DNA of 64,000 bases from Hirsutella rhossiliensis. Lineage: Eukaryota; Ascomycota; Sordariomycetes; Hypocreales; Ophiocordycipitaceae. Shown here piece after piece: positions 1-64,000 of this stretch. The DNA is taken from contig NW_025408669.1 in the NCBI RefSeq assembly GCF_020360975.1, positions 5,952,001 through 6,016,000 on the forward strand. The letters are read 5' to 3'. The notes beneath the pieces were generated by a model. The model was not told the DNA's origin and made no database searches. It was given only the letters and a program-made list of their open reading frames with translations. Both the position numbers and the translations under genes were made by a program. Each line of letters opens with the position of its first letter. Within the stretch, counting starts at the first letter, position 1.

Positions 1-2345
1 TTAAATATCGCCTATAAACGGCGGGTATATAGTTTAAGCCTACTTCTACCCTAGGAGATAAAGCTTATCGCGAGGTTATAAAAGTAAATAAATACTACTA
101 CTACGTTAATAGCCGCGGTAGCCTTAGCTATAGCTACTTCGTCTACCTACCGCCCCTTAAGGGAGGAACCTAAAAGGCTTAGCTATCGAGAGTAATAGTA
201 AAAGTTATTATTAAGGTAGGCGAATCTTTTATAAGAGTAAGTAACGCTATTTACCTACGAATAGTTAGAGAACTTTACTAAGAAGTATTATTAAGAGCAC
301 GAGTGCTAGATGCCTTAAATATATAAGTAAGCCGCGCTTACTACTCTAGCTAACGCTCCCCTTACCTCGGCTTAAATATACTCCCTAAGCTTTAGGTGCT
401 CTTAGGCTTTCGTATTATTCTATCTAGCTATCCGTCTGAAATAACGTATAGGGCTAGACCCGCGTAAGCTAGCCTCTTATTTCTCCTATTACTCTCTACT
501 AATTATATAGCTATCGGACTATACTAGACGCGGCTAGAAGGATACTATAGAATCCTCCTCGTAACCTTACTATAGACCGGCTTATACTATTAGCGGCCCG
601 TTATACTTAGTAGCTCCGAGTTAGCCTTAAGCTCCGTACGTTAGTCCTTAATTAGTATTAGTGCTCCCGTCTTATTATTATATTCTACGGCCTAGATTAA
701 AGGATAAGGCTCGGCACCTAGTTATAGGTGTCCTTAGAGCGCCTTTTCTTAGCTTACGTTTAGCGTAGTAATATATACCGCGTCGCCTTTACGCGACCCT
801 CTATTAACGGCTAAAATTAATAAAAAAGGGCTTAGTTATGCCTTATATAGTATATCGGTAAGAGTCCGGCCGAGGGAACGCCGGGCTATGTCCCTCGTAT
901 TAATAGACTATACGCTAGCCTTTCCTCCTTATATTATACTAGTCTATAGCGCGAAAGGGTAATTTAGCTCGTTAGGGATAGCGCCGGTCTAGCTATATTA
1001 GTTAATAGACCTACCCCTTATATTATGCGTTAGCGCTATTAGTAACCGCGTATTTTTATAACTAACTAAGGGGCTTATAGGCTTCCTTTACCTACTAAAT
1101 AGGGGCTAGCGTCCGGAGGGGCAGCTATAACGGTAAGAGATAAGATAGTCCGAGGTTAGGTTAGGGATAGAACGTATAGCTAGACGGATAATAATACCTA
1201 GATATAATAGCTTAATTTAAGTTAAAGAAAGCGTACTATATAACGATAAAGATATATATACTTAGTAGTAGTAGTAGCGGCGGCGGTATTTCTAGAAGAA
1301 AAAGGCGTAAACGCGTTTAGCGGGTGAGGGCGAAGCGAAGAGGTCTATATAGAGGTCGGCGGTAGACTAGCGGTATAGGCGAGATAAAGACGGCGTGTAT
1401 AAGGAAGGCGGGCGGAGGCGGAGGATAGGGTGCGGCAGTAAGGGCCGAGCGTATTATAGAAGGAGAGAGAAGTTAAGAGTATATATCGACGAGCGAGGGC
1501 AGGTATTAAGATATTTATATTCCTACTATATCGAGCGTTATAACTAGGATCACGGGCGGGGTTAGGGCGGCGGCGGCGCGATACCCGATCGGGGAGGGGC
1601 TATTTCTAGAGGCGGAAGCAGCGTATTAGAGATTACTTTTTAATAGCCTTAATAGTATACTTAAAGCTATTTTAGGCCTTTATAAAGCTTTAAAATCACG
1701 TCTCTTTAAAGCTAGGTAAGGGTATAATATAAGGGCTTTTACCTTATATAGACCTAGACTAGAGTCTAGGCTAAGCCTATATATAAGCGGCCTCTACGCC
1801 TATATAAGCTAAGCTTATACTTCTCTTTCTTTTCCCTTTTATAGATTATTAACCTTCTTTTAACGGACTATACCTAAGCCTATACTTTTACTTACTCTAT
1901 AATAGCTTAGTACTTAAAGAAGCTCGCTATAGGCTATAATTATTAATAAAAAAGAGTCGTATTATAATAAAGACCCTATTAATATCTTACTTATATATAC
2001 TTAACCGCTTAATAACCGCGGCGCTATTCTCGCGGAGGAAGCCTTAGATAAAGTTATATACCTCGTCGTAGGTTTCGAAGCTTAAAAAAGGTAGTAGGGG
2101 CGGGATCGTATCTTTATATTCTTAGTAAGTCTCGCGGGTATTATAGGCATTATTTAAGAGGGAGAGAAAGGGGTCTATCGCAGCGCTAGTAGTAATAGCT
2201 TTAAATTTAGTATATATATATAGGTTGTATATATACGGGTTATATATATATATATGCGGGCGGGCATTTAGGCGGTACGGGTACTTGCTAGGCGCGCGCG
2301 GTATAAATAGGCGGGGCGGGCTGGCTTTAGTACGTATCTTAAAAA
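1..2345. repeat. RIP-like degenerate repeat block
   Basis: The block has almost no CA or TG dinucleotides while TA is in large excess; whole lines contain neither CA nor TG. CpG, CC and CT remain common, so this is depletion of CpA/TpG rather than simple AT-richness. That is the expected end state of repeat-induced point mutation (CpA to TpA on both strands). No reading frame of useful length survives, and I cannot tell which transposon family it was. The block runs off the left edge of the window. Normal dinucleotide use resumes abruptly near 2345. Confidence 0.8.
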
Positions 2346-3674
2346 TGGGTCGAGTGTGCAAATAGCAATATGCTATTGTGTAAATAGCAACACTCCTGTT
2401 GATCCCCGCACATCATACATATATACAGCCACACCCGCGGACTCTCTCCTTCATAAAGGACAGCGCAATCTACAAACACTCTCTCTCAATGCAAGGACCC
2501 GATAACCAGAGATACCTACAGGCCGCCGTACCCGGCTAAGCTGCGAGGGACACGAACGACCAACGCCGACGGAAGAATCGTGCCCGCGCGACCTGACCCG
2601 GACAGCTTGTACGTTCAACTATCGCGCTGCTGGATGCTTGACGGCATCGTGCTAGTGTCCAAGATGCGGGAGAGAGACGTGGTGGGGACCGGTTTCCCGA
2701 GGAAGTGACCGCCGCACAAGTCAGGCTGGAGGAACTGAGCAAGCGAACTGTCAAAGAGGCGGTGCAGTAGTTGGACGACGACTCTGAAGAGTCAAGGCGG
2801 CCGCCATTGGGTGTGACACAATAAAGGGGGAGAAAGCGCATGGAGAGTTGGAAGAAGGGCACACTACCCGCACAAGAGCAGTACCCCTGTTTGGACGAAT
2901 TGGTGACGCGGGTTGTAACGGGCGAATCGGAAGGGCCCGTTCACAGCTCTTTCCTCTCTTCGCTCCCCAAGGCAAGGCATAGAGGGCAGAGAGGCGGTGC
3001 CCGTCTGCTGCGGCTGGCGTGTGCAAGCGTCATCGGCGCGAGCGGCTTCGGCTCTCATTCAATAGATGCCGCACCGTATTGCCGACTTGTCATATCCAGA
3101 TCCGTCTCGAGAAGCAGAAATGCGCTCCAACTGCATTGCAGACTGCGCAGGAGAAGTGAATTTTATTTTTGACTGCAGTCCGGCGACTACAAACGCCTGA
3201 ACATCTTGAATTGTTGCTCACTATGCCAACCATCTTGAAACACGGTGCCAGGTTGGGAGTAAGCTTCGGTTACCGGTGTACTTCACATGACGTTCTCCTG
3301 GAGAAAGGCACCATGACCTCGGCTATAAAACACGTTGCTAGAGCACGTGACTAGTCTCGTGATCCTCCAGCATCTGACAAGCCTCTGGACCACGTACGTA
3401 ACTGTGAAGCTAACATCCATCTACTCTACCTAAATACGCGCGTGTTCCAGTGCAAGGCAGCTTTTATCCTAAACCGCGCCCTTTAAAATTTGTATACTTT
3501 CAAACACTAGAGCGAGCACGAAAAGCCGACGGCTTCGCCATCACTCTTGGGCCAACTGTACCGAGGGACACGGAAGGGCACAGCGCGCCTCGGAAGCCGA
3601 AAGCCCGTCTCCGGCACGGCCCCAGGACTCCCCCGGACCATCCTGACCCGACGCCCCCTTTCCCGCCAGCAGCC
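2346..3674. other. Gene-free spacer between RIP block and first gene
   Basis: Dinucleotide use is normal here. Near 2365-2385 there is a short inverted repeat (AATAGCA ... TGCTATT), followed by an LTR-like stretch (CTCCTGTTGATCC..., 2395-2520). This could be the edge of an old retroelement, but no second copy is in the window. The rest is the promoter side of the thioesterase gene. Open frames here look non-coding. Confidence 0.4.
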
Positions 3675-4275
3675 ATGAGCGACGGCTCTGATCCCTTTGC
3701 CGGCGGCAGTCCTGACGACAAGATCAACGCCTGGCTCGAGCTGACCAAGAACGATGGCGGCCACCTCAAAGCCGGCGTAAGCAACTGTCCCCTCCCCCCC
3801 CAACCTTTCAAGTCCGTCCTTTCTCTAACAACCTCCCCTTCTTTCATCTTGCACCCCCCCCCCTCAGGATTGGATGGCCGCCCTTGCCCCCTACCTCCGC
3901 GTCCAATCCACCTCCCCCTCCATGCCCCATCCCTCCGTCACCTTCACCTACACCGTCCAGTCAGACCACTGCAACCGGCTGCAGAGCCTCCACGGCGGCG
4001 CCGCCGCCACCCTCTTCGACTTTTGCACCACCATGCCCTTAGCCCTCGTCAACCGCCCGGGCTTCTGGCAGTTTCTCGGCGTCACCCGCACCCTCAACGT
4101 TACCTACTTTCGCCCGGCCCGCGCCGGCGAAGAGGTCCTCATAGAGTGCCAGATCCTTCAGATTGGCAAGAGGCTCACTTCCCTGCGTGGCGTCATGACG
4201 AGGAAGTCCGACGGCCAGATTCTGTCCATTTGCGAACATGGCAAGGTGAATATCGATCCCGAGCCTAACTTATAG
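3675..4275 (+). CDS. Hotdog-fold thioesterase (4HBT/PaaI-like, ACOT13 type)
   Basis: Two exons, 3675-3776 and 3868-4275, joined in phase 0 by a GTAAGC...CTCAG intron, giving about 169 residues. The second exon carries the hotdog signature LHGGAAATLFD followed by a hydrophobic helix, as in PaaI/ACOT13-type acyl-CoA thioesterases, where the HGG segment and a downstream Asp line the active site. The family hydrolyses acyl-CoA or related thioesters; the substrate here is unknown. The ATG is chosen because it opens the only frame that splices into the conserved exon (context AGCCATGAGC). No targeting peptide is evident. The F-box gene lies tail to tail 145 bp downstream. Confidence 0.85.
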
Positions 4276-4420
4276 ATCAAGACGGCCAGGACCCCGAGGG
4301 GGCGGTACAAGCAAAGCCAACATGTATAATTCTTCTGGACGCTACAACGAGGTAGAGGCGGCTCGAGTATAATAAACCGCCACGGGTGCGACGCGCTCAA
4401 GCTTGCCCAGGTCAGGTATA

Positions 4421-6295
4421 CTAGCCCTGTCCAGCCTGCTGCATAATGTCCGCCACCTCGAGCTGCGCGTCCAGCAACAGCCCCGGGAGCTCGTTCGAGA
4501 CGGGCTCGCCGTCAAAGTCCTCGTCCATGTCGTCGTCCTCTTCCTCGTCTTCATAGTCCATTTCCGCCTCCGGGTCCGAGTCGTCCATGTAGGCCATGGT
4601 GGTGTACGCCAACAAAAAGTCGTTTGTCAGCAGGCTTTGGATCGTGTCGTTTGTTGCCGAGGATTCGCTCGCCTTCCAGAAAGCCGTCGGTCCCACCGGT
4701 CCTTGGGCATCGTAGTCCCTGCAGGCAGAAACGTAGCGTCAGCAAGAGCCCAGCAAGTGCACCATGGCCGGCCCACGTACTTGTCAAACCAGTGCCCGAC
4801 GACTCCGCGCGCCGATCTGAGGCCGCCAATCTGAATCCCTTCGCTGCGCCAGCGCTCTTCGCCTTGAAAGACGGAAATGGTCGTCCACCTGACTTCGCCT
4901 TCTTTTGTGAGGCGTACGGTGCCTTTGGACACGAGCGCTTTGGAATCAGCTCAGTTTGCAGGCCGGCATTGGGCCTTGGGGGCGCCCACTCACCTCGGAG
5001 ATCCGAGTTGGCGTTATCATCCCACGAACCGTCAAGCGGGCGGGACACGCCCGTAAAGTGCACCACGGGCAGTTCTTGCCCATCGTCGGGCCCGGGGGAT
5101 TGGATAGCCGTGACGCGAGCCCTCATGATTATCAGGCGCATTTCCTCGCCGACACTCAGGGGAGGCCGAGGAGCGTCATCGGGTATGTCGACGCCGACGG
5201 GGAAGTTATACTTGAAAAAGTCGTTGTAGTCGAGATAGCAAATGGCCTAGAACCCTGTCAGCTGTCAGGCTCGTGCAGGGCATCGTCGATGGAGGTTTAC
5301 GAACCCGGTACCAAGTTCCAGTCACGCCGTATGGGTCACTCGCCTCCAGCGGCGAGAGCTCGACCGTCGGGGAGGGTATGTAGCTCTTCGGCCAGGACCC
5401 GGAAAAGGGACAGTCCCAAACGTCACCGAAGAGCTTTGTCACGCGTCTCTGGTTGAGATTTTGGCCTAGGACGACGAGAATGGCCTCCACCTTTTCCCAG
5501 TCGACACGACCCGTCGCATCGTTCATGAAGGGCCCCCATCTGGTAAGAACAGTGTACTGACGTAGGTCGTACACCTTGGACACGGCATAGGGATACGTCC
5601 TCGTCGACCTCAGCCGACCCAGGTTGGTGATGGGCCTGCCGTATAGGCAATGCAACTTGGCGCTCTGCTGGTGCTCCTGCTTTACAGAATCTGCCCAGCG
5701 CATTGGGCGATGGCATTCGTTTCGGACCCTCTCGAAGAGAAAAGAACGCTGGAGAAAGGCCTCGCGAGTCGAAGGCTCCTTGAAGAGCTCGGCGAGGAAC
5801 TCTGCATTGCGAGACGCGGCATGCGTATGGGAGATTTCAGTAGTGTGCCTCAGCGAAGAGGCATGCTTGAGCAGTCGGTTCAGGGTCTGGGAGACAAAGT
5901 CCAGTTCATGTTCCTTTTCAAAATCAGTCTCAGTGCCATGGCGGGCGCAGTGGCAATCGAGCTCACCTTGTCCGCGACCGTCTTTCGTCGGCAGATGACT
6001 TGGAGGCGCACCACATCTCGCAATTCCGTTTCCCAGTCCAGTTTTGTGTCTTCGGGTGTGTCCTATAGCGATTCAGTGCACCCTTGCCCGAGGGCGGTGG
6101 GGCTTGGATCAGAGAAACCAGGAAGAGGAAACCCACGAGTACGTTTAGGTAGACGTCACGGCACAGCCGTCGGTTCTTGTAGGCGAAGGCCCGGAAAATG
6201 CGACAAACACGGGGGAGCAGAAGGAGGTCGTGCGGGCGGAGCCACTGGAAGATGTTGTGAAGAATCTCCGGGGGGAGCGACACGAGATGCGCCAT
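4421..6295 (-). CDS. F-box protein
   Basis: Six exons on the minus strand: 6295-6137, 6062-5967, 5913-5305, 5246-4994, 4937-4781 and 4718-4421. All junctions keep frame and give about 523 residues. Residues 1-50 are a classic F-box (LPPEILHNIFQWLRPHDLLL...), which in this family binds Skp1 in SCF ubiquitin ligases. Most of the rest resembles a fungal-specific substrate region with a GEVRWTTIS / ERWRSEGIQIGG / GHWFD pattern. The C-terminus has an acidic run (DYEDEEEDDDMDEDFDGE). One donor (GTTCGT at the end of exon 3) is unusual but is the only choice that keeps frame. The substrate is unknown. It is convergent with the thioesterase and tandem with the transcription factor gene. Confidence 0.85.
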
Positions 6296-6995
6296 GTTGT
6301 GAGGCGGCGTTGTCCACAGGCCGCCCACGCGATGATGGAGTAATACTTTGCTTTTGCCGGCCAGGCCGCCGACAGGTTTGAATCGATGAGCTCTATGGAT
6401 GAAGAGCCGCGGGGACGGATGGTAATTGATGAGTGGTGAAGCCAAATAAACGGTAGCGTCGGACTTTATGCCTTCGGTTTCTCCAGCTCCGACGGCACTA
6501 ATAACATTCACGCCTCGCGCGTGGGACGTGCGGGAGTATCTTACTCACACAGTGCAGAGGGCGGAGTACCCGGTTTCAGTGGAGATCAAAACTCGACGCT
6601 CTCTCTCTCTATACAAGATGAAACCGAATGCAAATTCACCGCTTCAGTCTTTGTCATTCAATCATAAATCCAAGAGGAAACAGCGACGCGCCAAGCCAAA
6701 GACCTTGCTTCTCTCGTCACGTCCTCATCATTTGTCTCATGGATCCAGAATCTCCCGAGTCTAGAGTTCCAACCGTCAACGGCATCAACGCCCCCAAGCC
6801 TGTCTCAAGACGTCGCAGCTGCATGCACTCAAGTATTGGCCACCGTCAATGCAATCCCGCCAGATCCAGAGCGGTGCCCGTCATGCTGCTTCGGCACATG
6901 TAACAAAGGAAAATGGCCCATCCCTTTCAATGCTTGTCCAAATCGATATTCCCACTTCTTGCCTTGCCCTTTGCACGAGATCCCATCTCCCTCGC

Positions 6996-9900
6996 TCATA
7001 TGACCGTGCCGCCCGCATTGAGCTTGATGCAATTGCTCATAAGATTTGCCGCCTCGTGAAGCAGTTCCCACTGGGTATTTTCAAACGAGTCCTTGAGCGT
7101 CATCAGCAGCGCCGTGTTCTGGTTGATGCCCCTCATGGACTGCAGCTCGCTCGGGTCCGCGATGCTGCCGAACCGCAGCAAATAACTTCGCATCTCTTGC
7201 TGGACTTGATGAGGCGACGTCGCGTGCCTGGCATCTGTGCCCGGCCCCTCCAGAGCGAACCCGTAGCACCAAACGATGAGCGCTGCAAAGTAGAGCACCC
7301 AAGGCCGGTTCATCAACACGTCGTATCGCGCCTCGTAGGGCCTGTCTGGATACTGCCTCCCCACGGGCAATCCGCCATCCGCCCCAGGCAACAGCACCGA
7401 GCTTAGGAACTTGAGGGCATAGAACGTCGAGTCTCTGGCCCCGGCCGATGGCGCCCAGGTGTCCCTGGTCCGGCGCTGGGCCGCACTGAGCTCTTGCGGA
7501 GCGATGGTGCGCCCGAGGAGTCGCTTGGCGCGAGCGAATATCTGGCAGTTCACAACATCGGCGTGCATGGCCATGTGCGCAAGGTGATGCAAGACTGTGC
7601 GGCTCGCGAAAACAATGTTGAATTCGTGCTTGACCGCATCGTGCCGGTACGGGTCGCTCGATGGCTCGCCTTGCTCAAGCGCCCGGTCAAAGTTGGCTTT
7701 CCACGAGTCGTACGCCTCGGTCAGCGTGGCTCGCCACTTGTCGCGGCCGCACAAGGCGTGAGTGACTCCCCCACCGAGGATGTTGACCTGTAGATCTCTT
7801 TGGTGCATGTGATATGTCACACTGAGCAGCCCGGCCATGAGGACCGTCCGCCCAAATGACGTCGTCCGCACCTCCTGGTGGCTCAAGGTGCGTTTCAGGC
7901 CCTCCAGAAAGGACATCGGCTTGAAGCCCTGGGAGAGAAGATTGGACTCGATCCGGGCCACCTGGGCGCTGCTCTTGGCTCGCCACAGTGACTCGTCGCA
8001 CGGCAGTGCCAGTCGCAGCTCGTGAGCAGCCATGACCCCGGAATGGCCAAACATGGTAGCGTGAGTCGTGTCGACAACAAACGCCGCAAACGCCGCCCGA
8101 CGGGTCGCTTCGCCCACGATCCAGTGACTCCACCATTCCTCGGCTGTCTGCGCTGGACCGCCAGCAAAGGGGTGCTTCGATCCAGATTGGCCGTCTTGAG
8201 GGTTCGGAGGCGAGTCCAGGGTCGACTTTCCGATGAGAGACCGGCCGCGCCGCATCAATGTGATTGTGGTCGCATGGTGAATGTGGGCTCGCTCATGTAG
8301 CTCTCGTGTCGAGTACATCTTTTCGTACAGCTCGAGAAGGATGAGGGCTTGAAAGACCCACAGCTTCGCCGGGGGCCGAAAGCTCCAGTCCATGAAGATT
8401 TCCCATCGTAGATGCCGTGCGAGAAAGTCGGAGATGTTGATGCCGGTTGTTGTCACCTGCTGCTCATGTGTTCTGTCAAGGCCGGCAGCTCCCAAGGCCA
8501 TCATGGCCAGAATAAGTAGATTAGGGGTCTGGTCCGAAGAGAAGGTGGGCTTGTGCAATATGGGCAACTGGTCGCTGAAGTGGTACCAGTAGGAACAGAT
8601 GTACGTTTGCATCATTCTGCGGCTCAAAGGGTGATGGCCTTGGCTGCGGTCTCCTCCGATGATGCTCTCCCTCCGGCGGTCGATCGGGGGCACGTCATTT
8701 TCATGAAAGCGATCCTTTATGAGGTCGAAGAGTTCCTCGCTCTTATCCTCTGAGAGGCTGCCTTGGGGCGCGTTCTGATCGAGCAGATTGTGAACTGCCA
8801 TGACCTGCTGAGGTTCGGGAGGAAAGTACCCTACGGATGCGCTTTCGTCGACGAGACATGGCATAGAGTACTGGTGCCTTTGTAGATCGCCATAACTACA
8901 TCCAAGGTCAGTCGAGACTTGGCATAAGGACGGGCCATTACGTACTTAGGCGCCGCAGCCGGCACCACGGGCCCAGCAGGACAGGCACTGCTGGGCAAGG
9001 CATTAAAAAGGTATGCCATGAAATCCTCGGGCATGCCGACGTAGGGTGACTTGTTCAAAGCCTCGTCGTCTCCAAACACCGGCCCTGCTCTCGGCATAGC
9101 CATCTGGTCGAGGGCCATCATCTCCGAGGGCGCGCCACGGATCGATCTCGGGTATTCGTGTAGCGTAGCCGCGACGTACGGGTGGCTCGGGTCGCGTGAC
9201 GGAGTATTGCCCTGGTTATTGTGATATGGGCCAGGCGTCAAATGCATCGACGACTCGTTTTGCTGGGGGATTGGGGGCGCCGAGGGGTGTGACGTGACGT
9301 TGGTATGGTAGATGGCAGGGCCGGTCTCACGTTGGCCGAAGGCATCGTAGGGCTCCAGGTCGGACTGGACGGAGAGACAGGATTGTGCCGTCGATGAGTC
9401 TTGCGATATGCTGTGTGGGGGGATACGCTCATTTGCGGCATCGGGCCCGTAGCCCTCGGCGACACTGGCAGACGGAGTCCCGCCATGATGTCCTGCTGGT
9501 GGCGTGTTGCTCACAGGCGTGTACGGGCTGTACTCCGACTGTTCCTGGGGCGACTGGTCTCGCTGGGGAGGTCGATGTGCGAGGCCGCCTCCGGCGTCAA
9601 ATTGTCTGCCCTCGGGGGAAGTGGTCGAGGCAGAAGCAGAAGTCGCATGCACAGGATGGTTTGTTGTTGAATCTCTTTGGCCGAGCTGGGGGCCTCGTGC
9701 GGCGTGACGGTCCATGTGCCGCCTCAGCAGGTCCCCGCGAACAAAAGAACGAGGGCAATCAGGGTACTCGCAGCGGAAAGTCTGGTTCGAGTTGTGATTC
9801 AGCTGGTGACGATGTCTGCGCCATGTCAGTCGCGCCAAGGGATGCAGGGTACGCAGGAACGCGGCGTAGCGGGTGAAGCTTGGCCGCTTACAGGTGCTCT

Positions 9901-10241
9901 GCCCTTGAATAGCTCTTTCCACAATCTTCCATTGGGCATTCAAACCTCTTGCCGAGTCCCTTCCGGCTGCGCTTCCTCTTGGCCACGGGCACATCTAAGC
10001 TTGACGGGGCATCTGTCTTGTGCGCGCGGGGATCACCCACTGTATCCCCATGTGGTGGAGAAATGCCTTGCTCAGGGGAGAGGATTTGTTGCCGTTGGGG
10101 AGTAAAGGCTTGGCCGGCGCTCGAGGCTGAAGAGTGGTTGTATCCGTCGAGGACATGGCCCATGTTGGCAACCGATGTTGCGGAAGAAAAGGTAAAGGCA
10201 GGCTGGTCGTCACCAAGATGAGTGTGCGCCACAGAAGACAT
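6996..10241 (-). CDS. C2H2 zinc-finger transcription factor with fungal_trans domain
   Basis: Three exons, 10241-9892, 9815-8946 and 8895-6996, give about 1,039 residues. Two consecutive C2H2 fingers (FECPMEDCGKSYSRAEHL...H and FRCEYPDCPRSFVRGDLL...H, about residues 108-165) are split by intron 1, whose junction restores the HLHRH of finger 1. A basic stretch (KRKRSRKGLGKR) before the fingers is a likely nuclear localisation signal. A Pro/Ser/Gln-rich linker follows. The last exon is the fungal-specific transcription-factor regulatory domain (LILAMMALGAAGL, WEIFMDWSF, EEWWSHWIVGEATRRAAFAA). No Zn2Cys6 cluster is seen. The ATG at 10241 is the first in frame. Targets are unknown. Confidence 0.9.
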
Positions 10242-12127
10242 GGTGCAGAGCAAGGCGGGGCAGAGACCAAGGGCCGCCCATGCCTTGGCCCGTAGAGTCG
10301 CGAGATGGGAACCCGGTCACCCCGGAGTAGCAGGCAGTGGCCACTAGCAGAGAGCTCAAGGCCTTGCAGACAACGTCATGCCCGTCACGGCAGGCGTTTG
10401 CGGGCGTTTGCGGGCGTGTTGCGGGCAATGCGCAAGAGGGAGCCTCGGCGGCTCTGATCAAGGGGTCGTCAATTCGCCAGCCGCTGTGGACGAATCGGCA
10501 CGCATGCCTCAAGAACCATGCCGGAAAAGACTATCGCCTCTGACTTGCAGGGTTTCCGGGGGCCCGAGGCGGGCATCCGAGGCGGCCGCTCGGCAGAGTG
10601 AAGATGACGGGCTGTCGAGTGGTCAGCTGGACTTGGGACAGAGCAGACAGCAGCAGTTCGGGTGTCTGGGGGACGGGGAGGCGGATGAGGCTGTATCCAC
10701 AGGGCCCAAGCGCGGGAAGCCTTGTCGAGACCTGGCGGACAGGTGACGAGTGATGCGAGTGACGGGAGCGACCAACGAGGGCAAAGAGGTGCTGGCGTGT
10801 GGGCAGACATTCCGGACAAGCCCAGGCTCGAGCGTCGTCAAGCTTGCCGGTGCGCGCAGTGCAGGCCGAGGGCGAGGCGAGGCGAGACGAGGCGAGGCGA
10901 TGCGGCTCGAGGCTCCGTTGCGGCGTCGTCGGTTCCGACGGCAGCGACAGGGTCCTCGCAGCGGGCTGGGTGGTGGCGACTGGCGGCCGGGACGGCGTGG
11001 GTGAGGCAAAAGCAAGTCGATGCTTGCGAGTCGCGTGGAGCAGAGACAGGCAGACGCGTGGGTATGCATGTACCTACCGAAAAGGCTGGCTCCTGCTACC
11101 TGGACAGGCGCGTCATGAAGCATGCAGCCGATATAGTGTGCGTGATGCCGCGGGTTGAGGTCCAGACGAGGAGGGGTGAGGTGACGATGGGATCTTTTGG
11201 TTGGTGGCTGAGCTCCTACTTATTACCTACCCGATTAATTACCCACCTACCTTAGAGGTATGGTGGGGTCTACCAAAGTGCGTTCGCATTGAATTATCTC
11301 CAGGGCATCATCCATCAGACAGCCAAAGTGGGGTAACAAAAAACACGACACACGCTGAATGAAAGCTCATAGGAAAACACAAACTCGCTAACAACTAAGC
11401 GTTAGAAAAACATGTAGTGCTAGTAGTAATGCATTTGTGACATTTCTTTTCAGAAATTTTACATTATCTTTACGTTATATCTTATAAATGACGTATTCTC
11501 ACCCCTGATTCCTGTAGGATATCATCGTCGACGATTGGTACCGGGCCGATTTGGGCTCGTCTATGCCGCTATGTGGTACGTCCTGCTTCGTTGGACTGAG
11601 CTGGCCTGGACCTGGCCAAGACTGATGCCAAGTCGAGTCAAGAGGCCGCATCAGAGCTTATGCATGTCGGACATCACTGAAGGCGAAGTGGGGATCCATA
11701 AAGCACTTGCTGGTGGCACTGGTCCTTTGGCTTCCATGAGCTCCTCGGCCTCTCTCTCGAATATATGCTGCTGTATTTCACTCATGTCTCGATGCCGTGG
11801 CTGGGCCGAAAAGCTGCAAACAGCAAGGACAAGAACGACTTTGACCGAGGAGATGAAGATGAACCTGTCGACGAAGACACTGTGAGGGCCTACCTGAGTA
11901 CACCACTCTCGAGCGGAGGAAATAGGGGCTTGAGAGCACAGTACTCCGTAGGTGAAAACAGGGATGCATGTCTTGGTCTATCTATCGGGACGAGCGAGGG
12001 CCTTATATAGGTAGTCATCTAGGCCCACATGGGGTATCTATACCTAGCCAAAGGAGGCATTGTGATGTTCCTATACATAAGTCATGCCCCTCATACGTTT
12101 TGCTGCTAGGAGAGTTATTCAGGGGTT
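10242..12127. other. Upstream region of the transcription factor gene, no intact gene
   Basis: 10242-11200 is GC- and CT-rich promoter and leader sequence. 11380-11500 is AT-rich. On the minus strand at 11680-11890 there is a weak coding-like stretch: a hydrophobic, signal-peptide-like run (FIFISSVKVVLVLAVCSFSA) followed by an acidic tail ending in TGA, with no in-frame ATG before it. A TATATAAG box faces it at about 12003-12012. This could be a decayed or spliced small secreted-protein gene. It is too weak to call. Confidence 0.3.
10871..10900. repeat. GGCGA short tandem repeat
   Basis: Imperfect GGCGA pentamers (GGCGAGGCGAGGCGAGACGA...) in the G-rich region upstream of the transcription factor gene. 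Confidence 0.7.
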
Positions 12128-12379
12128 AGTTTTTTTTGGGTCTGACAACCACATACCGTACCTCGCCTATGTTCGGTACCTTGTCTGTCCGCCATTCGTC
12201 TGCGGAAATGATGGCATCCTGACAACGACCGGGTCTCTCTGCGGGAAGTGGCTGCGACGCAAGTCAAGTGCAAGGCCACCACTGCGCTGCCGCTAGCACA
12301 TGACGTTGAATACAAGCCCCCAGCAACCTGCAGTTGAGAACTTGGGACGTCGCTCTGTCATTGCCTCGAACACTTTAGC

Positions 12380-13120
12380 ACAGCTTCTCTCCCCGGGCAT
12401 GGCTGGGGATCTTGGTGAAGCCAACTATGCTTCGGCCAATTCTTTCCTGTATTCTTTTGTTTAGTATCGCTACAGCCTTGGGCGGCCCCGTTTGCTTATT
12501 TATCTCGGGGGCATAGACGTTGGTTTCCTGAGGACCAGGCCGGTCAAATCGAATCAGAATCGGTCCTTTGGCATGTATGTTCTGCGAGAGCAGCAGCTAA
12601 TGTATGCAGTCAATCTCGCCATACGGCGCTCCTTGCTGGCTGATGGTGTTGGCGCAATTCGGCCGCACGACAGATGCCCAAACTCGAGCCAGCTCATCCA
12701 TTGTCGGTTTAAACTCGGCAATCGTACTATCAGATTCCACAAGTCACGCCTCGTTATGTACAACAACATTGCTTCGAGGAATAAGACAGCTACCCGGCCG
12801 AGGGATAGTGTGTTTCGCCCGTTTCTCGGCGATTTGAAGCCAATCAAGGGCTCCTCCTAAGTCGAAGAGATCCTCCGTGCGGGAACTTGGCCAGGTACGA
12901 TATCAAAGGGATATGGCTCTTATGGGTCGCGACAATGAATGGATGAAACTCAGTCGTTCAAGTTCTGGTGTAAAAGCCAGACACTCTTTTCTAGCCGTCT
13001 TGGTGCGGTACGGAGCGCGAGTGGGATACACCACGTTCGATTCGATGTGCACAACGTCGAAGACTGACTTTATTCATATCCCTCTATCGACTGGCTTCAA
13101 AATGTTATTAACTAAATAGA
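12380..13120 (-). pseudogene. Decayed unidentified coding remnant
   Basis: One minus-strand frame reads through about 245 codons with natural-looking composition (for example VVHIESNVVYPTRAPYRTK, EDLFDLGGALDWLQIAEKR and DELARVWASVVRPNCANTI). It is interrupted by four stops: TGA near 13078, 12919 and 12748, and TAG near 12606. Each stop is a single C-to-T change from CGA (Arg) or CAG (Gln). The frame may continue to about 12128 with two further stops of the same kind. No family is recognised and no start is evident. The low stop density and the uniform stop type are the only evidence, so this is an inference. Confidence 0.4.
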
Positions 13121-13384
13121 ACACTTAACATAGCAAAAGACCAACTCCGGCGCCATGCCAAATAAATGTAGCACAAATGCATGGTGTCTGTGGAGAGAGC
13201 CACAAACCATCCACTTACGCCATATCAACTCCTCACGGCGCCCTTTTTCGTCGGTATGACATCAACGCCAACGGTTAGTAAAGCTATCAATACATAAGTT
13301 GATTATTAACGACTGAAAGATCACGGTCTATCGACAAGGGCTCGAAAGCACGGCAGGGTAGAGGGAGAGCCTAGCTCACTCACT

Positions 13385-13765
13385 AAGAAAACGTTGTGAG
13401 CATTTGTCTTGTCTGTGAATCCACATCCCTTGGAGCAGTCGTTGTTGTTGATGCAGCTGCCCGCGAGGCCACAGTCGCTCGCAGCGATCACGGTCGTCGG
13501 GTAAAAGCCCTAGGGGCCGTTTTGCGCATCCACTCTGCAGTTATAGCCGGGATCTGCGGTGCGAGGCCGTAAAGGGTCGACGTTATAATAGCCGCAGGTT
13601 GACAACTGATCATTTGTTGCGCGCTTTTGCTTTTGCTCTCGAGTGTTGTTGCGGTGTGGATGTGCCGCCGTCGTCGCCAAGACGCTCCCGGGGATGAGGA
13701 AGCTCAGCAGGGGGCTGAAGGAGTAACGACACGACCGTTGCCAAGGCCATCGTGACTCCCCTGGG
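13385..13765 (-). pseudogene. Broken small secreted cysteine-rich protein gene
   Basis: The minus strand encodes a signal-like hydrophobic run (FSPLLSFLIPGSVLATTAA), a basic propeptide-like stretch (REQKQKRA), then CGYYNVDPLRPRTADPGYNC and, after an in-frame TAG near 13510, GFYPTTVIAASDCGLAGSC and a further Cys-rich tail. The frame is the same on both sides of the TAG. If the stop was TGG and the following TAC was TGC, both lesions are G-to-A changes in a CpA context on the other strand, as RIP would make. No start codon survives before the hydrophobic run. The Cys pattern suggests an effector-like secreted protein; the family name is not known to me. Confidence 0.5.
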
Positions 13766-14675
13766 CTGTACGAAACAAGTCTCACTCTCACTTTCGTAGC
13801 ATTCGGCAAGTTTAACACAGCTGGATGAGAGATGATCCCATCAATCAATCCTGGCCAACAATCTGGGCTGTCTGCCCTTTTACTTTTACTACAGGCCGCC
13901 ATACATAAGCGCCCAGCGTCCTGCGTTCGAAACTGGGTGCAACCAACACTATGCAGGAATACATACATGATGCACCTGCGATTGCCTAACGGACACCTGA
14001 ATACTCCTAGCTCTCGGCCAGAACCGTGGACCGCAATACCCATTCATGCCCTGTCTTGTCAGCAACTGGCCAATAGACTCCAAATGCAGCCGTAGGTAGG
14101 ATCATGTTGGACGCAAGGTCGGTGCCAACTGCAGCGGCCCTGTAACCATTATGGTCCCGTCTGTCGTCGGCCCCTGTCTGTATGGGCAGAGCTCTTCCTC
14201 CTTCATCGCTGCCAGGACTCGCCCGTGATGGCTCCGGCGCTCCGCAAGCATCAGCTGGCCATGTATCAATCGCTGTGGTCAGGTCCATGCATGCGTCGGA
14301 AACGGCCTTTGTTGGTGGTGCTTCTCCTTTTCGCTTTCTTTGTAGCCTTGAGCCGTGGGGAACTGTTGACCGAAGTCGTCGACGAAGTGGTTCTTAACTT
14401 CTTTATACACAAGCAGGGGACTCACAGGAGGCCATCATGGTGGGGCCGTGAAGGGCATCATGGTGCCACGTGACCGCCGCTGGGAGCAAATCAAAAACGG
14501 ACGCGCCGACTGCAGTGCAACCGCTGGAGCTTCATTCTGCTTTTCCCAACCTCCGAGCTCTGGCAGGAAAGAGACGATCTAGGACCTGGGCAATTATTCG
14601 GCTACTGCCCGTTGATTCCAGCCTTCAGCTAGTTTGGGTCTGATATATCCGACACCCGTTTCGATTGGAGCCAAA
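13766..14675. other. Upstream region of dihydroorotase gene
   Basis: No convincing reading frame on either strand. The last about 200 bases are presumably the promoter and leader of the dihydroorotase gene. Confidence 0.4.
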
Positions 14676-15770
14676 ATGCAGCTCAGGTCCATCCAACGGC
14701 TTGAGCTCCCGCCCACGGCAGACATGCACGTCCACCTGCGGCAGGCCGAGCTCATGGACTTGGTGGCTCCCACTGTTCTCAGGGGCGGAGTCGACACGGT
14801 ATTCGTCATGCCCAATCTTGTGCCCCCCCTTACGACTGTCAAGCAGGTGCTCGAATACCAATCTCAGCTGCGCGCCGTAATTCCAGACGTCCACTGCCTC
14901 ATGTCTCTTTTCCTTCATCCCTCCGTCACCCCCGAGGTCATCGCCGAGGCCGCAGCAGTCGGCATCACAGGCGTCAAACTGTACCCGCAAGGGGTAACCA
15001 CCAACTCCGAGTCGGGCGTCTCCGATCTTGAGTCCTTCTACGCCACCTTTGCTGCCATGGAGCGGCATGGCCTGGTCCTGAACCTCCACGGAGAGGTCCT
15101 CGAGTCGCTTGCACCGGCCGACACGACACTGGAGGAAGCCTTTCTACCTACTCTTCAAAGGCTCCACGAGCGGTTCCCCCAGCTGCGCATCGTGCTCGAG
15201 CACTGCACGACGGCAGCGGCCGTGGAAGCTGTGCGGGCTTGCGGGCCTACCGTTGGTGCCACAATCACTGCCCACCATCTCTATCTCACCTCCCACGAAG
15301 CCTGCTGCGATCCCCTTGCCTTTTGCAAGCCCATCCCCAAGAAGCCCACGGACCGGGACGCGCTAGTCAGGGCCGTCACCAGCGGTGACGCCAAATTCTT
15401 CTTTGGAAGCGACAGTGCGCCCCATCCCCTGCAGTCCAAGACTTCCGCTGCGCCGGGCAAGGCGCCCGCGGGTGTCTTTACGCAGCCATTCGCGACGCAA
15501 CTCGTCCTGCTGGCTCTTGAAGAGGCGATTGAGCGTGGAGTCGTCACTGAAGCAGACGTGACCCAGGAGAAGCTCGAGGGTTTCCTTAGCCGCTTTGCGC
15601 GGCGCTTCTACAAGCTGCCCGAGCCTGAGGGGTCGGGAAAGAGGATCGTGTTGGAGAGGAACGGGGACAAGATACCGACGAGCGTGCGAAGTCAAGATGG
15701 GAATCTCGAGGTAGGCATCTCGAGGCCGGAGGCTGAAGTGTTTAGCTTGAGGTGGGCAGATGCTGCGTAA
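14676..15770 (+). CDS. URA4: Dihydroorotase
   Basis: A single exon of 364 residues, normal for fungal dihydroorotases. The enzyme converts carbamoyl aspartate to dihydroorotate, step 3 of de novo pyrimidine synthesis, in the cytosol. Visible active-site elements are the metal-binding DMHVHLR near the N-terminus, the Lys that is normally carboxylated (GVKLYPQG), His ligands in LNLHGE and LEHCTT, the ATITAHHL segment, and the catalytic Asp in FFGSDSAPH. The ATG at 14676 starts directly before the conserved N-terminus, with context CAAAATG. The gene looks intact. The symbol is by analogy with yeast URA4. A J-protein gene follows on the same strand 260 bp downstream. Confidence 0.93.
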   Translation: MQLRSIQRLELPPTADMHVHLRQAELMDLVAPTVLRGGVDTVFVMPNLVPPLTTVKQVLEYQSQLRAVIPDVHCLMSLFLHPSVTPEVIAEAAAVGITGVKLYPQGVTTNSESGVSDLESFYATFAAMERHGLVLNLHGEVLESLAPADTTLEEAFLPTLQRLHERFPQLRIVLEHCTTAAAVEAVRACGPTVGATITAHHLYLTSHEACCDPLAFCKPIPKKPTDRDALVRAVTSGDAKFFFGSDSAPHPLQSKTSAAPGKAPAGVFTQPFATQLVLLALEEAIERGVVTEADVTQEKLEGFLSRFARRFYKLPEPEGSGKRIVLERNGDKIPTSVRSQDGNLEVGISRPEAEVFSLRWADAA

Positions 15771-16030
15771 TTCATTCGTCTACAATGAAAGTATGAAAAC
15801 AAAGTACAGCAATTACCCCCAATCTCTTCACGCCGACTGACGAGGCTGAATATGGATGTCCTTATCTTATCTCTGCGGGGCCCGTGTGGGTCCGGCCTCG
15901 ACCGCCCTGTCTTGAACCTCGCTCGCCGATGATCTAGAACACGGTTCCGCCTCTCCATCTTTAAAACACGACTTCACCTCTTGTCTGCTCCAGAGCAGAG
16001 GTGGCCAGACCTAGCCGTCGTTAGGAAACC

Positions 16031-16808
16031 ATGGCTGCAAACGATTCCGGCGAGGACCAAGACGCGCTCAACGCGCTCGAGTTGGAGGCCAAAGAGTTCA
16101 ACAAGGTGCGACTTGCGCCGCCCATTCCTTCATGCGTTGCTCGTTACTGATGCTTGTTTCCGGTTAGGATGCCGAGATTGATCGAATTCTGAAAGCTTTC
16201 CGCCTCGATGCGTAATGCCCCCAACCCACGAGCATCCCTGACCAATGACTTGGCTGACGATGCAGCAAAGCTATGCCGTGCTCGACCTCCAGCCCGGCGT
16301 TACCGAATCCGACATCAAAATCACCTATCGCAAAAAGTCTCTGATGATCCATCCCGACAAGACCAGGAACACGCAAGCCCCCGAGGCCTTTGACCGTCTC
16401 AACAAGGCCCAGATTGAGCTCATGGACGAGAAGAAGCGCGCCTTGCTGGACGAGGCCATTGCCGACGCCCGCATGCTCCTCATCCGCGAGAACAAGTGGA
16501 CCGTCGACAGTGAGGAGCTCAAGACGGACGAGTTTGCAAAGATGTGGCGTGAGAAGACAAAGTACGTCCTCATCGACAACGAGCACCGTCGCCGCCGCCA
16601 GGTCAAGGGTCAGATGCAGGAGGAGGGCAGAGAGCAGCGCAAGGTCGATGCCGAGCTCGAGGAGCGCAAGCGCAAGAGGCAGCACGACCAGGACTGGGAG
16701 GCCACGCGAGATCAGCGCATCAACAGCTGGAGGTCGTTCACGCAGGGCAAATCCAGCGGCGACTCGGAGAAGAAGACCAAGAAGAAGAAGCTCAAGCCCA
16801 TTGGCTGA
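16031..16808 (+). CDS. J-domain protein, DNAJC8/Spf31 type
   Basis: Three exons, 16031-16105, 16168-16211 and 16271-16808, give 218 residues. The J domain spans about residues 40-110 (YAVLDLQPGVTESDIKITYR) and has the HPD tripeptide in MIHPDK. The tail is a long, highly charged helix ending in a Lys-rich nuclear-type signal (KKTKKKKLKP). This layout matches DNAJC8/Spf31, a nuclear J protein linked to splicing, and differs from general chaperone J proteins: there is no G/F region and no zinc domain. The third-exon acceptor at 16270 (GCAAAG) is required to keep frame into the J domain. It is convergent with MDJ1. Confidence 0.85.
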
Positions 16809-17343
16809 AGACGCGGCTTGGGAAACGGCGGTGAGAGGCAATCAGAACTGAGGAGGGAGAGAGATGTCGTTGCTATGCATGCGATTGCAGAAGTCGCCGG
16901 CTTGTGAGTTGAAATTTTCCGCGCAGTGTCCGGAGTCTGACCAAGGCAGCTGTTGGGGATATGAGCTGTTAGATACCCCCCCGACCGGCATTGAAGCACA
17001 AAGTCTGGCTATCCTACATTTCGGCGAATCTGTTACAATCGTATGAATATCAACATATGACACAAAGTTCAAAAGGTCGCAGCGTAATGTGAGGAGATTC
17101 GCCCCTATGGAAGCCTTTCCATACCCCAGAGCCTCTCTATTCGCACACGTATGCCAAGTACATGGCTTGCACAAAACAGCATGAGTTGCTGTCAAACCCA
17201 TATAAACGCCATGAACGGAATGCCAGCCCCTTTTAAACACCATCAAATGCGCTTCCTTCTACAAGCATTGTCCAAGCCAAAAATCGCAATCCCCATCCCA
17301 CAGCTTTGTGTACAGTTGAATCGTCGCAGGCTGGACCGGTCCC

Positions 17344-19062
17344 TCAGCCGGAGCCGGATTCAGACGACTTTTTAGCCTCGTCATCCGGTTTCTTCTGCTT
17401 GGTGTCCTCCTTGCTCGCGGCGGGCTGTTCTTTGGCGTCTTTTTGATGGGCTGGGTGGTTCGTCAGTGTATGCCACATTTGCTTCAAGAAGCCTTCGTTT
17501 CTGTGCGATTCGGGATCGGATGGGTCGGGTTTCGAGCTGTCCCACCAAGGACTTGTTAGCGCAAGACCAGGTCTTCTTCGTATTACGCCCAAGAGCTCAG
17601 GCTCACCTGGAAACATTCATGACCCTCCTGGCACTCTTGTCGTCCATTTCATCCGCAAGCATCTCTACAAGCACCCGCTGGTTCGCGCTGAGATACTTGG
17701 GCATGTTGACGCGGAACTCGACCTTGAGGTCGCCCAGGCCGCCTCTCCTCGAGCCGAGGCGCTTCATCCCCATGCCTGACAAGGTAATCTTTTCGCCCGA
17801 GTTGGTGCCGGTCGCGACCTTGACATTGACCGATCCGTCGAGTGTCGGGATCGAGACTTGCCCGCCGAGCAGGGCGGTGGTGAGCGGGATGGTGGCCGTG
17901 TAGAGAATGTTGGAGCCTTCTCTGCTAAACCTCGGGTCCTTTGCAACGCGGACAAAGACGTAGAGATCGCCGTTCTGGGCTCTGGCGTTGGGGTCTGCGT
18001 TTCGACCCGTGACAGGCGCGTCGCCGGCCCCGTCGACTCGGAGGCGCATGCCGTCCTCAATACCGGCGGGGATGTCCAGCGTTATTATCTTCCTCTCCCT
18101 GATGACACCTTTGCCCGCGCACGTCCGGCATTCAGCGCCCTTGGGGATGGTCGAGCCCGTTCCGTCGCAGGTCCCGCAGCTTGACGCCATCTGGAAGCCA
18201 CCCTGCACAAAGTGCAGACGCGTGCCCGTGCCGTTGCAGGATTTGCACGAAGACCTTTGCGTCCCGGGCTTCAAGCCGCCTCCGGAACACGTCTCGCAGG
18301 ACACCAAGGGGGTGACGCTGACGGTCTTGTTGGCTCCCTTGGCCGCCTCCATGAAGGAAACGCTGGTCTGCACCTCGATGTTGTCGCCAACGAGTATCTC
18401 TTGCTGAAACGGGTTCGACCGACCACCGCGGCGGCCGCCAAAGGGGCCTTGCTGGCCGGTAAAGGCAGAAAAGATGTCCTCAAAGTTGAAGCCCCCTCCA
18501 AATCCCCCCTGCCCGCCGAATCCCGAGAAGGGGTTTCCGGCCCCAGCGAATGGATCGCCTCCGGCTGGGCCTCCTCCGCTGGGATCGAAGCCTGCGGCCC
18601 CGAACTGATCGTATTGCTCCCGTTTCTTGGGGTCGGACAGGATCTCGTAGGCGGACTGGATGTCGGCGAAGTGATCCTTGGCATTCGCGTCCTTGTTCGT
18701 ATCGGGATGGTATTTCTTGGCCAGGCCATAGTATGCCTTTTTGATGTCGGCGGCCGATGCGCCCTTGCTCACCCCAAGGGCCTTGTACGGGTCCTTTTGA
18801 GCAAGAGCCGTGGTTGCGTGGAAGCACTGTGGCCACGGTTGGTAAGTCGTCGCAGATGCTGCTTCAAGAAAGTCGTGCTTACTCGTCTTGGGCCGGACAG
18901 GGTTATCCGCCTCGACTTGTCTTTGGAGACGACGCGAATCGCAGCTGTGTGGATGCGTGCACCTTTGCCAATGCATTCCCGAATCTTTGGCCGGCCGACA
19001 AATTGGCTTTGCGCCAGGACCCGCGCAGGCGCCACGGCCTTTGTGAGAAGGCTGCTGTTCAT
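17344..19062 (-). CDS. MDJ1: Mitochondrial DnaJ/Hsp40 co-chaperone Mdj1
   Basis: Three exons, 19062-18883, 18826-17607 and 17536-17344, give 530 residues. The first about 65 residues are basic and hydroxylated without acidic runs, as expected for a mitochondrial presequence. Then come a J domain ([20 protein letters not shown], with HPD in KKYHPDTN), a G/F-rich linker, four zinc-finger motifs ([32 protein letters not shown]) and the C-terminal substrate-binding domain. The extra C-terminal tail is Lys/Glu-rich. It works with mitochondrial matrix Hsp70. The small last exon joins with a codon split 2+1 at AG/C. Confidence 0.93.
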
Positions 19063-19567
19063 TGTGAGAAAATACAGCACATCTGAAGGGACTGGGGCCC
19101 AGGAGATGAAGAGCTGGTCTGCAGTACGAAGTATTTTGAGCGCTCCGTGGATGCTGGGCGACGTCGAAGATTCGCGACCTTTCTCCCCGAGTTTTTTTTC
19201 TGCCGGGCTTAAGCCGGGGCTCGTGGCTGTCTGCGAAATGCCGTCATAACCCGGCACATGCCGGTCCGCGAAACCAAGCCAATCAACGTTACAGCAGATA
19301 TGCCGGCCCGTCTTTATACCGATGTCCGAAACATCAAGCACAGCGTGCCCAGAAGTGCCCCTTGAGGTTGGGAAGCATGCTAACGTACAGTACAGATGCC
19401 GGATGCGTCGTGAGTCCCCACTGTGACCGGACGTGCTGGCCGTGGTTTACCATTGATCTTGCCCAATCTGACAAAAGCAGTCGTCTCTCGTCACCTGTCG
19501 AGGCGGTGCTGGGAATTGCTCTCTTACTATACCCGCGCGGCGATACAAAATAACTCTCCCTTGGTTC

Positions 19568-20530
19568 CTACAGATTTCCCTTCACAGATGAGCCTGTCCT
19601 GATGTACTCGTCCAGCTCCTTCTCGGTCCAGTCCCACAACTTCTTAGCCAGGTCGTCATCTTTGCCGAGCGCAATGCACTTGTCGGCGATTCCAACAGGC
19701 TCATAGTACTCTCCACTCTGAACATCCTTGGACACCGAGGCCCAGAGTTGATTCTTTGCACCGTTGCTGACAGAAGTGAAGAATACATAACTTGCCAGCG
19801 GGCCTAGCATTCGCAACACTGCCGGTACGCCCGAGGCGCCCGACATCAGATTCGTCTGTACCACCCCGGGATGGATGGCGGAGACAGTGAAGTGCGGATA
19901 CTGCTTGGCGAGCTGCCTGGCGAAGAGGATGTTTGCGAGCTTGCTCTGGCCATATCGCCCAAGTGGGCCCAGGCTGCTGGCCTCGGTCTTGAGGGACTCG
20001 AACACTATGCCTCCCGTTGGTGCCATGTTGTTCGCTGCCGATGATAATGAGACGACGCGCACGTCGGCATCGGCGCTCCCTTTGGCTGTCTTTTCCAGTA
20101 TTGGTGTCAGGAGCTTGGTCAAAAGCGCATGGCCCATGTGGTTGGTTCCAAACTGCGCTTCGTAGCCTTCCCTGGTCAGGCCCGGTGCCGACGCCATGAT
20201 TCCCGCGTTGAGCATGAGGATATCCAGGCGATCCGACTCTGCTGCAAAGACGTCGGCTGCCTTCTTGACCGAGTCAAGCGACGACAGGTCCATCTGCAGA
20301 AGCTTGATTGGCGCATCTTGTACCTGTTCCCGGATCTCGTCCGCCGCTGCCGTGGCCTTTTCGAGGTTTCGAGCTGCGAGCCATATCTGGCGCGGATTGT
20401 GCCGTGCGAATTCGAGAATGGCTTGCTTCCCCAGACCGATGTTTCCGCCAGTTACGAGAATCACCTTGCCCTCGAGCGATGGGATGTCTCTCTCCGGGTC
20501 GAACGGCTTGCTGCTATTGAAGAAGAACAT
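19568..20530 (-). CDS. Short-chain dehydrogenase/reductase (SDR), retinol-dehydrogenase-like
   Basis: A single exon of 320 residues. Classical SDR marks are the Rossmann glycine motif TGGNIGLGKQ, LMLNAGIM, the catalytic Ser in VVSLSSAANN, YGQSK (catalytic Tyr and Lys), and the following IHPGVV. It probably uses NAD(P)H; the substrate is unknown. The start at 20530 (MFFFNSSKPFDPERDIP) precedes the conserved domain, and no other in-frame ATG lies upstream. The neighbours are housekeeping genes rather than a biosynthetic cluster. Confidence 0.88.
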   Translation of the reverse strand: MFFFNSSKPFDPERDIPSLEGKVILVTGGNIGLGKQAILEFARHNPRQIWLAARNLEKATAAADEIREQVQDAPIKLLQMDLSSLDSVKKAADVFAAESDRLDILMLNAGIMASAPGLTREGYEAQFGTNHMGHALLTKLLTPILEKTAKGSADADVRVVSLSSAANNMAPTGGIVFESLKTEASSLGPLGRYGQSKLANILFARQLAKQYPHFTVSAIHPGVVQTNLMSGASGVPAVLRMLGPLASYVFFTSVSNGAKNQLWASVSKDVQSGEYYEPVGIADKCIALGKDDDLAKKLWDWTEKELDEYIRTGSSVKGNL

Positions 20531-21256
20531 GTCGACGGTATCCAGAAGGGTGCTCGTAAGAACAGTACGACAGCACGACAACGGTTACGAGGACCTGGGA
20601 CTACAGATGATATTTAAACCCTTCCGGGTTCCATGGCTTGTCATTCGGCTGTTTGCGCGTCCGGACCCTCCGAAATCCAAAGTCCGCTCCGTAGCGGAGC
20701 AAGTGGGCCCCGCTCGTTATGAAGAGAGCATGAGCCCCCTTTCCGCTGGCTACGCGACGACTGTTGCCTGAGTCCAAGCGTTGAATGAAACGCGAGTCTA
20801 ATTTCTGGGTCCGAGCATGCGGCATACATAAATCGCACGCAGCGGCGACGCACTAAGGAAGCGGAGTGATTCGTCATCCCGGCAGCGCGACGCAGTTTGT
20901 TCTCGATGAATCGAAATTGAGCCGAAAACGCAATGCAGGGGCACTGTACTGAGGTTTGTTGAGATTAGTTCATACCGCACGGCCATCGCTTGTCGTTCAG
21001 GCTTTGGCTCTCAATAGTAATATCGGACTTGTCAAGGAGAAGTTTCCTCAACGTGAGGGCCAAGGGAGATGTGTATTTCAGTCGTACGATGCCTCTAACT
21101 CCAGCCCTGTCAATATCTGAATCTCTTCTCATGCGCTCTCTATCCTGTTATATCAAGGAACGCCGCTGACGATCAGCAATCGGACATTGGGAAACCAAGT
21201 GACCGAGTAATATGTAACCGACCCGTGCAACCAAGGACTTGGGCGCGCCGTCAAGT
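20531..21256. other. Intergenic, upstream of the SDR gene
   Basis: No supported gene. It contains the SDR promoter side and about 400 bases of unassigned sequence. Confidence 0.4.
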
Positions 21257-21692
21257 GATGAGCGCGACTTCGTTGAGCGTCTCGAGAACAGCCCTGATCA
21301 GCTGCGGGTTCTTCTCGAGTGCGGCGAGGATGTCAGAGTTGATCTGAGCCGGAGCCTCGGCACGCTCGGCGACGTACTTGCGGTATGCGGCGAACTCGTC
21401 TAGAAGCCGAGACGAGGCAGTCGCGATGGTAACCAGGCTCTCTGTAACGTTGAGGGCAAGTACATTCTCGTCAGGGGTTGGGGTGAGGATCGCAGGACCG
21501 GGACGGGACTTGGAACGCTCTCTCCTTGAGTTGGTTCTAAGCGAGAGAGTCAGCGCGAGAGCAGTGCGGTGTGGGCTTGGGAGTGGCTCGCCTTGGCGCC
21601 TCTTGAGGTGGCATCTTGGTCACGGTGATGGACGAGCACTGCGTGTATGGCCCGAGCAGACTGGACAGAGTCGGACCCAAGCTTGAGGCCAT
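21257..21692 (-). CDS. Small hypothetical protein
   Basis: The last exon (about 21257-21538, minus) is clearly coding-like: a basic start (RRERSKSRPGPAILTPTP) then a regular helical pattern (ENVLALNVTESLVTIATAS, LLDEFAAYRKYVAERAEA), ending in TGA. It follows a good acceptor (CGCTGACTCTCTCGCTTAG). The 5' exon is uncertain. The ATG at 21692 (MASSLGPTLSSLLGPYTQ) with a GTGCTC donor keeps frame and would give about 112 residues, but the donor is weak. I do not recognise the family. A short helical subunit of a larger complex is possible. Confidence 0.45.
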
Positions 21693-22475
21693 TGACAGAC
21701 TGCTAACGGATCAGGGAAAAGCGGGATGCTCACCAGGAAACAAGATTTGATTTTGGTCAGCGCAAGTGCAACAGGACTTTTAACGGAAAGCTATGATGAG
21801 TTCCCTTGGCAACGGAGCAGCAGCCCGAGTCCACCATGTTGTTGACTCACAGGTCAATTTCTAGCAGCCCTCAAAGGCGTTCGGGTCCTCGCACACGCGA
21901 AAGACGTACGCGAAGCATAAGGCGCCGCGCTCGGACCCACGAACCGTCTTTGCATTTCTGGCCTTTTTCTTGGAAATGCCCGTGTGCTTGGGGAATATGG
22001 CATCGGCCATGACTGGGCTGGAACACGGAGACGGGGGAAGTCGAACTTGACCATTTGTCAGGACTGAGTCAGGAAATGCACAACGAGCGGGAGAGGTCCT
22101 TGGAGGCGTGGAAGACGAGCACCTGTGACGGCAGTCAGCTACGTCACCAGGGCGGCCCAAGGACCCAAAAGCGCATCCTGCGCAGAGAGCAGGCGGCGAA
22201 AACAGATCACTCCACCTAAGAATTACAGCCTGCAGGGCTACGTTATGCCTCGAGTCTTTAGTTGACGCGTTGGTCCCTGATATTCAGGGGGGAAGCAGCC
22301 GAACGTATTACACCTGCCGGGCTCCTATTCCGGCCACTTGGGTCAAGTGCGTAGTCCATGTTGTTTTCGCCGAGGTAACCCCAACGCCGTTGAATTCAAG
22401 TCGGCCAAGTTCCATGCCACGCCGGCCGGTGCCGAGCAGAAACGCCGCCGCAATGATGCAGCCGTAAAGGTGCCG
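21693..22475. other. Intergenic, no supported gene
   Basis: A minus-strand frame at 21861-22011 starting at an ATG near 22011 (MADAIFPKHTGISKKKARNA...) gives about 50 residues ending in FEGC. It is too short and isolated to call. No other signal was seen. Confidence 0.25.
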
Positions 22476-23036
22476 TTAATTGGCAACGAGAAAGCCCTGC
22501 TTATTGGGGCCGGTGGCCTTTGCGGCCTTGTCGCTGCGGACTTTATAGATGAAGTCGACAATGACGTCATTCTCCTGGATGCCCATGCCGTTGAAGTGCT
22601 TGCGAACGGCCATGGCCAGCTGCTCCTTGCCCTGCCGCCGGTGTTTCCGCTTGCATACCATGGTGGGAGAGTAGAGGCCGATGCCGCCGGGCTGCGACAG
22701 CACCCACTGGTGGTAGGAGGTGGAGAAGGAGGTCGGCGTGTTGAGCTGGTGTTGGCGGCGGTAGGCGTGGAGGGTGTCGCGCTCGAGCGAGGACCAGTTG
22801 AGCTAGGCACGTCAGCGATAAGCATAGACTGAAGGGAGAGCGCGCACCGTCGGGGCCGCGTCGGCGGTGCCCTGGGCTGGAGCAGAGGTTGGCGCCTCTC
22901 GAAGCTGGGAAGCGCTCATCTGGCTGGCGCCGCGGCGCATCTTGGCCGGCGCATGGTGGCCGGCGCCCTTTTCCTTGGGGCCGGGGGCGTCTATCTTGAG
23001 GTCTTCGGCGTTGCGCGATGCTTTGGAGGGGGCCAT
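22476..23036 (-). CDS. SAP30-like Sin3-binding protein
   Basis: Two exons, 23036-22848 and 22802-22476, joined in phase 0, give 171 residues. The N-terminus is disordered and basic. The C-terminal about 105 residues match the Sap30 Sin3-binding domain: LERDTLHAYRRQHQL, then QLAMAVRKHFNGMGI and ENDVIVDFIYKVR. By family knowledge it bridges the Sin3 scaffold in an Rpd3/HDAC co-repressor complex in the nucleus. It lacks the N-terminal zinc finger of animal SAP30, as is usual in fungi. The intron has a clean GTGCGC...GCTGACGTGCCTAG pattern. Confidence 0.8.
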
Positions 23037-24379
23037 GGCGCTGGAGATTTCATTCGGGATGACGATGAAGATGGGAAGGAATGGGAGAAAAGGCGGCGGA
23101 GGCGGAGACGCTTTGAGTGGCTTTGGTGGGGCGTTAAGAATTACAAGGCACTTTTCAGGGGTCTTGCCGCACAATTACCTACTACCTAGGGCGCCCTGGC
23201 TTGTAGTCTTTGTGTACCTCACATATTATTCTTAGTCCGTGATCTGTTTCCTCTCTGCGGCCTCGCTCTCCCCTATAAGCCGCTGTAATACATCGGTCCT
23301 TCTTTCTTCTTCTTTTTATCCGGAACCCTGGGGTTTACCCGGAAGCCTTACTTCCGGCTAGGGTTTTGGCATGATTGGCTTTTTATCATGATGCGAATCA
23401 TGACTTGATATAAACTATAGAATCAACAACCGCCTTCGACTCGCACTTGGAGGAAGGACGGTGAGATACCATCATACGCAAACCCATCCTGGGATGGTAC
23501 AAGCTCCTCTCAACACTGTTGACTGATTATACATACGCTAGGGCGGGGATTGGACCGTGCCTGGCCTATACCGTCCGTTTTAGATGCCAACGACTCAGTC
23601 CCCGACGTAATGGGCCATCACGATACTACGAGGCGCTATGTAGTTGGCATAAGTTGCATCGTTTTTTATTGTCTGCAGCACCCATCGTAGTTAGCTGCTA
23701 TCCCTCTATGGCAGTGTTGAACTGCGAAATCTAAACCCCATGGTTGTTGAAACACAAAGCTCCTGCGCATCCAAGACTCAGCGTGTACGGGACCCCTACT
23801 CGGCGGTCGACTGCTCGGCGGCTGGCGGCCTGGCAGCTAACTGCTCGTTGGAGGCTTTGATGCTTTCGCAAGCTGCTGTGATGGTCTCCTGTTCAAGGCA
23901 AACACTCTCTATGTCCGATGCTAATGATACGGATCCGCCTTCACGGGCGCAGTATCTGTTGATTTCGCTTCCATCCACCAGAACATCTGTTATCTTCGTT
24001 TTTGCATTCCGCCACCTGCTTTTCGGGCCCATTTTCGGCTTTGAGACTATCGCAAGCCAACTGACGAGTCTCCCAGGAACCGCACTCCTTTGAAACAGCC
24101 ATGAATACCAAATATTCCCACAGGACTCGGTGATGACACGGGCATACTGAATCCTTTTTGTCATAAACTCTGCAAAGAACCTGCTCGGTCATTTTTGCAA
24201 CGGCCAAAGGGACAGCGATGTCCGGTATAGCGCATTTTCATCCCTGTCCGTCAGCTGTGCTGCTTAGTTTAGTATATTGCCCCGTTGCGATTTGCCACGG
24301 AACAAGCGCAGCTGCCACCTCCTCGCAATGCTTTCGGCCATAACAAGCCTCAAGTGACGACACAAGAGTACGAGCAGGC
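23037..24379. other. Intergenic between SAP30-like and HET genes
   Basis: On the minus strand, two overlapping frames at 23796-24207 look weakly coding: MTEQVLCRVYDKKDSVCPC... from the ATG at about 24195, and an acidic stretch near 23800-23960 (SLASDIESVCLEQETITAA). They are in different frames, and no splice pair joins them cleanly. A frameshifted small gene is possible. The remainder is unassigned. Confidence 0.25.
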
Positions 24380-26266
24380 ATGTCGCTCGAGTACCGGCCG
24401 TTGCGAGCCGACGAGACACGGCTTCTGACCCTGTCGAGATGTCATGCGACGAGCCTCTGTGACGCTGGCCCCGGTCTCGACGACGTGAGCCTCGCCTTCA
24501 CGACCGTCTCCATTACAGCCGTCTCCATCCCGCCCTTTACTGCCCTCTCCTATGTCTGGGGAGATCCATCAGACACCGTGCAGCTCGAATACTCAGGTGG
24601 CTCACTATGTGTGACGCGCAACCTCCATGCCATCTTGGGCTGCCTCGCATCCTCGCTGGCCCTCGACCATGAGCCCGCTCACCTCTGGATCGATGCCATT
24701 TGCATCGACCAAGCCAGACTAGACGAGCGCGCGGCCCAGGTCCCTCACATGCGACAAATCTACTCGCGCGCCCGCTCTGTTCTCGTCTTCCTCGCCACCA
24801 CATCGGCCCCATATGAGCTTGGCTTGAGCTTTCTCGGCCAGGCCGCCCAGCACCCGACGTGGCATTACGAGCCGTCACTGGAGCCGCGCATCACGGTGCA
24901 GTCGGGGCTGGATGCTCATTCAGAGGCTCTTCGCGATTCCGTCATTGCCATCTTCGCCGCGCCCTGGTGGACCAGGGTCTGGACTGTGCAGGAGTTTGTG
25001 CTCGCGGGGCGCGTCACTTTTCGCTGTGGGCGTGCCGGAATTGACGGAGAGAGCATGCTAGCTGCGTCTGAGAACCTGAAAGACCACGAGAGTGGGTGCT
25101 GTTGGGCGGCCAGGCATGAGGCAGACGGAAGCTCGAGAGGGTATATCCACATCCCTAGCACCCCAAACGCCGGCATGTCACTGTTCCAGGCGATAATAAG
25201 GCTGGACCAGTTGCAAGTCATGTGCAATGCCGAAGCCTACGACGCGAGAAGCCTGCTGGGGGCACTCTCCATGTTTCGCACGCGCGAGTGCACCGATCCT
25301 CGCGACCACATCTTTGGCATGCTTGGGCTGGATCTGGGAGACCAAGATCAAAGCCTGCGGTCCCGGGTGCGAGTCGATTACACTGCTCCCGCGACCGAAC
25401 TGTTTCAAGACGTGGCCACTGCCATGATTCAAACGTCGGGAAACTTGGACGTGCTGAGCCATGTCTGCCAATACTCCAGTCTACGAGGCCGACTCGAAGG
25501 ACTGCCGAGTTGGGCTCCGGACTGGACCGCGACTGTCGACGAAACCTTCCATCACCGGTACTCGGAGCGCACCCGGCGCACCGTCCTGGCGAAGGCATCA
25601 GGGGACTCGAAATCAGCGTGGAATGTCGTCAGCCCGGGTAGAGTTGCGACGAAGGCCCTTTTCCTTGGACAGATATCGATGACTGCTTCTGGATATCCAT
25701 CCTCAAACTCATCTTTACCCGGCCAGCACGTCCTAGACAATTGGCGAGAGGTCTTTGAATGTCAACGGGAAGAGGGCTCGAAAGAGGAGCGCGCCAATCA
25801 CACGGACTTTGATTTTGGGCTGGTGATATCAGGGGGTCTCGCCCGTGCCGATTGGCACCAAGAGTCCGGCAGGCATGAAGAAGCGTTCCAAGGCTGGCGC
25901 GCATGGTTCACCGACGAAGACGCGCAGAATCTGCGAGAAGGCATTAGACAAGATGTCCGAGGGTTTGACGATCTCGCAAGGTCGATGACTCTCGAGAGGC
26001 GCATGTTTAGGACAGGTAATGGACGAGTCGGCTTCGGGCCAGAGTCTGCAGAGGGGGGAGATGTCGTGGTGTTGATGCCCGGCGGCAGAGTGCCGTACGT
26101 TCTAAGAAACGCTCATGGGTCAGGGGAGGGCCTAGACGGCGAGAAGAAAGTATTTAGTCTACTAGGCGACGCTTTTGTGCACGGGGCGATGCTAGGCGAA
26201 GCAGTTGCAGCACTCGACGGCAGGGACCGGGTTGATGTCGGATGGGAAGACATCTCACTTGTCTAA
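24380..26266 (+). CDS. Heterokaryon-incompatibility (HET) domain protein
   Basis: A single intact exon of 628 residues. The HET domain lies at about residues 50-210: FTALSYVWGDP, LWIDAICIDQ with MRQIYSRARSVLVFL, and WWTRVWTVQEFVLA are its three conserved blocks. The C-terminal about 400 residues lack a repeat or NACHT domain and have the usual layout of stand-alone HET proteins. HET domains trigger cell death in vegetative incompatibility and related defence; the partner is unknown. The ATG at 24380 directly precedes the typical MSLEYRPLRADETRLL start. It lies about 11 kb from the sigma/NLR locus, in the same gene-poor region. Confidence 0.92.
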   Translation: MSLEYRPLRADETRLLTLSRCHATSLCDAGPGLDDVSLAFTTVSITAVSIPPFTALSYVWGDPSDTVQLEYSGGSLCVTRNLHAILGCLASSLALDHEPAHLWIDAICIDQARLDERAAQVPHMRQIYSRARSVLVFLATTSAPYELGLSFLGQAAQHPTWHYEPSLEPRITVQSGLDAHSEALRDSVIAIFAAPWWTRVWTVQEFVLAGRVTFRCGRAGIDGESMLAASENLKDHESGCCWAARHEADGSSRGYIHIPSTPNAGMSLFQAIIRLDQLQVMCNAEAYDARSLLGALSMFRTRECTDPRDHIFGMLGLDLGDQDQSLRSRVRVDYTAPATELFQDVATAMIQTSGNLDVLSHVCQYSSLRGRLEGLPSWAPDWTATVDETFHHRYSERTRRTVLAKASGDSKSAWNVVSPGRVATKALFLGQISMTASGYPSSNSSLPGQHVLDNWREVFECQREEGSKEERANHTDFDFGLVISGGLARADWHQESGRHEEAFQGWRAWFTDEDAQNLREGIRQDVRGFDDLARSMTLERRMFRTGNGRVGFGPESAEGGDVVVLMPGGRVPYVLRNAHGSGEGLDGEKKVFSLLGDAFVHGAMLGEAVAALDGRDRVDVGWEDISLV

Positions 26267-27043
26267 GTAAAAGCCGGCAGCTCTTCCGGATAGCAATCTT
26301 GAGTCTGGGCCCGGCAGATTAATATTTTAGCGCTTTCCTTTCGCTAAGAAGTCACGTCAGGCAATTTCGCTGATATAGCCTTGTCGAGTGCCCGACTTCA
26401 TGCAATCAAAAAGGGGTTCGGGGCACAGCACTCTGTTGGAGGGCGAGAGACTAGGATAGGATTAGGACTTGTAAAGCAGTTAATCAAGGCACGCTGAGGT
26501 TCTCACGGCAAAGTCGCCCAACATAGCCCCCGACTTTGGTGACCCAGTATTTGACTCTGACAACGGGACTCGTTGTCCGGTTCTCCCCCAATGACTTTAC
26601 CGCAAGAGCTAACCCGCACCCGACTCAGGGTACTGCATCCCCCTTGCTCTCATACCAAGGCCTCAGCCCGCGCCCTCCAGGTCGTTATTGTGCGCCTGAG
26701 TCATGACGTCGCGGAACAACGCCGGAAATCGGCAAAGAAGGATCTGACATTGATCTTGAATCAGGGGCTAGGAAAGAGTCCGGGCTAATAAAAAACCACC
26801 AGCCTGATAGCAAAAACGGTTCGATCCCTATTAAACCGAGTAGCAAGTGCTCAAATCAGAGCTGGTATTCGGCCTCAGACAGCAACTTGATTAGCTATGT
26901 GCTTCTACATCTTGAAACCCTCCCATCTGTTCCGGCAATCCTGCATTAGATCTTGACCTGATATGGACTAGGCGCAGCTTTGTATTACAATTTGTATTAC
27001 AGGAGCAAAAAAGATCTTGGAATGGCAGACAGTGTGGGAATAT
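26267..27043. other. Intergenic, no gene seen
   Basis: Convergent spacer between the HET gene and the GH17 gene. A GGTTCGATCCC stretch at 26818-26828 resembles a tRNA B box but has no cloverleaf around it. Confidence 0.4.
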
Positions 27044-28147
27044 CTAAAGTACAAAGAGGGTGCTGGCAAGCACAATGCCGGCAAACAGGGCAAGAGACGT
27101 CTTTTGCTGGGCAGCGGCGCCCCGGACGGAATCGACGTTGGGGGGGTTGGAGCTGGCAACAGTCGTGCTCGAGTCAAATCCGGACCCAGACTGGGCCGGG
27201 CAGCTCAGGTCAAAGAGGGGCTTCTGCAGGTTGTCTTTCTCGGTGATGGCAAACTTCATCTTGTTTTCCGGGTTGGAGTCGCGCAGGATGTACCAGAACG
27301 TAGGCATCTTGTTGAACAGCTTCCCGCAGCCGATCGTGTCCCAGAAGTACTTGGCGTTCTTGATGCTGGGAATGCCGTTGTTCCACTTGGGGCCGCTCGA
27401 GGGCCAGCCGATCTCGGTGAGCCAAATGGGCTTGCCGTCGGCAACGCTTTGGGTGCTGTTGAGCGAGTTGTCGAACAGCTCGACAATGTTGGTGATGTCG
27501 TTGTTCTGGTCACTCATGTAGTAGGAGTAGGCGTCAAGACCAATCCAGTCCACAGCGTCGATGAGAGGCTTCATCTCCTTGTTGGGCCAGACGTCCCAGG
27601 TGTCGACATGGCCAACGGGGACATTCCGGAGAGCGGTATTGTTGAAAGCATCCCGCCACTGCTTGATGAACTCGACGAGGGCGTCGGGAGTGTTTCCAAC
27701 GCCAGCCTTGTTCTTCTTTCCAAGATCGGAGTTGCGGTAAACATCCTCGCTGCCGATGGAGCAGCCGACAATGAGGTCCGTCAGACTCTTGCCATGCTCC
27801 TCAATGGCCTTATTCATCGCGCTGATCTCATCGCTGATGTTCTTGGTGCCCGAAGCCCAAACGCCCAGCAAGATGGACGTGTTCGTCTGGACCGCGGCCG
27901 AGAAGGCGGCGATGGGGTCGTCTTTGGTGTTGGCCTGGCGGGTGGTGAAGAGCCGGACGGTCGTGAACTTGCCGTCTGTCCCGGGCAGTTGCTTGGCAGC
28001 CTTAAACTCGGCCAAAAAATCACTCTCCTGCTTGGCTTTGTAGTCGTCAAGGGTGGCACCGGAGTTGAAGCCAATGAAGTTCTGCGCGGCTTGCGCAACT
28101 GCGCCTCCGACGAGGGAGCCCGTCACGAGAGCAGAGTCGATGCGCAT
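27044..28147 (-). CDS. GPI-anchored glucan endo-1,3-beta-glucosidase (GH17)
   Basis: A single exon of 367 residues. It has an N-terminal signal peptide (MRIDSALVTGSLVGGAVAQA) and a GH17 barrel with the acid/base Glu in VGCSIGSEDVYR and the nucleophile Glu in WLTEIGWPSSG. A Ser/Thr-rich linker leads to a C-terminal hydrophobic tail (TSLALFAGIVLASTLFVL), as in GPI-anchored EglC-type enzymes. It acts at the cell wall on beta-1,3-glucan. Several N-glycosylation sequons are visible (NTS, NIS, NNT, NST). The first ATG in frame is at 28147. A CT-rich leader lies upstream. It looks intact. Confidence 0.9.
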   Translation of the reverse strand: MRIDSALVTGSLVGGAVAQAAQNFIGFNSGATLDDYKAKQESDFLAEFKAAKQLPGTDGKFTTVRLFTTRQANTKDDPIAAFSAAVQTNTSILLGVWASGTKNISDEISAMNKAIEEHGKSLTDLIVGCSIGSEDVYRNSDLGKKNKAGVGNTPDALVEFIKQWRDAFNNTALRNVPVGHVDTWDVWPNKEMKPLIDAVDWIGLDAYSYYMSDQNNDITNIVELFDNSLNSTQSVADGKPIWLTEIGWPSSGPKWNNGIPSIKNAKYFWDTIGCGKLFNKMPTFWYILRDSNPENKMKFAITEKDNLQKPLFDLSCPAQSGSGFDSSTTVASSNPPNVDSVRGAAAQQKTSLALFAGIVLASTLFVL

Positions 28148-30438
28148 TTTCAACGGTTAAAGACTAAAGGCGATGTAAAGAAGGTATTCGCAGCGGCAGT
28201 GTCGGATATGAATCCGTCCCCGTCGAATGCTATGTAAGTGAATTCGGTAACGAGCGTGAATCTGAACAAGCAGATCTAGTAGCAAAAGGGACAAAACGAG
28301 GGCACCGCGAGAAAGGAGAGAAAACTCGGATGCACAGTGGCCCTTGGGAAATACATATTACAAAACAATAGGACAAGGCCAGACAAGGTTTCAAGGCAGG
28401 ACTTGGCTCAAACCGGCCATTAGTACGCGTCTCTATATCTGAGGCCTTAATCCATTTTACGAAGCATATGCCTGCAATAGCAGAGTCTCGTCCTGGCCTG
28501 AGCCAATCAGCTTGAGCAGATATTTGCCGGCGCCATCTTGGCACTACTAGGTTCCAGCATCTCATGGGTGCGGTCGAGTCAGTCCAAATTATGCATACAC
28601 ACATTCTCCTTCTTTGTTTCTTCCACCCAGGGTACTGATCAGGAAAAGCCTCGTCCCATTATTCATAAGTACAGGAGCCGATACAGCAGGCACAGGAATG
28701 AGTTGGGAGTAATAGCGCAGCGACTCATACTGGCGTAGCATGCACGACATGGAGACACCTGTTTCTCGGATATCCCTCAAACATGCACGTGCCTGGCACC
28801 TGAGCCAAGGCCGTTACTCAGGTGGCCTTGTTTTTGCCTTACGCGGTTCTCACACGTTACAGAACTCCCTATGTATCCAGTCCGACGACATGTCATTCAT
28901 GCTACGCGTCACATCCAATCTTGGCTCCTTGTAGGCTCCATGAGGCAGAGTGTTGCTCGGCCTTGCGAGACTACGCGTAATATCCATCATTCATGCCATG
29001 GCTAGAGGCCCTAATAAAGGCTTTGGCCATGCACTTTTCCGCCGAAGCTCCCTACATAACATTGAAGCTGGGCGAGAGCTTGGCTTGAGTGAATCCACAT
29101 ACTGTACATGAACTACTTGTGCAGACGATGGCGATCTAGCTTATCAGATGTAATGTTGCGCGCTTGAGGAATTGGTGTCACTTTGATCTTCTCCAAGTCT
29201 CGGCATCGGAGAGATCGAGTGCGTCTCGCAAGACCTGGTTGACGCCCTCGCCCGCCCACAACATTATGAAATGCGCGGTGGTGTTACCATGGGCGCGACA
29301 CCGGGCTTGCTCCCCCGTCTGTGCCCGGTGGATAGCATACCGGTACATGGGCTTCAACGGCGGCGGCTCCGTGGTACCGGATACAGCAGGCTCCTCATCA
29401 CAGGCCTCGAAATGAGATATCTGATTTTGCTTCCCCATGTACCGAAACATGCAGGGTCTCGGACCGGTATTTCCTTCAACGGCCCCATTGCCTGGCTCGG
29501 CGTGGCATCACTCAATGGCTCTTCCCGCTTGGAGCTCACCCTCACATATAGACGGATGCATCCCTGAACCGCATGCCGGCTGAAGACGTCATTTCTATTT
29601 CCCAGTGCATAACACGTCCCAAGACTGACTAACTCAACCAGAGTAGGAAATCGTGATGTGGCATCGAGGATGTGCAGAGTGGCGTATTGAGCGCCTCCAT
29701 GTTGAGGCTTGGTATCCGTAAGACGCGGCCGACGCTATCACGGCCGTCGGTCTCGATACGGCCAAAGGGCTCTATGCGGCTTCTGTGACTATTACAAGGT
29801 CATCGGCCTGCCTTGGTGCGTCGAGTCTGATCCTGTCAAGCTCGCGGTGAGACTACCGTGACTAGGTGCCATGTGCCCTGCCCGCAGTGGGATGCCGGCA
29901 CCGGACTCTTATCACGGTCCCGAGCGGCGTGGAAAAAAGCCGAACGGGGAGTCTCGTTCAAGTTGTTTATGGACTTCTGTAACATCCCCGCTTAATCCTC
30001 AACCTATAAGCGTTAACTGCCCCTTACTGTCAAGAGTACCAAGAGAGCCACAAAGTTTGTAGCCCTCACAGCGTCTTCGAGGCTTGGACATGTAAACTCA
30101 CTCCAATTTTCTGTTGATACAATCTATAGATTTAAATGTTATGTTTCTGCTGCTTCAATATGAAACAAAGGTCGAAATAAAGCAAAAAACGCTTAGGAAG
30201 GGCGATTGGAGCCAGAATTGCCTGTGGCTGCTTGACCGTGCTCTTGGCCAACGAATCCGGACAAGAAACATCTCGTTCTATGAAATTCCTTTTCGCTGTT
30301 CCCTTCCCCCTTCCTATGTTTTCCTACGTGCCAGCCCCTGCCTGGTATCTTCCACTACCGAGCTGGACGAACTTCCGATTGGAAACAGAAGAAAACGATC
30401 GAATCGTCGTGGCTGGAGCGGGATGCCGAATGGACCCT
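28148..30438. other. Gene-poor spacer with weak coding relic
   Basis: A minus-strand frame, 29178-29450 (ATG at 29450), encodes about 90 residues with fairly natural composition (MFRYMGKQNQISHFEACDEE... ending WRRSK). It has no visible partner exon and could be a gene fragment. A plus-strand stretch near 29690-29800 is also weakly coding-like but contains a stop. Nothing can be named. Confidence 0.3.
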
Positions 30439-31846
30439 TTAGCAAGCCTTGGCCGCCGGTTTGGCCGCCGTGGGGGTGGCAGCGGGACGCGAGCATTCCG
30501 AGCATCCCTGCTCGGACTGGCCCGATGAGCCCGTATACAAGGCAGCGCCGACACCAGCAGACTGCTTCTGGGGCGTAGTAGCAGCAGCTTTGGTGCCACT
30601 CTCGCCAGTCACCCCCTGATCCAGACCGGTCCAACTGCCAGATCACCGACCCCGTGACGTCGATGGTGATTTCGTTCCTCAGGACATCATCAGCAGGGCT
30701 ATCCTGACAGCTGACCACCTCCATGGCGGCTTTACCAGCCTCGCCGACGGGCTCGGACTTGATGCGGACATTTCGCGCGAAATCTTCTGGGCTTGGCACT
30801 GGCAGTCGGGGGCCCGGTACATATTGGCGGCCTCATCTGCGGCAATGGCACGGCGCTCACCCTCGGCGGGAACAGCGCTCGACTTGAGTGCGACATATTG
30901 AAAGGAGCAAACGAGATCGCCGAAACCGCCGACGGTAATGTCGTTGTCGGAGAAGACGTGCCGGACCTGGCGGTGCCAGGTCTGGAGTTCCAGCCCGTCG
31001 CCTTTGGCAAGAGCCGTGGGAGTGGAGGCCGCGGCGGTGTCCGCAGTCTCCGACAGCTTCGTGGCGAGGCGTTGTCCTGGCTTCGCGGCAGAGGGCACGG
31101 CGAGAAGAGTCGTAGGCATGGCGGCCGCCGTCGAGGAAGCCGCTGACTTCCCCTTCACGCACTCCACGTCGTCGCCGATGGATTTTGCCGCTGAACGGCT
31201 TCCTGCTTGAGGTTGTTGAGCTCTCCCGAAGCCGCCGACGCCGGGTAGGTAGTGTTGTTGATGGTAAAGCGGGCGAGCCCCTGTGTCTCGGGTCTGTCGG
31301 GATAGTGCTCCTCGACGGTGAAATTCTTGAGCGGCTTCCGGTCTGCGAAGGCCACGCCTGTAAAATTGCTCCAGGAATTGCCGACGTCTCCCTGGAATTA
31401 GCCCCAGGCGAGGGCTTTGGGCGGGTCGTCCTTTTCAAACTTGTTGAAGGCGTTGATCCAGTGGCCGCTCATCTAGTCGTAACGCTCCTGAGACAGCAGC
31501 TCGCAGGCCAGGCAGCCCATGACATCCTTCTTATAGGACGCGCCCTCGCCGAACAAGCACTGTTTGTAAACAGCAAAATCCCGCTTCTGGTCCGTCGCCT
31601 CCTTATCGGAGAGGCGGCTGACAGACCCGCACATGCTCGAGATGTACTGCTCGGCGATGCAGGGCGGCACCGCGTTTTTGATGCCGAGCTGGTAGTTCTT
31701 ACCACGGAGTGGCACTGATCATTAATTGTCGTCTTGTTCTCGAGCCTCTGCAGGACATGGTTGGTGTCGATTTCCTGAGCCATGGCGACGCCTTAAAGAG
31801 CGGCGAGGGCGACGACGCCCGCCGAGACAGGGCTTTTGTTCAACAT
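30439..31846 (-). pseudogene. Broken secreted protein gene with Ser/Thr-rich tail
   Basis: The minus strand opens with ATG at 31846 and a signal-like run (MLNKSPVSAGVVALAAL), hits TAA, then continues in frame (GVAMAQEIDTNHVLQRLENK). The coding sequence can be followed across at least three frame changes. Recognisable blocks are NAVPPCIAEQYISSMCGSVS, FAVYKQCLFGEGASYKKDVM, NSWSNFTGVAFADRKPL, VGGFGDLVCSFQYVALKSS, NEITIDVTGSVIWQLDRSG and a Ser/Thr/Ala/Gly-rich tail ending near 30439. In-frame stops near 31794 (TAA), 31473 (TAG) and 31399 (TAA) are each one C-to-T change from CAA or CAG. The intact ancestor was probably a Cys-containing secreted or surface protein of about 450 residues. The family is not recognised. 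A TATAATAG box lies near 32020. Confidence 0.7.
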
Positions 31847-34103
31847 TGTAGGCAGAGAAGAACAGCTAAAGGCCGGGAGGCAGAGAATGTGATGAAATAC
31901 GACGTAAAGACTGGATTCTGGTTGGCAACCAGGTAGCAATAGAAATATCAAAGACAGACAGAGAGTGATGAGATGCGATGGTGGTTCGAGATGCAGAGGC
32001 CGGCGCCAACAGGCTATTATACACCAGATATCATCCACGGGTGTAGGTCCACAATCCGTCCAGCACCTGGCTGGCCATCATCTGAAAAGCGGCCTGTGCT
32101 GGCCGTGGGGATGGCCTCCAGTCGTGTATTCGGGATAGATCCTTAACAGGAAAGAGTGGTAACCGAGGGCTGCGCCATTCACGTTGATCGCGGGCGAATT
32201 GTAGTCAGTCTTGCTCGACTTGGACCTGAGGACAAGGCTCCTTTGAGACGTGACGCACGTTGTCATTCTATAACAGCGAAGTGGAAGCATATGCACAAGT
32301 CATTGACTCACACCTTCGTCACCACTCCCATCATTAGTTTAAACTGGATCCATAATCTTGTAGACAGCATGACTTTGTACGTATGCCTACTATCCAGTGT
32401 TGACAAGCGTCGGGGGTCGTGTCTTGACGCGCAATGACCTGTCTACAGTTGCGGAATAACTTGGTATATTTGGTCAGATATGTACCTACTCCATAATTCG
32501 TCCTGGGCCGTGAAGATACAGTGAGTCGAGCGCACAGCCATGGCACGGAGGTGTCATGTTCACGGATCATCGGGAAGCAGTTTAGTGTTTGGGGTTGACA
32601 ATGAGCTGGGGCAGTGCTGGGTGGCTGGCCTTCCCTTGGTCCCCCGAACCGGTCTAATTCTGAACTATATGACCAAATGCTTTCACAACTGGGAGAGCAC
32701 CTTGTCGAAGAACAATGGGAACAGTTTTCGTTTTGGGCTACGTGACCTGGTCTTCAATTATGTCTACACACGGCTTGCAATCCTAGGGTCTGTTTGATAA
32801 CGGTACATGTCCATCATTGGATTTGCAGTTGTCGGTCTTTTATTTATATTTCTTCAATTATGGATAACTGGAAAGGGCCGAGACTACGTTGTCACTCAAT
32901 GCGGTGCTATCAGTCCGGCCCGTTCGAGTATATGGCTCATTGTCTACGGTTTATCACATCTACCCATATTGAATCCCTTTATTTATAGAAGCGCATCTCT
33001 TTATGATACCGAACTTATCGATCGAACTGACTGAGCATCTTGCTGCGACTGGCTTTCTCTTGGAGAAATGTAGTAGTAATTATATTTGGTAACTTTGTCT
33101 CTCAGGACGAGTCATCTTTCCTGCTACTACCAGGGCAACTAAGAAGGTAATTATCTGTATTACGAAGCAAGATTCGTTTTGTTCCGACTTGTTCTTGTCT
33201 AGGCCAAACGCCTTATTCTCATTACCTTTGACGATGTAGATTCGACGAGTGCCGGCGAATCTATTGTCGGCCTCTGCGCATACGTCAATGACTCAATTAA
33301 ACATTAATCGTATGTCAAGGAAGCCACGGACTGGCGATGACGTGAAGCCGCTTTGGGACGGTGGCATTGGTGTCTCGCCGCCGCCTCGATGCCACTATAG
33401 GGGGAGCTAAGCCGGGGTCTTTTTCCAATCAACCCCATTTAAGAAATCTGTAATAGAACACTGACTGTGTTCTTTCTACCACTTATTCAACCAGACCAAG
33501 CTGATACTGTCCATCTTGCTGGATGCGATGGTGACTGCGCACGGACTAAGCACGGGGGTGTGGGTGGGTGTGTTGCAAGTCTTGCCACAGTGTTGTGGAT
33601 TACAGGCCTTTCCAGGGATGGAAACTAGCTCGCATACCGCCTATTGTTGTCTCATGAACCATCGGAAAATCAAACAGAGCAGAGTCAAGCAAGTCCTGTC
33701 CGGGCCTGCTGTCGAAAGCCGGTCGACCCCTTAAAGTAAATTCTGAGTCGTGACAGCATCCCACGCCATGCAGATCCTGTCGTCATACTTCTCTCTCGTC
33801 TGCGGACTCCCACTGTCGCAGCCTATGCATATATTGATCTGACGAAGCCCGCGGTCGCTCGACCCGCCCTTGTTCCCTTCAATATGGTCATGAAGCTATC
33901 AGGGCCCAGTCATCCGATTCTGTTCACCATCTCGGCGGCCCAGTTCGGACTTTGCTGGCCATTGTCCATTATCGTCATTTATTCCGCGCCCGAGGCGGGA
34001 GGAAAACCCGGCCATCCTTCGATACAATCAGTCTGCCGAGTGCGTGTCAGGAACACGCGCCACCGCATCTTCAGGAAGCCGGCCAGCAATTCTTTCTCAC
34101 ACG
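31847..34103. other. Gene-poor spacer
   Basis: No reading frame with convincing composition on either strand. The sequence is relatively AT-rich, and 33760-34100 looks like promoter and leader of the small membrane protein gene. Confidence 0.4.
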
Positions 34104-34373
34104 ATGCCCCTTGTTGCTGCCTCCAACCTATGGGACCAGGCAGTCGTCCTCCTGATCACGGCCCTGGCCGCCTTCGTCCTGGGCTTCGTGGTGGGTGTCT
34201 TCAACGTGCGCGGTCACGTCATCTCGCCAAAACGGCACAACAAGCGCCGCCAAAAGCTGTCCGACGCCTTTGATAGCGACGAGACCGATGTCGAGGATGA
34301 TCTGATACTAGATCACGCTCCCAACTGGGCGAATAGCGAGGAGACCGATCGGCAGCAAGGCCTGAGGGTATAA
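34104..34373 (+). CDS. Small single-pass membrane protein, hypothetical
   Basis: An ATG-initiated frame of 89 residues: a short N-terminus (MPLVAASNLWDQ), one strong transmembrane helix (AVVLLITALAAFVLGFVVGV), a basic patch (PKRHNKRRQKL) that should stay cytosolic, and an acidic tail (DSDETDVEDDLILDHAPNW). This ordered composition is unlikely by chance. No family is recognised. Size and layout suggest a membrane-anchored adaptor or tail-facing peptide; that is inference. Confidence 0.55.
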   Translation: MPLVAASNLWDQAVVLLITALAAFVLGFVVGVFNVRGHVISPKRHNKRRQKLSDAFDSDETDVEDDLILDHAPNWANSEETDRQQGLRV

Positions 34374-35224
34374 ACGGCCGGTATCACAGAGTACGGACCG
34401 GGCTGGAAGAATGCATGATGATATCTTTGGCAGATGTTTCAGCAAGACCAGAGTAGTTTAGGCGGATAGGCTCTGAGACAGCAAAAGTCCGATCAAAGCT
34501 GCGGCGAACATCTAACAGGAGTCTTGGGCACCTCTATCCCAAGGCCGGCAGCCGCTGCCTTAAAAAAAAACGCTATTCATAGATGCAAAGAGTGTGCCGG
34601 ACCTTCTTCGCCCACTAGTCAGGCATCTCAAAGGGCGCTGTATGAGTAGAGGTTGACATTTTTAGTGGCCTTCAGGGGAGAGCGCCTGAAGTGGCTGGCT
34701 TGACTCAGAGGCACAGTCTATGCGCAATGCGGGATCACCGACGCCCTAAGGTTCCTCGGAGTCCGAGGTTGGATGCATTTGGAGCCCTTATATCAACTCG
34801 GGAACCCGCGTCTCCGCTGAAAGTGAGCCTCGTGGCTTATTCGCCGCAAGTTGGACCGCGCAAGCAACAGTCGCATTGATAGGCAGAAGAAGAGTCACTG
34901 GTCAGGAATCAAGACATGGCAATTCGGCAAACGGATTAAGAAGAATCAGGGACCGCGAACTCGGCCGCCCATCTAGGACTGGACACCGCGTGCCTTCTCA
35001 GTTGCGACTTGAGGCTGCTCTTCTGGTTCGAGTCGTAAAAGCAGACTGCATGTAGTATTGCTGATAACATGTGGAACAGAAACGATAAAAATCAGGCTGG
35101 TAGCTCCTTTCCCTTGCGGTGACTGACTGGAGGAGCAGGCCCGCGCCAAATAGAGCGAATACAGGCACGGAAACGCTCCCACGCTCATGTACCAAGACTT
35201 GAGGACGCGTGGCACAGCGCCCTT
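34374..35224. other. Intergenic, no gene seen
   Basis: Convergent spacer between the small membrane protein gene and the first SesA-like gene. No supported frame. Confidence 0.4.
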
Positions 35225-35905
35225 CTATTTGTTTTTGGGCCAGAGGGAATTTCCCTTAGACGGCTCAGACGCAAAGTGATAGCTAGCGCCGTGGCTGTCG
35301 CCATTGATCTGGGTTCCGCCGTTACAGTTCGGCTGGCTCCCTGTGCCGCCGTGGTAGAGCTGAGTTCCAGAGCCGCTGTTGTACAGCCTAACACCTTCTC
35401 TAGAGTCCGGCTTCAAAGACGGTGGCAACTTCTTGACCTCGTTGAGCATCTCCTGCACCTTGTTGACATGCTCTCGGCTGACAAAGGGCTCTCTGATGAC
35501 ATCGCCGAGGCGGCTGAGCACGCTGCTCATGACCTGCTCGGGTCTTTGGGCGCCTCCCTCCACAGCCTCGCGGTACCTTTCGAGTCTCAGGGTAGCGTCT
35601 CCAATTGTGACGACTGCGACAAGGGCCTTCTCGAGGTCTTCAGCCTGGCGACGGCAGTAGTTAGCCACCTGCTGGATCTCGACGAGTTTCTTCTCGTCTT
35701 CTTGCCCGGCCGACTCGACACGCTCCGTCAAGCAGTCGAAGAGCCTAGAGACTTCGGGGACACGCCGGGCGACGACGTAGAAGGCCGGGGGCAGGCCGGA
35801 TGTGCCCTCAAGTTTGCTGGCCAACCCTGCGTTGACGTTGAACGCATTGCGAGTGTTGTTGAGAGACATCTCAGTGTACAGCTTGGTCATACTGTTGTCC
35901 GACAT
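35225..35905 (-). CDS. SesA-like effector with C-terminal sigma amyloid motif (copy 1)
   Basis: A single exon of 226 residues. Residues about 35-165 form a helical domain that lines up with the second SesA-like protein of this window: SGLPPAFYVVARRVPEV here against SGLPPSFRDVGSRLPLV there, then a Cys-containing helix (CRRQAEDLEKALVAV) and RLERYREAV. Residues 172-211 are a Gly/Asn/Gln-rich sigma-type motif (YNSGSGTQLYHGGTGSQ). In the fungal model, SesA-type proteins are cell-death effectors switched on when an NLR with the same motif templates amyloid folding. The domain is divergent and lacks the hydrophobic N-terminal helix of copy 2. A TATATAA box lies at about 35976-35982. Head to head with copy 2, with a copia element between. 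Confidence 0.7.
   Translation of the reverse strand: MSDNSMTKLYTEMSLNNTRNAFNVNAGLASKLEGTSGLPPAFYVVARRVPEVSRLFDCLTERVESAGQEDEKKLVEIQQVANYCRRQAEDLEKALVAVVTIGDATLRLERYREAVEGGAQRPEQVMSSVLSRLGDVIREPFVSREHVNKVQEMLNEVKKLPPSLKPDSREGVRLYNSGSGTQLYHGGTGSQPNCNGGTQINGDSHGASYHFASEPSKGNSLWPKNK
35273..35392 (-). other. Sigma amyloid signalling motif of SesA-like copy 1
   Basis: Encodes a repeat of the form N-x-G-S-G-T-Q-L-Y ... G-T-G-S-Q ... G-G-T-Q-I-N. It aligns without gaps in the first half with the motifs at 43197-43313 and 46816-46926. Confidence 0.65.
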
Positions 35906-36087
35906 GTTTGATGATGGGTCGTCTCGTCAGAAACAGAAGAAAACAAAGACGGTTGAAGCTGGCGATGGTGTAGCATTATATACCTGCTCGGGCCCGACGA
36001 TCAACGTTTTGTTGCAGAAATTCCGCGCAACAAGCCTTGGCAAGGCGGCAGAGCTCTGTAGTCTGCCTTGAGGTGCAGGCTGTTTCT

Positions 36088-36447
36088 ATGCGTTCAGCTC
36101 TTTCAGCCATTTGCCTTTTTCTGCTCCTCATTGGCTGCCCAGTACGTGAACGCCTCCCTCTCTTTGCCTCGCTGCAGCATCCGCCTACAAGTATGCTGAC
36201 ATTGGCCGCCTCGATGCTTGACTACCAAGCCGAGGCCGGTTGCATCTTGAGCACTGTTCTTTTGCCTTCTCGCGAGAATTGTGCTGAGAAGCTTTGTGGT
36301 GTTGAGGCGACACAGCGCTCGGTTTGTGCTCCATCTATCCGTTGTTACATGAGCCCTCCCTCTCGGGCTGAGGCCACTGGCAGTCCCTGGCCCCCTCGGC
36401 CAGCTGCGAGTCGCATGTTAGTGTATGCAGTTTGTAAGTTGGTGTAG
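36088..36447 (+). CDS. Possible small secreted Cys-rich protein (weak)
   Basis: An ATG frame of 119 residues with a signal-like start (MRSALSAICLFLLLIGCPV) and eight cysteines in all. It lies in the ancestral spacer between the two SesA-like genes and overlaps the promoter side of copy 1. No homology is recognised and composition is borderline. It may be a chance frame. Confidence 0.25.
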   Translation: MRSALSAICLFLLLIGCPVRERLPLFASLQHPPTSMLTLAASMLDYQAEAGCILSTVLLPSRENCAEKLCGVEATQRSVCAPSIRCYMSPPSRAEATGSPWPPRPAASRMLVYAVCKLV

Positions 36448-36758
36448 CACTGCATATGTGCTGACCAGGTGCCGCTCATCGCCACCCCTACATGACTTGT
36501 ACTGTACTGCAAGCTGCGAAATGGGACATCCCGCCGCAATAATTTCTCTCGCTCTCTCTTCTTTTCTTCCCGCTGGACACCATCTTGTACACACGTGGGC
36601 TTGACAAGCCTGGCACGACGTAGTCAGACCGCCCAGGGCACTTGCGTACAAGTCGTCCTATATATGCATTAACATATCTTGGACGCCTTGTAATGTTGAA
36701 AGTTGCCGCACCCTGTACTGGCCACATCGTTGAGCCCGCTCTCCTGTGCAAGTACGAG

Positions 36759-36763
36759 TACTC
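36759..36763. other. Target-site duplication, left
   Basis: TACTC directly before the left LTR, identical to 42542-42546. Confidence 0.9.
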
Positions 36764-37092
36764 TGTCACGAATAGTAGGGCCAAATAGGCATAAAGTTAG
36801 TATTTCAGAATCGTCCGGTGCTGCTCCATTTTCCCTTCTGTTCTCTGTGTCTGTTCCTTCCTTCCTCGCCCTTTTATTCCTGGCCACAATCTCGATCTTC
36901 TCCGTCTGCCTCACACCTCCGTCAATCGTCGGGGTGGCTGCGCCCACTTTTCCTAGGACACCGTCCCTGACGGCCGGGCTGACTGTCTCAGCCGACGCAT
37001 CAGAAAGCAGGCCTGACGTCCTGGCTGACTGTCTCAGCAGGAGCATCAGCAAGCAGGGAACCTCTAGAGGTCCTACGAGCGGCTTCGCAACA
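36764..37092 (-). repeat. Copia 3' LTR (left copy)
   Basis: 329 bp, TGT...ACA ends (TGTCACGAAT ... CTTCGCAACA). It differs from the right copy only by a one-base T-run indel and a small change in a CCCAC/CCCT tract. Confidence 0.95.
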
Positions 37093-37124
37093 CACCCCCT
37101 TAGTGACGGCCAACCAGGACGTTG

Positions 37125-40100
37125 CTAGAGATGCGGGAATGTCGTGCACGACTCATCTCTCGCCCTGGGCCTCTTTATGGCTATCACGGGATGTATCACA
37201 TCTCGTAATTCTTCAAGCTTGGCCTCTCTACTCAATCGTTCCTTTATCTCCTCAAGCCCAACCATTCGTTGGAACTCGAGGAGCTTCTGCCTCGGCAATG
37301 CCTTCGTCAAGCCATCTGCTCGCATATGTGTCGTAGGCACCCAATTGACCAATTCGAGCATCTTGAACCTCTTGTCGTAGCCAATGCTGATGAATGTCTA
37401 CGTGCCTCAGTCTCGTCGAGAGCTTCGTACTCTCCTCTTTGAGAAGTCTGATCGTCTGGGCATTGTCGCATTCCACTACCAACGGAGAGGAATTCGGATG
37501 TCCAGGGAATTCAACAGACGGCTCAGGAAGATCGCCTCCTTTGACGCCTCTGAGAGAGCAAGCAACTCAGCCTCCGTGCTTGACGTCGTGACTGTCGCTT
37601 GCTTTGACGCTCTCCACGCCACTGATCCTCCAAATAGGGTCATGACGTAGCCTTGTGAGCTCTTCCTGTCGACTGAATTGTCTGCGAACGATGCGTCACT
37701 CGAACAGAGGAACAGCTCCGCTTCCTTCGATCCTCCTCCGAGACGTAACGCGTACGATCTCGTTGCAAAGAGGAAGAGGATAACTCTGTCTGCTGCTTTC
37801 TGGTGCTTCTCATCGGGATTGTGGTTATGTCTTGCCAGTCGGGATACGGCAAACGCAATATCTGGTCGCGTTGAAATTGCTGAGAAGAGCACGGAACCAA
37901 CCTTCTGGAGATACTGATGTTTTTCCTTTCATTTGCTTGGCTTGTAGCTGGCAGGAGCTCTTCGTCAGAGATCATTGGCGTGTCTGGGAGCTTGAGAGAC
38001 TCAGGGCGTTGTCGTTGTTTAACAGGAACTTATACGCGATCTTGTCGATATAGGCGTCTTGCGTCAGCCAAAGCGTCTTCCTTTGACGATCGCGGAGGAT
38101 ACGAATCCCCAAGAACCAGCGAGGTTCTCCAAGCCGAGTTAGGTTGATCTTTTTCTGTAGTCCCCGAGTAGCTTCTTCGACGACCCTTCGTCCTCCTTCC
38201 GGAATGCCCAGATGATGTCATCAACGTAGAAGAAGACGGTCACCGCTCCCTTCACCATGACACACGGCTCCTGGGAACTTTTCTGAATCCCAGTTCCTCT
38301 AGAGACGACGTAAGCATCTGTTGCCAGAGGAGCGGCGAGCGGCGTAGTCCGTAGAGAGCTTTTCTCAGGCGTAGGACTTTCCCCCTCTTCTGGAACCCCG
38401 GTGGCATCCTCATGAAGATAACTTCTTCGTCGTCGAGGGGGGCATGAACAAAAGCATTGACTGCATCCATCTGTTCCAATTCGAGGTCGTGTTCCGCGGC
38501 AATGGCCATTAGCGTACGAAACGACATTCCTGCGAGGGTAGTCGCTCGAGTAGGCAGGTCCCCCTTTTCTTGCTGATTGCCACAGACAACGAGGCGAGCT
38601 TTGCACTTTTGGAGATTGCCGTGCTTATCAGTCTTATAGATGAATACCCACTTGCAACCGAGGACCTGCTTTCCAGCAGCCTTCGTCCAGAAGACCTCGT
38701 CAAACGAGCCCATTTCCGCATGTGAGGCCAGGTGGTCTCTCTGAGCCTGGGTGAATTCCTCTCTATACGGGTGTTTTTCTAGTTGCTTCTGCGTCTGTGG
38801 AGGCTCGGGTAGGTCTCTCTTGTGGACTTTTGCGCTTTTCGGTCTGAACAACCTTCCTGCTGTGAAGGCTCCGTGCACCCCGTCCTCAATTGGCACCGGG
38901 ACGAAGTCGGCAAAACGGTCGATGTATGACTGATCCAGCTCTGGTTGATCAAATGGTTCCAGAGCTTTCAAACGCGATTCTTTCATCAGGCCTTCAAGGT
39001 CGGCTTGAAATGCCGCTCCTCCAAGAGAGCAACCCACCCCTCAGGGTGAGCCTCCTCTTCAGGATCATCCTGAACCCGGACTCTCTTCTGAGCTTGCAAC
39101 GGCTCCAGATCGACTTGGAAAGGGCTTTACCACCACCCCTTAGGGTCAGCGTATGGAAAGTGAACCGAAAAGACTCCATGTGGTTCTTCTTCCTCCGGGT
39201 CAGAAGCTGGTGGCGTTAGGTATGCATCTTCCAGCTCCCGCGCTCTCCCGTAGTCTTCTTTTCCTGCTCTTCGCTTTGTTGTTGTCCCTGCTCCTCGTCT
39301 TCGTTATCTTCAGCCATTCTGATGTCATCATCCTCGAAGTCCTCGATATCAGTGTCTTCATCGGTCTCTTCGTCAAGGATGGCCTGATTCGCCGTCTGGC
39401 CTTCCGGGATTTCAATCTGTTGGATCATCTCTCCGATGCTCGCAGGCAGCGGCATCCGCTCGCCTCCTCCTTCGAAGAACGTATACTCGTCAAAGACAAC
39501 ATCTCTCGTTGCAATGACCTTCTTCAAGAGAGGGACCCAAATTAGGAAGATATTTGTAGACTTATAACCGATGAGGTATCCGATGTGAGCTCTCGGGTCG
39601 AGCTTCCACCTCTTCCTCAATCCAAGCTGTGCATTTGCTGTCATTGCGTAGGCTCGGCAGCCGTACGCACGAAGATGTGAGCTGATTTTTCTTCCTGTGA
39701 ACAAGTCAATGGGAGACTTCCAGTCGGCTTCTCCTTCGTTAGCGTTTTCAGCGGCGAATCGAGGCTCTCTTGGCGTTCGGTTTCGAGGTAGCAGGCTGCT
39801 TCGATGATCTCTTTCCATAGTGAATGCGGTAGTCGAGAGGCAATCCTCATGACTCTCGCTCTCTCGGTAGAGATCCTCCTGACCTCTCGGCTCCACCATT
39901 CTGGTCCTGAGTGTTGGAAGCTGACATCGCCTTTGTCATCCCTTTCTTCCTCATCCAGGCTGAGATTTTCTTCGTGAAGAGCTCGCCGTCAGAGCGCACG
40001 ACATTCGTCTTAAATCCAAAGCGAGCGAGCATAAAGGAGGAAAAGTCTTTCAAGACAGCTCCGTGTTCCTTTGCCTTGTAGGTCTTCATGAAGTAGGAAA

Positions 40101-40991
40101 GACCATTCCAGAGAAGGCGTCTGTGATAAACATCACACGGACGTAGTTCTCGTGGTCTCTCGCAAGGTCGGTCCAGTCTATCCAGATCTCGTAGCACGGC
40201 TTGTCTCTTTCCTCGTCAGGTGGACGGCGGGAGACTTGCCTTCTGACCTTCCCCTGAGCACAGTACTCGCATTCGACGGTTTTCGGCCCTTAATCCGGAC
40301 CCCCCTTTGTAGGCCTAGCTTGTGCAAAGCCATTGGACCAGGGTGACCAAGACGGGCGTGCCAAAGCTTGCCGTCTCCTTGAGAGGCAGGTCGAGGATCT
40401 CTTGAGCCGGCTCTTCGAGCTTTCCTTGTCTCCTTCTTCGATGCCTGGAACGCACTGTTGAAATCCGGGAATTCGGTTTCCACGGGCTGGTATTCAACAA
40501 CAAACTGCTGATATTTCCTCTCGGTGATCCCGATAGTCTGGCCCTTTCGGACTAGCCTCATAGGCTCAGACAGCGTATCCCAAAAGATCTGATCGTCGTC
40601 GATAAGAGTCTGCAAAGAAACCAGGCTCGATGAGAAACCGGGACAGTAGGCAACCTTCTTTAATCGGGTGTTCGGTGGGAGCCGTCAGGCATCGTCGTTG
40701 CGACATTGACTCGCCCGAATCCTTCGATTCGAACGAGAGAGTCACCGGCGACGATAAAGTCATTCTTGGCCTTTTTAAACGATCGGAACCGACTGAGCTT
40801 GTTGTTGATATGAAGAGATGCGCCGCAATCAAGGAGGGTTGAATTCTTAAGCGGATATTCCGATCCCCTTAGGCCAGGGGACTCAGCTGAGAACACGAAA
40901 GCTGGGTTTGCTGAGCCCACAAGCCTTCCCCTCATCCTTGGTTGCTATTTCTGCATTTTCTTTCGAATATCTTCAATTCTCCTTTTCAGGA
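37125..40991 (-). pseudogene. Copia pol remnant (protease, integrase, RT, RNase H)
   Basis: Read on the minus strand across several frames. The protease has LLDCGASLHINN near 40820. Integrase has a zinc-binding start (WHARLGHPGPMALHKLG, CEYC near 40265), a DWTD block and a VVRSDGELF block. Reverse transcriptase has KWVFIYKTDKHG, QMDAVNAFVHA, YGLRRSPLLW and the catalytic YVDD at 38216-38227. RNase H has SSDASFADN and SSTEAELLAL. Frame changes near 40240, 39900, 38260 and 37480 and several stops show that no polyprotein can be made from this copy. Confidence 0.85.
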
Positions 40992-41033
40992 CAGGATCGT
41001 CAGCGACTCTCTCGTGTCATCTTGAGATACCTT

Positions 41034-42144
41034 TCAGGGGCGGATTATAGCCCTCTGGTCTGGCTTCTTCGATAACCTGCCAGCAACCCTCGAGCTCGTG
41101 TCCCTTGCGTCTGCAGGCAAGGCAGGGATCTCTTTTGGAATATGGCTCCTTTCAAGGGCTCTCTGTCCAGCTTCTTCTTCTTCGCTGGCGGTACTTCGTC
41201 CGCATCGTCTGCGTCTGCTGCTGCTTTGTCCGCATGAAATGCGCCTCCTCTTTGATAGCACCTCGGGTTTTTCTGCTTCTCTGCTTTCGGCCAGATGCTT
41301 CACATCTCGCACGACTCTCTCAACAGTCCATTGACTCTCCGTCGGAGCTTGGGCTGCAAGAACGGCGGCGACTGCGGCCGTTGCTGCAGCGGCCATCGCG
41401 GCTACTGCAGCTGCTGCCGGATTGTGAACAACGGGGTTAACAGGAGCAGCAGCAGGAGGACCATATCGGTCGAAGTCGAACAGTTTCCCTGGGTAGCCTC
41501 TGATTTTGCGTCGAGTATCCTGCTTCCTTGTTCGTACTGGTAGCCTAGGGAGTTATCCAGAGGCCTAATCAATGTGGCAACGTCTCTAAGCCACTGGCCC
41601 GTTTGGGCCTCCATTAGCTTATACTTATCGGCGTCAGACATTATGTCTTCCCATTTGTCGATCCAGGAGTCTAGATCCTTTGCGTTAAATCTCTTTAGGT
41701 GGGTCGAATACTTGGTCCTTGTGAGATTCATCATATATCCCGCTTCAGGGGCCGTCGACGCTTCTAGACGTTTAAACCACTGACGAATTGGAAGGTCTTC
41801 GTCGAAGGCGTTCTGCTTCGAGGATACCACTGATTCCTGCATCGCTATGCGAGCGTTGGTAACCAGTTTAGTCTCATCTTTATACTCTTTCCTCCTGATA
41901 TCATAGTCCCGCATCGCGTCGTTATAATCTCTCTTCTGAACGGCAGAGAGGTCAGCGAGTCTAACAGCATCAGGGCGTAGTGGCGGAATTCAGGTCGCTC
42001 AGGAGGTTCGAGGGGGTCCTCGTTGGTAAAGATCAGGCTATGGATCGTCTTGTCAGTTCGATTCCTGAGCTCCCTTCTCCATTTGTCCCAGTTGCTTGGT
42101 CCTGAGAGGATCGCTCGTGCAGGGGCGGCAGAAGACTTCGACAT
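41034..42144 (-). pseudogene. Copia gag remnant
   Basis: Starts at ATG 42144 (MSKSSAAPARAILSGPSNWD), with the Gag-typical WDKWRRELRNR. A one-base loss near 41960 shifts frame before the AVQKRDYND... continuation. An intact-looking block follows (QWFKRLEASTAPEAGYM, SWIDKWEDIMSDADKY), and after a further shift a CCHC knuckle (CLACRRKGHELEGC) lies near 41090-41130. It would package element RNA if intact. Confidence 0.8.
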
Positions 42145-42214
42145 CTCGTTGATTTGAGAGTGGTTTTCGGTCGGAATGGAAGTTACAGGAACGTAGTTCC
42201 TCCCGGCTCATGAC

Positions 42215-42541
42215 TGTCACGAATAGTAGGGCCAAATAGGCATAAAGTTAGTATTTCAGAATCGTCCGGTGCTGCTCCATTTTCCCTTCTGTTCTCTGTG
42301 TCTGTTCCTTCCTTCCTCGCCCTTTATTCCTGGCCACAATCTCGATCTTCTCCGTCTGCCTCACACCTCCGTCAATCGTCGGGGTGGCTGCGCCCTTTTT
42401 CCTAGGACACCGTCCCTGACGGCCGGGCTGACTGTCTCAGCCGACGCATCAGAAAGCAGGCCTGACGTCCTGGCTGACTGTCTCAGCAGGAGCATCAGCA
42501 AGCAGGGAACCTCTAGAGGTCCTACGAGCGGCTTCGCAACA
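42215..42541 (-). repeat. Copia 5' LTR (right copy)
   Basis: 327 bp, nearly identical to 36764-37092. Its outer end lies 154 bp before the start codon of the second SesA-like gene. As the 5' LTR of a minus-strand element, it drives element transcription away from that gene. Confidence 0.95.
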
Positions 42542-42546
42542 TACTC
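42542..42546. other. Target-site duplication, right
   Basis: TACTC directly after the right LTR, identical to 36759-36763. Confidence 0.9.
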
Positions 42547-42695
42547 CGTTCAGGAATGTACGTGCGTAGCTTTGGATGCTTTGATAGGCTCGCCGTATGG
42601 TGAAGGAGGAGACAACTTCAACATCCTCTTTCTTGTTTCTCCAACCCAGCCCCCCCTTCTCCGTTGCCGCCTAAAAACGCCACAAAAACCTCACC

Positions 42696-43325
42696 ATGTC
42701 AGGAGCTGAAGTGATAGGCATCATCTCGGGAATCATCGCTATACTCGACGTCTCTCACAAAGTCTACAGAGCCGTCGAGGACGCCTCGGGCCTGCCGCCG
42801 TCCTTTCGTGACGTGGGCTCGCGGCTCCCGCTCGTCCAGGATAGCCTCCGGGCGGCATACAGGGGCCTGGCCGAGGACCACGTTGCGCCCGAATGCTCCG
42901 GCGCCCTCAAGACGGTCCTCGAAGGCTGCAAACTCAAGGCCGCCGGGCTCGAGAGAATATTCCGGGCTACCATCCCGCCCGTCGGGGCGTCGAGGACGAC
43001 CAAATATCTCAAAGCCCTCAGGACAATCCCCAACGCCACAAAGGTCGAGGGCCTGATGGATGGCATCATGAGCGATCTGCATGTCCTGACGGCGAATCAT
43101 GCCGTCAAGACGGCGACGAGAGCGCAGATAATGAAGCTCATGGCGGCGGTTGACATGGATAACGGTGGCGGCTTCTATGAGGACAAGTCGTCGGTAGTCT
43201 TGCATAATCTAGGATCGGGATCACAGTTTGTTCACAGGGGGGTTGGGAACCAGAACATGACGAGCGGAACGGGATTGCAGTTCAACGGCGCCATGACCGG
43301 CGACTTTTATCTTGCTCGAGGCTAG
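42696..43325 (+). CDS. SesA-like effector with C-terminal sigma amyloid motif (copy 2)
   Basis: A single exon of 209 residues. It has the typical SesA/NLR-associated start (MSGAEVIGIISGIIAILDVS), a hydrophobic helix and a four-helix-like domain to about residue 150 (SGLPPSFRDVGSRLPLVQDS, CKLKAAGLERIF, TTKYLKALRTI). Residues 168-206 are the sigma motif (HNLGSGSQFVHRGVGNQN). Known SesA proteins pair with a sigma-bearing NLR encoded next door; here the NLR is tail to tail. The ATG at 42696 (TCACCATG) follows a pyrimidine-rich leader that lies wholly between the copia LTR and the gene, so the core promoter may survive the insertion. The frame is intact. Confidence 0.85.
   Translation: MSGAEVIGIISGIIAILDVSHKVYRAVEDASGLPPSFRDVGSRLPLVQDSLRAAYRGLAEDHVAPECSGALKTVLEGCKLKAAGLERIFRATIPPVGASRTTKYLKALRTIPNATKVEGLMDGIMSDLHVLTANHAVKTATRAQIMKLMAAVDMDNGGGFYEDKSSVVLHNLGSGSQFVHRGVGNQNMTSGTGLQFNGAMTGDFYLARG
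43197..43313 (+). other. Sigma amyloid signalling motif of SesA-like copy 2
   Basis: Encodes N-L-G-S-G-S-Q-F-V ... G-V-G-N-Q-N ... G-T-G-L-Q-F-N, the same two-part pattern as the NLR motif at 46816-46926. Confidence 0.75.
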
Positions 43326-43389
43326 TGTAGAATGGAAATATCGACCTGTTTATTGAGAGACATTTGGGCAGCCTGGGCTTGATAGACTA

Positions 43390-43575
43390 GAGACGAAGCT
43401 TGTTGCGAAGGAAGCTCTGAATGCCAGCATGACCCCCCGCGTAGTCCTCTGCTGTCCATCCACTCGCGTTTTGTGTATTGACATTGGCTCCTTCAGCCAC
43501 CAGTTGGCGCACCGCAACCTCCTTCCCCAGCTGCGCAGCCAGCATCAACGGGGTCCGCCCATCGCGGTCCCGGGC
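43390..43575 (-). pseudogene. Orphaned 3' end of the NLR ankyrin domain
   Basis: Downstream of the TAG the same frame stays open and encodes two more ankyrin repeats (RDRDGRTPLMLAAQLGKEV, then NVNTQNASGWTAEDYAGG) before a TAG at 43387-43389. Only 61 bp separate that ancestral stop from the stop of SesA-like copy 2. Confidence 0.8.
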
Positions 43576-46500
43576 CTAGAGATTGGCGCCCTCCATGCCT
43601 AGGACATGGACTGTGTCGGCCTGGGCGACGGAACTTGCTACGGCGTGGTGGAGAGCCGTAAAGCCTCGATCGTCTGCCGAGCTCAAGTTCACTCTCCTGC
43701 TCTTCGACAGTAGCTGTATCTCGCCGTTGAAGCCTCGACGAGCGGCGAGGTGCAGGGCCCTCAGGTAGTTTCGGTCATGCCCGTCATCCGGTACGCAATG
43801 CTCAAGCAGCACCCGCATCATCGACTGACGCTGCATCTGTGTTGCCAATGCGAGAGCACCTCTCCCCTCGGGGTCCTGGACACTGAGACTAGCTCCCCGT
43901 GATGCGAGTAGGGCGGCTATCTCGTCACAGCCGCCCAGCACGGCATGATACAAAGGAGTCAGCCCGGCCTTATCCCTCACATCAACGTCAACTCCCCGGT
44001 CGACAAGAAAGCGCACTGCCGCGAGGCTTCCCCTGTTGGAAGCCCGGTGCAGCGCCGTTGTGCCCCGGTCGTCAGCGGCGCCCGGACTGGCTCCGTGCTC
44101 GCACAGGAGCCAGGCCACGGAAAGATCGCGGCATTTCAAGGCCAGCTCAAGGGCATTTGGAATGTTCTTGCCCTCAAAAGTCAGGTCCGCCGTATTGGTG
44201 ACCAAGAGCCAAACTATGGCCCTATCTCCGTTCTTGATGGCGTAGAAGAGAGCCGGCCAGCCTTTGTCATTTCGCTCATCCGGCCGGGCTCCTCTGTTCA
44301 GCAGCGCCCAGACAAGTTTCTGGTTTCTGAACTTTACCGCCTCGATCAGCGGGGTCGAACCATCCTTCGTCCTTATGTTAACTTCTGCCCCGTGTTCGGC
44401 GAGCAGCTGCACCGTGTCAACGTCTTGTCTCTCGACTGCGTCCATCAGGGGAGTCCATTCATCCTTGGCCGAGGGACGATTCAGGTCCACCCCTCTCCAC
44501 AACAGGCGCTTCATCAGATAACGAGCATGGCTCTCGACGGCTTGTCTAAGCAATCCGTCTGGGGTTCCTGAACGAGCCGTCTTCCCCACGCCTCCCCCGA
44601 CCACGTCAGGCCCACTGCAAAACACATGTCTCAACGAAGTGCAGTCCTCGTAGCTCTCGGCGTTCACATCGACCTGATTCTTGACAAATATGTCAGCAAT
44701 GGACGTAGGACCATACTTGATGGCCGACGTCAAGGGACTCAGTCCCTCGTTGCCCGGAATGTCGAATCTCGCGCCGCTCTTAACCAAGTCTTGCACGATA
44801 TCAGCACCGTGGCTAGTCGACCCCATGAGAGCTTTGTGTAGTGGTGTATCGCCAGCTCTATCCTGCATATTCAAATCTGCAGAGTTTCGAATGAGTAGTT
44901 TCAGGAGTTTCCGCCGGCCGTACCTCACGGCCCAGTGTACAGCAGTTTGGCCGTCACGACACTTTGCGTTCACGTCGACGCCGATTTTGATGAGACGATT
45001 CGCCCAGGATGGGATGTTGTAATGCATGGCGGCGTGTAGGCCGGTCATGCCATCCAGACCACGGTCCTTGGTCTCATCGATATGACGAAATGCCCTCGTT
45101 AGCTTGGAGCTGTCTTTCAGGAACTTGAGAACCAAGGCGTCGGTCCCGGGGTCAATTTTCTGGCCAAGGCAGCCGAGATGGGTGCACCAATTACGGGCTG
45201 CATATCGCAGCAGCGAAGTCTCCACGTCTTGGTCGTCGACTAATAGAGAAGTCAGGCACGTACTGGTCACTTCCAATTCGGCATCCTGCGAAATGATGCC
45301 GTGTTGTTCCAGATGTTCCTGCACGGACTCGTGGACAAGGCGCAGGCTATCGTTGCTCGTGTCCCTGATGACCAAACCAGCGCAGACGGACAACACCGAG
45401 TCTGTGGATGGCCGATGGTCTTGGAAACGTATTCCCTTGCTCCTTTGGATGGCAAAGCTATCCCGAATCTGTTCCGCGTTCAAGTCGGATTTTACATGTG
45501 CCACCCAAGTAAGAACGTGTCTTGCTAGACTGCTCTGAAACTCGGGTTTCTTGGTTATTTGCTGAATCGACGCCTCGAATGCATTGTGTGAGCTGTCGGG
45601 CAGCTGACGCAATGCGGCCATGATGTCGGCAAGAGTCCCCTGCTTGCTCAAGTTGTCCATGTGCAGCCTGGCCAACAGAAAGCTGTACAGAAATGTCAGG
45701 CCAGCTATTGTACATGAAAGGGGGCTGGACTGACATCTTGCTCGTCAATGTCACTCTGGTGACTTCTTCGATGACCTCCTGCCGATGGATAGCCGTTGCT
45801 CTCTCGCCGTTGAGGACCGCATTGCTCTGGACTCTACTTCTGACATAGGTCTCTATGTCGCTTTTCTTTGGTTCAATGCGCAGCTGTTGATACGGTCCGG
45901 CCTGCTTGGATGTGAAAAGGACTCTGACGTTGTACGGCATGCCTTTGAGGTCATTCATGATCATCTGGCGCGAGCTTCGGCCGGGGACATCGGGAAAGCT
46001 GTCCAAGTCATCAATGACCAGGTAGACTGTCTTGAGCGTGGCCACTTGGGCGTTGAATAGATGGAGATACTGTGATGAATGGAGTGTAGTCGATCCCTGA
46101 AGTGACATGTTGAACTCGTCCATGACTTCCTGCGCCAGGGTTTCATACCCATGATTTTGAAGGAGCTGTGCCAACAGAGTGGCCCAAATATACTCAGGTG
46201 GTTTGTGGTCTTCTCCTTGGGAATAGAAGTAAATGCAAGCAACGTCATTTCGCCCTCTTATTTCTTCCAATATGGTGTCAACGATGAGGGATCTGGGACA
46301 AAGAACGATCAGCAAGGCCTGTTACATTCCAGGGTAGGAAAGATTAAATGCCAACACGAGAATGGTTTTGCCGGATCCCACTGTTTGGAAGGTCATAGTC
46401 AGCTCGAGGGAGCAAAAACGTGCGGCATGATCCCCTGAGCGGTACCTACGATTTCCGTGTAGCTGCAGAAACCTCGAAGTTGTGGATGGGCTCTTCCAAC

Positions 46501-47049
46501 TCTGAAATACCTTGCTGCTCAGGACCCATCCGCCTGTACCTGGTTCTCGTTGGCTGCAGTACTCGGAGTGGTGGCGGCGGAAGTTCAAGGCCGACAGGTC
46601 CCACTGACCCATCAGCCAGCTGATGACGGGCGTGACTTGAGTTCAGGTTAACTGATACGTTCTTTCCATCTAGTTGAACTCGGGATGAGGCGGGAAAACA
46701 CACGCCTTGACTTGTCAGGCCCATGTCCCACATGGTCGAGGTGCCATAGCGAAGGCATGCCTTGGCCCGTCAGCAACGAAGAACAAGCCGATGGCAGGGC
46801 GGCGAGAGGCTCACAGTTGTAGTAGTAGGCATGCAGGTTGTACTGCACGCCGTTCCCGTAGGCCACGTTTTGGTCTCCATGTCCTTCAGTGACGTACTGA
46901 CTGCCAGACCCTCTGTTGTCCGCCGCAATGTGCGGTCCTTGGGTATTTGAATCGGGCCACGCCATCCTCGAGGTGTTGCTTGACTCACATGTCCATCTGT
47001 CGCTCCACCTTTCAGCGACGGGTCCCCCAAGGCTTAAGAACTGTTGCAT
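43576..47049 (-). CDS. NLR: sigma motif - NACHT - ankyrin repeats, C-terminally truncated
   Basis: Start is the ATG at 47049 or the one at 46965. The sigma motif lies near the N-terminus (RGSGSQYVTEGHGDQN). A linker exon follows (GTGGWVLSSKVFQSWKSPST). Splicing after AAATC to an acceptor near 46380 rebuilds a Walker A, LHGN-LGSGKTIL. Walker B-like TVYLVIDDLDSFPDV, a winged-helix region and about 13-15 ankyrin repeats follow (for example RGTTALHRASNRGSLAAVRF). Clear introns: 45734-45683 (junction rebuilds KIFLLARLH) and one ending at 46293. The exon joining the sigma part to the linker near 46600-46730 is unresolved and may hide a frameshift. An in-frame TAG at 43576-43578 (CAG in a normal repeat) ends the frame 63 codons before the next stop at 43387-43389; the lost part is ankyrin repeats. 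It probably senses non-self and templates the neighbouring effectors. Confidence 0.8.
46816..46926 (-). other. Sigma amyloid signalling motif at the NLR N-terminus
   Basis: Encodes N-R-G-S-G-S-Q-Y-V ... G-H-G-D-Q-N ... G-N-G-V-Q-Y-N, aligned with the C-terminal motifs of both SesA-like proteins. Position before the NACHT domain is the usual place in sigma NLRs. Confidence 0.75.
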
Positions 47050-47465
47050 CGTTGGTCAGACTTGTTCGCATGGTCGGTCAGCAGCCGCGTCCAGAAATGG
47101 CAAGGAAGGGGGGATAGGCGTGGCAAGGCGTCCAAGGCCGCCACGATGTTGCAGGATGCAGTCCTTCAGCTAACCAGGATCTTCCACCAATGAATAAGTA
47201 AAAGCAAGTCTAGTCGCTGATTAGCCGCGATACGGCGAGGCACGAACAGCTACAGTCAGTTAGAGGCGCGGTTGGATCCAAGGCCAGGTGCTACCCCCAA
47301 GGCAGACTGCGGTATCTCCCAAAGCTCAATGCTCTGCTCTCCTCTGTCAAACTCCATTCAAGTGCTCCAGTGATGAGGGGGACGCATTGTCTCTACTCAG
47401 GAGCCTTCCCATGACCTTCCGGTTCAATCAGATTGCCTTCGACGCCTGTAACACGGCGAGGCGCG

Positions 47466-49849
47466 ATGAGCAGTTCGCCGCCCGGACCCGCAAGCTATGT
47501 ATCCCTGGATGAGGCCCAGGGGGAGCATGACGGGGACTATACCTATACAGTTCATGAGTCGACCACACGGCGTGGTGATGGGTGGGTATAGGTCGTCCTC
47601 CAGAGCCTCTGAGTTCATCTAATGCCAGCAGGCTTAAGCGGCGAGGCCAAAGCTGGGGGTCCTCGAATCGCCCTCGCCCGAGGCCCCCTGGCAGATACGG
47701 CGTCCCCGGCAGCGACACAGCGAGCAGCTTTACTGCAAGCTCGGTATTTCGCGGGCGAGGCTACGAGCCTCGCTCCTACCGAGGAGGGCGGCCAAGTGTC
47801 CCCTCCGCTGGCCAACCCATGGGTCGACGTCACAGGCGTGTACCTGGAGGAAGATCCCGGGATGATAAGCAGCCGTCTGAGACGCTGGCAGCAGCCGTTG
47901 TGCCGCCTCCAGGCAGCAATTTTTCTTACCCTCCGCCTCCCCCAAAGCAGCACAGGAAGCCTCTCAAAGTGCCAAAGGGCGGCAACTCATCTGCCCACTC
48001 GCTGCCGTTGGTAGAAACGCCCGGACTGAATCATCATTACCAGCCGCATATCCCACCCTGGTATTGTAGCCCGCCGTACGGTCAACACCCTGGTCCGTCC
48101 GTGTCCTTTTACCATAACAAGAAGCCGATTGATGTCAAGCAAGACTCAACTCGGCCGAAACATGTCGAAAACAGCAAAGTGGAGGCGCAGTTGAAGGCAC
48201 AGCAAGAGCAGCAAGAGCAGCAAGAGCAGCCAAAAGCCAAGGAGGAGAGCAATGAAGTGGTCGCAAAAGCAAGGAAGGAGGGCGAGATTGCCGCGAGAAT
48301 TCAACTCCGTGGTGAGCTGGAGGCAGAGCGGCTGGTGGTGGAGCAGAAACAAAAGATGGAAAGAGAAATTAGGGCGAAATTGGAAATCGAATCATGGGAA
48401 AAGGCGGCGGAGAAGGAAGCCAAGGCAAGACAGGAGGACGAGTTGGATAAGCGGGCCAGGGACAGGATACTGCGAAGCATGGACGAAATGATGGAGCTGG
48501 CCAGGCAAAAAGCTTTGCACGACATGGAAAAGGAGAAGCTCGTGGTCCAGAGGAAGCAGGTAGAGCTGGAACAGCTACGAGCCGAGGTTCGAGCCGAGAT
48601 TCGAGCCGGGATACGGGCCGGGATACGGGCCGGGATACGGGCCGAGATTCGAGCCGGGATACGGGCCGAGATGGCGGGTCAACAAGGTCTGAGACGAGAC
48701 GACGACGGAAAGAAGCACGAGGAAGCCGCGACGCCCAGACCGGCATCAAGGCCGGCATCCCAGAATAGCCTTCCCGTCCGCTCTTTCAGCACCACCGGCC
48801 GACACCTGTCTTCAGAGCAAGGGAGCTGGCTACCATCCCAAGGCCGTAGCACTTTGTTACAACGACCGCCCAGCCCACACGACGCCCCCAGAGACCCTGC
48901 CGACGGCAAAGAAGAGGAAAGCCTGAGTCAACCGCCATCCGAGCCAGCTACTTCTGACGACTTGGGTTCCGAATCCGGTAGCCAGAAAGCTTTCTGGAGG
49001 ATGAGGGAAATGGGCATGCGCATGAACCTGCGGCTCGTCAAGCAAGAGCTGATTGATCCGGTTGTGAATCTGGTGATGCAAGGGCTGGTCGAACCGCCGG
49101 ACTGGAGCATGCCAACAGGAGTGCACCAAGACGATATGCGGCATCAGCATGCGTCTGAGTGGGATGGACGCGACCCACTGTCCCACTGTCTCGAGGGGGA
49201 ACCAGAGCCATTTCGCTCGGAACCGTTGGAGTCGGAACCAAGAGAATCTGGCTTCGCATCGAACCGACGTTCCCATTCACGGGCGGAGCCGCGCGGGTCT
49301 GGCGAGAGTCCTTGCCATCAGGCTCATGAGAAGAGCCGTCGGCGAAGTGACGGACGGCGGGACGCGGTTTCTTTTCATCCAGTGAAGATATCGGGTGAAG
49401 AAGAGCTACCGCGTGCCGAGGTGGAAGAAGTTGATGCTGAAGCCGAGACGCTTGACGTGGAGTCTGCCACTCGAGGACCTCTCGGCGAGCAGCAAAGTTA
49501 CAATAAGGCAGGAAGGGACGGGGTGCTGTCAAGGGCCAGCGGCAAGGCTCCGGAGGGCAAAGTTGACAAGGCGGCATCGGTCGTCCATGAAGAGAGGGCT
49601 GCAGACCAGGCGGGCCTAGATGCAACGGCGCAGTCGACGAAGCTGAAAAAGCGACAGAACGAGGCCCCGGGGAGCACGACCGAGATTCCTCGCAGACGAG
49701 ACGGATTGCCCGCCAGTATGGTGAATTCGCAGGGGCCAGACCGTCGCCAATGGCACGGGCTGGCTGGCAGCAGGGACATCTCAATTGTGAGGTCGGCGAT
49801 TGAGCGACTGATGATGTCTCGTTCGTATGCGCAAGACTCGATCGATTAG
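47466..49849 (+). CDS. Hypothetical low-complexity coiled-coil protein, 5' frame break
   Basis: The main frame (to 49849) encodes about 750 residues: a Pro/Arg/Ser-rich start, a (QQE)n stretch, a long Glu/Lys/Arg/Ala-rich coiled coil at about residues 200-360, an [E/G]IRA tetrapeptide array and a disordered charged tail. It has no good start: a TGA lies just before it, and its first in-frame ATG is at 47819. In another frame, ATG 47466 opens a natural-looking start (MSSSPPGPASYVSLDEAQGE...GDGW) that runs to about 47588 and stops. A one-base loss near 47580-47590 would explain both. The family is not recognised. It is divergent from the NLR, about 420 bp away. Confidence 0.6.
48584..48667 (+). 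repeat. 12-bp tandem repeat encoding [E/G][I/V]RA
   Basis: Seven 12-bp units of two types, GAGATTCGAGCC and GGGATACGGGCC, in frame with the coiled-coil gene. The near-identical nucleotides suggest recent expansion by slippage. Confidence 0.9.
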
Positions 49850-50118
49850 AATAGGCTGTTCCTACGACCCTTGAGCTGGGTCTTGTCGAGATCAACCTTG
49901 TGTTTGTATTGTATCAAGCAGATGGAGGCAAAACGGGACTCTGAAAACTCCGGACTCCAATGTTTTTTTAGAGGCGTCGTTGGACGGCACGTGGGCGCCC
50001 CACTTATCCGGTCGTCAAGAACTCTCTATCGATAAGCGAGTTGGGACAAAAAAATCGGCCCTTCAAACTCCATGAAGCAGGTCGTCGTCACTCATTCCAG
50101 GTCATCAAAGCAACCAAA

Positions 50119-52870
50119 ATGCCTCGCCGTGCAACCTCGCCGGCCCAATCGGAACCGGAGCTTGACATCCTAGGCTCTTTGTATCCCGGCGACGAAGAAC
50201 CGACCAAGACGGCCACTGGCGAGCTAGACATTGACGCCATCCTGCATGCGCCCGACGCAGCAAATGATGACGATGACGAGGCTTTCATCGGCCTGCAGCA
50301 GGCGGCCTCGTACCGCAAGGCCTCCAACTTGAAGGGTCGCACGGTGAAAAAGGGCGGAGGCTTCCAGGCCATGGGTAAGGGAGAGCTGCTCCCCTGTCTC
50401 GACCGAGCCAGGCTGATGTCAAGTCACAGGTCTCAATTCCAACCTGCTCAAGGCCATCACGCGCAAGGGCTTCTCGGTTCCGACGCCGATCCAGAGGAAA
50501 ACGATACCACTCGTTCTCCAGAGAAAAGATGTCGTCGGCATGGCCAGGACGGGTTCCGGAAAGACGGCTGCGTTCGTGATCCCAATGGTCGAGAGACTCC
50601 GCGCCCATAGCGCCCGGTTCGGCTGTCGGGCGCTCATCCTCTCCCCTTCGCGCGAACTGGCTATCCAGACCCTCAAGGTTGTCAAGGAGCTGGCCAAGGG
50701 CACAGATCTCAAGGCTGTGCTCCTCGTGGGCGGTGATAGTCTGGAGGAGCAGTTTGGCTTCATGACTGCAAACCCAGACATTGTCATTGCCACTCCTGGT
50801 CGTTTCCTGCATCTCAAAGTCGAGATGGGGTTGAATCTCTCCTCGATTCAATACGCCGTATTTGACGAAGCCGATCGCCTATTCGAGATGGGTTTTGCCG
50901 CCCAACTAACCGAGATTCTCCACGCCCTGCCTCCTTCGAGGCAAACCTTGTTGTTCTCCGCCACCTTGCCCGCCTCTTTGGTCGAATTCGCCCGTGCAGG
51001 CCTGCAGGACCCGAGTCTTGTTCGCCTTGACGCCGAGACTAAGGTGTCTCCTGATTTGGAGAGCGCCTTCTTCTCGGTTAAGGGCGAGGAAAAGGAGGGC
51101 TCCCTGCTACATATTCTCCACGATGTTATCAAGGTCCCTGTTGGCCTTCCCGAGGGAGCGCAAAATGACGACGAGAAGCCATCCAAGAAACGGAAACGAG
51201 GACCAGGCTCGGCGAGCGGCAAGCCGACGGAGCGTTCGACCATCATCTTTACGGCCACAAAGCACCACGTCGAGTACTTGGCCAATGTATTGCAGCACGC
51301 AGGCTTCGCCACTTCTCATGTCTACGGCTCTCTTGATCAAACTGCTCGACGAATTCAGGTCGAAGACTTCCGGAAAGGGCAGACAAACATCTTAGTGGTC
51401 ACTGACGTCGCCGCCAGAGGTATAGATATCCCTATTCTAGCCAATGTCATCAACTACGACTTCCCCCCTCAGCCCAAAATCTTTGTCCACCGCGTGGGCC
51501 GAACAGCCAGAGCGGGCCAAAGGGGCTGGAGCTACAGCCTCGTCCGGGACATAGATGCACCCTACCTTCTCGATCTGCAACTGTTTCTTGGCAAGAGGCT
51601 AGTCGTCGGCCAGGATGACGGCTCCGCTTCGTATTCCAGCGATGTGGTTGTCGGGGCCTTGAAGCGAGATTCCGTAGAGTCTCACGTCGAGTGGATGAAC
51701 AAAACCCTCGACGAGGTCGAGGACCTCAACGCCCTACGTCGAGTCGCGGGCAAGGCCGAAAAGTTGTACATGAAGACGCGCAACTCAGCATCAAGCCAGA
51801 GTGCCAAGCGGGCGCGCGAGGTCGTGGCATCAAATGGCTGGATGCAGCTGCACCAACTGTTTGGCGAAGACGTAGACGGCACAGAGCAGGCACGGGCGGC
51901 GATGCTCGCGAAAATCAGTGGCTACAAGCCCCAAGAGACAATCTTCGAGGTTGGCCACGCAGACAAAAGCACTTCCGAGGCGGCCGAAGTTATGAAACAG
52001 TTACGGAAGAGAATCACGCCGAGGAATAGGCAGGCCGTGAAGACGGAAGAGGTGAGGGGTGACGACGAGCTCGAGAATGACGATGGCGGGCTTCAGATGG
52101 ACATCGACATGGCCGATGAGTCGGGCGAGGAAGAGATGGCAGAAGAAACGATGCTCAGCAATGACGAAGACGACCTAGAGGTGACCATCTCGGACGCGAC
52201 GAGCAAGAAAAAGGGCAATCAGGACTGGCGCGACTCGCAAATGTTCATGTCGTATACGCCGCGGACGACCAACGCAGCCGAGGAGCGCGGCTACGGCGTG
52301 CACTCTGGCGGGCGGGGCTCGAGCTTCGTCGAGGCGGCGCGTGATGCCACCATGGACCTCGGTGACGACGAGACGGCCAAGGCCTTTGGGCAGCCGACGC
52401 GGGCCAAGATGCGGTGGGATGCTAAGGGCAAAAAGTACGTGTCGCGCGAGAACGACGAGGACGGGTCGCGCGGCGCGCGCATGATTGTCGGCGAGAGCGG
52501 CGTCAAGATTGCCGCCAGTTTCCAGAGCGGCCGCTTCGACAAGTGGCGCCGCGCCCAGCGCGTCGGCCGCCTGCCGCACGTCGGCGAGGCGGAGCGGCCC
52601 GGCGCGCAAGGCGGCGGCGGCGGCGGACTTCCCTCGGGCCGGCGCTTCAAGCACACGCAGGAAAAGGCGCCCAAGGAGGCAGACAAGTACCGCGACGACT
52701 TTCGCGTGCGCAAAAAACGCGTCGACGAGGCGCGCGAGAAGCGCGTGGGCAGGTTCAAGGACGGCATGGGCAGCAAGAAGGAGCTCAAGGGCATCCACGA
52801 CATCAGAAAGGCGAGGCAGGAAAAGGAGCGGCGCCAGGCCCAGAACGCCAGGCCGCCCAAGAGGAAGTAG
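50119..52870 (+). CDS. DBP10: DEAD-box ATP-dependent RNA helicase Dbp10
   Basis: Two exons, 50119-50374 and 50430-52870, with junction G/GT rebuilding [19 protein letters not shown], give 898 residues. Helicase motifs in order: Q-motif region ([14 protein letters not shown]), motif I ARTGSGKT, Ia [43 protein letters not shown] and [15 protein letters not shown]. The C-terminal DBP10CT domain ([19 protein letters not shown]) identifies the subfamily. It acts in nucleolar 60S ribosome assembly. A Lys-rich tail (RPPKRK) and acidic stretches are typical. It looks intact. It is convergent with the Lst4-like gene. Confidence 0.95.
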
Positions 52871-53358
52871 GCCAGGGAGGCATGGTACTGAACAAGACTG
52901 GAGAGAGAAAGCTGGCAATGAATATAAACGGGCTGCCGTTGCACCACCCGACTGCTGCAAATTATCTCGTGTGCTACTACTACTCTATACCGTATCGTCG
53001 CCAGATATCTATTGCCGTGTGCAACGTCCCCAATCCAGCCAAAGCATCTTCACCGAGGGACGGGCCAACAGCCCCGCAAAACAAGCTATCCACCAGAACC
53101 AGACGCTGTAAATCGAGCGAGGGGGGGGAGAAGGAGAAAAGAGAAGGGGCTTGCGATGTGCAGGAATGTCTTGTCCGGCGCATCAACAAGCTCGCCGCTT
53201 GGATAACAAGGGCCGCGCTTGTGGGGTATCGTGCTTCTTCGCAAGTAAAACAATGGCCGCACACTCATGGCACGTCTCTGTCTATGGATAATTATATCTG
53301 CTCGAGAACTTGGGAAATCGTGAGTGGTCATAACGCGGTCCCGATAAGACGCGCCGCT
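52871..53358. other. Convergent spacer, no gene
   Basis: 3' flanks of DBP10 and the Lst4-like gene. No supported frame. Confidence 0.5.
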
Positions 53359-56300
53359 TCATTCCACGGCCTCTAGGTTCGTCGCCCACTGCCTGACGGC
53401 CTCGCGCAGGATATTTTGGCTCGGCCGCAGGTGTTTGTAACTGCCGCCGCGGCCCTCACCATTCAAATCGCGGTTGTCAACGGCGTCGCGGACCATGTCC
53501 TCCAGCGTCGACAGAATGACTGTCTTGCACTGCACTCGGGGAATGTCGAGCGGTGTGTCGGCCATCTGGGTGGTTTCTGAAACGGCATCTGGCATGGTCC
53601 TCCCGCTGTCCGTGCTCCGTCGCGAGTCACTAGGCGTTTGCGATGAGTTTGTCGAACTGCCTTTGCTGGTGTCTGGCGTAAAATGGATCACTCTCTCTAT
53701 AGCCTCCCTCAGAGCAGTGTCAGATGTCGAAATATCTTCCTCGATCCAGTCCTCTTCAAAATGACACTCATAAGTTAGAATAAAGGGCGTCAGCGGTATC
53801 AGCCCGTTCGCATTGGACTGGCCTGGTCTTTCAGCCGGGATCTTTGGCTTTACCAGCCGACGGTATACGTGGCGAGTAATCGAGTTCGACGTCGTATCGG
53901 CAATAATGACGGAGCTAACATCCACCCATCGTTCACAAGTCTCGTTTCCAGAGGCACAATCATGAATCGGCGTCGGTTCCGCTCGCAGGGATGCCTTGAT
54001 ATTCTCCAGCAAATTGTCTTGGGGCGGCAGGGCCTGGAGAGCAAAGTCTGGATGGAACCGATTGAGCCATCCGGCGGCGTTCAGGGGCAAGTCCCCGTCG
54101 ATCGAAAATCGTGCAGACTGCTCGAAAAACTCCAGGCCGCCTGGGAAGCCAGGTGTGGATAGGTAGCCGCTGCTGGACGGTGAGCTGATGGCAGACTCAA
54201 AGGACGCGATGTAGTCGGGGAACGGGACGTCAACGTCAATGACGCCGTCTTCGGCGTTGATCGATGTCTTGACGGGAGATTCAAAGGCACCAGAGGGGTC
54301 CGGGGTGCGGTCCGCCTGCGCAAACGACGCCTGGCTGGGAGTAGCGTCGTCCTGAGGCACGCCAAAGTTCCGGGCGCCGCTCCCAGGGCCTTTGCGGCTG
54401 GGCATGGATGCATCAGTCTCTTCCACGAGCGCCACCTCCTGGGCCATCTCAAATAGTTTATCGGAACGGCCAAAGCTGGATTTGACCGGTGATCGATACT
54501 CTGTGCCGGGACTGGCAGTGTCATCATCGAGGGAGTCCCTGCGACGCGGACTCCAAAGCCCGCTGACGAGGTTTCCCCACCGGAGCCCTTGACTCGGAGG
54601 TCGCGTACTGGTAGCGGCGGCTGGACCTCCGCTGCTCTCGCCACGCTTCAAAGATCGTTTGAGGTCGTCTGCCGCCACGCTCCCGCTGCTACCCGGACGG
54701 CGTCTCCTATGACCGTCGCGTTGTTGCTGGGCGCTAGAGAAGTGGGGTGTGGTCGTCTCTGCCATGACCGTAGTCGTCGTCGCAGCGCTGCTCTTACGAA
54801 CCAGGATGTCTTGACCGGGCATAGGAAGGTTTGTGGTGCGAACGGACGCCGCATCAGAAGCTCGCCGTTGGTGCTGGTTTCGCTCCAGGCTCAGCTGCGC
54901 AAGTTGGCTTGGGACTGTCGAACCCCTGGCGCTTTGGCTGGCTGTTCTCGAGTGCGAGGCGCGCCGAAGACCACTGCGGCGATTGATCTTGCGGCGGAGG
55001 GATTCTTCCCGGAGAATCGGAACGACAAAGGTCGGTGGCGAGTGGGAATAACCGCCTACTGAAGTCGACGTGCTCGGCCGATGTGTGCGGGCGGTGGCCA
55101 CCTGCTGATTCGCGGGAAGAAATCCTGAGAGGAGAAAAATGAGGCGTCGGGCGGCCATTTTATCATCGGATACAATGATTGTCCGAGCAGGCAGGGACAG
55201 ATCCTCTTCGTTCCGGCCTTGTCGAACAGTGGCGGCACGCTTGCGATAGGTAGGACCGCAAAGGGCCTGCAGCCAGTCGGTGTGGATCGCCAGGAAGCCG
55301 GTGAGAAGGTTATAAAAGAATTGTCCATGGTCCATAGTCAAGGCCCACCTAGACATCCAGATGGCCTCGTCGCGCCAGATGCCCCAGCGTCCCTGACCGG
55401 TGATGACTCTGGCCGCACTGAGGCCCATGACGACTCTGCTTCTGGCGAGGCCGACCTCGGAGGCGATGTTGATGTCGTCTACCAAGCAGTTTGGTAACAA
55501 TGAAACGAGTTTGGTGGTGCCCTTAGAGGGCTTCGCCCGAGACATGTCATGGCCTCGTCTGTCTGACATAGACGGCGTCCGAGACACAACGTTGGAGGCA
55601 GCGGGAGACGCACAGGGGCCGGGCGACGCAAGGTCGGCTTGCTTGAGCATCGTATGAAGCGTCGTGGCTACCATGGACTGGAGATGGGTCAAAGTCCTCA
55701 TTATGATGTCCCAATGTTGGGTCAAGGAGTCAATGCGGTCCTCCATGTCGATCGAATATGAAGAGTCCGTGGCATCCCCGCAGATGCCGGATCCCATGCT
55801 CCAGCCGGCCTTGGTCGAGTTGTAGGATGAGGAGAAGAGGTCTTGATCGTTGTAGGAGCCGCATTCGCGGAAAATGGACTTGAGGGGTGCGGCGGAAGAC
55901 ATTCGAGACGAGGAGCGAGGCAATTGCACCACCAAGACCACAGCGTACATGGGTGTGCGGCGCTGCTTTGGTTGGGACTTCTTCTTTGGCGAGGGTTCCT
56001 CGCCGGGCCCGGGGAAGGGAAAAGCGCCATTGTCGTCGGAAAAGCGGCTCTGGGGCAAAACGTTGTTGTCGGCATCATCGACGGGGAGATTAACTGGGAA
56101 CAGGCGCGTTATGAGAACCTTTTTCTTGTCCATCTGGCGCGCAGCGGTGCCGGTTGGCGGAACGGGGGGCCCAATGATCGGGGAGACGGCCTGTGACGAC
56201 AGCGACTGGGACAGCTTGCTCGAGCGCCCGCTTGAACGGCCAATTGAGCTCCGGCCGTCTCCGAAAACGGATGAAGAGTGGTCTGCCGGGCGCGAATCGC

Positions 56301-56958
56301 TCGGCACGACGTGAACCTTTGTCGAGGTGCCCTTGTACGCCATCAACTCGGAATTGCCAAAGATGCAGCTCGAGAAGGTGGCCAGCTCCTCCCGATACTC
56401 GCGGGCTGCCCGCTGTGCGTCCGTCTCGGCATAACTTTGACTCCTGCTGTGGACGGAAGCCCGGCGATCGAAAGCACCCTGGCGATGCTGAGGGCTCTCG
56501 GACTGACTGGCGAAGGGTCGCGAGGCGTGGCTCTGACTTGCCATGTCACCACGCGGCGACATGGGTGGCTTTCTGGCATCCTTGCGCGCCGGGGAGCGCT
56601 CGGCGGATGCTTCCGGAAAAGGGTGGCTGTCGAAGAGCAAGGAGGCGTTGGCGGGGCCCAGGGCATCCTGTAGGACGATGACACGGACGTCGCGGACGTC
56701 GAGCTCGATGTCTTCGCTGTAGTCGAAAGCGTTGGCGGCGGAAGCTGATGGCGTGGCCGGGGCCGTGGACAGGGGAAAGACTTGATCGTTGCGGTGCAGG
56801 TGAAGGGCGTGAGCATCCGGAAAGAGCAGGTTTCGCGTGTGAATGTCTTCCTGAACGGACTCGAGGGAGAGGATGGGGCGTGAGGCGCCGCTGCTGCCGG
56901 CTTGGGCCTGAGGAGTGGCGGAGCCTCCGGAGCCGAGGTGGAGAAGGCGACCGAGCAT
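53359..56958 (-). CDS. LST4: Lst4/folliculin-interacting (FNIP) family protein
   Basis: A single 1,199-residue exon. The N-terminal FNIP block shows VQEDIHTRNLLFPDAHALHL and VRDVRVIVLQDALGP. After a disordered insert comes a second conserved segment (RTPMYAVVLVVQLP), then the central DENN-like block (RSRVVMGLSAARVITGQGRW, FFYNLLTGFLAIHTDWLQAL) and a long Ser/Arg-rich disordered part. The C-terminal FNIP segment has WVDVSSVIIADTTSN and KTVILSTLEDMVRDAV. In yeast, Lst4 with Lst7 activates Gtr2 on the vacuole to switch on TORC1. The ATG at 56958 opens the conserved start and follows a long CT-rich leader. The symbol is by family and was not checked by search. Confidence 0.8.
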   Translation of the reverse strand: MLGRLLHLGSGGSATPQAQAGSSGASRPILSLESVQEDIHTRNLLFPDAHALHLHRNDQVFPLSTAPATPSASAANAFDYSEDIELDVRDVRVIVLQDALGPANASLLFDSHPFPEASAERSPARKDARKPPMSPRGDMASQSHASRPFASQSESPQHRQGAFDRRASVHSRSQSYAETDAQRAAREYREELATFSSCIFGNSELMAYKGTSTKVHVVPSDSRPADHSSSVFGDGRSSIGRSSGRSSKLSQSLSSQAVSPIIGPPVPPTGTAARQMDKKKVLITRLFPVNLPVDDADNNVLPQSRFSDDNGAFPFPGPGEEPSPKKKSQPKQRRTPMYAVVLVVQLPRSSSRMSSAAPLKSIFRECGSYNDQDLFSSSYNSTKAGWSMGSGICGDATDSSYSIDMEDRIDSLTQHWDIIMRTLTHLQSMVATTLHTMLKQADLASPGPCASPAASNVVSRTPSMSDRRGHDMSRAKPSKGTTKLVSLLPNCLVDDINIASEVGLARSRVVMGLSAARVITGQGRWGIWRDEAIWMSRWALTMDHGQFFYNLLTGFLAIHTDWLQALCGPTYRKRAATVRQGRNEEDLSLPARTIIVSDDKMAARRLIFLLSGFLPANQQVATARTHRPSTSTSVGGYSHSPPTFVVPILREESLRRKINRRSGLRRASHSRTASQSARGSTVPSQLAQLSLERNQHQRRASDAASVRTTNLPMPGQDILVRKSSAATTTTVMAETTTPHFSSAQQQRDGHRRRRPGSSGSVAADDLKRSLKRGESSGGPAAATSTRPPSQGLRWGNLVSGLWSPRRRDSLDDDTASPGTEYRSPVKSSFGRSDKLFEMAQEVALVEETDASMPSRKGPGSGARNFGVPQDDATPSQASFAQADRTPDPSGAFESPVKTSINAEDGVIDVDVPFPDYIASFESAISSPSSSGYLSTPGFPGGLEFFEQSARFSIDGDLPLNAAGWLNRFHPDFALQALPPQDNLLENIKASLRAEPTPIHDCASGNETCERWVDVSSVIIADTTSNSITRHVYRRLVKPKIPAERPGQSNANGLIPLTPFILTYECHFEEDWIEEDISTSDTALREAIERVIHFTPDTSKGSSTNSSQTPSDSRRSTDSGRTMPDAVSETTQMADTPLDIPRVQCKTVILSTLEDMVRDAVDNRDLNGEGRGGSYKHLRPSQNILREAVRQWATNLEAVE

Positions 56959-58858
56959 GGTCGGGGACGTGTCCGACAGGCGCGACGGCGGTAGGAAGTG
57001 GATGAAGACTTGCCGTGCCGAGGCAAGGGACCAGGTCTGGTGGGTTCTGAGGTCAAAGCCAGCTCAGGCGAGCCGAGCCGCCATCATCAGCGGCTGTGGG
57101 AGAAAGGTATCTCGCGCTTCACGCATAGTCAAGCGGTGCCGGGAGACGTCGAGACGACCGGCGGCATGCAGGGGAAGCAGAGAGCGGCGTCGACGAAGAC
57201 GGCGGGGAGGCGAGTGGCAGGCGGGGAGGCGAATGGCAGGCAGTAGAGCTGGTGGCGGAGAGGAGCAGATGGCGCGGGTTTTGATGCGCAGATGGTCGAG
57301 CTGGTAGGGAGAGAAGAGTCGCTAAATCGGCGGTGGTGTCGTTTTGCAGTTGAACAGCGGACGACGAATGGATGACGACCAGACCGCGCTCAACTGTCGC
57401 ATGCAAGAAAAGGGGTGGAGAGAGCAAAGAGGGCGCACAGAGCCGAGCGGTGAAAGTGTGGGGATTTGGGGCAAAGAATGGGCCTCGACCGCTTTTGGGG
57501 AGGAGGCGAGAAGCTCGCGTTATGAGACGGCGGCCACGAACGAGGTCGAGAGGAGCGCTGTAGGTGATGAGCTTGCCGTCTGCGTCTCCTGGAGCTGATA
57601 TTGTTGTAGTCGTCGTCGCTATTAATGCTGCTGTTGCTGCTGTTCGCAGGCGGGGAGACCAGAGGGCGGGGAGATGCTGCTTTCCAAACGAGGGGAGGCG
57701 GAACGGGGAGAGAGAGGCGGAACGGAGGAGATGGCGGTGATGAGATGAGACAGATGTGAGTAATAACAGGAGGGGGGGTGCGGCGTTGAGAGTGCGAGAA
57801 TCGAGTGCGAGATGGATGGACCAAGATGGTTGGACCAGCACAAGCGACCGCCTAGGTAACTAGTTACTGTACAGAAGCAGCAGCAGAACCAGAAAGCCGG
57901 GTCAACCAGGCCAGGCCGGTACGTACCCGGCGAATGAACCTGGCCTGGGAAGGTGGGGCCGGCGTCTGTGTGCTGCCCGGAGGACCTCCCAGGCAAGGTA
58001 CCTATTACCTACCTAAGGCCTAAGGTAGATAGATACTCATGTATCAGACACCCTCAGCTTGTACCTGAAGAATGGATAATTATCACGTAGAAACTTGTAT
58101 AGTACAGGCAAGGGCCGTGTTGATGCGCAATGCCGGGCGGCGGCATGCCAATCACACACATACCTACCACGCGTCGATGCGCTGCAGAGACAGATCTCGC
58201 TCTACAAAGGAGGGGGCTGTTGAACGCCCGAACCTCGCGATGCGGGAACATGGCGGCCCCTCCAGGAGACATTAGCGGAGAGTTGTACCGGTACCCGGTA
58301 GAATCAGGTAGAGAATAATAAGGTGGGATTGTTGAATGCGCAGGGTCAGAGGACACCAGCAAAGGCGGTGGTCGATTTATCATAATGATGACCTAAGTTA
58401 CTGGCCCGTTGTGCTACCGGCTGGAGGGCCAGGGTCTCGGGAGCATCATCAGCTCGACCAGGTCCGGAAGAGCACAGCACAGTAATACTGTCACTTACAT
58501 CCTGCCGAGGTTAAGATGCTACAGGTCATCGAGGCACGGACCGTCGGTCCTGATTGCCCGAGGTACTGTGCGGTACATCCGGTCTACCGGAATAAGCAGA
58601 CGAGGGGCGAGCCGGGGAGCCGGGCAACGCCGCCAACCAGCTGCCGCGACGGACATGCGGCTACAAATGACGCCTTCGCAAGTGGCCGTGGCCCGTCCCG
58701 GGATTGTCATCCAGCAGCAAGTGCGCACGAGGCGATTCGACCTGGCTTCATGCCCTACGAGGCTGTTCGACGGCAGTATTCAATGTCTCGTGCTCCGCAT
58801 CCGCACCGTCCAGTACGGTACCTGGGTGAGGGACTCGCTTACACAGGCTTCGTTGCGG

Positions 58859-58886
58859 CCAACCAACCAACCAACCAGCCAACAAA
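58859..58886. repeat. CCAA tetranucleotide repeat
   Basis: Four perfect CCAA units, then CCAG, CCAA and a degenerate end. Confidence 0.8.
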
Positions 58887-59139
58887 CGCAGACGTGGGCG
58901 CATGTGCATCATCAGCTCCCCCTCCGCATCCAAAATGCGGTGAGGGCCCGTCGTGGGAAACCAATGGCAGCACCCGCCTCGCCTTGTCTCGCCTGCCTGC
59001 GCCGACGTCATGTGCGTCCAGTTGCCGTGTCTGTGTAGAAGCGCCGGCTGCAGCCTTGCCTTGTGGGACACCGCTCTGCTTCTGGCGACATTCTTTGGCG
59101 ACTCGCAAGCCAACAAGGCCAGAGCGAGGCGATGGCGAC

Positions 59140-59177
59140 GGGGCTCGGGGCTCGGGGCTCGGGTCGGGTCGGATCGG
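59140..59177. repeat. GGGGCTC/GGGTC short tandem repeat
   Basis: GGGGCTC units pass into GGGTC pentamers. Confidence 0.7.
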
Positions 59178-59609
59178 TCTGGGACCACAGTTGAAGGCCA
59201 AGTTATCAAGGAAGGTCCCTTCCCCGAGGCACTACTGTGCACAGGACCATGAGTTGCTGCCCGGTAATAAGTCGTCGACTTCGAGAGGTACAGTACGTAT
59301 TAGGCATGCACCGAATTGACCGGTGAGCGTCATGTGGGGGGGGGGAGAGGGCCCGGTCAGGGTTTCTACAGGTGCACAGCCCCGCTAAAATCGCTTAGGT
59401 GGACAAGGGTCCCGAATTCCATCCGCCTTCTGCTTCCAGCGTCGCATCCTTCAAACGTCGGACAGTGCACCCCCAAAACCATGTACAGATCATCACCATC
59501 CCAGCATCCTGACCGACAAATCAGTCGCAAGCCAGACGTCACAGGGACAGCCAGCCGAGCGGCGGCCGCACCCGACCATGGGCCTAGGCCCGATGGCAAT
59601 TTTGCATCC

Positions 59610-59672
59610 CCCAGCAAAGACCCAGCAAAGACCCAGCAAAGACCCAGCAAAGACCCAGCAAAGACTCAGCAA
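59610..59672. repeat. 11-bp minisatellite (CCCAGCAAAGA)n
   Basis: Five perfect tandem copies followed by a degenerate sixth (CTCAGCAA). There are no spacers between copies. Confidence 0.9.
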
Positions 59673-62400
59673 CGGCCCAGCCAGCGACGTCGAATCGACG
59701 ACGCCGTGCTCCAACAAGCAAAAGGCGGCCGTTCCTGGCGACGGACGGATAGCCTACATACAGACCTAGCGTCGACGTCGCGGGGAACCCTGCCGACACC
59801 AATAGCCGTCCGTTGCAGAGCATCGTTTCCCGGTCTCCCCCTCGGCGTGTCATGCACGTGCAAACGCCCTCGAGAAGCTGAATGGCTCTTGGGGGACTGA
59901 CAAACGAAGAATGTCATGGTCTCGGGCGAGAGGGTTGAATATGAGGCGGCGACAACAGCCGCTTCGGCACGTGGGCGCACCTGCGTCTCTGCTCGTCTCT
60001 CGGACTGGCCGTGCCGTGTCACGAGGGCCCCTGGCCGCGGATGCCAAGGCAAACCAACGTCGCACAAGAGCTTTCCGATTCCACAGCCAGCTCTCCGGCC
60101 CGTGAGCGTCCTGTCCGGCGTACGGGGAACATGCATATACAGGCATGTCTTCGCACAGCTCGACAGGCATCTCAGCCGACGCAGATCGAACTTCACATCC
60201 CGGCCGTCGCCGCAGCGTGGACTGCAGGCACCTCGGCAGCGATCGTCTCGCCGTCTATAATTAGCTTATTTGTACTGTAATATCTGGCACCGTCTAGGCA
60301 ATGCGACGCAACATCATAAAAACCGCCGCCTGCTCGCGCTCCTCTTACTCGGGGACGCGCAAGCCAATACCCCAACAGGCAACCCACCCAGTGCCACCCT
60401 ACTGCGGCGACTCATCAGCCGTGCGCGGCGTCTTGGCAAATGCCGACGGCATTCAGCCCAGCCTTTCGCTGTGACGTGACGGAGCTTAATAATTCTCTGA
60501 GACTTGTCGCGGCGCCAAGTTCGGGGGCGGGCCGCGGGAGAATTCAACGCCACGCTTCCAGAAGCCCACTCGATTCAAGCATGCCTGCCCGGTCCTCCAC
60601 CCTGGCTGGCCTGGCCCCCCTGCAACTGCCTACATACATACGAGCTGAGCCACCGCCGTCCGGGTCGCAAAAAGGGGGTTCCGCCCGCTGCCGACGAATT
60701 GCGGTTTTGTTGGACTGGTCCGTGTGTGTTCCGTCATCTCGGTACCGGCGGCCAACGCGACTGCCGACATAGATTAGGTATTTGATTGCCATCAAGACGA
60801 GGCGGTCAAGTCATCAACCAACGACGCACGGAAAGAGATGGTTACAGACAGGATATTGGAACTGAGTCCACGCCTATTGAGCACATTCACACCACAGGCT
60901 CTGCGCCTTGAAAGCCACTGTCGTACCCCTGGAACCGTCGAGGGCCAGCCCAGGTAGAAGCAGAGCCTTGGTCTATCATGCCATGCCTTGCTGGCCAACC
61001 TCGCAGTTAAGTCCTTTCATTTGGCCCGCGCCAGTGTGCTCGCCGCACAGCTCTCCACAGACGAGCCGGCAACAAGCCCGTTCCCGTTGACCAAGACGGG
61101 AAAAGGGAGGAGACGAACCCTTTCCCATGTCGTGCCTGATGTCTTCCAGGTCGATTCCCCTCGGGGCTATCTGCAAGAGGAGGCGTCCACGTCTCTTTGT
61201 CATGGGAATCGCCGTCGCGACCATGAGAGCGCTCCAAACGCTGACGGCCGGTTCAATGCAGTATCTCGCTTCATCTTTGATTTCCCATACCACAAGAGCT
61301 GACATTATGACGCCAATGCTGTTCATGGCCACCCGATATGATGGATGAGCACGCCGAGCATCCCCAAGTCTCGGCCAGGGGGTGGAGGACTGATGGTATT
61401 GTACTTGTGCCCATGGTGGCACTAGATGCAGCATGGGAATGGGAATATTGGCAGATGGTCTGGGTAAGGCGCTCCTCTCATTGACTCACTGCTTTGGCGT
61501 GGGACCCGAACTCAGAACCATCGACTAACTCTTCAGAGATATCTTCAGCACGTCACTCAAGAGACGGCAGGCTCGCCGTGTACAAATGTCAGGGCCAAGA
61601 TGCCCAGGCCCAGACCAACACACGCCACAATCAAGACAATCTTTGGATATCCGGCGGCTACAGTGTGGAGTTTTTAGACGGACTAGCCCACGTATCAGGC
61701 ATTCAAGCCCCGACTCTGGCTGGAACTTGGACGAGCTCGCCACCCAAGCGTGGAGAGAACGCGCACCGGCTTCTCCCTTTCTTTGCTACTCTTCGTGTGC
61801 CGCGTCGTGTGACGAAAGAGGCTTAAATCCTGGTTGCGCTAGCCGCCTTCGAAGGCGTTGCAAGTTCAATTATGTCCATATATCAGGCTGTCAGCCCTTG
61901 CCTCTGGGCTATGATCGTCAGCCCAGTGGCGGGGAAGCGTTGCTGGGTAGGCAAAGGCAAGGCGAGAGCTTGCACACACCGAGAACACGTATAGCTTGTC
62001 AGTCAGGTATCGCTTGATGGAGCTAAGTCCTTTTTATCGTGCACGGATAACGTGGTTCGGAGTCTGGGACGAGAAAACTCGAGCGTTTGGCACAATCCAG
62101 CTTTGGGCTCCTGGTATTTGATCAGCCAACCAGATGGGCTTTCGGGAATACCGAAAAATTCCCGGGACCATAATATGTCCAGCAAAGTGAGTCTGAGGTT
62201 AGCAAAGCATCTCCGCACATGCCTCTGCCTTCGCGGCGCAGCACCAAAGGGGCAGGCGGTGGGGCTGAATCTGCCGCGACGTCAACTGACAACCCGCCCT
62301 CCTCGCAGCTTTCAACAACGCGCCCGCAATCACCACCAACCGGAGCCCCAGTCCGCTCTCCACACGGCTCTGTCACTGCCATGAGACACTGCCAGGCCTC

Positions 62401-64000
62401 ATGTCTCGACATGGCGGCGCGACATCATCCGGTCCGCGCAAGGGGCCGCGATGGTCCCATCTCCGTCTGCCGAGCGGCTCCGTCTACGATCGCGCACTAG
62501 CCGCCGAATCTCCAGGCTCCCCGGGGAGCTCCTCGACGCACTCGACGGTCAAGGAGCACAAGCTGCGCCGGCTCGAGCGGTATTGCCATGTCGTCGTCAA
62601 CGAGGGCTATGCAAAAGACGAGGTCCTGCTCAACCTCGACCTCGTCGGCTCCGACATCAAGCCTGGCTCGCTCGTGTCCATTACGCCGCTGCGGGGCGAC
62701 TCTTCGAGGGCCTCCTCGGCGGCGTATGGCAGCTTGAACAAGCAGCCAGTCGCTGACCATGGCGATGGCTCCAAACCGACGCTTGGCGGCCATAGCGAGC
62801 ACGACTGCGCCCACAGCAGGTTCATTTTTATCGCGAAGGACATGCCCAAAGAGCTAAAGGCCCGCCAGCCCGACGTCGAGGTTTACGTCGTCAAGCACAT
62901 CGCCGACGCCTTTGGAATCAAGAAGGGCACCCAAGTGTTGCTAACCCCTGTAAGCGCTTGCCCTGACCCGTCCGCTGCCCCTAGCTAACCATCTCCAAAG
63001 GTAGACAAGGACCGCCCCGCGACAGAGGCGACGCACGTCGAGCTGACATTCAAAGACCAATATATTTCAAGGGCAGACATGTGGAGGCTTACGGCGGGCG
63101 AGCTCACGCAGCGAACCGTCTACAAGGGGCAGTCGATCCTATTCTTAGGCACCATCAAGGCGCAGGTCACCGCAGTCTTCGTTGAGGGCAAAAAAGTTCA
63201 CTCGGCCTTCTTTGTGCGCGATACCCGTCCCATCTTCCGCAGTGAGTCCGCGAGATATGTCTTGTTCATCCAGATGGCAAGGGAAATGTGGGACTTTGAC
63301 TCGGAGAGCTCGGGTGAAATCATGTTCGACAAGGTGGTCAATGGGTTTCTGCCCGCCATGTTCAAGCGATGGGTATTTCTCAAAGTCAAGCACCTCGTCA
63401 GCATCGTCCTCTTTGCCCGCGTCGAGTACGACACAGGCCTCAGCAATGAGCTCGCCAGCAGCGCCTTGCGCTGCGACTATTACACGGGTATCCAACCGTC
63501 GGGCAACCGCCGGCCTTACAAGGACTTTTACCGCGTCGTTGTCAGCCAAATGGCCAGCGGGGAATGGACAAAGATCCTTTACCAGCTGAAGCGCGAGTTC
63601 AACTTTTTCCGGCGCGACATCAGCCTGCACCATCAAATGTCCGGCGTTACCTTTGGCCCATGCTTTGAAGAGAAGGGGGCCAGGGATGGCGCCTTGAACA
63701 GGGTCAAGGCCGAGTCCTCCTTATCCATCCACGGAAATGTGCTCGAGGCGATTAACCTTGCTGCTTCGCAGTTTGCTCATGACTACATCGACAGAGACCT
63801 CAAGCGCACCGGCATCTCAATCGCCGTCATCACCCCGGGACCGGGCGTTTTTGAAGTCGATTACGAGACTTTACGAAGGACGACGGAGGCGCTGGTTGGC
63901 AACGGCATCGGCATCGACCTGATCTGCATGCCCCGGATGCCCCTCCACTCTACGCCCCTTTTCAAGTATCGAAACCCCCAATATTCTGAAGATGGACCCT
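62401..64000 (+). CDS. IML1: Iml1/DEPDC5, SEACIT (GATOR1) subunit, 5' part
   Basis: Exon 1 62401-62949, intron to 63000, exon 2 from 63001 beyond the window edge; the phase-0 junction gives LTP-VDKDRP. The visible 516 residues start with a basic leader, then the conserved [20 protein letters not shown] block, then [20 protein letters not shown] and [20 protein letters not shown]. The N-terminal core has [21 protein letters not shown] von Willebrand-like fold follows ([29 protein letters not shown]). Iml1 is the GTPase-activating subunit of SEACIT that turns off TORC1 on amino-acid loss, at the vacuolar membrane. The DEP domain lies outside the window. Confidence 0.92.

What the first reader, a model, noticed from the sequence alone, without database searches (positions are those of the whole stretch)
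35225..47049. Sigma-type amyloid signalling cluster: NLR plus two SesA-like effectors
Three neighbouring proteins carry the same Gly/Asn/Gln motif (N-x-G-S-G-[S/T]-Q-[L/F/Y] ... G-x-G-x-Q ... G-x-x-[T/Q]-[I/F/Y]-N). It is N-terminal on a NACHT-ankyrin NLR and C-terminal on two small SesA-like proteins. Known fungal systems use such motifs to pass an amyloid fold from a ligand-activated NLR to a death effector. Two effector genes with one NLR, in a gene-poor region with a HET gene 11 kb away, make a compact module worth testing.
Basis: partly seen in the sequence, partly recalled or inferred. Interest (0 to 1): 0.9.

Follow-up and report, generated by a model that had tools for sequence, protein, structure and literature searches.

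The report
Fungal receptor-effector amyloid signalling cluster
A nematode-parasitic fungus carries a small gene cluster that looks like a known kind of fungal cell-death alarm, in which a receptor protein appears to switch on a death protein through a shared prion-like tag, with a second, oddly polar partner protein whose role is open.

Summary
The cluster is real and of a known kind: a sigma-type NLR/effector locus, almost certainly from Hirsutella rhossiliensis. E2 (42696-43325, +) is a clear SesA protein with a C-terminal sigma motif. The NLR (47049-43576, -, five exons) is a NACHT-ankyrin protein with the matching motif in exon 1. The pair looks conserved: in 6 of 12 named genomes with an E2 relative, an NLR relative has the same organism name and contig length, twice with consecutive locus tags. 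E1 (35225-35905, -) is a divergent SesA protein; its tail resembles E2's but is not recognised by a profile of the NLR motif. Its N-terminal helix is the most polar of 44 SesA proteins compared, so I read it as a non-killing partner, not a second executioner. The gap between E1 and E2 is a young Copia element about 150 bp before the E2 start codon, and the NLR has an in-frame stop ahead of about its last two ankyrin repeats, so the pathway may be impaired in this strain. Two-sesA loci, three-gene sigma clusters and an ankyrin receptor were published in 2012. Amyloid formation and killing are inferred, not shown.

The parts
35225..35905 (-). E1: SesA-like protein, 226 aa, with a C-terminal sigma-like repeat; N-terminal helix polar
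   Evidence: Single ORF, ATG at 35905; Pfam SesA 44.9 bits from profile position 14; one homologue found besides itself, Fusarium oxysporum f. sp. cepae, 36% identity over 81%
35504..35824 (-). SesA domain of E1
   Evidence: Pfam PF17107, residues 35-141 of the ORF
35261..35395 (-). Sigma-like motif region of E1
   Evidence: Placed by own-genome search; matches E2's motif 73, 0 of 2000 shuffles; not recognised by the NLR-motif profile (4.9 bits)
36764..42541 (-). Copia-type LTR retrotransposon inserted between E1 and E2, its ORFs on the minus strand
   Evidence: LTRs 36764-37092 and 42215-42541 (329 and 327 bases, 326 identities, 1 mismatch, 2 gaps), flanked by TACTC on both sides; minus-strand polyprotein-like ORFs; 'Copia' is my reading of these ORFs, not a database match
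42696..43325 (+). E2: SesA protein, 209 aa, with hydrophobic N-terminal helix and C-terminal sigma motif
   Evidence: Pfam SesA 116.8 bits; 39 homologues besides itself; five helices then a low-confidence tail
42723..43088 (+). SesA domain of E2
   Evidence: Pfam PF17107 1-122 of 122
43203..43304 (+). Sigma motif of E2
   Evidence: NACHT_sigma 22.0-24.8 bits, below cut-off; NLR-relative motif profile 29.6 bits
43576..47049 (-). NLR: sigma motif, NACHT (NPHP3_N) and ankyrin repeats, 1036 aa; exons 47049-46815, 46635-46450, 46380-46356, 46292-45735, 45682-43576
   Evidence: Splice model; the deposited Hirsutella rhossiliensis protein has the same four junctions; Pfam NPHP3_N and Ank
46816..46932 (-). 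Sigma motif region of the NLR (exon 1)
   Evidence: Own-genome place; NLR-relative motif profile 51.0 bits
43387..43578 (-). In-frame TAG at 43576-43578 and 62 further codons in the same frame, resembling the ends of NLR relatives
   Evidence: ends of Monosporascus and Hypoxylon relatives printed

Best explanation
This is a sigma-type amyloid-signalling locus. Inferred mechanism: a ligand bound by the ankyrin repeats makes the NACHT NLR oligomerise. Its clustered N-terminal sigma motifs adopt a cross-beta fold and template the C-terminal sigma motif of E2. E2's SesA helical bundle then opens and its hydrophobic N-terminal helix enters a membrane, killing the hyphal compartment. E1 shares the sigma-type tail, closest to E2's, but lacks a hydrophobic first helix. 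I read it as a modulator that co-polymerises with E2 (buffer, relay or non-killing partner), not as a second executioner. Shown here by sequence: domains, motif matching, inferred linkage, the helix difference. Inferred from published systems: polymerisation, templating, membrane damage, death.
Confidence: 0.62

Rival explanations
1. E1 and E2 are both full death effectors triggered by the same NLR; E1 kills by a route that needs no hydrophobic first helix.
For: Both carry SesA and a C-terminal sigma-type tail. Two adjacent sesA copies per locus and NLRs with two effectors are published (PMC3321046, PMC5485727; passages). The Fusarium relative of E1 keeps a hydrophobic helix (1.72).
Against: E1's helix 1 is the most polar of 44, no hydrophobic stretch (mean hydropathy 1.3 or more over 19 residues) was found upstream of its ATG, and its tail is not recognised by the NLR-motif profile.
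Confidence: 0.22
2. The locus is a decaying module in this strain: an old sigma pathway on its way out, with no working signal today.
For: In-frame stop in the NLR ahead of about its last two ankyrin repeats; Copia element about 150 bp before the E2 start; in the canonical sigma cluster on C1 an in-frame stop parts the SesB hydrolase from its tail and about 277 bases part the two halves of the SesA tail; a second NLR of this family on C6 looks broken.
Against: E1 and E2 ORFs are whole; the NLR is open over motif, NACHT and most ankyrin repeats; the sequence after the stop still resembles relatives, so the stop looks recent. The C1 SesA gap could be an intron; not resolved.
Confidence: 0.3
3. 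The shared Gly/Asn/Gln tails are only low-complexity segments that look alike by composition.
For: Short, biased segments; Pfam sigma scores below cut-off in all three window proteins; the pair test across species was negative; E1's ungapped match to the NLR motif is reached by 306 of 20000 shuffles.
Against: Composition-preserving shuffles never reach the E2/NLR score (0 of 20000); a profile from NLR relatives finds 27 of 41 SesA-type proteins at E<0.01, in their tails.
Confidence: 0.05

Closest known systems
ses locus of Nectria haematococca (sesA, sesB, het-eN; sigma element), Daskalov et al. 2012, PMC3321046 (passages)
   Same: NACHT-ankyrin NLR with the motif in a 5' region set off by an intron, adjacent SesA effector with C-terminal motif, three-fold GxGxQ-type repeats
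   Different: Here two SesA-like genes and no SesB seen at the locus; one SesA has a polar first helix; the motif is a variant that Pfam's sigma profile scores below its cut-off; a retrotransposon splits the locus
Loci with two adjacent sesA copies, noted in the same 2012 paper
   Same: Two SesA genes beside one NLR
   Different: I saw only the sentence, not those sequences, so cannot say whether one copy also has a polar helix
HET-S/HET-s and NWD2 of Podospora anserina (PMC3531502, passages)
   Same: Receptor motif, C-terminal motif on a helical-bundle effector, membrane-inserting N-terminal segment; a killing and a non-killing partner
   Different: HET-S and HET-s are 96% identical and differ in motif family from this locus; E1 and E2 are distant paralogues at one locus
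HELLP/SBP/PNT1 (PP motif) of Chaetomium globosum (PMC5485727, passages)
   Same: One NLR, two effectors sharing its motif
   Different: PP motif, an NB-ARC-TPR receptor (architecture from PMC12881547, passage, given for the Podospora PNT1), and a second effector of another kind (SBP, recalled as SesB-like)

Membership tests
Sigma-type NLR amyloid-signalling locus | NLR with NACHT or NB-ARC and repeats, no N-terminal effector domain | tested here: met
   NPHP3_N plus ankyrin repeats, no other Pfam domain than a weak NACHT_sigma match ahead of them
Sigma-type NLR amyloid-signalling locus | Three-fold GxGxQ/GGTQN-type repeat on NLR N-terminus and effector C-terminus | tested here: met
   NLR and E2 by eye and by NLR-relative profile (51.0 and 29.6 bits). 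E1 shows the pattern by eye but is not recognised by that profile (4.9 bits)
Sigma-type NLR amyloid-signalling locus | Match to Pfam NACHT_sigma | tested here: inconclusive
   E2 22.0 bits, E 1.8e-4, NLR 14.7 bits, E 0.033, both below the 27.6 cut-off; E1 none. 22 of 28 E2-family members match at E<=0.1; 7 of 40 rows carry PF17106
Sigma-type NLR amyloid-signalling locus | Effector gene adjacent to the NLR gene | tested here: met
Sigma-type NLR amyloid-signalling locus | Motifs form amyloid and cross-seed | not testable with these tools
   Needs peptides and cells
SesA (PF17107) | Profile match above cut-off | tested here: met
   E1 44.9, E2 116.8, cut-off 26.3 bits
HeLo/MLKL-type membrane-killing bundle (E2) | Hydrophobic N-terminal helix | tested here: met
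   1.84 mean hydropathy over 19 residues
HeLo/MLKL-type membrane-killing bundle (E1) | Hydrophobic N-terminal helix | tested here: not met
   -0.25, the lowest of 44 compared
HeLo/MLKL-type membrane-killing bundle (E1, E2) | Four-helix-bundle fold | tested here: inconclusive

The most novel reading that the evidence does not exclude
E1 is a natural non-killing partner fixed beside its killer: a SesA protein that kept the sigma-type polymerising tail but replaced the membrane-inserting first helix by a polar one. By co-polymerising with E2 it would set the threshold of, or relay, an NLR-gated death signal, a paralogue version of the killing/non-killing relation known between HET-S and HET-s.
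Probability: 0.25. Interest if true: 0.7.

Novelty: new member of a known kind. Interest (0 to 1): 0.45.

Why it matters
Evidence that the sigma motif propagates the sigma element is called indirect in a 2021 review (PMC7889193, passage). This locus offers a compact receptor/effector pair with relatives in Xylariales and Hypocreales. It also offers a built-in contrast between a SesA with and one without a hydrophobic first helix, which would test whether that helix is the killing part. The same genome holds a second, diverged sigma cluster, so cross-talk between two sigma sub-types of one genome can be tested; the 2015 motif survey set sigma aside (PMC4518210, passage). Pfam's sigma profile scores our receptor's motif below cut-off and I see PF17106 in none of the 120 NLR relatives listed, so loci of this sub-type are probably under-counted on the receptor side.

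Tried and rejected
Co-evolution of paired motifs: over 7 linked SesA/NLR pairs, matched motifs are not more alike than mismatched (matched sum 427, mean of permutations 433, 3190 of 5040 reach it; the NLR stretch was 90 residues for ours and 70 for the others). The within-cluster co-evolution published in 2012 is thus not seen between these loci.

Insulation of the two sigma clusters of this genome: mean local score within C3 67 (82, 73, 46), within C1 77 (84, 122, 26), between 37 over 9 pairs (range 23-53). The ranges overlap and the C1 tails are partial, so this is suggestive only.

A hidden upstream exon for E1's first helix: no 19-residue stretch of mean hydropathy 1.3 or more at 35791-36760, three minus-strand frames.

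HET gene as part of the module: 35 HET places in the genome, some of them pieces of one gene; the HET ORF is not among the motif-profile hits; rejected as evidence.

Foldseek gave no PDB match at E<=0.001 for either model. HET-s HeLo did not appear among the rows shown; this excludes nothing.

Papers: two searches listed no paper on NLRs of Hirsutella rhossiliensis; one search found 80 papers with the name and listed 15, so this is a limited check.
Full report
What is there. The window is part of an 81.8-Mb genome in 40 contigs.

The three genes. E1 (35225-35905, minus) and E2 (42696-43325, plus) are single ORFs. Both match Pfam SesA above its cut-off of 26.3 bits: E1 44.9 bits starting at profile position 14, E2 116.8 bits over the whole profile. 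The third gene runs from 47049 to 43576 on the minus strand. I modelled four introns (179, 69, 63 and 52 bases); the deposited H. rhossiliensis protein of 914 aa, made by others, has the same four junctions and includes the motif, though it starts 28 residues later. The spliced protein reads motif, NACHT of the NPHP3_N type, ankyrin repeats.

Is the motif more than chance? E2 against NLR: ungapped BLOSUM62 score 81; 0 of 20000 composition-preserving shuffles of E2's last 60 residues reach it, the maximum being 56. For E1 the ungapped score is 26, reached by 306 of 20000. I built a profile from the motifs of 28 NLR relatives, chosen by eye out of 44 (P0044-P0087) with ours left out, and searched 1702 sequences (1660 six-frame ORFs of the window and two other loci, 41 SesA-type proteins, the spliced NLR). 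It gave our NLR ORF 51.0 bits and E2 29.6 bits (E 4.3e-8), found 27 of the 41 SesA-type proteins at E<0.01, but gave E1 4.9 bits (E 2.2) (profile built, search). With gaps, E1 matches E2 at 73 (0 of 2000 shuffles) and NLR at 46 (6 of 2000). E1's tail also aligns with that of the one homologue found, from Fusarium oxysporum f. sp. cepae (130). So the motif is firm for E2 and NLR and divergent in E1. Pfam's sigma profile scores E2 22.0 bits, NLR 14.7 and E1 nothing, against a cut-off of 27.6, but matches 22 of 28 E2-family members at E<=0.1. The link to sigma is thus by family.

Conservation. E2 has 39 homologues besides itself at E<=0.001. Linkage is inferred from those labels, not from the DNA. 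A test of motif co-variation over the 7 pairs was negative (3190 of 5040 permutations reach the observed sum).

State of the locus. A Copia-type element (36764-42541) lies between E1 and E2, with LTRs of 329 and 327 bases (326 identities, 1 mismatch, 2 gaps) and a 5-base duplication TACTC at its two edges. The right-hand duplication ends 150 bases before the E2 ATG; without the element E1 and E2 would face away from each other across about 1 kb. The LTR has 32 matches in the genome, the window's own two included, 29 of them at 95% identity or more, some partial, so the family is young. The NLR has an in-frame TAG at 43576-43578; 62 more codons follow in frame and resemble the ends of Monosporascus and Hypoxylon relatives. 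The deposited model steps over this stop with an extra intron. A sequencing error cannot be excluded.

Elsewhere in the genome. SesA was found at four places: two here, one on C1, one on C2. C1 near 6.033-6.040 Mb (L006) looks like a canonical sigma cluster: a DUF676-type SesB with a strong sigma tail in the next ORF (68.6 bits), a SesA and a NACHT-ankyrin NLR with a partial sigma motif (29.7 bits). There an in-frame stop parts the SesB hydrolase from the tail, and the two halves of the SesA tail lie about 277 bases apart; whether that stretch is an insert or an intron I did not resolve. A second NLR of our family on C6 (L008) has the motif (38.2 bits) and ankyrin repeats 41% identical over 395 aligned positions, but by its ORF table it is broken by reading-frame changes and an in-frame stop; no SesA was found on C6.

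What is known. Daskalov et al. 2012 (PMC3321046, passages) defined the sigma motif, described het-eN as a NACHT-ankyrin protein whose unnoticed 5' intron hid the motif, reported loci with two adjacent sesA copies, and proposed the templating model. Loquet and Saupe 2017 (PMC5485727, passages) state that PP and sigma NLRs appear to control two effectors. A 2021 review calls the evidence for sigma's role indirect (PMC7889193, passages); infrared work that includes the Nectria sigma peptide is in PMC8086366 (passages). This locus is a new member of that kind, with one unusual partner.

Verdict.

Noticed in passing
L006 (G000:C1:6032500-6042400): A second, canonical-looking sigma cluster (SesB-like DUF676 hydrolase, SesA, NACHT-ankyrin NLR). 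The SesB frame has a stop at L006 2050-2052 between hydrolase and sigma tail, and the two halves of the SesA sigma tail lie about 277 bases apart (insert or intron, not resolved), so at least SesB looks uncoupled from its receptor.
   Followed up: partly
L008 (G000:C6:1206000-1215900), about 4083-7795, +: Second NLR of the window's family with its own sigma motif, apparently broken by reading-frame changes and an in-frame stop (6428-6430); no SesA gene found on that contig.
   Followed up: partly
L007 (G000:C2:3369000-3378000), 2680-4764, -: A SesA ORF with a Gly/Asn-rich tail directly upstream of an NPHP3_N NACHT ORF on the same strand; may be one SesA-NACHT protein with an intron. Its tail scores no better than shuffles against the window's motifs.
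   Followed up: partly
window 43576-43578: The deposited H. rhossiliensis NLR model (P0043) steps over the in-frame stop with an extra intron that removes ankyrin sequence, and lacks a further 22 residues that look wrongly called as intron.
   Followed up: yes
window 36764-42541: Member of a young Copia-type family: 32 LTR matches in the genome, 29 at 95% identity or more.
   Followed up: partly
L006 7010-8977: Long repetitive stretch, open in three minus-strand frames, just after the C1 NLR's ankyrin repeats; not analysed.
   Followed up: no
window 24344-26266, +: HET-domain gene (94.4 bits), one of 35 HET places in the genome.
   Followed up: partly
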